Source of the DNA: a virus
IMG/VR virus record: IMGVR_UViG_3300022187_000140
Coordinates: 1-30,827 of that record
Direction: 5' to 3' (one strand)
Length of the DNA: 30,827 bases
Both the position numbers and the translations under genes were made by a program. The notes beneath the pieces were generated by a model. The model was not told the DNA's origin, made no database searches, and saw only the letters and a program-made list of their open reading frames with translations. Below, one piece after another: positions 1 to 30,827 of this stretch. The stretch's first letter is position 1. Every line of letters starts with the position of its first letter.

Positions 1-141
1 AAAAAAGTAAATTATGAAGATAAACTTGAAGACACGAAAGAAGTCCCATATTACGAAAGTCAGAGACCATATATTACATTTTCACATGGACATGACAAAG
101 AAGACAAGGGACATACACGAACTGAATGGAAAGGAACTTAA
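1..141 (+). CDS. Hypothetical protein, 3' end only
   Basis: An open frame enters from the left edge (frame 1) and runs 46 codons to a TAA. The residues are charged and Tyr/His-rich, including a run reading SHGHDKEDKGHTRTEWKGT at the end. The composition looks more protein-like than the overlapping second-frame reading that begins at 14. No family is recognised. The next small gene starts inside its last 55 bases, as is common in this tightly overlapped arm. Confidence 0.5.
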   Translation, partial: KKVNYEDKLEDTKEVPYYESQRPYITFSHGHDKEDKGHTRTEWKGT

Positions 142-220
142 TAAAAAAGTTAAAGAACTTCAGTCAATTTCTAGACGAATGAGAGAATATCAAAAATATC
201 TAAACCTATTACTATTTTGA
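86..220 (+). CDS. Small basic helical protein, unknown
   Basis: This encodes about 44 residues, mostly Lys/Arg/Glu/Leu (ELNKKVKELQSISRRMREYQ), as expected for one amphipathic helix or coiled coil. A longer reading from position 14 exists. Its first 24 residues are out of frame with the more convincing gene ending at 141, so a start at 86 (or the ATG at 92) is preferred. The TGA stop overlaps the TTG start of the next gene, which suggests translational coupling. No family is recognised and the function is unknown. Confidence 0.45.
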   Translation: MDMTKKTRDIHELNGKELNKKVKELQSISRRMREYQKYLNLLLF

Positions 221-435
221 AAACAATCGGAGAAGTACCAGAAGTAACTAAAGAGTTTTTAGAAGCACAAGTCATTGCACTGAAAAAAGCCTTAGATAAA
301 TCTGAAAGAAAAGTTATTGATCAACAATTTGATATTGACAGAGCAAACGCAAGGATTGATATTGTGGAGCAAACTCTATCTGAATACAATGAAATTATAA
401 GTAAATACAAGAAAATGCTTAAGATAGATGACTGA
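217..435 (+). CDS. Small coiled-coil protein, TTG start
   Basis: This encodes 72 residues. The only start that uses the whole frame is a TTG forming a TTGA overlap with the previous stop. The sequence is strongly heptad-like from residue 10 to the end (ALKKALDKSERKVIDQQFD, then ARIDIVEQTLSEYNEIISK), so a coiled coil is likely, perhaps an oligomeric accessory factor. The 3' end overlaps the next gene by 8 bases through an ATGACTGA junction. There is no recognisable domain. Confidence 0.65.
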   Translation: MKTIGEVPEVTKEFLEAQVIALKKALDKSERKVIDQQFDIDRANARIDIVEQTLSEYNEIISKYKKMLKIDD

Positions 436-844
436 GTGTAGAGAATATATGCTATCTGTTCTATGGAGGTCACTAGACCCAATAGACAAGGTTACCTATC
501 TAGATGGAAGTGAACAGTATTTCATTCCTAGATTGAAGTTAGAGAAAGTTGGAGACAACGAGTATGAACTTTTATACACCACTAGAGACGTTTACAGCCC
601 CGTAGAGGACTTTTTAGTGGAGTATGCATACCATACATCATTGAGACAGCTTTCGGACTCTCTAATCTTCTCTAATGCCTTCGATAGGCTTGAGGAAATA
701 GAGAGTGCTGGTAAGCAATTATCAGACAAGGCTATTGATGCCTTAAAGGACAAGGTGAAAACCTTAAAAAGTAAAGACATATTACATTTAAATCAAATCA
801 AACTAAATTATGAAAAAACTACAGAACCTATTTCTTCCACTTGA
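428..844 (+). CDS. Hypothetical protein, 138 aa
   Basis: This is an acidic, mixed alpha/beta-looking protein of 138 residues. The first half (YFIPRLKLEKVGDNEYELLY) suggests beta strands. The second half (FDRLEEIESAGKQLSDKAID and onwards) is a long charged helix. The start is the ATG of an ATGA overlap with the preceding gene, and its last 35 bases overlap the recombinase gene. Its position directly before the annealing protein places it in the early recombination operon. I do not recognise the family. Confidence 0.7.
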   Translation: MTECREYMLSVLWRSLDPIDKVTYLDGSEQYFIPRLKLEKVGDNEYELLYTTRDVYSPVEDFLVEYAYHTSLRQLSDSLIFSNAFDRLEEIESAGKQLSDKAIDALKDKVKTLKSKDILHLNQIKLNYEKTTEPISST

Positions 845-1337
845 AGGACAATATTTAGAAGTCAGAGAAGGTAAGGGAGGATACCAAGGAAAAAAGAATA
901 TCCTTATTTACAAGGATGCTCGTGTTGACATGAACATACTTGATAAGGTTGTTGGTTCAAGCAACTGGCAAAGAAAACACTACGAGGTAAAGGGTAACCT
1001 ATTTTGCAGTGTTGGAATATATGATGAAGATAAATCTATCTGGGTGTGGAAAGATGATGCAGGAGCTCCTAGTAATTTTGAAAGCGAAAAGGGAGAGTCC
1101 TCAGACTCTTTCAAAAGGGCATGTACCAACTGGGGAATCGGAAGAGAGCTATACACTGAAGCATACAGGGGAATTTCTATAAGTATGTCACCTAATGAAA
1201 AAACATTTGGGTGGTATGTAAAAAATCAAATTGTTGATGCTGAGGTTGTCGGTGTAGGTATATATGATAAAAGCGGTAATGCTAGGTTTAGAAAAAAGTA
1301 TGATGATGAATCAAAAAAATGGATAATACTTAAATAG
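810..1337 (+). CDS. Rad52-family single-strand annealing protein
   Basis: This is a probable phage recombinase that coats ssDNA and anneals complementary strands. It would work with the exonuclease encoded two genes downstream. The signature lies at residues 81-115: an acidic KDDAGAPSNFESEKGESSD stretch followed by FKRACTNWGIGRELY. This matches the Rad52/Sak-type core, in which a small-residue/acidic loop precedes an (S/A)xKRAxxxxGxGRxLY helix. The preceding VVGSSNWQRKHYEVKG also fits the family. At 175 residues it is close to the size of a bare annealing domain. The ATG at 810 overlaps the upstream gene by 35 bases. The family call rests on motif reading, not on a search. Confidence 0.85.
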   Translation: MKKLQNLFLPLEGQYLEVREGKGGYQGKKNILIYKDARVDMNILDKVVGSSNWQRKHYEVKGNLFCSVGIYDEDKSIWVWKDDAGAPSNFESEKGESSDSFKRACTNWGIGRELYTEAYRGISISMSPNEKTFGWYVKNQIVDAEVVGVGIYDKSGNARFRKKYDDESKKWIILK

Positions 1338-1344
1338 ATTAGAC

Positions 1345-1854
1345 ATGAGATACAATCAGAACGAAAAGAAAGCTTTTGAAAAGGGTTACAGAATTAGTGA
1401 CGAAGGTAAAGTCATTGGGCTAAGAGGTGAAGAGGTTGGTTTTACACAAACTAATGGATACCCTACATTTAAGGCTAGAGGTGATAAAAACAAAAATCTA
1501 AACGTTTCCTCACACAGACTGCAGGCTTATCAGAAGTTTGGTGATAAAATATATGAGGATGGTATTGTTGTAAGGCACTTAGATGGTGACAAGCACAACA
1601 ATTCAGTTGACAACATAGAAATTGGAAGCTACAGCGACAACTACATGGATCAACCAGAGCATGTAAGGGTTGCTAGGGCTAAACACGCTGCTTCTTTTGT
1701 CAAAAAGTACAACGATGATGAGGTGATTGATTTCTATAATGAATGTGGCTCATACCAAAAGACAATGGATGAGTTTAATATTAGCAGTAAGGGTACACTT
1801 CATTATATACTTAAGAAGAATCCAAAGAACTACAAAAACCACGAGGAGATATGA
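1345..1854 (+). CDS. Free-standing HNH endonuclease
   Basis: This is a probable HNH-family endonuclease of 169 residues. The catalytic-type motif is visible as SHRL (His57), then RHLDGDKHNN (His78, Asn85/86), then the SVDNIEIGS tail typical of the HNH_3 group. The C-terminal 40 residues (DEVIDFYNECGSYQKTMDEF onwards) resemble a small helix-turn-helix DNA-binding module, as in many homing enzymes. The gene sits between the annealing protein and its partner exonuclease, which normally adjoin, so it is plausibly a later insertion. Its TGA overlaps the ATG of the exonuclease. Confidence 0.85.
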   Translation: MRYNQNEKKAFEKGYRISDEGKVIGLRGEEVGFTQTNGYPTFKARGDKNKNLNVSSHRLQAYQKFGDKIYEDGIVVRHLDGDKHNNSVDNIEIGSYSDNYMDQPEHVRVARAKHAASFVKKYNDDEVIDFYNECGSYQKTMDEFNISSKGTLHYILKKNPKNYKNHEEI

Positions 1855-2546
1855 AACTTTCATTTGATAAATACCTTTTTAGATGCTCCTCCTTAGGCAG
1901 CTTGATGACTTATCCAAAAAAGGATGAGTTGTCGGCTGGTCCTAAGACGGTATTAGAGGAGATATTTAAGCAACATGTATTTGGTAAAACCAAAGAGATA
2001 AGATCAAAGTACCTTGAAAAGGGAGTGCTTGTTGAAGCAGAGTCTATAGAACTTTACAATGAAGTAAATGGAACCAGCTATGTAAAAAACGACAAAAGAT
2101 ACAACAATGACTACATAACAGGGGAGCCAGATATCATTGCTGATGTTCTTATTGACATAAAATCACCTTGGGACTACTCCACCTTTCCCTTTACAAGCAA
2201 AGTAATTCCAAGTAAGGATAAGGGTTATTATTGGCAGTTACAGGGATATATGGCTCTAACAGGAATGGAAACATCTAATCTAGCATATTGCCTTGTTGAC
2301 ACTCCTGATGGTATTATATACAACGAGATGAAGGCTACTGCAGGTAAATTAGGTAAACATGTAGATGACCTTCCAGAAGAGCTGTCTCAGGAAATATGGG
2401 ACACCCACAAGCACGAGGGAATAAATGCTAATATAAGAATTAAAGAATTTGTGGTTGAAAGAAACCAAGAAGACATAGATGCAATCTATAACCGAGTTGA
2501 AATAGCACGAGGCTATCTCAATGATTTAAATCAATTATTAACTTAA
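1851..2546 (+). CDS. YqaJ/lambda-exonuclease-like PD-(D/E)XK nuclease
   Basis: This is a probable 5'-3' dsDNA exonuclease that generates single-stranded tails for the Rad52-like protein. Visible catalytic features are GEPD (Asp94), then DIKS (Asp102, Lys104), then YWQLQGYM near residue 130, the glutamine/tyrosine helix typical of YqaJ and lambda exonuclease. The upstream GVLVEAESIELYNE helix supplies the first acidic residue. Its 231 residues match the usual length. The start is fixed by the ATGA overlap with the HNH gene, and no residue essential to the motif is missing. Confidence 0.88.
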   Translation: MKLSFDKYLFRCSSLGSLMTYPKKDELSAGPKTVLEEIFKQHVFGKTKEIRSKYLEKGVLVEAESIELYNEVNGTSYVKNDKRYNNDYITGEPDIIADVLIDIKSPWDYSTFPFTSKVIPSKDKGYYWQLQGYMALTGMETSNLAYCLVDTPDGIIYNEMKATAGKLGKHVDDLPEELSQEIWDTHKHEGINANIRIKEFVVERNQEDIDAIYNRVEIARGYLNDLNQLLT

Positions 2547-2558
2547 ATTTTATTTATT

Positions 2559-2852
2559 ATGGCACAGCCAACAAACAAAGAGCGTATCGCTCTAAACGTA
2601 ACTGAGTTAGGAAAACTCATGAAAGAATCACCAAAGTCTGTAACCGAAAACGAAAAGTTTGGTAAGAGCGTTTGGTTTGATTTGACAACTTGGGACGATG
2701 GTTCTAAGTCTCTATCTGGATACAACCCAGAGACAAAGAGTAGGTATAACCTTGGAAAGGTTTTCCCTCCAAGAGACAACCCTAACAACAGTACACAGAC
2801 TCCACAACAAGCCTCTACAATGGCTCAAGCAACGGACGACTTGCCCTTTTAA
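2559..2852 (+). CDS. Putative ssDNA-binding protein with SSB-type tail
   Basis: This encodes 97 residues. The N-terminal 70 residues form a compact domain (VTELGKLMKESPKSVTENEK, then SVWFDLTTWDDGSKSLSGY). A Pro/Gln/Thr-rich linker follows, and the last residues are TDDLPF. An acidic tip ending in Pro-Phe after a disordered linker is the protein-docking tail of bacterial SSB. The domain itself is not a classic SSB OB-fold that I can recognise. It lies between the exonuclease and the replication genes, so an ssDNA-binding role is likely but inferred. Confidence 0.6.
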   Translation: MAQPTNKERIALNVTELGKLMKESPKSVTENEKFGKSVWFDLTTWDDGSKSLSGYNPETKSRYNLGKVFPPRDNPNNSTQTPQQASTMAQATDDLPF

Positions 2853-2880
2853 TTTATTTGTTTTTAGTTAATATAAAGTG

Positions 2881-2927
2881 ATCTTGACACATAGGGGGTG
2901 CCTGGCAAGTGCGCCCTCTGTCGAGAT
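2881..2927 (+). promoter_or_regulatory. Long structured hairpin in leader of DnaA-like gene
   Basis: The arms ATCTTGAC (2881-2888) and GTCGAGAT (2920-2927) pair over 8 bp. After a 4-nt one-sided bulge (ACAT, 2889-2892), AGGGGGTGC (2893-2901) pairs with GCGCCCTCT (2911-2919) over 9 bp, with three G-U pairs in total. The loop is CTGGCAAGT. The hairpin is far more GC-rich than its surroundings and lies in the only gap of nearly 100 bases in the left arm, 24 bases before the preferred ATG. No U-tract follows, so it is not an obvious terminator. It could be a cis-regulatory RNA or a processing site. Confidence 0.6.
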
Positions 2928-2951
2928 ATTAATAATCCAAACTGTATAATT

Positions 2952-3461
2952 ATGAAAATAGAACTAGAAAGAATATATGCAACTAGTGATGGAAGAAAAG
3001 ATGCCATAATCGAAATATGTAATCAGTACTTTCATCCACACAATATCCTAGATAACATTGACAGGAGAATGAGACCAGTAGTAGAGAGAAGAATGATGAC
3101 AATGCTTCTTTTAAGAAACTTTGCTAAGAATTTATCTCTTGCTGACATAGGGCAGGTTTTTAGAAAAGACCATGCTACTGCGTTGCACGCTGTAAAAACA
3201 ATGAGAAACTTGATTGAGACAGATATAAGGCTTCAAACTCAGTATATATCATTAAGAAACAAAATAGTGGCTGAGATAGGAATACAAGGAGAGGTAGAAG
3301 ACCCTTTAAGCAAAATCAAAAGACACAACAGGAGACTAATACACAGAGATATTACTAGGAGGGGTCTCTTGATTGAAGTAAAGAAAGAGTTGGAATATTT
3401 TCCTGAAGCCAAAAGAAAGAAAATAGAAAAACAAATTGAAGCATGTCTGAATCTTTTATAA
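2952..3461 (+). CDS. DnaA domain-IV-like DNA-binding protein
   Basis: This encodes 169 residues. Residues 43-90 resemble the DnaA C-terminal DNA-binding domain: VERRMMTMLLLRNF, then SLADIGQVF, then RKDHATALHAVKTM. The last matches the DnaA signature (K/R)DHxTxxHA. There is no AAA+ ATPase region, so it is a stand-alone origin-type DNA-binding protein, likely helping phage or host initiation. The C-terminal half is basic and helical. A GTG-started reading from 2898 would add 18 residues but begins inside the GC-rich hairpin, so the ATG at 2952 is preferred. The end overlaps the replisome organiser gene by 19 bases. Confidence 0.75.
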   Translation: MKIELERIYATSDGRKDAIIEICNQYFHPHNILDNIDRRMRPVVERRMMTMLLLRNFAKNLSLADIGQVFRKDHATALHAVKTMRNLIETDIRLQTQYISLRNKIVAEIGIQGEVEDPLSKIKRHNRRLIHRDITRRGLLIEVKKELEYFPEAKRKKIEKQIEACLNLL

Positions 3462-4123
3462 CACTAAGTAGGAGGATACTTGATTGGGAGTGGTACACAG
3501 ACCCCAACACGATGAGAGTATTTATCCATTGCCTTATAAAAGCAAACTGGAAGGAGAAAGAATGGAGGGGTGTTGTGATTGACAGAGGAACCTTTGTAAC
3601 ATCTGGAGATAAGATGTCTGATCAACTCAACCTTTCTAGGAAGCAAATATTAACTTCTCTAAAAAAATTAAAAAAAACTGGAGAAATTATCACAAAAGGG
3701 CACAGCAAATATACGCTCGTAACCGTTGTAAAATATGATGATTACCAAAAAATTAATAAGGAGGAGGGACAACAAGGGCACAACAAAGGCACAACAAAGG
3801 TACAGCAAAGGGACACAACTAACAATAATAACAATAATAACAATACAACAAAAGATTATTTAAATTATAAGGGCGTTGCCCAAAACTTTGAAGAGATCAT
3901 GCAAGAGGAGCAGTATGTCAACTTCATGATGGATAAGTATAACATGTCTAAAGGCAACTTAGAAAAGTACTACTTAGAGTTTAATGATCACCTTGAGCAC
4001 ACCCTTGACACTGTGAAGAGCACCAAAGAGTATGCAGCACATTTTCTAAACTGGTACTGCAACAAATATAAAGTAGATAGAAAGACTGGAAGACCTAAAC
4101 TAAGAAGAAAGAACTCATTATGA
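3443..4123 (+). CDS. Replisome organiser / helicase-loader-like protein
   Basis: This is a probable replication initiator of 226 residues. Residues 1-100 resemble the winged-helix N-terminal domain of phage replisome organisers (ITLSRRILDWEWYTDPNTMR, then LSRKQILTSLKKLKKTGEI). A low-complexity Gln/Thr/Asn linker at about 105-135 includes eight consecutive Asn. A helical C-terminal domain (NMSKGNLEKYYLEFNDHLEH, then AAHFLNWYCNKY) follows and would contact the helicase. The gene lies directly upstream of the primase-helicase with an ATGA overlap. The linker-coding DNA carries iterated 11-bp units and an AT-rich tract, as in lambda gene O. Confidence 0.75.
   Translation: MSESFITLSRRILDWEWYTDPNTMRVFIHCLIKANWKEKEWRGVVIDRGTFVTSGDKMSDQLNLSRKQILTSLKKLKKTGEIITKGHSKYTLVTVVKYDDYQKINKEEGQQGHNKGTTKVQQRDTTNNNNNNNNTTKDYLNYKGVAQNFEEIMQEEQYVNFMMDKYNMSKGNLEKYYLEFNDHLEHTLDTVKSTKEYAAHFLNWYCNKYKVDRKTGRPKLRRKNSL
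3766..3820 (+). repeat. Five in-phase 11-bp iterons, candidate origin
   Basis: Five consecutive 11-bp units start at 3766, 3777, 3788, 3799 and 3810: GGGACAACAAG, GGCACAACAAA (twice), GGTACAGCAAA and GGGACACAACT. The period is about one helical turn and is not a multiple of three. The encoded peptide is therefore not repeated, and the repetition exists at the DNA level. The array lies in the linker region of the replisome organiser gene, where lambda and related phages place initiator-binding iterons. Confidence 0.65.
3821..3870 (+). other. AT-rich tract next to iterons, candidate unwinding element
   Basis: Of 50 bases, 44 are A or T (88%). The first part is AAC/AAT repeats encoding polyasparagine and the rest is ATTATTTAAATTATAA. 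It directly abuts the iterons, as the AT-rich unwinding region does in the lambda origin. It could alternatively be plain low-complexity coding DNA. Confidence 0.5.
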
Positions 4124-5907
4124 AAACAATAGAATGGAACCAAATAAACCTCAAGGGTAAATCATCTGGGCAAATAAAAACTACTTGCCCTGCGTGTACT
4201 CCAGAAAGGAAGAATAAATCAGACAGGTGCCTAAGCGTAAACATAGCTAAGGGTGTTGCAAAGTGTCATCACTGTGATGCTATATCCATCAAAGATACAA
4301 AGCCACTTGTTCAAGACATGGTATATAAACTACCTGAGCAGACATGGAAGAACTATACAAAACTATCTGATGGCATGGTAAAGTTTTGTGAGGCAAGGGG
4401 TATTTATCAGTCAACACTCAAGGAGCTCAACATAACTGAAGAGAAATACTATCAGCCACAAGCAAACAAGGAGATGAACAACATAGTGTTTAACTACTTC
4501 GAGGGTGATACCCTTGTCAAGAAAAAGTATAGGTCTGGATCAAAGCACTTTACACAAACGGCACAGACTAAATCTATATTCTACAACATCAATGCCGCTA
4601 TAGGTCAAGAGGAAGTTTTTATTGTTGAGGGTGAGTTTGATGTGCTTGCAATGCACCAGTGTGGATTTAAGAATACAATCAGCATACCGAATGGCGCTAA
4701 TGACAACGATGACTTTTGGATAAACTCCGAAAAGTATATGCAAGACGTTAAGAAGTTTTACATAGCAACTGACAATGATACAAAGGGTGAGATTGTTGCA
4801 GACAAGATAGCGCAAAGACTAGGAAGGTACAGATGTGTTCGTGTCTTGTTTGAAGATAAGGATGCAAATGGTGACCTGCTTAAGGGTGGAAGTGATCTTG
4901 TAAAAGAATCAATTATAAATGGCAAGAGATACCCTGCATCAGGAACATACACAGCTAAAGATTTGGCAGGAGGTATATATGATTTGTATGAAAACGGATT
5001 ACCCGAGACCCTGTTTCCAAAGCACAAATGTTTTGGTTCACTAAAGGATGTGTTCTCTGTGATGAGGGGGCACCTAGTGGTGTCTACTGGTATACCATCT
5101 CACGGTAAATCAAACTTTACAGAGTGGTATGTTATGAACCTGATGAGAGACTACAACATGAAGGCTTCGTTCTTTTCTCCAGAGCACAGCCCAATGGCAT
5201 TACATCAGACTCAGTTCATTGAAAAGTTTTATGGAAGAAACTTTTGGGGAGATACTTACAATAGAAAAAGAATTACAAAAAAGGAGGTTGATAGGTATGT
5301 GGAGTGGGCAAATGAAAGACTGTATATAACAGCACCAGACGATGGGGAGTTTCCTTCATGGAGTTGGTTGCTTGAAAAGTTCAAGGAGCAGATGTTTATT
5401 TATGGTGTAGATATATTTGTTATTGATGCTTTTAATAAACTTGAGTACGATAAGTCAAACGATTCAGAGTTAAGCAGGATAAAAAACGTACTGACCAAGC
5501 TAACAATGTTTGCGCAGATGAACAACGTGATAATATTTTTAGTCGTCCACCCTAGAAAGATGGTTAAGAAAGATAACGAAGACTATGATGTGCCAACACT
5601 TTATGATTGTTCTGGATCTGCTGACTTTAGAAACCAAACCCACGATGGCTTTACTATATACAGGCACTTCTCTGATAACGATCAACAGGGTATAGATGTT
5701 AACGATGTTGAGTTTGTTGTGCAGAAGGTAAAGATGAAGTTCCAGGGTGAGATAAATGCAACTGAAAGGTTTAGGTTTGACCCTGCATCGGGAAGGTACT
5801 ATGTTAAAAACCAAGACCCACCTACCTTTGAGTTTGATAACGAAGAGACTGAAGACATGTCTTTAGACCAAGCCTTTGGTGTTGAAAACGATGAACTGCC
5901 ATTCTGA
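4120..5907 (+). CDS. T7 gp4-like primase-helicase
   Basis: This is a bifunctional replicative primase and DnaB-type helicase of 595 residues. The N-terminal zinc ribbon uses Cys23, Cys26, Cys49 and Cys52. The Toprim domain has the catalytic glutamate in FIVEGEFDVLA (Glu170) and the metal-binding DND at 218-220. The helicase domain has Walker A GIPSHGKS (324-331), Walker B FVIDAF (Asp436) and a downstream SGSADFRNQ motif. Length and order match T7 gp4/Twinkle. The protein ends in an acidic run terminating NDELPF, an SSB-like tip not typical of the family. It overlaps the replisome organiser by ATGA and the next gene by TGATG, so the replication genes form one unit. Confidence 0.95.
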   Translation: MKTIEWNQINLKGKSSGQIKTTCPACTPERKNKSDRCLSVNIAKGVAKCHHCDAISIKDTKPLVQDMVYKLPEQTWKNYTKLSDGMVKFCEARGIYQSTLKELNITEEKYYQPQANKEMNNIVFNYFEGDTLVKKKYRSGSKHFTQTAQTKSIFYNINAAIGQEEVFIVEGEFDVLAMHQCGFKNTISIPNGANDNDDFWINSEKYMQDVKKFYIATDNDTKGEIVADKIAQRLGRYRCVRVLFEDKDANGDLLKGGSDLVKESIINGKRYPASGTYTAKDLAGGIYDLYENGLPETLFPKHKCFGSLKDVFSVMRGHLVVSTGIPSHGKSNFTEWYVMNLMRDYNMKASFFSPEHSPMALHQTQFIEKFYGRNFWGDTYNRKRITKKEVDRYVEWANERLYITAPDDGEFPSWSWLLEKFKEQMFIYGVDIFVIDAFNKLEYDKSNDSELSRIKNVLTKLTMFAQMNNVIIFLVVHPRKMVKKDNEDYDVPTLYDCSGSADFRNQTHDGFTIYRHFSDNDQQGIDVNDVEFVVQKVKMKFQGEINATERFRFDPASGRYYVKNQDPPTFEFDNEETEDMSLDQAFGVENDELPF

Positions 5908-6218
5908 TGGGAAGACCTAAAAAACAACCGACATCTGACTTTGTCACAAAGCACATTCACCAGAATGCAATGGCGTTTTGTATATCAAATGGCATACAGA
6001 TACACCCTATTTTGCTTAAGAATAAAGAATTTAAACTAAACATAAGAATAGATCGTGGCGGTTTAATCAAGAACATAGAATCACCCGTCAACTACAGTAA
6101 ACATGAGCTAACTGGTAAAATCTATGAGCTATACTTACACTACTTTAAGAAGATGGCAAATGCGGATGTCATAAGAAAATCAAGAAAAAAATACATTAGT
6201 TTCAAAAATAATACATAA
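5907..6218 (+). CDS. Hypothetical protein, 103 aa
   Basis: This is a basic 103-residue protein starting MGRPKKQP, an AT-hook-like Gly-Arg-Pro core. A mixed domain (IQIHPILLKNKEFKLNIRID) and a C-terminal basic helix follow. The start overlaps the primase-helicase stop (TGATG), so co-expression is likely. Basic character and context suggest a nucleic-acid-associated role, but no family is recognised. Confidence 0.75.
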   Translation: MGRPKKQPTSDFVTKHIHQNAMAFCISNGIQIHPILLKNKEFKLNIRIDRGGLIKNIESPVNYSKHELTGKIYELYLHYFKKMANADVIRKSRKKYISFKNNT

Positions 6219-6228
6219 ATTTGTGAAA

Positions 6229-6534
6229 ATGAATACAATAACCTTGTACCAAAGAGAATACAATAAAATAAAACAACCCCGATTCAACATTCAAGAGTTG
6301 GACGTAAATGCATTTTGCGAAAGGATAACAGGATTCAAGACTAAGTCTGAAAAAGAAAAGATGGATGCTTTGTTGGAATTAGACACTATGCTTTATACTC
6401 AGCTTGGGACAGACTCAAGCGTTAAAGATAAGAAGGAAACTAAAAAGAAGTCCAGAATAATTTACAGGGCTATTAAGACCTTCAACAAAGAGGTTGGAGA
6501 CCAACTACTCCAGCATATGGATCCAGATGTATGA
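6229..6534 (+). CDS. Hypothetical protein, 101 aa
   Basis: This is a Lys/Glu-rich helical protein of 101 residues, with RITGFKTKSEKEKMDALLEL followed by a basic KKETKKKSR patch. An in-frame GTG at 6223 would add two residues, and the ATG at 6229 is preferred. The TGA stop overlaps the ATG of the next small gene. Its function is unknown. Confidence 0.7.
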   Translation: MNTITLYQREYNKIKQPRFNIQELDVNAFCERITGFKTKSEKEKMDALLELDTMLYTQLGTDSSVKDKKETKKKSRIIYRAIKTFNKEVGDQLLQHMDPDV

Positions 6535-6701
6535 CACATAGAATTAGGTTCATAGAGAGATTAAGAGACAATCTACATTCATCTGTAGACAGAATAATCG
6601 ACTCTCTATACAGACCTGATTTTACTGAGACAAAAACTACAATAGCTCAGACAAAGGTTGATCTGGAAAGACTTCAAAACCAAATCAAAGAAGATGACTG
6701 A
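6531..6701 (+). CDS. Short helical protein, 56 aa
   Basis: This small gene joins its neighbours by ATGA-type overlaps on both sides (start at 6531 inside GTATGA, end inside ATGACTGA). It reads MTHRIRFIERLRDNLHSSV, and after SLYRPDFTETKTT a second helix ends QNQIKEDD, giving a helical hairpin-like profile. Perfect junctions with both neighbours support it as real despite its size. Its function is unknown. Confidence 0.65.
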   Translation: MTHRIRFIERLRDNLHSSVDRIIDSLYRPDFTETKTTIAQTKVDLERLQNQIKEDD

Positions 6702-7851
6702 TCAAAAAGAGCAAATCAAAAGTTTAGCGGAAAAGTACTTTAAGGATGGGCACAGAAGCCCTACTGAAATAGCAAAGTACATTCACGAGGATTTACAAAT
6801 AGATCCTGAAGAAAAAACTGTAGAGTCTACAAGGAGACATGTGTCTAAGGTTCTACAGAGAATCACAAGAACAGAAGAGCAACCAGCCCTAGCTAGTGCT
6901 TGTGAAGAGAGAGGTATTGACATTAGTAGTGTAGGGATAGCGTGGTCAAAGGATAAGAAGTGGTCAATACAGTTTAAACCAAACAAAGACAGCGGTCCTA
7001 CGTTTGAACAGATGCTTGAAGACCACATCGATGCTGTTAAAAATCACACATTTAGTTATGAGAAAATTGAGAGAACAAACAATCCTGATGGCTGCTTACT
7101 TGTTATTGATCCTGCTGATGTACATATTGGGAAGTTAGCATCTTCATTTGAGACAGGAGAGGATTACAACTCACAAATTGCAGTTAAAAGAGTTAAAGAA
7201 GGGGTAGAGGGAATCCTTGAAAAAGCATCAGGATTTAAGATTGACAAAATTGTCTTTGTTGCAGGTAATGATATCCTCCACATAGACACCCCTAAGAGGA
7301 CGACTACGAGCGGAACTCCACAAGACACAGATGGAATGTGGTATGACAACTTTTTAATCGCTAAGAGGCTCTATATTGACGTCTTAGATACATTGATTCA
7401 AGTGGCAGATGTACACTTTATGTTTAACCCATCAAACCACGACTACCAGAGTGGGTTCTTTTTAGCGGACTCCATAAGCTCTTGGTATAATAACTGTGAA
7501 AACATTACCTTTGACACTTCAATTGCACATAGGAAGTATTATCGATACCACACAAACCTTATCGGAACAACACACGGAGATGGAGCGAAGATGCAAGACC
7601 TTCCTTTGCTTATGGCTCAAGAAGCTAGAGAAGATTGGTCAGCATCAAAGAACAAGTATGTGTACATACACCACATACATCACAAGATGTCTAAAGACTT
7701 CATCGGTGTCACTGTTGAGGCTCTTAGATCTCCATCTGGAACTGATTCCTGGCACCACAGAAAGGGTTATCAGCATGCACCTAAGGCGGTTGAAGGATTT
7801 ATTCACTCAAAGGAGCACGGACAGATGGCGAGACTAACACATTTATTTTAA
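6694..7851 (+). CDS. Calcineurin-like metallophosphoesterase with N-terminal HTH
   Basis: This is a probable two-metal phosphoesterase/nuclease of 385 residues. The conserved blocks appear in order: DVHIGK (Asp142, His144), GND (191-193), SNHD (Asn248, His249), THGD (His294, Asp296) and HHIHH (326-330). Residues 5-55 (KYFKDGHRSPTEIAKYIHED, then ESTRRHVSKVL) look like a helix-turn-helix. The start at 6694 forms an ATGACTGA overlap with the preceding gene. An in-frame ATG at 6658 adds 12 residues but lies within that gene. A DNA-processing role, of the SbcD or phage MPE type, is inferred from context. Confidence 0.85.
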   Translation: MTDQKEQIKSLAEKYFKDGHRSPTEIAKYIHEDLQIDPEEKTVESTRRHVSKVLQRITRTEEQPALASACEERGIDISSVGIAWSKDKKWSIQFKPNKDSGPTFEQMLEDHIDAVKNHTFSYEKIERTNNPDGCLLVIDPADVHIGKLASSFETGEDYNSQIAVKRVKEGVEGILEKASGFKIDKIVFVAGNDILHIDTPKRTTTSGTPQDTDGMWYDNFLIAKRLYIDVLDTLIQVADVHFMFNPSNHDYQSGFFLADSISSWYNNCENITFDTSIAHRKYYRYHTNLIGTTHGDGAKMQDLPLLMAQEAREDWSASKNKYVYIHHIHHKMSKDFIGVTVEALRSPSGTDSWHHRKGYQHAPKAVEGFIHSKEHGQMARLTHLF

Positions 7852-7946
7852 TGACACCTTACGATATAGCTAGATTTATCTCTATTGTTGTTGCCATAGC
7901 CTTGTGGGTTTATTTTTTTTATAGCTCAAGAAATGGATTCAAATAA
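7851..7946 (+). CDS. 31-residue single-pass membrane peptide
   Basis: This very short gene shares one base with the preceding stop codon (TAATG). The peptide has a polar N-terminus, a hydrophobic span of about 17 residues (FISIVVAIALWVYFFY), then SSRNGFK. It would be a small inner-membrane peptide. It overlaps the next frame by 14 bases. Candidates include a small membrane regulator or a holin-like peptide, but nothing in the sequence decides this. Confidence 0.55.
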   Translation: MTPYDIARFISIVVAIALWVYFFYSSRNGFK

Positions 7947-8214
7947 ACAAACTAGAATATGCGACTGTTGGCTAGATGTTGGTCAGTGTCAATGTGAAAT
8001 TAAAAACAAAAAAAATGAAGGAAAACGAGCTAATTCAAATGAGGAATCAAATAAAAAATGTAGTGGGGATGCAGCAAGCAATCCTAAGTCAACTACAAAA
8101 CCTGAAAGACCTCTCGATTGGGACGCTAGAGACCTTAAAGCGTATGGATGGGTACCAAAAAGCAGTAGATCAACTGAAGGAAGATATACAGACAGATTCT
8201 GGGAAGAAGACTGA
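7933..8214 (+). CDS. Possible Cys-rich small protein overlapping the next gene
   Basis: The frame starts at an ATG overlapping the end of the membrane-peptide gene. It begins MDSNKQTRICDCWLDVGQCQ with CxC pairs that could bind a metal. From about 8015 it overlaps almost entirely with a convincing coiled-coil gene in another frame. It may be a real overlapping gene of 93 residues. Alternatively its first part may belong to a fusion with the next gene through a +1 shift at the A8 run at 8008-8015. Both readings are open. Confidence 0.35.
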   Translation: MDSNKQTRICDCWLDVGQCQCEIKNKKNEGKRANSNEESNKKCSGDAASNPKSTTKPERPLDWDARDLKAYGWVPKSSRSTEGRYTDRFWEED

Positions 8215-8233
8215 AGAAATAATAAAGGAATGA
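8015..8233 (+). CDS. Small coiled-coil protein
   Basis: This encodes 72 residues with long amphipathic helices (ELIQMRNQIKNVVGMQQAIL, then LETLKRMDGYQKAVDQLKED). The stop overlaps the next start (ATGA), which supports this frame. An in-frame ATG at 7976 would add 13 residues that overlap the Cys-rich frame, and the ATG at 8015 gives a cleaner start. It could be a virion or replication accessory factor, but no family is recognised. Confidence 0.6.
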   Translation: MKENELIQMRNQIKNVVGMQQAILSQLQNLKDLSIGTLETLKRMDGYQKAVDQLKEDIQTDSGKKTEEIIKE

Positions 8234-8436
8234 CAGACCCAATAGTGTCTATGGTTATCGCTCAGTTCAGAAGCAGGAGCAAGAGAGGAATTGAAAAGTA
8301 TAACACCACGTTAGCTGAAAATGACCTATCTTTGGTCGAGTGGCTTGAGCATGCTAAAGAAGAGGCAATGGATCAAGTTCTGTATCTAGAAAGAGCTATC
8401 AATGAAATTAGATCCAAAGAAAATAGTATTCAATAG
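8230..8436 (+). CDS. Small phage protein, 68 aa, MazG-like in look
   Basis: This helical protein reads VIAQFRSRSKRGIEKYNTT, then SLVEWLEHAKEEAMDQVLYL. The R-(S/K)-x-K-G-I-x-K-Y ... W-x-x-H-x-x-E-E-x-M-D-x-x-x-Y-L pattern recurs in small phage proteins. The EExMDxxxY helix recalls half of a MazG-type nucleotide pyrophosphatase, but a full catalytic set is not visible. It starts by ATGA overlap with the previous gene and is overlapped by the next. Confidence 0.65.
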   Translation: MTDPIVSMVIAQFRSRSKRGIEKYNTTLAENDLSLVEWLEHAKEEAMDQVLYLERAINEIRSKENSIQ

Positions 8437-8863
8437 GAAGTTGACCTTGTCAGAGGCTATAAAAGCCTACACTATATTGAATGAAACTTTGTTTTTAGAC
8501 GATCGAGATTCACACTACTACTATGTTATAATTAAAAACGAGTTTGATATATTCATCGAAACAATAAATGATGTAGAGGTTTATTGGTTTGCCAACAAGC
8601 TAGAGGTTACTGACAGACAAGCCGTGATGTGCTTATGCGAATATCCAACCTTCTGGGAAAACCTGAAGGATCACTTGTACATGTGTGGCATAAACGACTA
8701 CAAGAGGTATAGTGTGTTTACTAAGGGTGACCTAATGGGAACTGATGACAGAACTTGGGAAGAGTATATAGGAAGTGATGAGAATGATGCTATGCAGTTT
8801 TACACTGATATACTGCTGATAGACGATATAATCTCAGTGATAGAGATAGAGGATGAAGTATAA
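8402..8863 (+). CDS. Hypothetical acidic protein, 153 aa
   Basis: This is an acidic, aromatic-rich protein of 153 residues (DSHYYYVIIKNEFDIFIETI, then VMCLCEYPTFWENLKDHLYM) ending in IEIEDEV. The start at 8402 overlaps the previous gene by 35 bases, and the end overlaps the nuclease gene by 11. The family is unknown. Its position suggests an early accessory role. Confidence 0.7.
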   Translation: MKLDPKKIVFNRKLTLSEAIKAYTILNETLFLDDRDSHYYYVIIKNEFDIFIETINDVEVYWFANKLEVTDRQAVMCLCEYPTFWENLKDHLYMCGINDYKRYSVFTKGDLMGTDDRTWEEYIGSDENDAMQFYTDILLIDDIISVIEIEDEV

Positions 8864-9308
8864 AAGAAGAAAGGGTGGAAAGCAAATAACTAGATCCACC
8901 AAGGTTAAAGAGGATGGTATTGAGTTTGCCTCCAAGCTTGAGCTGTATATGTACAGAGCCCTGAAGAAGGCTAAGATAAAGAATAAGTATGAAGGTAAGA
9001 CGTTCACTATCATCAACGGCTGTGACTTTCCTATGGCATCTTTCGAAAAGACTAAGTCTAAAAAAATATTACACGACAGGGGCAATAAGAAGCTATTAGG
9101 AATTAAGTATACTCCAGACTTTATAGACGTACAAGATCCCCCACGATTCATAATAGAGACTAAGGGCAACCCAAATGAGAGCTTTCCTATACGCTGGAAG
9201 CTGTTTAAGATGCATTTAGTGAACGAGGGGATACAAACAAACCTATTTATGCCACGAAATCAAAAAGATTGTGACGAAACTATTGCAATTCTAAAAAATA
9301 TACTGTAA
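8853..9308 (+). CDS. PD-(D/E)XK endonuclease, DUF1064/resolvase-like
   Basis: This is a probable structure-specific or nicking nuclease of 151 residues. The catalytic set is visible as DGIEFASKLEL (Glu30), TPDFID (Asp89) and IETKG (Glu102, Lys104). This is the spacing seen in DUF1064 and T7 endonuclease-I-like phage nucleases. A basic N-terminus (MKYKRRKGGKQ) would aid DNA binding. It is the last gene of the rightward arm, and a strong intrinsic terminator follows 40 bases after its stop. A Holliday-junction resolvase role fits the recombination and replication genes upstream but is inferred. Confidence 0.8.
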   Translation: MKYKRRKGGKQITRSTKVKEDGIEFASKLELYMYRALKKAKIKNKYEGKTFTIINGCDFPMASFEKTKSKKILHDRGNKKLLGIKYTPDFIDVQDPPRFIIETKGNPNESFPIRWKLFKMHLVNEGIQTNLFMPRNQKDCDETIAILKNIL

Positions 9309-9348
9309 GTTTGATCTTCTCTTATTAGAGTATTCGCTTAGTTGATTC

Positions 9349-9388
9349 AAGAGGGGGCAAAATAGCTAATTGTCTCCTCTTTTTTTTG
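9349..9388 (+). terminator. Intrinsic terminator ending the rightward arm
   Basis: AAGAGGGGGCAA (9349-9360) pairs with TTGTCTCCTCTT (9370-9381) with two G-U pairs. The loop is 9 nt and a run of T follows to 9387. No matching A-run lies on the left, so it acts on rightward transcripts only. Confidence 0.9.
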
Positions 9389-9415
9389 TTATATAAAAAA
9401 GTTTTTATACTTTAG
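9386..9415 (+). promoter_or_regulatory. Bacteroidota-type promoter
   Basis: TTG at 9386-9388, exactly 19 bases, then TACTTTAG at 9408-9415. The Bacteroidota primary-sigma consensus is TTG, about 19 bases, TANNTTTG, and the second box matches 7 of 8. The -33 box overlaps the T-run of the preceding terminator. The expected start of transcription is near 9420, just ahead of the predicted small RNA. Confidence 0.65.
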
Positions 9416-9421
9416 CAGTGA

Positions 9422-9521
9422 ACATGATGGATATCGGACCAGATATCAAATTAAGAAAGAGGAGAAGTGGTTTTCATCCTCTTGGAAAAAGACCCAGTGA
9501 AGGCAGTAGCTGGGTTTTTTT
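9422..9521 (+). ncRNA. Predicted small RNA between convergent arms
   Basis: About 100 nt lie between the promoter above and a terminator. Three hairpins are visible. GATATC/GATATC (9430-9435 with 9442-9447) has the loop GGACCA. AAGAGGA/TCCTCTT (9457-9463 with 9477-9483) extends inward by GAA/TTC. The terminator stem ends the unit. A GTG-started frame from 9418 runs through the terminator and looks non-coding. The transcript start is estimated. The middle hairpin could alternatively be a second stop for leftward transcripts. Confidence 0.5.
9486..9521. terminator. Bidirectional intrinsic terminator
   Basis: ACCCAG (9492-9497) pairs with CTGGGT (9510-9515). The stem is flanked by five A on the left (9486-9490) and a run of T on the right, so it can stop transcripts from both directions. 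On the minus strand it directly follows the stop codon of the last virion gene. On the plus strand it closes the predicted small RNA. Confidence 0.85.
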
Positions 9522-12500
9522 ATTTACGCATTTGAGATGGAATGTACGTGTATTCATCTTGACTAAAAATAAATGCTATATCCCTACGGCTAAATCCATT
9601 CTTTTTAAGAATATTAACTATTTCACCTGAGTCAACACCCAGCCTTATTGCTGACTTCGTTAATTCTTGAGCTTCTTTAATCATTTGAGAGTAATCTCTA
9701 TTCACTTCTTCATAAGCTTTCTCCAACTCCACCTCAGTTGATTTTTCATTGTATCTAACTCTATTATATCTACCGTTGAGGGAAGTTTTTCTGTCTTTTA
9801 AATCTAAAGTTCTAAATAAATATGATTTTTCAACATCTACATTAACTGGTCTGTATCCAGTAAAAGCTCCGATTCCTTCATTAAAAACATTATTATCATT
9901 ACCACTCGCCGCTTTTTGTAATCTTATTGCAGTTGTTATTGTCCCAGGCTGTATAAGTTTAAAAAACTGTCCCATAATCTTTTCACCCTTTTCTCCTGTC
10001 GTTAATTTTTTATCATTATAAACTAGAAAAGCTTCAGAAGCGAAAGCAGCAACTAAGTCTTTTCCTAAAAATGGCTCTCCTAAAGCTGTAAGCTTATCTA
10101 TAAGAAGCGGAGTCGAATCATTATCATTTCTACCTGCTATTATTAACTCAGACAAGAATGAGTGCGGATCATTCGCTGTTAGGTCTATAAAAGTGTATTT
10201 TCCAGGTTCTTTGTTTGTAATAGCAATTAAAGAGTCTTGAGACCACGGGGCAACAAACCTTCTTAAATCGTTATATTCTTCTGATTCATCATCTTCTCCT
10301 CCAAATATTAAAGATTGTGCTGCAAGACCAAGTTGAGTAGCTAGGGTCACTTTTAGCCCAGTATACAGTCCAGCACTCGCAAGTCTTTTGGCTCCTATTT
10401 TAGCAACCTCTTTGTTCTTAGAATTTACTTCGTTCAATGCTATTTTGTAAGTATTGAAGGCAGTTCTAATTGACTCTGCTCTAAAGGAAACAAATGCACC
10501 TAGTAATGGACTCCTACCAAGTCTTTTGATTATAGGAGGTACTCTATCATACGTTGGATATGTATTTTTTACAATCTCAGACACAACCTCATTCACCTTA
10601 TCAGATTCAGATTTAGTTAAATCTGCCTTATCTTTTCCAAATAGAGCTTTAGCGTATCTCTGTTTTTCTATACCATAAGCCATAATCTTAAAGAAATCAT
10701 CTTCTGACTGATAAGCATCATTTAGTTTGTCAACCAAAGCTTTTGTCGTTTTTCCAGCTTTACTTTCTCTGAATAAATCTGATAGTTTTTCCTTTTTAGA
10801 AGCTACATTTCTAGCCTGATCTATAATGGTTCTCTTATATGCTTCTTCAAAAGATTTATCTCCATACATTGATGTAATGTCTCCAAGTGTTGTGCTTTGT
10901 TTTACGATACCAAGAGAAATAAGTTCATCCAAATAAGCTCTTTGCTCTTCGTTTGTTTTTCCATAAAATTCTTTTATTACTAAATCCGAAGCATTTTTAA
11001 CTTCATTCCAGTCTAAATGACCATTCATTAAAAGAAAACCATGATTACCTAAAATATTCTTCGCATGAGTAGCAATAGAACCAACGGTTTTACCCCACTT
11101 GATAGCACTACTAAATTTTACAAACGCATCATAATGACTATTCATCGGATTTGGCATCTCGAATGTTTTTGCAATCTCTGGTGTAGTCCAAAGCCCAGCA
11201 AGCTCTGGATAAGCCTCATTCCCTTCTTTCACTATTTGAACTGTATTTTCTTTAGTAGGGCTTTTAGTAAAAAAAGTATTTGATCCTGATTCTGCTATTT
11301 TTCTTTGAAACTGATAATTGAATAATAACATTGCTTGTTTAGCAACAGTGTTTTGAAAGTTTTCTAATGGGTTAGTCACCTCACCCATTAAAGCACGAAG
11401 CTCTGCTGGAACATCCTTTCTTCTTCTAAGAATATCCTTGTCTATTCTACCATCCTTACCTTTTACAATATACTTATTGTCTTCAGCCTTGTTTAGTATC
11501 TCATTGATTTGGTTTTCTACCTCTTGTTCAGAAACAGTTCTACCTTCTTGTATAGCTTGTCTTCTGAAAAATCTTCTAGCATTTTCTTTTACTTCTTCAG
11601 AAACTTTATTTGCCCAGTTTGAGTCACTAAATAACCTATAGCTTCTGTTCACATAAGAACCTATGTTTTTTTCTACTGCCTCTATACCTTCTTTAGTATC
11701 AAAATATCCACTTTCAATAATCATATTAGAAAGACCGTCTATTTCAGCTCTCATTCTTCCAGCAATAGCTAACATATCATCAGATAAAGTGCTTTTGTTT
11801 GGATCAAGCTCACCTCTAAAAACCTGATCAAATTCTTTCATTACAGAATCTCTTTGATCTTTTGGTATTTTTTTAAGAACAGAATTGATATCTTTTCTCA
11901 TTCGATCAATTCTATTTTGATACATTCTTATATTAGAATCTCTTTTTTGTCTCTCTCTGTATATTACATCTGGCTGTAATCCTTGAGCTGTAAAGTGTAT
12001 AGTAGCTTGTTTTTTAAGAAAATCTTTAGTCTTCTTAAACGCATCCAATATCCTTCCTGTAATGCCTTCTGTTTTTGGCTCTACAGCAGCTTCTTTTTCT
12101 GCCCTTGCTTGCTCTTCTGCTTGCTCAACTTTCTCCTCTACTTCAACCTCTTCTTGTTTAGCAACTTGCTCTTGAGCAACCTCAATAGGCTCTCTGACTG
12201 GTTTTAATTTAGATGGATCTTGTTTAGCGATAGCTTCTATTTGAGAATCAGTTCCGTCAAACCCAGTAATCTCTATAAATCTATTTCTAAGTTCAGTAAC
12301 TATATCAGCTTCCTTTGGTTTTGTATTGGACTTATACTTAGGGTCCATCATAATGTCGAAAAGCTGTTCTGGAGACACTTCTACTCCAGATACCTCAGAA
12401 ACCTCTAAAGCAATTTTATCTAAAGGAGTGGACTTTTGTCCTTTTCTACCCTTAAGATACCCTAAAATTTTTGGCAAATCGTCCTTGCCTCCGTAGTATC

Positions 12501-14433
12501 GTTCTATGCTTTTACTGCTAACTTTATAATTTCCAACAAAAGCCTCAATAACAGGATCTAAAATACTTTCTTCTTGTTTTTTCTTTTGATATTCTAAAGC
12601 TATTTCTTGAGCGTTTTCACTTTCACTTGCAATCAATTGAGATTGTTCTGACTCAGATATTTCTTGAGTCATTCCTTCAAAAGCTGACTTTCCAGTTGTA
12701 TAGTCTCTCTGAGATATTAGTTCGTTTTGAGCTTTTCGAGAAGCCTCCTTCGATCTTTTCTTCCCAGTCTTTATATCGATAGCTTCTTGAAACTTACCAG
12801 ACTCATCTACTGTAACCTGTGTTTGATTTGAGGTTTGATAAGTTAATTTTGGTTCTAACTCAGGTTTAACTAATTCTTCTGCAACAGTCTCTTCAGTAGT
12901 TTCTGGTTCCGCAACCTCTTCAACAGCCTCTTCTTGTTGCACTTTAGAAAGCTGATCGTTAATTTCATCTATTCTTTTCTTTTGAGGAGCAACTAAGTTT
13001 TCATCTTTTCCTTCAATAGTGTCTTCAAGTTTCTTTTTTTCTCTAATTAAAGATATAGCTTGTTGTTCTTTTTCACTTGTTAAATTAAGACCATCAGTTG
13101 ATTTCGCTAATGCAGAAACCTCCTCAAAAGATTTTAACCTACTATCAGCGTCCTCTCTTGTGATTACTCTTTGGTTTACTTTTTCGTCAAGATCAAACTT
13201 TAATATTTCTTTTGCTCCCTTTGATCTAGCAATGTTAGTTTGATCTGAGTCAACCTCATTCATGTTATTTGAAGAAAACGCATCTGAAATGCTTTTGTAT
13301 TTTGAACCTTGAACTTTTTTGTTTATAGCTCTTTTTCTAGCGTTCTGACCAACAACATCTATTCCAATTTTTCCTCCAGAAAGCGGACCAGTGGCAAAAC
13401 CACCAACTAAAAATGTATCTGAAAACTCATATAATGTATCATCAAAAGCCTTTTTATCTCCAGATATTGCATAATCAGCAAGCTTGCTAACCAAAAGACT
13501 TCCAGTTTCAGAAGCTCCTTCTTCTACAAAATCAATTCCAAATTCTTTAGCAAACTTACCTATAGACTTTACAACATAATCCTTACCCTTTCCAGCCAAT
13601 GATGTGAAAAACTTACCACCTATTTTTTTTGTTACAAGATCAGCTAATCCCTCCGCTGTACCGCTTGCTATTGAGTTTGCTGATGTTTTTAACCCAAGAC
13701 CATAACCTCTATCTTGCAGTTCTTTACTTTTCTGAGCTGCTGATCCAAGACCTATAGATGCTATACCAATTCCTGGAACAAATGCTTGAACCATTGATGG
13801 AATCGCTCCTACTGCCTCATTAAATAACCTTCCTGTTGCTTGACCTAAATCTCCTGCAGCAATATCCTCAGTTATTGAAGTGTCAAATTTATCGAATGAA
13901 GATCTTATTTTTTCAGCTTCTTTAGTGTATTCTTCTGAAAGTTTCGTTATACCTCCCATTTGAGAGCCCCCTGGTCCCATAGGCATGCTTCCTAAAAAAG
14001 CATCTCTTTCCTCTCGGGTCATTGAGTTTAACTGATCCTTAAAGCCTGAGTCAAAAGCACCTATGACTGTGGCGACCTGTTCTGTTATAAAGGCAGGTAT
14101 TCTCGAGATAGATGCCATAACATCATTAGCTCCAGCAGAAAATCTATCGTCAAATTCGTAATCTCCTTTATCGTACTTTTCTTCAGCTATTGTTTTGCTG
14201 ATATCCGAAGAATCCATTACTTGTTGTGAAACCAAATCGGTCTCTTCTAAAGTAGAATCTTGATTTTCTTTTTTTTTTATATCATCCGCTTCCTCAGTTA
14301 TTAACTGATCTTTATATACTGGATATTTCTGTATGATTTTGTTCACAAGAACATCGTTATCCATATCATTATACTGCGGATACTTCGATTTTATTTTTTT
14401 AGCTAACTGATCTCTCGTTATCTTGTCTTGCAT
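9520..14433 (-). CDS. Giant internal virion / DNA-ejection protein
   Basis: This encodes 1637 residues, the last gene of the virion operon. Near the N-terminus are two copies of a KYPxY motif (KSKYPQYNDMDNDVLVNKI, then QKYPVYKDQL). Gly/Ala-rich hydrophobic stretches follow (AVGAIPSMVQAFVPGIGIAS). The middle carries long Glu-rich low-complexity segments. The C-terminal half is helical, with another hydrophobic segment (LATQLGLAAQSLIFGG). Size, position and hydrophobic stretches resemble T7 gp16-type ejection proteins that help DNA cross the envelope. No lytic-transglycosylase motif was seen. The ATG at 14433, four bases after the upstream stop, is preferred over an in-frame ATG at 14502 that overlaps that gene. 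Confidence 0.7.
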   Translation of the reverse strand: MQDKITRDQLAKKIKSKYPQYNDMDNDVLVNKIIQKYPVYKDQLITEEADDIKKKENQDSTLEETDLVSQQVMDSSDISKTIAEEKYDKGDYEFDDRFSAGANDVMASISRIPAFITEQVATVIGAFDSGFKDQLNSMTREERDAFLGSMPMGPGGSQMGGITKLSEEYTKEAEKIRSSFDKFDTSITEDIAAGDLGQATGRLFNEAVGAIPSMVQAFVPGIGIASIGLGSAAQKSKELQDRGYGLGLKTSANSIASGTAEGLADLVTKKIGGKFFTSLAGKGKDYVVKSIGKFAKEFGIDFVEEGASETGSLLVSKLADYAISGDKKAFDDTLYEFSDTFLVGGFATGPLSGGKIGIDVVGQNARKRAINKKVQGSKYKSISDAFSSNNMNEVDSDQTNIARSKGAKEILKFDLDEKVNQRVITREDADSRLKSFEEVSALAKSTDGLNLTSEKEQQAISLIREKKKLEDTIEGKDENLVAPQKKRIDEINDQLSKVQQEEAVEEVAEPETTEETVAEELVKPELEPKLTYQTSNQTQVTVDESGKFQEAIDIKTGKKRSKEASRKAQNELISQRDYTTGKSAFEGMTQEISESEQSQLIASESENAQEIALEYQKKKQEESILDPVIEAFVGNYKVSSKSIERYYGGKDDLPKILGYLKGRKGQKSTPLDKIALEVSEVSGVEVSPEQLFDIMMDPKYKSNTKPKEADIVTELRNRFIEITGFDGTDSQIEAIAKQDPSKLKPVREPIEVAQEQVAKQEEVEVEEKVEQAEEQARAEKEAAVEPKTEGITGRILDAFKKTKDFLKKQATIHFTAQGLQPDVIYRERQKRDSNIRMYQNRIDRMRKDINSVLKKIPKDQRDSVMKEFDQVFRGELDPNKSTLSDDMLAIAGRMRAEIDGLSNMIIESGYFDTKEGIEAVEKNIGSYVNRSYRLFSDSNWANKVSEEVKENARRFFRRQAIQEGRTVSEQEVENQINEILNKAEDNKYIVKGKDGRIDKDILRRRKDVPAELRALMGEVTNPLENFQNTVAKQAMLLFNYQFQRKIAESGSNTFFTKSPTKENTVQIVKEGNEAYPELAGLWTTPEIAKTFEMPNPMNSHYDAFVKFSSAIKWGKTVGSIATHAKNILGNHGFLLMNGHLDWNEVKNASDLVIKEFYGKTNEEQRAYLDELISLGIVKQSTTLGDITSMYGDKSFEEAYKRTIIDQARNVASKKEKLSDLFRESKAGKTTKALVDKLNDAYQSEDDFFKIMAYGIEKQRYAKALFGKDKADLTKSESDKVNEVVSEIVKNTYPTYDRVPPIIKRLGRSPLLGAFVSFRAESIRTAFNTYKIALNEVNSKNKEVAKIGAKRLASAGLYTGLKVTLATQLGLAAQSLIFGGEDDESEEYNDLRRFVAPWSQDSLIAITNKEPGKYTFIDLTANDPHSFLSELIIAGRNDNDSTPLLIDKLTALGEPFLGKDLVAAFASEAFLVYNDKKLTTGEKGEKIMGQFFKLIQPGTITTAIRLQKAASGNDNNVFNEGIGAFTGYRPVNVDVEKSYLFRTLDLKDRKTSLNGRYNRVRYNEKSTEVELEKAYEEVNRDYSQMIKEAQELTKSAIRLGVDSGEIVNILKKNGFSRRDIAFIFSQDEYTYIPSQMRK

Positions 14434-14437
14434 AATT

Positions 14438-15865
14438 TTAGTTAATTCCCAAAGGATCTTCTTCATTAGACTCGCCTCCTTCATTAAGTTCTTGGCTTTC
14501 AATATCAGTCAAAAGAGGTATGCCTATTTTTGTTCTTATTTGATTTATACTAAGCCTATCTAGTAGTGGAATTGTTTTTGTAACAGTTTGCTTCTGTATG
14601 CCAGTAATAGTATCTCCAACCTCAGTAGTGTATCCAACCACAGCAACATGATCTCCATTTGCCTTTTGTCGATACCCGATGACATTAACATCTGCATCAG
14701 CAGGAACTCCTTGTTGCGCTACTTTTGTAAATCCAGATCCTTGAAATTGTTTTAAAGAAACTGGTTTTTTTACAGTATATTCATACATTTCACCCTCACC
14801 AACTTCTTTTCCGCTTTGTTCATTGTAGTAGGAAACGTTGTAATTTCTAGAATCTTTATCTGATTTACTAAGTTGTCTTTCTCTTAATGCAGTGTTTCTA
14901 AGCTTTATATTTATATTTTGTGCAGCTACATCATCCTCAGACTCTCTTAAAAGATAATCAGACTTAACTTTTTCTTTTAAATAATCTGTGGTTTCTTTAA
15001 AAACCCTATCATAATCTTTTATTTTTCCAAAAGAATCGGTAGTAAACTTCACTCCAGCTCTTGAGGCTGCATCATAAAGCTCATCAGGATCATTGTAAAG
15101 AGTTTCTTTTGCGTAATTTTCTATATAATTGTTCTGTTCTGGAGTAAATTTACCACCTCTATCTCTAAATGATTTCAACACCGTCCCTCCTTTAAAGTAC
15201 TGATTCGCCTCTTTGTCTACGCTAAATATGTTTCTTGAAACTTCGTTAAAATCAAATGCATCTCTATACTCTGTGAACTTGCCAAACTTATCAAAAGGAG
15301 TCACTTCTACACGAGCATTGCCTTCTTCATCCTCTCCTTGAGTAAAAAACGATAAGTTCATGTTCTCATCCATATCTACACCTGCAAACCCGTATAAATT
15401 ATTTAATGACTCTAAATTTTTTCTTGAAGTTAAAGAGGCGGCATCTCCTTTTTCTCTAACAGTATCTACATAGCCTGATATTTTAGAAAAATCCTTTGCA
15501 ACTTTTCTAGATTGACCAATCATTTTAGCCATTCTAGTGGCATATTCGCCCTCAGAAATAGACCCTTCATTAAACAATGCGTTATTAGCATCAGCTACTT
15601 GCTTTATCTTAGTAGATATCTTTCCAGCAACCATATCTACATTGTCAAGACCAACATTATCAAAACCTGAATATATTTCAGGACCATATAATTCTAGCAT
15701 TTTTAACTGAAGTTGATCTCTTTCCTTTTTTTTATTTACTTTTTCTTGAGCTTTTTCTTTAGCTACTTGTTCTACTTTTTTAGAAATAACGCTAAAATCT
15801 GCTAAAGATACTCCTTGAGATGCTCTTTGAAGTCCGCTGTAATAAGCACTTGATTGTTTTGCCAT
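14438..15865 (-). CDS. Probable internal virion protein, 475 aa
   Basis: This is a predominantly helical, charged protein. A Lys/Glu-rich coiled-coil-like segment at residues 28-55 (KKVEQVAKEKAQEKVNKKKE) is followed by long helical repeats. The C-terminal third looks more beta-rich (VNVIGYRQKANGDHVAVVGY), and the tail is acidic (GGESNEEDPLGIN). It lies between two other probable ejection proteins, and its ATG overlaps the previous stop. By position it corresponds to T7 gp15-like internal core proteins. Sequence similarity cannot be claimed. Confidence 0.6.
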   Translation of the reverse strand: MAKQSSAYYSGLQRASQGVSLADFSVISKKVEQVAKEKAQEKVNKKKERDQLQLKMLELYGPEIYSGFDNVGLDNVDMVAGKISTKIKQVADANNALFNEGSISEGEYATRMAKMIGQSRKVAKDFSKISGYVDTVREKGDAASLTSRKNLESLNNLYGFAGVDMDENMNLSFFTQGEDEEGNARVEVTPFDKFGKFTEYRDAFDFNEVSRNIFSVDKEANQYFKGGTVLKSFRDRGGKFTPEQNNYIENYAKETLYNDPDELYDAASRAGVKFTTDSFGKIKDYDRVFKETTDYLKEKVKSDYLLRESEDDVAAQNINIKLRNTALRERQLSKSDKDSRNYNVSYYNEQSGKEVGEGEMYEYTVKKPVSLKQFQGSGFTKVAQQGVPADADVNVIGYRQKANGDHVAVVGYTTEVGDTITGIQKQTVTKTIPLLDRLSINQIRTKIGIPLLTDIESQELNEGGESNEEDPLGIN

Positions 15866-16635
15866 TATCTTGGTTTTAATCCATACCCATACTGCTCTCC
15901 AGTATTAACGTATGTTTGCATTAAAGAGGGGGTTTCGGTTGATAATTGTGCAGCTCCAATGTCTCTGGTAAAGCTAAATGCTTTTGATACATCTGACACT
16001 CCATTAGGACCTTGAAAAAATCTTGTAGGCTGAGAGCTAATTAATTCTTGAGTTGCCTTACCTCCAGTAGCTAAGTCTACTGTTTTAGGACCAGAGCTCA
16101 TAAATTCTCCTCCTCCTGGAAGGTTTGATTCAAGACTACCAAATGCGCTTGCAGCGGTATTGGCTAATCCTTGTAGTCCTTGCTGAGCCTGTTGTCTTCC
16201 ATAAGCCATTTCCTCGCCTAAACCAGCTATATCTCTAGACTCCCTAAACTCTGTTATTTCTCTAATTCTAGCTTCATCAGCAGCTCTAGCTCTGTCTATA
16301 GCCACTTGCTGCATATCTAAACCTGCTGCAATTTGTTGCTGCTGTGATTGCTGCAACTGTTCTTGTCTTCCAAGACCCCCCACGACTCCACGAACTCCCC
16401 CAGATCTTAAGGCATCCACAGAGGTAGCGAAACGCCTCTGAGCCTCTTGAGTTTGAAGTTCTGCTCCAAGAGTTGATACTCTAAGACCTTCTGTCACATT
16501 CTTAAGCTCTTGTCTTCTAAAATTCTGAAGAGCCTTCTTTGCTTTAGATCTTTTTACCTCACCAGCTATAGCTTGCCCCGCTGATGCTGCTGCTGATATA
16601 CCTAAAGCTATTGCTGTTCCAGTTGCTATTGCCAT
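15865..16635 (-). CDS. Probable internal virion protein, T7 gp14-like position
   Basis: This encodes 256 residues. The N-terminus is a Gly/Ala-rich hydrophobic segment (IATGTAIALGISAAASAGQA), typical of small phage ejection proteins that insert into the membrane. A Gln/Arg-rich helical core (FRRQELKNVTEGLRVSTLGA, then QEQLQQSQQQQIAAGLDMQQ) follows, and the C-terminus is probably disordered. It overlaps the acetyltransferase gene by 10 bases upstream and touches the next gene at 15865. The function is inferred from this profile and position. Confidence 0.65.
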   Translation of the reverse strand: MAIATGTAIALGISAAASAGQAIAGEVKRSKAKKALQNFRRQELKNVTEGLRVSTLGAELQTQEAQRRFATSVDALRSGGVRGVVGGLGRQEQLQQSQQQQIAAGLDMQQVAIDRARAADEARIREITEFRESRDIAGLGEEMAYGRQQAQQGLQGLANTAASAFGSLESNLPGGGEFMSSGPKTVDLATGGKATQELISSQPTRFFQGPNGVSDVSKAFSFTRDIGAAQLSTETPSLMQTYVNTGEQYGYGLKPR

Positions 16636-17036
16636 ACTTTTATCATTTCAGTTACGTTTTCATCTGAAACCATATATCCAGATTTCTTGTATTTTCCAAC
16701 TAAACTCTTGTTTTTTAAAATAACATGAGCATATTTATATCCTTTTTCTTCAGCGAGCATTAATATTCCATCAATTAATAACTCTATTGCCTCTGATCTA
16801 TCTTTTTCTTTGTAGTCTTTATTTGAGACCACAAATTCTGTTAAAGCAACTTTAGAGTTTGTTAGGTAAATAAATCCAGCGCATATGTCTGTATTTCCTT
16901 TCGTAACCATCAAACCGCCTGTTGCATTTTCAGGCAAGAAATCTTTTGGTGGAGCTTCCCATCCCCAAGATTTCCACCAGCGCTTCAGAGTGTCATCATA
17001 ATCATTCTCTGTAAGTCTTCTTAGATTAAATTCCAT
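16626..17036 (-). CDS. GNAT-family acetyltransferase
   Basis: This encodes 136 residues with the GNAT order: an N-terminal LRRLTENDYDD strand-helix, a mid strand GGLMVTKGNTDICAGFIYL, the ALTEFVVSN strand before the acetyl-CoA loop, a long helix with RSEAIELLIDGILMLAEEKG, and the final YAHVILKNKSLVGKYKKSGY. The usual Q/RxxGxG/A loop is degenerate (NKDYKEKDRSEA), so acetyl-CoA binding is not certain. It lies inside the virion module. Such genes recur in marine phages, and the substrate is unknown. Confidence 0.75.
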   Translation of the reverse strand: MEFNLRRLTENDYDDTLKRWWKSWGWEAPPKDFLPENATGGLMVTKGNTDICAGFIYLTNSKVALTEFVVSNKDYKEKDRSEAIELLIDGILMLAEEKGYKYAHVILKNKSLVGKYKKSGYMVSDENVTEMIKVWQ

Positions 17037-17056
17037 TACTGCAAATATACGAATAA

Positions 17057-18004
17057 TTAGATGAAGCTCTTAGATGCCTCTGTATTGACTGAAAATAATT
17101 CAATCTTAGAAGTGCTACTATTTGTAAGCCTGATATTTGCAAAATAACCCTTGAGTCCATAGCTTTCTGCTACGGGAGCTTTTGCTGCAAATATGTAATC
17201 ATTTACTGTCGGTGTGACAGCTGATGCACTTGTAGTGATAGAGCTACTTGTAGTTGCGCTAATTGTTCCTATCTTTTCGTATGAGTTTGCTGTTGATTTG
17301 TATAAAACGTCTCCTATTGAAACCTCAGAGGGCACATCTTGTACCGAAAAAGTATTTGATGAAACCCCTAATAGTCTCCCTATTCCTTGCACGGACAATA
17401 GCTCTGTGTTCACTTCATCCGTAGAGTTTCTTCTTATGTAGGAGTAGTGAAACCCTTCTTTCTTTTCAAAAGAAGTTTTGTCTATGTGACCAGAATCAAG
17501 GTCTGTTGTTATTGTTACATCAAAGTCTTTTGTGTCTCCCTCAATCTCTATTGTCTTAAACACCTTAACCTCTGATGGTCCATCGTTCATTGTAAACTCT
17601 ATCTCAGAGTTATATTCATCACCATAGAATGTATTCCTTACAGTGTCGTTTGCGTGATGCTTGTAAAGCTGACCGTTCTTGAATGTATAAAAATCACCAT
17701 TAGAGGACACCATAGACTCTGGCTTCCAAGAGTGAAATGTTGTCCAACCATTTACATACTCACTAAAGCTAAGTGTGTAGTCATTAGCATTTGTTTGTGT
17801 AGGGTTAGGCATAGACTGTATTGATGGTGTAGTTGTTGTAGCCGTGATACCTGTAGGCAGGTTGTTTACTGGGCAACTATCCGACAAGTACTTTTCTATG
17901 TAATCGTCCTGACCTGATACGTTTGCTTTTGTTACATTCGTAGGCTTGCCATTTATGTACTTTCTGAGTGTCTTAACTACTTTATATCCTGATCTAAATT
18001 TCAT
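17057..18004 (-). CDS. Virion structural protein, 315 aa
   Basis: This is a beta-rich protein. Its core reads SFSEYVNGWTTFHSWKPESM, then GDFYTFKNGQLYKHH, then IEFTMNDGPSEVKVFKTIEI. This pattern (surface loop, Phe/Tyr-rich strands, Asn-Asp-Pro-Ser turn) is seen in structural proteins of environmental phages, but its place in the particle is not known. The C-terminus is Ser/Thr-rich. It follows the probable fibre gene by 13 bases and belongs to the same transcription unit. Confidence 0.6.
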   Translation of the reverse strand: MKFRSGYKVVKTLRKYINGKPTNVTKANVSGQDDYIEKYLSDSCPVNNLPTGITATTTTPSIQSMPNPTQTNANDYTLSFSEYVNGWTTFHSWKPESMVSSNGDFYTFKNGQLYKHHANDTVRNTFYGDEYNSEIEFTMNDGPSEVKVFKTIEIEGDTKDFDVTITTDLDSGHIDKTSFEKKEGFHYSYIRRNSTDEVNTELLSVQGIGRLLGVSSNTFSVQDVPSEVSIGDVLYKSTANSYEKIGTISATTSSSITTSASAVTPTVNDYIFAAKAPVAESYGLKGYFANIRLTNSSTSKIELFSVNTEASKSFI

Positions 18005-18017
18005 ACTACAAATTTAA

Positions 18018-21000
18018 CTAATTACATTGATCATAATTTGGTAAGGATGCTACATCTCCTACCTCGTCTACAAAACCATCTGAGTTGATATGTATATAAT
18101 TCTTGTTATACTTATCTGCAAAATCTAGCTGAACTGATGAATCTGGATTTATTCTTCTGTATATTGAAGCTTGTTCAGTAGTTCTCGATCCATAATACCC
18201 CGATATAAACTCAGTACTAGTATAGTCTGAGTAAAACTTAAGTCCTATTGTGTTTATATCCCCAGAATTTGTGAATATATTGCTTGAAACATTGCCATTG
18301 AAAAATGTCGGAACAGTGTATCCATCAGAATTTCTTTTAGGAAAACAAAATATAACATCACCATACAAAGGTAAGCTGCCGTTAATGGATCTATAGTGAC
18401 TGTTTCCAGTCCCTAGCGTTGTTCCACCACTGTACATGCCTAGTATATGAGTAAAATTGTAATTAGACGGAGTAGTTAATATAGGTCCATTTGCTGGGTC
18501 AAAAAGATATTCTATTGATTGTCCAGATGCGACTTGTCTTGGTCTATCCCCAACTGTTAATTCGACTCTAGAATATGTTTTTAAATTAGTGGCTGCATTT
18601 GCATTGCTTCCTTCTGGGTCTGATCTCCAAAAACCATTTACATAAACTTTAGGAATAAATCCATAATACAAGAAAGCATCCCTAACAATATAGTGTCCGA
18701 GTTGTGTTAAACCTGAAGTTCCAAAAGAACCTGACACAAGAGTTCCATTATTTGCTGGGTTCGGGACAAGAGATGTAGGCGCATCGCCCATATCAAATAT
18801 GCCTTGATAAGTTGTATACTGTTGATTCGACACTGTGTCTAAAACAACTGGAAGAGTTTTACTTAATACAACTATATCAAATACTCCGTCAAATTTGCGC
18901 TGATCTCCATTACCAGTTGTGAATACTATAGAAAAAGGATCGTCAGAATAAACTTCATAATAATAACCTTGATTAGCTGATGCCTGTGTTAATGTAGTTC
19001 CAGAAGGAAGGGTTGGTGTTGTAATCGTTGTAAATATCCCTGTGTTTGAAATTGTTGGAGATGGTGGCGATGGGATTATAGTCACCCCAAATTCACTATC
19101 CTGAACGGATTGTCCGTGTGATATAAATACTCTATTTTCTTCTTCGTCTACAAAAATATCAGAAACACGTTTTATTAATTTAGATGAGCTGTAATCATAG
19201 TCTTTAAGTAGAGTCCAGTCTTCTATTATGTCAGACACATTCACAGAATAAGATCCGTTAAGAGTATGACCATACGTATGTGTTGTTCCACTTCCTGTGT
19301 TATGGAAAAAATAAATTGTCACTGATCCAGGCATTCTTATATCAGTAAACGCACCAGATGTTCCAGGAGTTCCATTTACAGTTACTTCTGTAGTGTATTG
19401 ATTTGCGTATTGTAAACCAGAAGCAGACTCAGTAGAAAATAATATTTGTTTTCCTGTATTTGAAGTGTCACTTTGATCAAACCTAATTACACTTCCTTTC
19501 GGAGCTGAAATTTGTTGGTTAAATGATGAAGTGCCGTCTATAACAAATATATTATTGCTTGGTGATGGAGTGTAAGTTTGTACCGTGACAACCTTGGTCG
19601 TAATAGTATTATAATCTGTTGCATCTGTCCATGACGTAGGAACTGTGCCTCCTAGATTTGTGTTTTCTCCTTTTATATTCATTCTCATAAATGAATTGAA
19701 AAGACCAAAAGACAAGGTGTGTGATCCATTGACGACTCCTTGTCGATACGGTGTGTTTCTTTGAAAACTATCATTATACGTTCCTGTAACAAAATACACG
19801 TTTCCGTTTTGCTCATAAGGAGAAGGACTGTCTTCTGGATATACATAAGTGCTCCCATTTGTGTGTGTGTCACTTATGGTTGGTAAATCTGCCACAGTCC
19901 AATTTATTCCATAGTTCCAAGAAATTGCATATTGTCCCATTCCAGTAAAAACACACAATCCATTATTTAGCACTAAAAAAGGAACAGATTTATTATCTAC
20001 ATCTAGTTCAATATAATATGTTTCAAATGAGTCTACACCAGTTTTTTCTGGACTTCCTTGAGAAAACCGTCCAGCTACTATAGGTTTTATGACGCAGTCA
20101 TCGCTAGTAGTATTATTATCTTGACTAGGAAAATATCTATATAAAACTGAAGTATATTGAGGAACCCCGTTTTGATCTATATATCTAGCACCTACACCTC
20201 TATATATAAACAAATAATCATACTCAATACTAGCGTATATTCGTACACTGCCAAATCTGTGCAATGTAGTGGCTGTACCAGACCCTGTGCCTCTTGAAAC
20301 TGACAATTCACCAAAAAAATCTGCGTTTCCTGTTTTTGTTTCATCAAAATTTAAAATAGAAAAGGAAACAGCGTTGTCAATTGATTTCGCTAAAAAAAGT
20401 TTGTTCTCAGCAGACGCTAAAGGACCTGATATATTTTGAGAATCATTTAACATACATAGTGCGTACCACACATGATTGCCACTAGAGTCTACTCCAGCAT
20501 AACAAAAGTCTTCTATGTATGTTTGTCTTCTAAAAGCTGCTAGTGATTGATTGTGCCCAAATGTTGCAACAAGTTGGCTGTCTGTAGGATTAAATTGACA
20601 TATTTGAAAATTAACTCCATCAGTTGATCTAGCTAATGTTCCTTGTCCAATTTGACCATCTTGTACAACTGATAAATAAATGTTGTTTTCTTTTTTTGAA
20701 AAAGAATAAGTAAGTGGATTATCAAACTGGTACTTTAGTGCAAAATTATATCCGTTAGTTTTTGAATGTAAAACTTCTTGGTAAGTGGTTGTTGCTCCAG
20801 TGCCTAGATATTCACAGTCGTCTATTTTAATAACGTTAAGCAAATCATTATCTTCCCTTTCTGCGGTTGAAGCTGATGTATACAAAACCACACAACTTTC
20901 TTCATACCTAATCCAATCTTTTGTAGATCTAAGACCATCATCAAATATCATGCTTGCTGTACCAAAATCTCCTGAGCAAGTTACTGTTATATCGCCCCAG

Positions 21001-21605
21001 TATATTGTTTTGGTCCCTGTATAAACAGAAGTAGAAACACTAACTGTTTTTGAATATTGTCCTGTCATAGATAAACCTGTACCAGATGTGTGTAAACAAA
21101 ATGCATCGTTTTCATTATCTATAAACCAAGCATATGTCTGCTGTGCTAGTGCTAAATATAAAGGATCAGACCCATAAAATGTAGTTGCGCTGTAGTTGGT
21201 TATAGGCTCAAAAAAGTTGAATGAAGGAACCCCACCTCTCATTACAATATACTCTGAGGTGTTAGCACATAAAAACTTTATTTTTTCTACATGTAGATTT
21301 AGTGTGATCTCGTTAGTGTTATCGTCAGAAGGATTTAAGTTTCCTGCTGCGTATTCAAGATTTATATTAAATGTTTGTGTGCCGTGTATACCATTTCCAT
21401 TTCCATCAACCTCTCTATGATCAGTTCCCGTTGTTATGGATATAGGAGTATTGTCTCCTGTCAAGTCCCACTCATCACCACCTATAGTCAATACATCAGG
21501 ATTTTGCACCATAGCATATCCTTCTTTTACTTTTATAGTGTATACACCTATATCTCCAGAAGAGTTTTCTGCCTTTGTAACGGTCTGTAAAAGCTCTATT
21601 GCCAT
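18018..21605 (-). CDS. Large tail fibre / receptor-binding-like protein
   Basis: This encodes 1195 residues, almost entirely beta-type and rich in Ser, Thr, Asn, Gly and Tyr. Several spaced motifs resemble BNR/sialidase propeller repeats: LARSTDGVNFQICQF (near 325), LFLAKSIDNAVSFSIL (near 405) and YAISWNYGINWTVADL (near 565). A DGxNF/YGINW turn follows a Ser-Thr/Asn stretch in these motifs. No catalytic sialidase set was identified, so binding rather than cleavage of surface glycans is the simpler idea. It lies directly after the tail-tube-like gene, the usual position for adsorption proteins. Confidence 0.55.
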   Translation of the reverse strand: MAIELLQTVTKAENSSGDIGVYTIKVKEGYAMVQNPDVLTIGGDEWDLTGDNTPISITTGTDHREVDGNGNGIHGTQTFNINLEYAAGNLNPSDDNTNEITLNLHVEKIKFLCANTSEYIVMRGGVPSFNFFEPITNYSATTFYGSDPLYLALAQQTYAWFIDNENDAFCLHTSGTGLSMTGQYSKTVSVSTSVYTGTKTIYWGDITVTCSGDFGTASMIFDDGLRSTKDWIRYEESCVVLYTSASTAEREDNDLLNVIKIDDCEYLGTGATTTYQEVLHSKTNGYNFALKYQFDNPLTYSFSKKENNIYLSVVQDGQIGQGTLARSTDGVNFQICQFNPTDSQLVATFGHNQSLAAFRRQTYIEDFCYAGVDSSGNHVWYALCMLNDSQNISGPLASAENKLFLAKSIDNAVSFSILNFDETKTGNADFFGELSVSRGTGSGTATTLHRFGSVRIYASIEYDYLFIYRGVGARYIDQNGVPQYTSVLYRYFPSQDNNTTSDDCVIKPIVAGRFSQGSPEKTGVDSFETYYIELDVDNKSVPFLVLNNGLCVFTGMGQYAISWNYGINWTVADLPTISDTHTNGSTYVYPEDSPSPYEQNGNVYFVTGTYNDSFQRNTPYRQGVVNGSHTLSFGLFNSFMRMNIKGENTNLGGTVPTSWTDATDYNTITTKVVTVQTYTPSPSNNIFVIDGTSSFNQQISAPKGSVIRFDQSDTSNTGKQILFSTESASGLQYANQYTTEVTVNGTPGTSGAFTDIRMPGSVTIYFFHNTGSGTTHTYGHTLNGSYSVNVSDIIEDWTLLKDYDYSSSKLIKRVSDIFVDEEENRVFISHGQSVQDSEFGVTIIPSPPSPTISNTGIFTTITTPTLPSGTTLTQASANQGYYYEVYSDDPFSIVFTTGNGDQRKFDGVFDIVVLSKTLPVVLDTVSNQQYTTYQGIFDMGDAPTSLVPNPANNGTLVSGSFGTSGLTQLGHYIVRDAFLYYGFIPKVYVNGFWRSDPEGSNANAATNLKTYSRVELTVGDRPRQVASGQSIEYLFDPANGPILTTPSNYNFTHILGMYSGGTTLGTGNSHYRSINGSLPLYGDVIFCFPKRNSDGYTVPTFFNGNVSSNIFTNSGDINTIGLKFYSDYTSTEFISGYYGSRTTEQASIYRRINPDSSVQLDFADKYNKNYIHINSDGFVDEVGDVASLPNYDQCN

Positions 21606-21615
21606 AATTTATATT

Positions 21616-24600
21616 TTAAGGAACCGTGTGGTCTACTTTTGAATTGTTGTTTATACTTATGCTAAATGTCGCTTGTGCGTCTCTAGTTGCGTCCAATGGA
21701 TATGGATCTTCAGAATCAGGAACTCCATCTCCGTCATCGTCTGTATCATTTATATCTGGCGTTCCATCTCCATCTGTATCTGTAGGCGTATCAGTCGCAT
21801 CTAACGGATCTGTACCAGCAGCTATTTCGTCTGCATCTGAAAATCCGTCCCCATCGTCATCTGTATCTGTTATATCAGGTGTTCCGTCTCCGTCTGTATC
21901 TGTAGGGGTGTCTGTTGCGTCTAGCGGGTCTGACCCTGCTGCTGTTTCATCGACATCACTAAATCCATCACCATCGTCATCTGTGTCGTAATAGTCTATA
22001 GTACTGTCTCCGTCTGTGTCTGTGGGTGTGTTTGTCTGGTTCTCAGGATCCGTTGGAAATGGATCACTATCATCAAGAGTACCATCGTTGTCATCATCCG
22101 TATCTGCGTTGTCACCCGTTCCGTCTCCATCCGTATCTATCGATTCATTAGGGTCTGTTGGAAAAACGTCTTGAGTGTCGACAACTCCGTCCCCATCATC
22201 ATCTGTGTCTGCATTATCACCTGTACCATCACCATCTGTATCAGTAGTTTCTGTAGGGTCTAAGGGAAATGCATCCGAACTATCTGGAGTACCATCACCG
22301 TCATCGTCTGTATCTGCATTATCTCCTGTTCCATCTCCGTCAGTATCTACTGACTCTGCAGGGTCTAAGGGAAATGCGTCTGTAGTATCAGGCACACCAT
22401 CGCCATCATCGTCTGTGTCTATAGAATCATCTATACCATCATCGTCTGTGTCTGTCTGGATCGATGAATCTGTTGGGTCATCATCTTCAGAGTCTGGTGT
22501 TCCATCATTATCGTCATCGGTATCCGTGTCATCTGGAATACCATCTCCATCAGTATCAAGTTCATCTACATCAGCAATACCGTCATTATCATCGTCTGGA
22601 TCAGCGTTGTCTCCAACCCCATCTCCATCTGAATCTGTAGTCTCATCAGGGTCTTGTGGGAATGCATCTGTTGAGTCAGGGGTGCCATCGCCATCATCAT
22701 CAGTGTCGGCATTGTCCCCAGTTCCATCACCATCAGTGTCAACGCTCTCTGTAGCATCATTTGGGAAGGCATCATCATTGTCGTTTACGCCATCCCCATC
22801 AGTGTCTGCATTCGTAGAGCTTGTGTCTATTTCTTGCGCATCTGGTATTCCATCATTATCATCGTCTGGATCATGTATGTCTAATATACCATCACCATCA
22901 GTATCTAATGTTATTTCTTCTTCAGGATCAAGTGGTGCTGAATCAGTAGCGTCAGGTATGCCATCTCCATCATCATCGGTGTCTGCGTTATCTCCTATTC
23001 CGTCCCCGTCTGTGTCTACACTTTCTGTAGCATCAAGTGGGAAGGCATCGTTTACATCTAATACTCCATCCCCATCGTCATCTGTGTCGATAGAATCTAC
23101 AGTTCCGTCACCATCCGTATCAGTATTATCATATAGTATTTCACACTCCACTTCATCCTCTCTCCACTCTATCTGTGTTCCTTTTAGTGAAAGAGAATAT
23201 TGTCTGTCTCTAGGGTCATATTGACCAATAGCTAAGGGAGGTAATCCAGCTGATAAGTTGTCGTTAAACCAATCAATCATTCCATAGTCTGATATCTGAG
23301 TGATGCCATCTTGTGATAACCTACAAACTACTCTCCTTCTCTCATCTACAAAATATATTCTACCACCCCAAAGCACTGTAGCAAATGGATTGCTAGTTAT
23401 TCCATACTCTCCTAGATAAGGTATATCTTGTCCCAGTATAGCTGTACTTGCTGTGATATTAGAACTACCATCAGCATTAAATAATACGTTTTTATTAAAT
23501 AAAAGCTTACTAACTTTGTTTTCTTGAAATACAACTAAATCAGCTTCTCTTGCAACTATTTTATTGATGTCTCCAAAGAAGTCATCCATATCCTTATAGT
23601 TTACATAAGCTAAATTAAACTCATTTAAGCCATTATATTTTGTTGTTTGATCATAAACATTACTATATGTAATTGAGGCTGTCCTGTGGTTCTTTTTGTA
23701 GTCCTTGAGGTTTGTAGAAGGTCTGTTCTCTAGCTCAAAAAACTTTGTATTAAAATCATCTTTGATTTTATATGATTCTAAGCAATTACCCCATGAAAAA
23801 ACATTAAAGAAATCTAGTGTTATGCTTGCAGGAGAGTTATGAGTTTGGCTAACGTCTACATCATCTCCAAACACTACTGTAAAATCACCTCCAGCATTTG
23901 TAAAAGATCCAGAACCACTTACGTAGTTGCTTGAATCCATATTGCCTACAGAAGGGCTGTTGTTGAAGAAAGTAATTCTAGTTCCTCCAGTTACATCATA
24001 TCTTTGAAAATACTGAACTGCAATGGTTATAGTGGCACTACCTTGTGTAAGCGTTAATTCTTTACCATTGCCATTACCAAAACTTCCGTTGTTTGGACCG
24101 CTTCCTCCAGTAAAATAATTTGCAAATGCTGTATAAGAATCAGTATCAAGAGCTATTTGAATTTGATAACCATTACTAGTAAAAGGATCAGATGAAAGTG
24201 CAGGAAAGTTATCCCAATTATCACTGTCTGGATAATTATTAGTGTTTGTGTATCCTATTGTGGAGGCTGCGCTTAAATTGGTATTTCCTTGTGTTAATGT
24301 AGAAGTATCTTCTGGCACTAGTCCAGCACCAACAGGTCCAGATTGGTGGTATCCTTGTGTTATATTGTATGTTCCAGGTATCTCGTAGAATATCTCTTCA
24401 TTTTTATCTTCTGGTCTAGTTTCGAATGACAATATATCTGATGACTGTCTTTTAAGAAAGCTAATAAGAGAGTCAATCTTTGGCTTTTTATCTAAAGCAT
24501 TATTTTTAGTGCCTAGAGACCTAATTATCATCAATATATTATCTGATGTACTGTTAGTTATTGTGGACTCTTTAGCTGCAAACGTACCCCTTAAAAAGAA

Positions 24601-26853
24601 TATTCTGTCCTCTGGAATGTCTGCGTTTAGGGTTGCTTTAGCTCCGCTTTCGTGATACCACTCTTCTATGTTAGCATAGTCTGCGTTAGCTGTAAACTGT
24701 TGAGCAACATATTGTGTTTCTTCATTAAACTCATCATAAACAAAGTCTACAATTGTTCCTAATGGTATTTCCTCTACTGCCTGATCAAATGATCTATAGG
24801 TGGCAAATGCTTTTGTGTTTGGAGTGTAGGGGAATGTAGATGGTCTTGCATTTACAGTCCATTTATCTCCTAGTGTATGACCAGTGTTTGAGGCAAAGTC
24901 AACACTTAACCCAGTTCCAGGTATAGCTATTGGCGTACCTGATGTTATGGATTGAGCAGTAGTTGTTGATCCTGTGTTGGGGTCATTGTCTAAAGTTTGT
25001 ACAGTAGTAGTAAAAGTATCACCTCCTGCGTTAACAGAATCAATTTCAATGATTATCCTTGAAAATATATTTGACGTTGTATAAGATCCAGATATAGTGA
25101 CGTCTGTTGCAAGTGCAGAGCCTCCAGACCCTGAATAAGGAAAAGGACCTTCAATATATGCCCCTACTGTTTGTGAATTTTTTAAAGGATCATCCCTATC
25201 GTTAGCTGTATCATCGTAATCATCATGCTCTGTAAGCTCATAATCGTCTGTAGAAACAGAAAACCCTACTGGCTTTATCTTCATATACAACCCAGCTTGT
25301 TGAGCTATTGGTGGATCGTTAGTGTCTGGGTAATCATCTGCCTCTAAAAAGTTTTTGTCTTGAAGTTTTATCTCAAGGACTTGAGTCTCAACTAAGTTTG
25401 TTTTTTGACCTCTTGTGTCTGCCTTTACTATAAGGAAATCACCTTCTTGTATTTTGTTTTTATCATTCCCATTTAGCTGCACATAAACATAACCAGTTTC
25501 TGCCTCATTATAAAATATAGAAGGAGTTATTGTGTCATACCTGCCTTTACTTTGTTTTACATAGAATCTGTAGTATTTAGCAAAAGCTGGTGGTAAATGA
25601 CTTATAGTTGCATTTATTTGGTTTTGAGTTTTTGAAGCACTCAGAGGAACATTTACCGTGGCATTATTTGATGTTATAACTGAAGTAGACCTTCCGTAGT
25701 CATCTAAATACACTATACCCACCTCATAGTCTACGTTTGACTTTATAGACTTAGCTACGCTTGGTGAGGTTATTTGAGATGTGTTAAGGGTTGCGTTTAT
25801 ATTAAAAGGTATAGCGTCTCCGTTTGCATCTTTTAAGTCAAAGTTTTCCGTATAGTTAGCATAAACGATCCTGTTACCTATCATTTGCTGCGTCTTAGCA
25901 GTAAGCGGAACATTGTCGTACACCCTTAGTAATTCTTTTTCTGGAAGAACACTATAGACTTTGCTGTTTGAGAACGTGTGTACCTTTGTGCTGTTATCAG
26001 CTATTGACTCTTCTTCCTTATTAAAAGTTTGAGCAACATATACATTGTTGCTGTTGCTTTCCTTAAAAACTAAGTCTATCTCTACAACATTACTTGTACC
26101 TGTTTTAAATGTAACATCTACTTGACTGTAGCTATTCACCATAGATTTATTTAAACCTGTAGCAAAATCAAAAGAAAAGTCACCTGGTAGAAAAGCAACC
26201 TCACTAAATGGAGAAAGTGCACTATATTCACCGTGTTTATACTTAAACCTATAGGCAAAATAAATAAACCTTTCTTTAATGTTGTTTTCATTAGTAGAAG
26301 AGGTGCCTAAAGATAACGTAGGGGCTTCAAGAGGTGGTTGTTGCACCACGTCTACATCGTATTTTGTAAATGCATTAGCATCTATAAGCTTTGCTGACTC
26401 TATCTCTATTCTTCTAGGTGGGTTAATGCCATCAGTAAAAAACAAAAACCTTTTATCGTTGTCAATATCTATAAGTATATTAGACTCTATAAAGTTTGTT
26501 TTGTAGAAGTTCAAGACATTAGTCTTCCAAGACCTTGTGTCTTTCAGGACAAAAGTAGAGCTGTCGTTGTCTACATCATACTCACATATGAATGAACCCG
26601 TATCAGACCTTACAAACCAATATATTTTATTATTAGCATCGTCAGACACAGACCCTATGGAAACTGGATTAGCGCCAAAGTCTAGCTGCGACAAACCTTC
26701 ATTTGAAGGTGAGTTTTCAATAGCCCCCACATCAGATGCAGATGAGCCAGAAACTCTTATATTTAGTGCGTCTCTATACTCTCCTTTTGGAACAAGCCTT
26801 TCATCAAGGTCCTTGTTCATTTTTCCAAGGTTAAATATGTTTTTTAACTTCAT
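21616..26853 (-). CDS. Tail-tube-like virion protein with C-terminal TSP3 repeats
   Basis: This encodes 1745 residues. The N-terminus (MNKDLDERLVPKGEYRDALN) and strand-rich body up to about residue 1235, ending IDWFND ... IGQYDPRDRQYSLSL, resemble large tubular/neck proteins of podovirus-like environmental phages, comparable in role to T7 gp12. A domain near residues 600-660 (FTTTVQTLDNDPNTG, then GHTLGDKWTVNA) recurs in phage tail proteins. From about 1244 to 1721 the protein is a chain of thrombospondin-type-3 calcium loops. The last 24 residues leave the repeat pattern (ATFSISINNNSKVDHTVP). It shares one base with the preceding gene. Confidence 0.7.
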   Translation of the reverse strand: MKLKNIFNLGKMNKDLDERLVPKGEYRDALNIRVSGSSASDVGAIENSPSNEGLSQLDFGANPVSIGSVSDDANNKIYWFVRSDTGSFICEYDVDNDSSTFVLKDTRSWKTNVLNFYKTNFIESNILIDIDNDKRFLFFTDGINPPRRIEIESAKLIDANAFTKYDVDVVQQPPLEAPTLSLGTSSTNENNIKERFIYFAYRFKYKHGEYSALSPFSEVAFLPGDFSFDFATGLNKSMVNSYSQVDVTFKTGTSNVVEIDLVFKESNSNNVYVAQTFNKEEESIADNSTKVHTFSNSKVYSVLPEKELLRVYDNVPLTAKTQQMIGNRIVYANYTENFDLKDANGDAIPFNINATLNTSQITSPSVAKSIKSNVDYEVGIVYLDDYGRSTSVITSNNATVNVPLSASKTQNQINATISHLPPAFAKYYRFYVKQSKGRYDTITPSIFYNEAETGYVYVQLNGNDKNKIQEGDFLIVKADTRGQKTNLVETQVLEIKLQDKNFLEADDYPDTNDPPIAQQAGLYMKIKPVGFSVSTDDYELTEHDDYDDTANDRDDPLKNSQTVGAYIEGPFPYSGSGGSALATDVTISGSYTTSNIFSRIIIEIDSVNAGGDTFTTTVQTLDNDPNTGSTTTAQSITSGTPIAIPGTGLSVDFASNTGHTLGDKWTVNARPSTFPYTPNTKAFATYRSFDQAVEEIPLGTIVDFVYDEFNEETQYVAQQFTANADYANIEEWYHESGAKATLNADIPEDRIFFLRGTFAAKESTITNSTSDNILMIIRSLGTKNNALDKKPKIDSLISFLKRQSSDILSFETRPEDKNEEIFYEIPGTYNITQGYHQSGPVGAGLVPEDTSTLTQGNTNLSAASTIGYTNTNNYPDSDNWDNFPALSSDPFTSNGYQIQIALDTDSYTAFANYFTGGSGPNNGSFGNGNGKELTLTQGSATITIAVQYFQRYDVTGGTRITFFNNSPSVGNMDSSNYVSGSGSFTNAGGDFTVVFGDDVDVSQTHNSPASITLDFFNVFSWGNCLESYKIKDDFNTKFFELENRPSTNLKDYKKNHRTASITYSNVYDQTTKYNGLNEFNLAYVNYKDMDDFFGDINKIVAREADLVVFQENKVSKLLFNKNVLFNADGSSNITASTAILGQDIPYLGEYGITSNPFATVLWGGRIYFVDERRRVVCRLSQDGITQISDYGMIDWFNDNLSAGLPPLAIGQYDPRDRQYSLSLKGTQIEWREDEVECEILYDNTDTDGDGTVDSIDTDDDGDGVLDVNDAFPLDATESVDTDGDGIGDNADTDDDGDGIPDATDSAPLDPEEEITLDTDGDGILDIHDPDDDNDGIPDAQEIDTSSTNADTDGDGVNDNDDAFPNDATESVDTDGDGTGDNADTDDDGDGTPDSTDAFPQDPDETTDSDGDGVGDNADPDDDNDGIADVDELDTDGDGIPDDTDTDDDNDGTPDSEDDDPTDSSIQTDTDDDGIDDSIDTDDDGDGVPDTTDAFPLDPAESVDTDGDGTGDNADTDDDGDGTPDSSDAFPLDPTETTDTDGDGTGDNADTDDDGDGVVDTQDVFPTDPNESIDTDGDGTGDNADTDDDNDGTLDDSDPFPTDPENQTNTPTDTDGDSTIDYYDTDDDGDGFSDVDETAAGSDPLDATDTPTDTDGDGTPDITDTDDDGDGFSDADEIAAGTDPLDATDTPTDTDGDGTPDINDTDDDGDGVPDSEDPYPLDATRDAQATFSISINNNSKVDHTVP
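21690..23125 (-). repeat. Thrombospondin type 3 calcium-binding repeat array
   Basis: About 480 codons consist almost wholly of acidic loops of the DxDGDGxxD type, alternating with DTDDDGDG and AFPLDPxE-type spacers. More than 20 acidic loops are visible. Near the 3' end a 40-residue unit (DTPTDTDGDGTPDI ... GFSDADEIAAGTDPLDAT) occurs twice in tandem plus a partial copy. The protein copies are nearly identical while many third codon positions differ. Confidence 0.9.
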
Positions 26854-27710
26854 TATTTAATCCACTTGTTGCGTCCTTTGAATGAGTGTACAATGTCAAA
26901 TGGATGTATATCCATCATTCTAATTTTCATGTTCTTCATTGCAGCAAACTGCTCGTTTTTCATTCTTCTAACTATGTACTCTTGAACACCAACCTTATAC
27001 TGAACTATTTGATATGCTATATATTTTATGAGAAAATCTTCTGCAAGCTTATTGACTTTTAATTCATCTTCTGGCAAGTACGCTAAACCATCTGTGATGT
27101 ACTCAATAACTACTGTTTTACTTTTAACTTCAGAGCTAAATCTTATGTACCCTAAGTTTTTATCTATGTTATATTTACCATTGACATTTGTTTTCTCTGT
27201 TGCCATTCCAAAACGACCACCGAAAAACTCATAGTCTAAGTTTGTAAACTGATCATTGTCAACCGTTGACACTTCTGCCAACTTTGTGTCTATTATTGAA
27301 GTACCCTCTGTGGCAGCTCCATCACTATCGAATATGATATTATATTCATCATCTTGTAGATAAGCTTTTGCAATAGTAGTTTCACTATCCATCATCAAGG
27401 GATGAAGCCTACCTCTATCGTCCACCCAAGACAATCTAACGAGCCTTACAAAGTCTTTTGGAAGCTCTAGCTGTAAATCATCAGGAAGATCTAATTCAAG
27501 CGCTCTAACGTCTTTTAAAGCATCATAATGAAGCTCTTGAAGACCTCTTTTTGCTTGATAAACTACATCATATCTACTAACATCGTTTATAATTTTCTCG
27601 TCACCTACATAGAATGCCATGAAGTTGTTGATAATGTCTTTCAACAATACAAATTGATTCTCCCCCCAATTAGTGCTATTTGTGTAATACTGTTGATCTG
27701 TAAGTGCCAT
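26853..27710 (-). CDS. Neck / tail-connector protein
   Basis: This encodes 285 residues. A repeatedly seen phage pattern is visible: NNFMAFYVGDEKIINDVSR, then VVYQAKRGLQELHYDALKDV, then LELPKDFVRLVRLSWVDDRG, and a helical C-terminus with FLIKYIAYQIVQYKVGVQE. This is the profile of head-tail connector or tail-tube-A-like proteins in environmental podovirus-like phages. It precedes the tail-tube-like gene and follows another neck-type gene by 3 bases, matching the usual assembly order. The exact family name cannot be verified here. Confidence 0.65.
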   Translation of the reverse strand: MALTDQQYYTNSTNWGENQFVLLKDIINNFMAFYVGDEKIINDVSRYDVVYQAKRGLQELHYDALKDVRALELDLPDDLQLELPKDFVRLVRLSWVDDRGRLHPLMMDSETTIAKAYLQDDEYNIIFDSDGAATEGTSIIDTKLAEVSTVDNDQFTNLDYEFFGGRFGMATEKTNVNGKYNIDKNLGYIRFSSEVKSKTVVIEYITDGLAYLPEDELKVNKLAEDFLIKYIAYQIVQYKVGVQEYIVRRMKNEQFAAMKNMKIRMMDIHPFDIVHSFKGRNKWIK

Positions 27711-27713
27711 CTA

Positions 27714-28403
27714 CTATACGTTTTCTTTCTGTGTTTCTACAGCATCTATTTGTGCTGCTGCTTGAGCCACCTCTGCTTCTCTTATTGTAACACCTGTTAA
27801 TTTTAAAATTTCAATTATTAATTTAGTTTCATCGTCAGCTCCTAATTCGAAGTCTTGATAATCTGCAGCAGATGGATTAAACACTGGGTTTTCTCCAACT
27901 AAAATGTAGGTCCACTTAGGATCTACTAAGTCTCTAATGTAATTTACTTTTACATTTCCTGTCAATGTGTTTGGCTTTACGTACCAAAAATCATCTTCAT
28001 CACAATATCCTGGATAAAGTGCCGAAGGACCAGCAATGTTTGAGGCTTCTATATATGTTTGATTTTGTTTTGATATATATTCCATTTTCTTGTCGTTGTA
28101 AACAAGAGAGATTGGTGTATACATATCAGTAGGTTTTGTTATTCTGTAACTAGCTATTGCTGAGGTAGCAGTTTTTGTAAACTTATCAATGTTAGCCCTA
28201 ACAATAGACAACTTATTTCCTTGATCTCTAGAAAGTCTCCTAGAGTTTTTCATTGTCACAAGCCTAGAATATTCTGAAAAGTATTGATTAAACAAAACTT
28301 GTTGTGCGTGCTTGGCATACGAGTTAAATTGAGCTGGCGTTATAAACCCTCTATTCTCTTTATTAAGCACAGTCAAAACTGTATTTCTAACGTGATTTAT
28401 CAT
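27714..28403 (-). CDS. Virion neck-type structural protein, 229 aa
   Basis: The protein starts MINHVRNTVLTVLNKENRG and continues with FITPAQFNSYAKHAQQVLFN, a helix that recurs in phage structural proteins placed next to the connector. A strand-rich middle (EDDFWYVKPNTLTGNVKVNY) and a C-terminal helical region (DDETKLIIEILKLTGVTIRE) follow. A longer in-frame reading from 28514 would cross the terminator hairpins and the upstream gene, so the ATG at 28403 is preferred. It lies 13 bases after the end of the terminator's U-run, so it needs read-through or its own promoter. Confidence 0.65.
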   Translation of the reverse strand: MINHVRNTVLTVLNKENRGFITPAQFNSYAKHAQQVLFNQYFSEYSRLVTMKNSRRLSRDQGNKLSIVRANIDKFTKTATSAIASYRITKPTDMYTPISLVYNDKKMEYISKQNQTYIEASNIAGPSALYPGYCDEDDFWYVKPNTLTGNVKVNYIRDLVDPKWTYILVGENPVFNPSAADYQDFELGADDETKLIIEILKLTGVTIREAEVAQAAAQIDAVETQKENV

Positions 28404-28416
28404 GATACAAAAATAC

Positions 28417-28450
28417 AAAAAAAAGAGGAGCCACTTTCGTGACCCCCCTC
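28417..28450 (-). terminator. Intrinsic terminator with GAAA tetraloop
   Basis: On the minus strand GAGGGGGGTCAC (28450-28439) pairs with GTGGCTCCTC (28434-28425), with G-U pairs, around a GAAA loop. A U8 run follows (28424-28417). It lies between two virion genes that are otherwise collinear. Confidence 0.85.
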
Positions 28451-28454
28451 GGTG

Positions 28455-28477
28455 GTAGTGTTGGGTGGAAACACTAC
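28455..28477 (-). promoter_or_regulatory. Hairpin overlapping stop codon, upstream of terminator
   Basis: On the minus strand GTAGTGTT pairs perfectly with AACACTAC around TCCACCC. The first arm contains the TAG stop of the preceding gene. With the adjacent terminator it forms a tandem hairpin and may stabilise the 3' end of the capsid transcript. Confidence 0.7.
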
Positions 28478-29232
28478 AGTTTATTGGTGATGCCTTGTAA
28501 GACATCAAGACCATCGTCTGTTTTAAAGAATGCAGCTAGTGCTGAATACACATTCTCCCCATAGGGTACAGTTACAATCTTATCCTTAGCCTTGTTGTTC
28601 CAGCATACAGTTCTGTTGTCATCCTTGATAAAGATAACACCCATCTCTACTGCACGAACCGCAAGGTTTCTAAGCTTGATATTCTCATCTTGCGCTAAAT
28701 CCATCACCTCTGCTGGATTCTTTCTAGCATACACAAGCATATCACGTCTTAATTCTTTTGAGGTCATATCAGATATAGAGCCATCTAATGCCACACGAGC
28801 AATAGCCTCTAGGTCTTCTATGTCCATTTCACGAACAAGGTTTTGTGCGTCAAGCTTCTCTTCTTCAGATGCAATCTCAGCCTCAGCAAGTTTATTAGGA
28901 TCAAACTCCTCATACTCTTTGTTAAGGTCTGGGTGATACAATGAAAGAAACTGTTGCAATAACACTTGTTCTTTTGGAATAATTAGTTTACCATCTTTAA
29001 ATATAATTGCTGGAAGCGTAACATCTCCGTACTGCTCATCTTCAAACACAGAGGTTTGATTAGACGCAAATCTTAGAGACCTTGTCATTGTTCCATCAAA
29101 ATATTGTAGTGGTTTGTTTAAGTGGTGTCTAGAACGTAGAATAAAGTTAACTGGTGTTCTATTACCTTTTAGGATGTATATTCTATCCTTTACTTCCCAT
29201 TGTGGCTGGGTAGCCGTATTCTTTTTTGCCAT
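28474..29232 (-). CDS. Capsid-adjacent virion protein, unknown
   Basis: This encodes 252 residues. The N-terminal domain (WEVKDRIYILKGNRTPVNFI, then ILRSRHHLNKPLQYFDG) looks beta-rich. An acidic helical region at about 110-185 (EFDPNKLAEAEIASEEEKLD) and a C-terminal domain (IFIKDDNRTVCWNNKAKDKI) follow. It is the gene after the probable major capsid protein and is flanked on both sides by intrinsic terminators. It may be a head-completion or decoration protein, but I do not recognise a named family. Confidence 0.6.
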   Translation of the reverse strand: MAKKNTATQPQWEVKDRIYILKGNRTPVNFILRSRHHLNKPLQYFDGTMTRSLRFASNQTSVFEDEQYGDVTLPAIIFKDGKLIIPKEQVLLQQFLSLYHPDLNKEYEEFDPNKLAEAEIASEEEKLDAQNLVREMDIEDLEAIARVALDGSISDMTSKELRRDMLVYARKNPAEVMDLAQDENIKLRNLAVRAVEMGVIFIKDDNRTVCWNNKAKDKIVTVPYGENVYSALAAFFKTDDGLDVLQGITNKL

Positions 29233-29254
29233 TTTATTAGAATTTAATTAGATT

Positions 29255-29286
29255 AAAAAAAAGGGGGACAGGAATCCCATCCCCCT
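29255..29286 (-). terminator. Intrinsic terminator directly after capsid gene
   Basis: On the minus strand AGGGGGATGGG pairs with CCTGTCCCCCT over 11 bp, including two G-U pairs, around an ATT loop. A U8 run follows. It begins 9 bases after the capsid stop codon and lies 22 bases upstream of the next gene's ATG. Confidence 0.9.
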
Positions 29287-29294
29287 AATTAATA

Positions 29295-30632
29295 TTACTT
29301 CAATAAGATAAAGTTGTTTGCTCCGTGAACACAAAGAGCTCTCTCACTTAAGAAGTGTACTTCCATAGCGTCTAGGTCGCTAGTCATTCCAGCATTACCA
29401 GCAGAACCAGTAATCCAAGACTTGTACTTGCGATCTTCAGCTTCTGACTTTCTGTACTTCACATGTAAGAAAGGACGTACAGCATTTTTACCTAGAACTT
29501 GGTCGTAGATAGTAGTTGTACCAGCAGGTACTAACACACCGTCTACAGCAGAAGTTAAGGCTCCAGTTGTAGCGTCATTTAAGTATTTCCAGTCAGTTTT
29601 GTAGAAATCATATCCTAAGTTGAATCCTTTGAATCCAAGGCTGATTGCCATTTCTTCATCGTTATCGAATAAACCGTAAGAGCTTGTAGAAGCACCGCTG
29701 TTGTTTTGTGCAGCAAGTACATTGTCAATCTCGAAAGATTTAGTTCTGTTAACGAAAAGAACATTCTCTTGGATCGCTCCTTCTTTGTCAAGAACTTTGA
29801 TAAGCTCTTCTAAGTCAGTGCGAGCAGCAATTGAACCAGTAGCAATGTTTCCTCTGTTTTCGATTTCGTAGAATAAACCTTTTGTCCCTTTGTATCCAGC
29901 AGTTTCAGCACCAGATGAAGCAACAGCAGGCTCCCCTTCGATAAGAGATAATTCCATGTAATCTTCGAAACGTAGACGAGTTTCATGCTCTGATTTTAAG
30001 TACCATAGGTATCCAGTAGCACCGTTCTCAGTAGTCACCTCAATCCATCCGATCTGCGCCATATCAGAACCATTGACTTCATACTTGTCTTTGATGATGA
30101 TAGGGTTAGTAGTTTGGATGTCTTTAGGAGCTTCTAAAGAACCACTCATTCCATTAGTTCCTTTCTTGAACTCAGAACCGAAAGCAAATACGCTAAGTCC
30201 AGTTGTTCCTACAGCAGCAGCTAAGTTTGCTCCAGAATAAGAAGCAACATCAAATGTGTTAGTAGTTACAGCTGTTACGATAGCTTTGTCTTGATCAGTT
30301 CCGTCAGAAATGATTACTGTTTGGTTTAAGCGGAAAGGGTGTCCATTTGACGTGATAACGTCTCCAGAACGAGTTGCTCCAGAAACAGCCAAGTGAAGTC
30401 TTCCTTGCTCAGACCATTGAATTACATCAGATTGGAAGGGCATCTCAGCTCCTACCATTCTTAAAAAAGCAGATACAGAACGATTTCCGTATTTTTCAAA
30501 TTCTGCTTCGTATACATCAGGTAAGTATTGAGAAGTAAACTCAATAGCAGAACCTAGATAGTTAGTCGATAAAGTCGACTTTGATGGAGCTGGTGTTAAC
30601 GCACCTTGTACTCCAGAAATAGTTACACTCAT
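29295..30632 (-). CDS. Probable major capsid protein
   Basis: This encodes 445 residues of mixed alpha/beta composition with an HK97-like look. An N-terminal segment (GSAIEFTSQYLPDVYEAEFE) and a helix (SVSAFLRMVGAEMPFQSDVI) come first. A central Gly/Ala/Thr-rich insertion (VTAVTTNTFDVASYSGANLA), a long helical spine (IAARTDLEELIKVLDKEGAI) and a C-terminal strand region (AMEVHFLSERALCVHGANNF) follow. Length, lead position in the virion operon and an immediately following strong terminator fit a highly expressed capsid gene. Fold assignment by eye is not proof; another abundant head protein is possible. Confidence 0.7.
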   Translation of the reverse strand: MSVTISGVQGALTPAPSKSTLSTNYLGSAIEFTSQYLPDVYEAEFEKYGNRSVSAFLRMVGAEMPFQSDVIQWSEQGRLHLAVSGATRSGDVITSNGHPFRLNQTVIISDGTDQDKAIVTAVTTNTFDVASYSGANLAAAVGTTGLSVFAFGSEFKKGTNGMSGSLEAPKDIQTTNPIIIKDKYEVNGSDMAQIGWIEVTTENGATGYLWYLKSEHETRLRFEDYMELSLIEGEPAVASSGAETAGYKGTKGLFYEIENRGNIATGSIAARTDLEELIKVLDKEGAIQENVLFVNRTKSFEIDNVLAAQNNSGASTSSYGLFDNDEEMAISLGFKGFNLGYDFYKTDWKYLNDATTGALTSAVDGVLVPAGTTTIYDQVLGKNAVRPFLHVKYRKSEAEDRKYKSWITGSAGNAGMTSDLDAMEVHFLSERALCVHGANNFILLK

Positions 30633-30655
30633 TTTAAAAGTTTTTTAATGATTAA

Positions 30656-30827
30656 TTATCGTTTTCTAATTTTAAACGAAAAATTATCTCCTGAGTCTAC
30701 TGCTCTAAACTTTGTTCCGCCAGTGTCGGTTGGTGCATTTGACCTAACACTCATATCGATGTTTTTGGTCTCCTTCACTAGTCCGTCTGTTGCATCTGCT
30801 TTACCCTGCTCGTAAGCGAACTGAAAT
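30656..30827 (-). CDS. Hypothetical protein, C-terminal end only
   Basis: An open frame enters from the right edge and ends at a TAA 23 bases before the capsid gene start. The visible part is about 57 residues (FAYEQGKADATDGLVKETKN, then TDTGGTKFRAVDSGDNFSFK, ending IRKR). Its place just upstream of the capsid gene would suit a scaffold or head-associated protein, but too little is visible to decide. Confidence 0.6.
   Translation of the reverse strand, partial: FQFAYEQGKADATDGLVKETKNIDMSVRSNAPTDTGGTKFRAVDSGDNFSFKIRKR

Follow-up and report, generated by a model that had tools for sequence, protein, structure and literature searches.

Results

The Initiator Gene and Its Genomic Context

The whole stretch of DNA analyzed here (the window) is a virus record of 30,827 bp. 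It encodes a DnaD-like initiator, or replisome organiser, whose gene directly precedes that of a primase-helicase with Toprim and DnaB_C domains (Table 1). The profile phrog_2514 (DnaD-like helicase loader) matches aa 3-165 of the initiator. In the AlphaFold2 model of this protein (mean pLDDT 76), a winged-helix domain and a helical C-terminal domain are separated by a disordered linker; the block-mean pLDDT of the N-terminal domain is mostly 78-90, with 59 for its first ten residues, and the helix formed by aa 66-79 is, as modeled, likely the recognition helix. A Foldseek search of the PDB with this model gave no match below E=0.001. All matches had E>0.007, the weak ones including the RepA_N initiators 4pql, 4pt7, and 5kbj (E 0.009-0.07), and the solved relatives detected by sequence were weak CodY-type matches only.

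Table 1. Features of the initiator locus (positions in the window)
Feature	Position	Strand	Basis
DnaD-like initiator/replisome organiser gene, 226 aa	3443..4123	+	phrog_2514, E=2.4e-27; DUF7833 at the C-terminus, E=4e-6
N-terminal winged-helix DNA-binding domain, aa 1-105	3443..3757	+	AlphaFold2 helices and wing strands; weak HTH_11 match
Predicted recognition helix, aa 66-79	3638..3679	+	AlphaFold2 model; K67 is codon 3641-3643
Linker-coding stretch, aa 108-142, pLDDT < 50	3764..3868	+	Disordered in the model; coincides with the array and the A+T-rich tract
Iteron array	3766..3816	+	Four full 11-bp units GGNACAACAAA (3766, 3777, 3788, 3799), partial fifth (3810)
Tract of 88% A+T, presumed to be the DNA unwinding element	3821..3870	+	Base composition; recurs in relatives
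C-terminal helical domain, aa 145-208, DUF7833 region	3875..4066	+	Profile match and AlphaFold2
Primase-helicase (Toprim + DnaB_C), presumed partner	4120..5907	+	phrog_239, E=1.5e-82; Toprim_4 and DnaB_C

The DNA of the primase-helicase gene resembles that of Flavobacterium and Cellulophaga phages, which makes a flavobacterial host likely. Directly upstream of the initiator gene (2898-3461, + strand) lies a gene for a 187-aa protein that has the DnaA-box-binding domain of DnaA alone (PF08299, E=3e-10), and the same domain IV motif is encoded just upstream in many relatives with a DUF7833-type initiator (e.g., L055, L074, L077, and L079). In the late region, a 1745-aa protein (21616-26853, - strand) carries many repeats of the DTDGDGTxDxxDTDDDGDG type, like the calcium-binding thrombospondin type 3 repeats. 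Rfam and tRNA scans gave no matches.

The Iteron Array and the A+T-Rich Tract

An earlier note on this DNA had placed a set of repeats and an adjoining A+T-rich tract in the linker-coding part of an initiator-like gene, and both the disorder of aa 108-142 in the model and the phrog_2514 match bear this out. The note had counted five 11-bp units in exact phase. Four of them are full (GGGACAACAAG at 3766, GGCACAACAAA at 3777 and 3788, and GGTACAGCAAA at 3799), whereas the fifth (GGGACACAACT at 3810) has to be regarded as partial because it agrees in its first bases only. The claim that the units share one face of the helix needs a slight qualification, since 11 bp slightly exceeds one helical turn and the units therefore drift slowly round the helix.

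The period of 11 was detected over 3765-3819 by Tandem Repeats Finder. With multiples of three excluded from the tested lags, the highest 44-bp self-match anywhere in the window is that of the array, with 35/44 matching at lag 11 (position 3764); in 200 first-order Markov simulations, each 30.8 kb long, the maximum was 28. Successive units start in codon phases 2, 1, 0, 2, and 1, i.e., in all three reading frames, and when synonymous codons of the gene were permuted with the protein kept fixed, the lag-11 self-match had p=0.001. The periodicity is a property of the DNA, as the earlier note had held. A search of the window for more unit copies yielded a single isolated match, the unit-like ACAACAAAAG at 3845-3854 (+ strand), which does not keep the phase of the array and is missing from some close relatives. 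DnaA boxes (TTWTNCACA) were matched twice in the window versus five expected, neither of them near the array. The GC skew, proposed as a check, tracks gene strand in the window, has no mark at 3.8 kb, and is uninformative for placing an origin.

The 50-bp tract of 88% A+T was found after the array as described. The 50-bp stretch that starts near the array end in the window has an A+T content of 84%; permuting the codons while keeping the protein gives an expectation of 74%. Across 72 arrays of homologous genes (see below), the A+T content rises from 57% within the array to 77% over the following 50 bp (73% under the synonymous null), the gene average being 63%; in 50 of these 72 homologues the most A+T-rich 50-bp segment of the gene lies at most 40 bp from the array end. 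The ratio of AAT to AAC codons is 280:77 in the downstream tracts versus 534:419 elsewhere outside the arrays (Fisher p=3e-14). Amino-acid choice explains part of the downstream A+T excess, and codon choice adds to it. A 9-bp step is often repeated within the tract, both in the window (3821-3845) and in the tracts of relatives (e.g., TAACAATAA, GATAATAAT, and AAGAATATA); as nine bases make three whole codons, a cause of this step in the DNA and one in the protein are inseparable.

The 11-bp Period among Homologous Genes

Homologues were drawn from phage records, IMG/VR, and named bacterial genomes. In the first set, composed of 110 non-redundant homologues with N-terminal domain identity <80%, an array was called at p<0.01 under the synonymous-codon null. 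A lag-11 array was found in 72 of them, at the same position of the gene, and in none of the 170 neighbouring ORFs; the numbers for other lags were 53 for lag 22 and 13 for lag 33, and 0, 8, and 1 for lags 10, 12, and 13, respectively, with peaks at 11, 22, and 33 alone. The array was still present in 16/26 of the subset with N-terminal identity <50%, and in 23 of the 31 members of a second, independently fetched set. No significant array (p>0.05) was detected in 25 of the 110 homologues, some of which have visibly degenerate arrays. The arrays start at a median of about nucleotide 320 of the gene (5-95% range 304-346), just past the conserved YxxYQ at the end of the winged helix. The unit sequence varies widely from phage to phage, and the linker peptides vary among relatives while the 11-bp period persists; the proposed comparison, namely whether relatives keep the period with different units, thus had a clearly positive outcome.

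Named bacterial contigs with arrays include those of Bacteroidota, Bacillota, Chlorobiaceae, and an alphaproteobacterium, and arrays were also observed in Staphylococcus, Vibrio, Cellulophaga, and Sulfitobacter phages. Plasmid relatives gave few matches, mostly large replicons or phage-like records. The 35.8-kb circular, tailed-phage-like genome L021 (PP511318.1) is publicly labelled Microviridae, which looks like a taxonomy error.

In 13 close relatives of the window, variability within the array depends on the unit column (R2 0.83, p=0.0002) and not on the codon position (R2 0.03, p=0.54); the N-terminal domain of the same relatives has the ordinary excess of third-position variability. In a sister clade, AAAG stands in place of the AAGG of the window clade in essentially every unit (four units, three reading frames), the exchanged base being located at different codon positions and altering different amino acids across units. 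The N-terminal residues that differ consistently between the two clades include the recognition-helix positions L/I70Q and K74E/D. This parallel change of units and helix is suggestive only, because it represents one evolutionary event.

Correlation between Residue 67 and the Units

The similarity of units follows that of the N-terminal domains (Mantel p=0.001, partial 0.26), the corresponding value for the C-terminal domain, after correction for the N-terminal one, being 0.03. Within the N-terminal domain, the units track the recognition helix (partial 0.24, p=0.001) and not the rest (0.07, p=0.13). Before associations between residues and bases were tested, the units were aligned without supervision and without reference to the protein. 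The strongest association overall links residue 67 to unit columns 5-7 (z=15.4 at column 6), and it persists when the permutation is confined to clusters of related sequences (p=0.001, the lowest value that this test allows). Lysine at this position corresponds to GGG, arginine to GA, glutamine and methionine to AA, aspartate to CC, and serine to mixed bases. In the K67 clade that includes the window, the two Gs precede a variable base and then A (GGNACAA instead of GGGCAA). These pairings conform to familiar side-chain/base preferences: lysine or arginine with G, glutamine with A, and aspartate with C.

Residue 67 was chosen from the first data set. The units of related disjoint gene pairs differing at this residue were given to the correct partner in 44/44 cases, a test that reuses those data. 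The held-out test does not reuse them: in 33 new homologues, less than 80% identical to the earlier ones, the register was set with the specificity columns masked, and column 6 was predicted correctly from residue 67 in 26 of 28 genes, as compared with 17/28 when the base was copied from the relative closest in the remainder of the domain. The two misses, L246 and L270, appear by eye to be register shifts, yet they were scored as misses. Apart from direct recognition, little would account for a covariation of this strength, and it is therefore very probable that the N-terminal domain binds the array and reads the 11-bp units; the claim of the earlier note to this effect is thereby strongly, if indirectly, supported.

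Discussion

A Candidate Origin within the Initiator Gene

The repeats described here belong to the DNA level, their period is conserved, and their sequence covaries with the recognition helix. Judging from these sequence data, it is highly probable that 3766-3870 is an iteron-type replication origin situated in the gene of its own initiator, with N-terminal domains binding the units, the tract melting, and the helicase being placed there. We infer origin activity, strand opening, helicase loading, and the binding of one domain per unit. Several N-terminal winged-helix domains would lie side by side on the 11-bp direct repeats, each occupying one unit, and the three variable bases of each unit would be read by residue 67, aided by residue 70 and the wing. 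Such a row of bound domains could strain and melt the adjoining A+T-rich tract, and the C-terminal domain may help to put the phage primase-helicase (4120-5907) onto the opened strand.

An improbable alternative is that the array is an operator, by which the initiator represses transcription of its own gene, and that the true origin lies elsewhere. Covariation shows binding and not the effect of binding, and the array does sit within a transcribed gene. However, its location is constant among homologues and falls well inside the gene, about 320 bp past the start codon, which is no promoter position; it is followed by the A+T-rich tract in most relatives, and the characterised systems with such a layout are origins. 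Still less probable is a partition or silencing site, on which the initiator would act like the centromere-binding proteins TubR and AspA. TubR (3m9a) and the AspA-DNA complex (5k5o) are indeed among the weak Foldseek matches, but every PDB match is above E=0.007, and the gene, which adjoins that of the primase-helicase, is classed with the DnaD-like helicase loaders. Finally, although the linker is disordered and a run of Asn occurs in the stretch that follows, it is barely conceivable that the repeats are a mere by-product of replication slippage in a low-complexity Q/N/T-rich linker peptide, with no function in DNA. This explanation is contradicted by a period that is not a multiple of three and persists with the protein fixed, by a variability that depends on the unit column rather than the codon position, and by the covariation of the units with residue 67; moreover, the period stays constant while the peptides vary.

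Beyond the candidate origin of the window, the homologues seem quite likely to form a large class of phage initiators (in Bacteroidota, Bacillota, and Pseudomonadota, among others) with contiguous 11-bp iterons in their own linker, a single residue of the recognition helix being the main determinant of the variable bases (K-GGG, R-GA, Q-AA, and D-CC). If this is true, origin specificity could be read from the protein sequence, with one residue predicting much of the repeat sequence, and new specificities arise as residue 67 and all units change in concert. The 11-bp spacing just past the winged-helix domain is a simple rule by which many uncultured phages and prophages can be given a candidate origin, and the initiator gene would be a case where linker codons are constrained by DNA binding and not by the protein. 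The evolution of origin-initiator specificity, compatibility between phages, and origin-based exclusion would become testable directly from sequence, with natural homologues as reagents. An 11-bp iteron had already been reported for phage L; the general class and the residue-67 rule are new as far as the searchable open literature goes, where no report of either was found, subscription reviews lying outside it.

Comparison with Known Initiators and Origins

A few model phages, each having a different set of repeats, are known to carry an origin within the initiator gene, and the layout in the window matches the characterised origins of this kind in lambda, SPP1 (oriL), and the lactococcal phages Tuc2009 and TP901-1. 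In lambda, as in the window, the middle part of the initiator gene (O in lambda) contains iterons with an A+T-rich region after them; the lambda iterons, however, are about 18 bp long and spaced by 20-24 bp, in contrast to the 11-bp period here. They have been described as inverted repeats binding O dimers (PMC5043065). In control scans, the spacings were 20, 23, and 24 bp in lambda O, 24 bp in P22 gene 18, and 11 bp in ST64T gene 18, in agreement with the annotated lambda iterons and the published description of phage L. Membership of the N-terminal domain in the lambda O family was considered and rejected: comparison with the lambda and P22 proteins by hhalign gave a probability of 1.4%, and PF04492 (Phage_rep_O), which lambda O and P22 gp18 match at E=6e-36 and 7e-38, had no match in the window protein or its aligned homologues. 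The term "lambda-like" used in the earlier note is thus apt for the layout, but not for the protein family or the iteron type.

The nearest described case is gene 18 of the Salmonella phages L and ST64T, where six imprecise 11-bp repeats (TGTCCAACGGA) in the initiator gene were reported as the likely origin (PMC8022706). This gene shares with the window the phrog_2514 match (E=1.8e-22) and the 11-bp array inside the initiator gene. It differs in the unit sequence and in its best match, phrog_345, and it was reported as a lone case with no general rule.

Repeats and an A+T-rich element inside the initiator gene are also found, by published description, in SPP1, where the direct repeats and the A+T-rich unwinding element of oriL lie within gene 38 and are bound by gp38 (PMC6316719). 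As we interpret it, the system of the window works like the lambda and SPP1 origins, yet is outside the lambda O family. In the RepA_N plasmid pSK41, the origin is located in the linker part of rep, between N- and C-terminal domains that are both DnaD-like (PMC5703833). The candidate origin of the window has the same position, and 4pql, 4pt7, and 5kbj are among the weak fold matches of its initiator; on the other hand, the repeats of pSK41 are not contiguous 11-bp direct repeats but four Rep boxes that contain inverted subrepeats.

According to reviews, the replisome organisers of Tuc2009 and TP901-1, and likewise gp38 of SPP1, bind to repeats that lie within their own genes and function as origins (PMC8965321, PMC6316719). 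No lag-11 signal was detected in TP901-1 ORF13, though an origin is reported in the same gene; its N-terminal domain is of another type. The 11-bp period was found in Tuc2009 rep and in the homologous r1t orf11. Tuc2009 thus resembles the window both in this period and in having own-gene repeats that are bound by the protein and act as the origin, whereas the N-terminal domains of Tuc2009 and r1t belong to another family (phrog_5708/phrog_1163). In addition, strong 10-, 15-, 20-, and 25-bp periods (GGATAGTATAGGTAA repeats) were observed in Tuc2009 rep (L234:2097-2879) just downstream of the 11-bp array, and this gene may hold two repeat systems.

What the first reader, a model, noticed from the sequence alone, without database searches (positions are those of the whole stretch)
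9386..9521. Independent small RNA gene at the convergent junction
A TTG-N19-TACTTTAG promoter sits directly behind the rightward terminator. Within 100 nt it leads through two hairpins to a second terminator, with no convincing reading frame. A promoter placed between two terminators argues for a deliberate short transcript. It might regulate host or late phage mRNA, or act as a decoy. An alternative is that the hairpins serve only as stops for leftward transcription.
Basis: partly seen in the sequence, partly recalled or inferred. Interest (0 to 1): 0.75.

Follow-up and report, generated by a model that had tools for sequence, protein, structure and literature searches.

The report
Capped small RNA gene in phage
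Between two gene blocks of an uncultured virus related to phages of marine Flavobacteria there is what looks like a genuine small RNA gene, and its last hairpin carries a 14-letter cap that unrelated viruses also put on their own small RNA, tRNA and tmRNA genes, so it may mark a so far undescribed kind of RNA end.

Summary
Window 9386-9521 has a TTG-N19-TACTTTAG box behind the resolvase terminator, then two hairpins and a second terminator; the RNA folds far better than shuffles (z -4.6). The promoter match alone is not rare (P about 0.06), and the sequences of H1/H2 and the loops GGACCA and GTGGTT are not conserved. Relatives make the case. The promoter recurs in L014 and, more loosely, in L025; a start motif GAACATNNNGG and the three-hairpin layout also recur; a syntenic relative (L012) lacks the whole unit. 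The last hairpin carries an invariant cap, GU-GAA-GRY-AGUA-RC, on stems that differ in sequence but still pair (7 of 9 pairs change on both sides). The same capped hairpin plus U-run ends permuted tmRNA genes, a tRNA region and other short RNAs in unrelated phage contigs. It is practically absent from bacterial chromosomes (one real case in a scan of 84,980 genomes). No Rfam family and no paper found here describes it. Best reading: a roughly 100-nt phage noncoding RNA gene, sometimes carried in the resolvase 3'UTR, ending in a specialised terminator hairpin, probably a protein-binding or end-protecting module. Its target is unknown; there are no expression data.

The parts
9350..9387 (+). intrinsic terminator of the resolvase (rightward) operon, upstream border; uncapped
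   Evidence: stem AGAGGGGGCAA/TTGTCTCCTCT + T8; scores only 14.5 bits with the cap model R1; a similar terminator stands alone in L010, L012, L013
9386..9415 (+). Bacteroidota-type promoter TTG-N19-TACTTTAG (-33/-7)
   Evidence: aligns with L014 almost unchanged, and with L025 as TTTG...TAACTTTAC; consensus TTTG/TAnnTTTG in PMC7366714; not rare by itself
9420..9430 (+). conserved 5' motif GAACATGATGG at or near the expected transcription start
   Evidence: GAACATGATGG in L014, AAACATGATGG in L011, GAACATTACGGAC in L025, GAACATTGCGGAC in L086, AAACATAACGGCAC in L092
9430..9447 (+). hairpin H1 (GATATC-GGACCA-GATATC); stem sequence not conserved, a hairpin at this place is kept in L014 and L011
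9457..9483 (+). hairpin H2 (AAGAGGA.../TCCTCTT); hairpin kept in L014 and L011, sequence not
9486..9521 (+). terminal hairpin with conserved cap GU-GAA-GGC-AGUA-GC (9497-9510) and U-run: rightward terminator
   Evidence: model R1 gives one strong hit in the window, 9490-9525, 48.4 bits, E 2.9e-10
8853..9308 (+). neighbouring gene: DUF1064 / Holliday junction resolvase-like
   Evidence: PF06356, phrog_190
9520..14502 (-). neighbouring convergent gene: 1660-aa virion structural protein
   Evidence: phrog_22602

Best explanation
A small noncoding RNA gene of about 100 nt, read rightward by the host-type RNA polymerase from the promoter at 9386-9415, starting near 9420 and ending at the capped terminator at about 9515-9521. 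It behaves as an exchangeable cassette between T-tracts. The terminal hairpin is a specialised terminator: a variable stem closed by an invariant cap (GU-GAA-GRY-AGUA-RC) that probably folds into a bulged-G (sarcin-ricin-like) GAA/AGUA loop and is bound by a protein or protects the 3' end, because phages attach the same cap to other RNA genes (sRNA, tmRNA, tRNA). Shown by sequence: conserved layout, cap, paired-stem variation, presence/absence, association with RNA genes. Inferred: transcription, start site, the 3D form of the cap, protein binding, and any regulatory target; the conserved 5' single-stranded motif is the likeliest effector part.
For: Fold z-scores -4.6 (window), -5.0 (L011), -3.2 (L014), -4.1 and -3.3 (L025a, b). 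Cap recurs in 12 distinct phage loci plus one bacterial contig, with stems of 8 to 14 pairs, while chance sites of the same pattern have mostly 5 pairs or fewer. Covariation 0.903 against 0.299 +/- 0.045 shuffled and at most 0.298 slid; 7 of 9 pairs change on both sides. One strong copy per phage record. Context: after permuted tmRNA genes in L081 and L094, after a tRNA-Val in L085, short RNAs behind promoter-like boxes in window, L014, L092, L088/L096 and, with a longer gap, L086. A promoter-plus-5'-motif pattern searched without the cap in 3.6 Mb of held DNA hits only L025 and L092, both next to a capped hairpin (pattern A). L012 has homologous flanks (resolvase 89%, left gene 66% nt) but no element. 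Same pattern scan of bacterial genomes: 1 of 13 hits had a real stem.
Against: No transcript data. Promoter not rare on its own. Element is patchy (at least 2 gains or losses forced on the resolvase tree, 4 on the best tree) and lacks a promoter in L011 and L028. Members were chosen by pattern and stem length, which inflates the pairing counts. No complementarity of the RNA to the window beyond shuffles.
Confidence: 0.62

Rival explanations
1. Only a terminator: a second, capped intrinsic terminator that insulates the convergent junction; the promoter-like box and the two upstream hairpins are incidental.
For: L028 keeps the capped hairpin behind the resolvase without an evident promoter or 5' motif; the capped hairpin is at the end of every member; promoter match not rare.
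Against: Promoter and 5' motif shared with L014 and L025; the same unit layout lies between non-convergent genes in L086; the resolvase already has its own terminator; ordinary phage terminators, including the one at 9350, lack the cap.
Confidence: 0.2
2. A protein- or RNA-polymerase-recognition element: the cap is a site for a phage- or host-encoded factor acting on termination or antitermination of any transcript, not a part of an RNA effector.
For: Cap sequence invariant while stems vary; found on sRNA, tRNA, tmRNA and mRNA ends; usually one strong copy per phage.
Against: A general signal of a phage polymerase would be expected at several places per genome; the 5' motif and hairpin layout are then unexplained.
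Confidence: 0.1
3. Stops for leftward (late) transcription only.
For: Lies just behind the stop of the leftward 1660-aa gene; in the window A5 precedes the stem, giving T5 on the leftward strand.
Against: In L014, L011, L025 and L028 the leftward strand has no T-run after the stem, and in L081, L085, L086 and L094 the hairpin ends co-directional RNA genes or lies between co-directional genes.
Confidence: 0.04
4. A short coding gene (leader peptide) starting at ATGATG.
For: ATGATG present in window, L014 and L011.
Against: Frames are unrelated in length and sequence, and L025, L086 and L092 have no ATG in the motif.
Confidence: 0.02

Closest known systems
GibS and other intergenic sRNAs of Bacteroides thetaiotaomicron (PMC7366714)
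   Same: own promoter of TTTG/TAnnTTTG type in the host phylum, conserved unpaired 5' end, two middle hairpins, linear stretch, intrinsic terminator, about 100-145 nt
   Different: no sequence relation claimed; phage-borne; terminal hairpin has an invariant cap; no target known
Phage two-piece (permuted) tmRNA genes (RF04321, PMC11915505; phage Melnitz, PMC9004378)
   Same: in L081 and L094 the permuted tmRNA gene is followed by the same capped terminator
Bulged-G (sarcin-ricin / loop E) RNA motif
   Same: GAA on one strand, AGUA on the other
   Different: here as a hairpin cap with a 3-nt GRY link, order GAA then AGUA; 3D form not tested; known to me from general knowledge
Ordinary intrinsic terminators
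   Same: GC stem plus U-run
   Different: loop of 10 nt almost fixed in sequence and first two pairs fixed, stems free to vary

Membership tests
Independent bacterial-type small RNA gene | own promoter | tested here: inconclusive
   present and shared with L014 and L025, not rare by itself, absent in L011 and L028
Independent bacterial-type small RNA gene | intrinsic terminator at the 3' end | tested here: met
Independent bacterial-type small RNA gene | no conserved reading frame | tested here: met
   frames differ or are absent among L014, L011, L025, L086, L092
Independent bacterial-type small RNA gene | discrete transcript detected | not testable with these tools
   no expression data for this uncultured phage
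Antisense (trans-pairing) sRNA | complementarity to a target beyond chance | tested here: not met
   longest complementary run to the window 11 nt, shuffles 9-16; host mRNAs not tested
Permuted tmRNA (RF04321) | match to the covariance model | tested here: not met
   no Rfam match in the window; matches only in L081, L094
Any Rfam 15 family | match at gathering score | tested here: not met
   also no match to the capped hairpins of L070, L075, L079, L080 at E up to 1
Bulged-G / sarcin-ricin motif | GAA/AGUA strands closed by a pair on the stem side | tested here: met
   invariant in 13 of 13; U-G or U-A pair below it; selection by pattern noted
Bulged-G / sarcin-ricin motif | characteristic non-canonical 3D geometry | not testable with these tools
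   needs probing or a structure

The most novel reading that the evidence does not exclude
The cap is a phage-specific RNA module (GU-GAA-GRY-AGUA-RC on a free stem plus U-run), recognised by a protein or polymerase, that phages of Bacteroidota append to stable noncoding RNAs (small RNA, tRNA, tmRNA); the window RNA belongs to an undescribed family defined by this end and by the 5' motif GAACATNNNGG.
Probability: 0.35. Interest if true: 0.75.

Novelty: new variant of a known kind. Interest (0 to 1): 0.62.

Why it matters
Phage small RNAs in Bacteroidota are hardly known, and these bacteria mostly lack the usual RNA chaperone Hfq (general knowledge). A conserved cap shared by sRNA, tRNA and tmRNA ends of unrelated phages would point to a common factor acting on phage RNA ends, and it gives a searchable signature (model R1) for finding further phage RNA genes.

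Tried and rejected
Antisense pairing of the RNA to the phage: 11-nt run, as in shuffles. Rfam and ARAGORN: nothing in the window. Rarity of the promoter string: not significant. Direct DNA similarity of 8400-10500 in named phages: none. Cap in isolates (Calle_1, phi38:1, Panino, elemo, P12024L, Gundel, Freya, phi13:2, phi14:2, phi17:2, phi10:1, cr4_1, cr131_1): only weak, uncapped terminators among those looked at. Cap in bacteria: R1 hits only its own seed in 395 Bacteroidota genomes; the bare cap string is no commoner than its reversed control in 299 Flavobacteriales genomes. First idea that the window is a crAss-like phage: dropped; its nearest named relatives are Panino, Elemovirus and Callevirus-type phages. 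L162 and probably L270 and L260 hits rejected as coding or chance. Literature searches for the cap letters and for phage small RNA in Bacteroidota gave nothing relevant.

Full report
What is there. The window is a 30,827-base virus record. Rightward replication genes end with a DUF1064/Holliday-junction-resolvase-like gene (8853-9308) and a leftward 1660-aa virion protein starts its 3' end at 9520. Nearest named relatives are phages of marine Flavobacteriia and similar: Maribacter phage Panino, Flavobacterium elemo phages, Cellulophaga phages. Between the two genes lie the resolvase terminator (9350-9387), the TTG-N19-TACTTTAG box (9386-9415), GAACATGATGG (9420-9430), hairpins H1 and H2, and a strong hairpin with a U-run (9486-9521). 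The RNA 9420-9521 folds at -33.7 kcal/mol, z -4.59.

Is it more than chance. The promoter string alone is not (P about 0.06 in this intergenic stretch). Comparison decides. Of the resolvase relatives in the viral collection, L014 has the promoter and 5' motif almost letter for letter, followed by two hairpins of different sequence and the same terminal hairpin; L011 has the 5' motif, two other hairpins and the same terminal hairpin but no promoter and no earlier terminator; L025 has a promoter plus 5' motif followed by a different terminator, and then a second short unit with the capped hairpin; L028 has only the capped hairpin. L012, with a homologous resolvase and a homologous leftward gene, has one terminator and nothing else. 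Presence is patchy on the resolvase tree. So the unit is gained or lost as a block, bounded in the window by T-tracts.

The cap. The terminal hairpins of window, L011, L014, L025 and L028 share the loop and its two closing pairs. Pattern scans of the viral collection and of 84,980 bacterial and archaeal genomes, filtered by stem pairing, separate two classes: chance sites with mostly up to 5 pairs (a few with 6), and real stem-loops with 8-14 pairs. The real ones are window, L011, L014, L025, L028, L081, L085, L086, L088/L096, L092, L094, L267 and one Flavobacteriales MAG contig, L113. The relaxed scan did not ask for G-C at the second pair, yet the accepted hits of that scan keep it; a coding hit (L162) does not. 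In the alignment of 13, the letters G-U-G-A-A-G, A-G-U-A and C are invariant, and 7 of 9 stem pairs change on both sides; covariation 0.903 against 0.299 +/- 0.045 in shuffles and at most 0.298 when slid. Selection on stem length inflates these counts, so the bimodality and the bacterial control are the safer evidence: with near-identical patterns, 12 of 19 viral stretches had a real stem against 1 of 13 in the much larger bacterial collection. A wider GAA-N(2 to 9)-AGUA search of held DNA with stem and U-run found 14 with N3 (including L162), one with N5 (L345, another phage of the clade) and none for five scrambled control motifs, in loci that had been collected with the motif.

Where the cap sits. 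In L081 and L094 it follows permuted tmRNA genes (RF04321); in L085 a tRNA-Val; in L092 and L088/L096 a short unit behind a promoter-like TAnnTTT box, and in L086 a short unit with such a box further upstream; in L267 it follows an uncharacterised structured stretch. Model R1 finds one strong copy per such record, none above 25.9 bits elsewhere in those records, and no strong copy in thirteen named phages. Terminators looked at in Cellulophaga phages phi17:2, phi13:2 and phi14:2 lack the cap. In 395 Bacteroidota genomes R1 hits only its own seed.

How it most likely works. Inference: host RNA polymerase with the Bacteroidota primary sigma factor (consensus TTTG/TAnnTTTG, PMC7366714) starts near 9420; the transcript keeps the unpaired GAACAUGAUGG at its 5' end, folds H1 and H2, and terminates at the capped hairpin. 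GAA/AGUA is the signature of the bulged-G motif (general knowledge), so the cap is probably a rigid structured loop, suited to protein binding or to resisting 3' exonucleases. That H1 and H2 change freely while the 5' motif and cap stay argues that the effector parts are the ends, or that the middle is tuned to different hosts. No target was found in the phage itself; host targets were not tested.

Known kinds. It works like an intergenic sRNA such as GibS (PMC7366714) in layout; the cap is not in Rfam at the thresholds used and was not found in the literature searched. I therefore file it as a new variant of a known kind: a phage noncoding RNA with a specialised, shared terminator. What is missing is any expression evidence.

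Limits.

Noticed in passing
L081:2308-2661 and L094 (reverse strand) 2424-2724: Phage contigs with permuted tmRNA genes whose possible tag reads after GGCAAAACAA are very short (GCA AAA CAA TAA; GCA AAA CAA TTT CAA TGA); not verified.
   Followed up: partly
L086 near 4464 and L092 near 3665 (reverse strands): Repeated CTCTTTAAYATAGTA words lie next to the capped RNA in both contigs.
   Followed up: no
L025:5542-5750: Two small RNA units in tandem: the first with promoter and GAACATTACGGAC but an uncapped terminator, the second with the cap.
   Followed up: partly
L345 (G021:27375-27412): Variant cap GAA-GATAT-AGTA on a 10-pair stem with U-run, at another place of a related phage genome.
   Followed up: partly
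L113:317-352: The only capped hairpin found in a bacterial contig (Flavobacteriales MAG), behind a small glycine-rich ORF.
   Followed up: partly
L267 (reverse strand), about 100 nt before the capped hairpin at 1689-1724: A structured, uncharacterised non-coding stretch (GGCGGT ... ACCGCC with inner hairpins) precedes the cap.
   Followed up: no

Follow-up and report, generated by a model that had tools for sequence, protein, structure and literature searches.

What might a long array of thrombospondin type 3 (TSP3) calcium repeats do on a phage tail protein? The question is raised by IMG/VR record IMGVR_UViG_3300022187_000140, which was analysed over its whole 30,827 nucleotides (the window); related loci are designated by L numbers. 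The 30.8-kb record is classed as linear and is possibly a fragment. The virus is probably crAss-like, and its nearest isolates are phages of Cellulophaga, Maribacter and Tenacibaculum. The right half of the window is a minus-strand structural block with the gene order of Cellulophaga phage phi38:1, namely a capsid-like gene, three structural proteins, a long tail protein, small genes and very long genes (Table 1). Since the capsid-like gene lies nearby, the array gene sits within a structural module. Two good terminator-like hairpins were seen on the minus strand after the capsid-like gene (29262-29286) and inside the next gene boundary (28423-28450), and a promoter scan of the window gave chance-level results.

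Table 1. Features of the window discussed in the text, with the evidence for each.
Feature	Position	Strand	Basis
Replication block: Rad52/22-like recombinase, HNH endonuclease, DnaA C-terminal domain, Toprim primase-helicase, DUF1064 protein	428-9308	+	
Muzzle C-terminal-domain gene (315 aa), with extra ~75-residue N-terminal module	17057..18004	-	Pfam crAss_MUZ_C; collinearity with phi38:1 gp097
N-terminal ~75-residue module (MKFRSGYKVVKTLRKYINGKPTN...YLSDSCPV) of the 315-aa protein	17780..18004	-	Shared with the starts of distinct adhesin-like ORFs (L016, L041, L026)
Adhesin-like gene (1195 aa) in the slot between both muzzle genes	18018..21605	-	Conserved start, patchwork-variable rest
Muzzle N-terminal part plus TSP3 array (1745 aa)	21616..26853	-	Single ORF; phrog_14478 and crAss_MUZ matches
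C-terminal 27-residue motif PLDATRDAQATFSISINNNxKVDHTVP, 3' of the array	21619..21699	-	Conserved in relatives
TSP3 calcium-repeat array, residues 1245-1718 (474 residues)	21700..23121	-	Pfam, motif count, 35-residue period, conserved ligand positions
Conserved EWREDEVECEIL motif at the cut propeller loop	23134..23169	-	Junction alignment; same motif in sister viruses
Muzzle head, residues 1-1240 (ring-joining/propeller/crass-fold part by homology)	23134..26853	-	Flavophage homologues
Virion structural protein upstream of the muzzle	26853..27710	-	phrog_13977, E 1.6e-56; order as phi38:1 gp096
Major-capsid-like virion structural protein	29295..30632	-	phrog_13704, E 5e-105; 'major capsid' suggested by position relative to phi38:1

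The array and its carrier protein

The 1745-aa protein matched both Pfam TSP_3 (48.9 bits) and TSP3_bac (43 bits), each with a cut-off of 25. Eight TSP_3 stretches were found in the window, two of them individually above cut-off, and none in 14 control genomes. The array holds 35 D-x-[DNS]-x-[DNS]-G motifs. Shuffling its residues left 3.7 on average (11 at most), and shuffling the whole protein left 2.1. The autocorrelation of aspartate has maxima at 35 and 70 residues. These results confirmed a real TSP3 calcium-repeat pattern. The preliminary description of this DNA, which had placed about 480 residues of TSP3 at 21690-23125, was essentially right in position and length. The C-terminal 505 residues of the protein carry a net charge of -189 and contain no cysteine. 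The array also occurs in independent contigs, of which L090 is 100% and L089 99.99% identical, while L009 is near-identical and has the same stop codon; it is therefore no assembly accident. Among complete genes, array length ranges from 434 to 697 residues. The 27-residue motif after the repeats is 96% identical in L009 and L099 and 63% identical in L109, with a similar one in L105. The array is predicted to bind calcium and to take an extended shape; it could also be a flexible polyanion and not a rod. The long Ser/Pro-rich ORFs opposite the array (21626-23224, plus strand) are shadows of the GAT-rich repeats and probably not genes.

The protein that carries the array had been described as tail-tube-like. 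Its head matched phrog_14478, a virion structural protein, with an E value of 2.2e-257, and Pfam crAss_MUZ with 47.3 bits (cut-off 27), the best stretch being residues 1080-1200 against positions 1042-1163 of the 1224 in the profile. Residues 1-1225 are homologous to structural proteins of Cellulophaga, Maribacter, Tenacibaculum and Flavobacterium phage isolates, including phi38:1 gp097. No PDB chain matched the head at E 0.01 in phmmer and profile searches, so its identity as a muzzle rests on Pfam, PHROGs and the homologues. From these matches we assign the carrier as the N-terminal part of a crassvirus-type muzzle (tail-tip) protein. The earlier assignment holds as regards a virion tail protein, but a muzzle is more probable than a tail tube. 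It was the muzzle family that matched; the T7 nozzle and the muzzle both have a ring-joining domain and a propeller (PMC10172136). By analogy, a five-domain fold that includes the crass fold and a hexamer at the tail end would be expected for the muzzle of the window.

The split muzzle and its cut loop

The C-terminal domain of the muzzle is absent from the array gene. It was found instead on the separate 315-aa gene, which matched crAss_MUZ_C with 58.1 bits (cut-off 27). Placed end to end, the two muzzle genes are collinear with the continuous gp097 of phi38:1 and with other unbroken relatives, in which the two parts are joined by a loop just a few residues long. The muzzle is therefore not a single polypeptide in the window, and the split is a trait of the larger clade to which the window belongs. 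In the tree of heads, a well-supported branch divides relatives whose muzzle C-terminal gene is separate from relatives whose muzzle gene is continuous, which suggests that the split appeared before the array. The ~75-residue module that heads the muzzle C-terminal gene has the consensus TGxKxVxTLRKYxxGxxTxxTKxN...YIxxxxDxxxC and also starts the adhesin-like ORFs listed in Table 1; it seems to be a docking module common to tail-tip proteins. Other cuts were observed as well. Relatives with an unbroken loop (L082, L087, L064, L108, L118 and others) have a second cut, in which the last ~100 residues form a separate small gene, other genes intervene, and a strand-like sequence such as KITITIVENND closes the first part. 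For Maribacter phage Panino (L122, 9001-12914), the annotation divides the muzzle into two genes at a further point, within the conserved head; this cut may be natural or a sequencing error.

The array begins at the cut. In seven relatives (L012, L014, L016, L017, L024, L033 and L041) the motif EWRExxxCE is followed by linkers rich in Thr, Ser and Pro, such as TPTPTPTATPTSTPT or long T or ST runs, and in several of them other domains follow. In the clade of the window, TSP3 stands exactly where these sisters have their linkers, immediately after EWRExxxCE. The strongest argument for the array as a stalk is this exchange of linker types at a single site. Farther relatives with an unbroken gene carry insertions of ~1000 residues between the head and the C-terminal domain. 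BACON domains at the same loop in L047 scored only below cut-off and were rejected. In sister clade B, the array runs on in one chain into a distal domain of ~535-930 residues, and the muzzle C-terminal gene comes directly next; in the clade of the window, the array is followed by the 27-residue motif and a stop, and the gene for the 1195-aa protein starts 10 bases on. Together these forms make up a natural series of a continuous loop, a Thr/Ser/Pro linker, a calcium stalk, a stalk with a fused distal domain and a stalk with a separate adhesin. The series marks one loop as a mounting point and bears on how crassvirus muzzles, which are believed to contact the cell and control ejection, connect to receptor-binding parts.

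Two alternatives were considered here. First, the array might be a calcium sensor or trigger, with a changed calcium state at the cell surface altering the muzzle so that the ejection gate opens. The muzzle has been proposed as a gatekeeper that opens upon contact (PMC10172136), and the ligand positions of the array are conserved (see below). However, by homology the array sits on the cut loop, outside the gate, the plain linkers of the sisters imply that no sensing is needed at that site, and the length of the array varies. We regard a sensor as improbable. Second, array and 1195-aa protein might be made as one chain by frameshifting or readthrough, as could be imagined from the 10-base spacing of the genes and the fused distal domains of the sisters. 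A TAA lies two codons before the downstream ATG, in its frame and past the muzzle stop. This codon blocks readthrough as well as a slip within the array, and we rejected such a fusion as having almost no chance of being correct.

Distribution, selection and exchange

Array-bearing heads form one clade (10 of 10, support 100) in the tree of heads, and TSP_3 did not score above cut-off in the records of 50 other relatives, the sample being the best 80 loci and biased to the neighbours of the window. In a distant group (L108, L114, L115 and L118), which has a separate place in the muzzle tree, the muzzle is intact and an array occurs in a separate adhesin-like gene directly behind it; an unrelated phage (L113, L116 and L119) has one within a fibre-like protein. 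These placements suggest that TSP3 arose separately in the adhesin genes of other phages. The arrays of relatives were located in the muzzle or in a directly adjoining adhesin gene, and not in a non-tail gene. A 645-aa TSP3 protein was also noted at 6746-8680 of L097, a giant-virus-like contig with neighbours that resemble NUDIX, PhoH-like and collagen-like genes (by eye), which does not belong to the phage relatives. A tblastn search of the array against GenBank phages gave no match, although the low-complexity filter of BLAST may mask some.

The idea that the array was acquired from a gene of a Bacteroidota host found no support. The nearest cellular arrays in the sample, at 50-56% identity, are from Chloroflexota, Gammaproteobacteria and Poseidoniia, and those of Bacteroidota scored lower. 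Because low-complexity repeats converge easily, similarity between repeats is uninformative on host origin, and we rejected this route to the origin since such repeats cannot carry that phylogeny.

Substitution patterns were then compared along the gene. The dN/dS of the array is 0.04-0.06 in most pairs, and 0.13 and 0.10 in two; the head is similar. The distal domains have values of 0.23-0.35. At calcium-ligand and glycine positions, the five pairs differ at 0/132, 2/174, 1/174, 1/174 and 1/104 sites, whereas the other array positions of the same pairs changed at 4/342, 27/523, 46/523, 46/523 and 37/293. Ligand positions are thus nearly frozen relative to the others, which argues that selection keeps the calcium-loop pattern; by this computation, purifying selection acts on the calcium-ligand positions. 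The same result bears on the proposal that the mature virion lacks the array or has it in disordered form, with a role in spacing or assembly at most. The stop that comes shortly after the repeats and the extreme charge would suit such a role, but purifying selection on the ligands is strong across divergent viruses, and removal would take the fused distal domains of the sisters with it. It has, in our judgement, little chance of being right.

The part beyond the array, whether fused domain or separate 1195-aa protein, diverges and recombines most. The window and L009 share ~99.8% of their backbone (heads ~100%) and only 82% of the 1195-aa protein. With L099 the relation is reversed, the heads being 78% and the 1195-aa proteins 97% identical, and L204 has the same values as L099. 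Within fused forms, L011 and L101 have heads of 97% and distal domains of 48% identity, and L093 and L101 have 63% and 77%, respectively. Breakpoints located by third-position max-chi2 fell in the array (codons 1685, 1484 and 1475), at its end (1827) and, in one case, within the adhesin, 78 codons from its start (1823); each far exceeded the permutations. Most crossovers therefore lie in the array or at its edge, and the repeats would be a tolerated crossover zone.

The 1195-aa protein has a conserved start, the putative attachment end, and a hypervariable, horizontally exchanged remainder. Divergence and exchange of the distal part are the behaviour expected of a receptor-binding protein. One of the seven members of this family matched BNR/Asp-box (E 0.004), and the copy of the window had no Pfam match. 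A search of the PDB gave no match to the protein, and no sequence similarity was found between it and the fused distal domains. We consider it adhesin-like, a role that would follow from its evolution and not from a recognised receptor-binding fold.

Conceivably, the array itself could serve as the adhesin: as a sticky polyanion coated with calcium it would bind, or mimic, TSP3 proteins or polysaccharide of the host surface, and the downstream protein would attach elsewhere on the tail. Proteins of marine bacteria and archaea often contain arrays of comparable composition, the array of the window has no fused distal domain, and L012 has a homologue of the 1195-aa protein together with a muzzle that lacks an array, which indicates that the array is unneeded for carrying that protein. 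On the other hand, the array evolves as slowly as the head while the distal parts are fast and recombining, an unusual pattern for a receptor-facing surface, and in the sister clade it sits between the head and the distal domain. We therefore view the array as adhesin as unlikely.

Proposed mechanism and comparison with known systems

We think it rather likely that a calcium-ordered stalk joins the muzzle to an exchangeable adhesin and that its repeats are the crossover zone. Comparative evidence gives good support to a putative adhesin-bearing stalk. According to this mechanism, a loop of the propeller would have become a free C-terminus, to which 474 residues of TSP3 loops were appended. With calcium bound, the array would order into a stalk projecting from the tail tip, and its far end would bear the fast-changing receptor-binding protein at a distance from the tail. 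In clade B this would be the fused distal domain. In the clade of the window it would most likely be the separate 1195-aa protein; its docking on the stalk, perhaps via the 27-residue motif, is a guess that comes from the gene position and the fused sister forms. Six muzzle subunits per virion might each extend a stalk, by analogy with the hexamer of phi-crAss001. Binding to the cell surface would then pull on the muzzle, completed in trans by the 315-aa protein, and the repeats would act as a tolerant crossover zone when viruses exchange adhesins. The calcium-rigid stalk or adhesin that had been imagined earlier is favoured as a stalk by the same-site replacement of linkers, the fused distal domains of the sisters and the recombination of the adhesin; calcium binding and extension are predicted for it.

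More tentatively, and with somewhat less than even confidence, we suggest that a crAss-like lineage cut its tail-tip propeller protein at a surface loop that is a general mounting point, that the repeats of its calcium-ordered TSP3 stalk double as a crossover zone for receptor-binding proteins, and that such stalks arose independently in the adhesins of other phages. The natural series described above makes calcium-dependent adsorption and modular change of host range directly testable. It would also widen the repertoire of phage tail appendages by calcium-loop stalks and by a propeller that is split and completed by a second chain at the tail tip.

The muzzle and TSP3 are known kinds; their combination, the split muzzle and exchange at the stalk had no counterpart in the open literature searched, in which no paper on TSP3 in phage tails was found either, and no stalk of this kind was met in the phage records searched. 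Gp44 of phi-crAss001 (crAss_MUZ, PF25731; crAss_MUZ_C, PF25729) is alike in that the head and C-terminal gene of the window match these families above cut-offs, and in its place in the structural block. It differs in that the muzzle of the window is split over two genes with a TSP3 array at the cut. The length of crassvirus muzzles is reported to vary by insertions in the crass and IG2 domain regions, and TSP3 or calcium repeats are not mentioned (PMC10172136). Gp097 of phi38:1 (Callevirus, Pervagoviridae) is homologous over residues 1-1225 and the C-terminal domain, and the gene order is alike, with a capsid-like gene, three genes, the muzzle and then later genes; however, gp097 is a continuous protein of 1324 aa, with no array and no adhesin gene in the loop. 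Pervagoviridae and Pachyviridae have been proposed as relatives of Crassvirales (PMC9855967).

Bacterial, archaeal and animal thrombospondin/COMP TSP3 (PF02412, PF18884; PDB 3fby, 1yo8) have the tandem DxDxDGxxDxxD loops in common with the array, which matched COMP in phmmer with an E value of 2.6e-17. Animal-type TSP3 has cysteine pairs between repeats, whereas the array of the window is cysteine-free and is borne by a phage tail-tip protein. The distant phage group and the unrelated phage described above are alike in that a large adhesin- or fibre-like protein contains the TSP3 array, and in the four loci of the former this protein adjoins the muzzle. They differ from the window in that the array lies in a separate gene, in those four after an intact muzzle.
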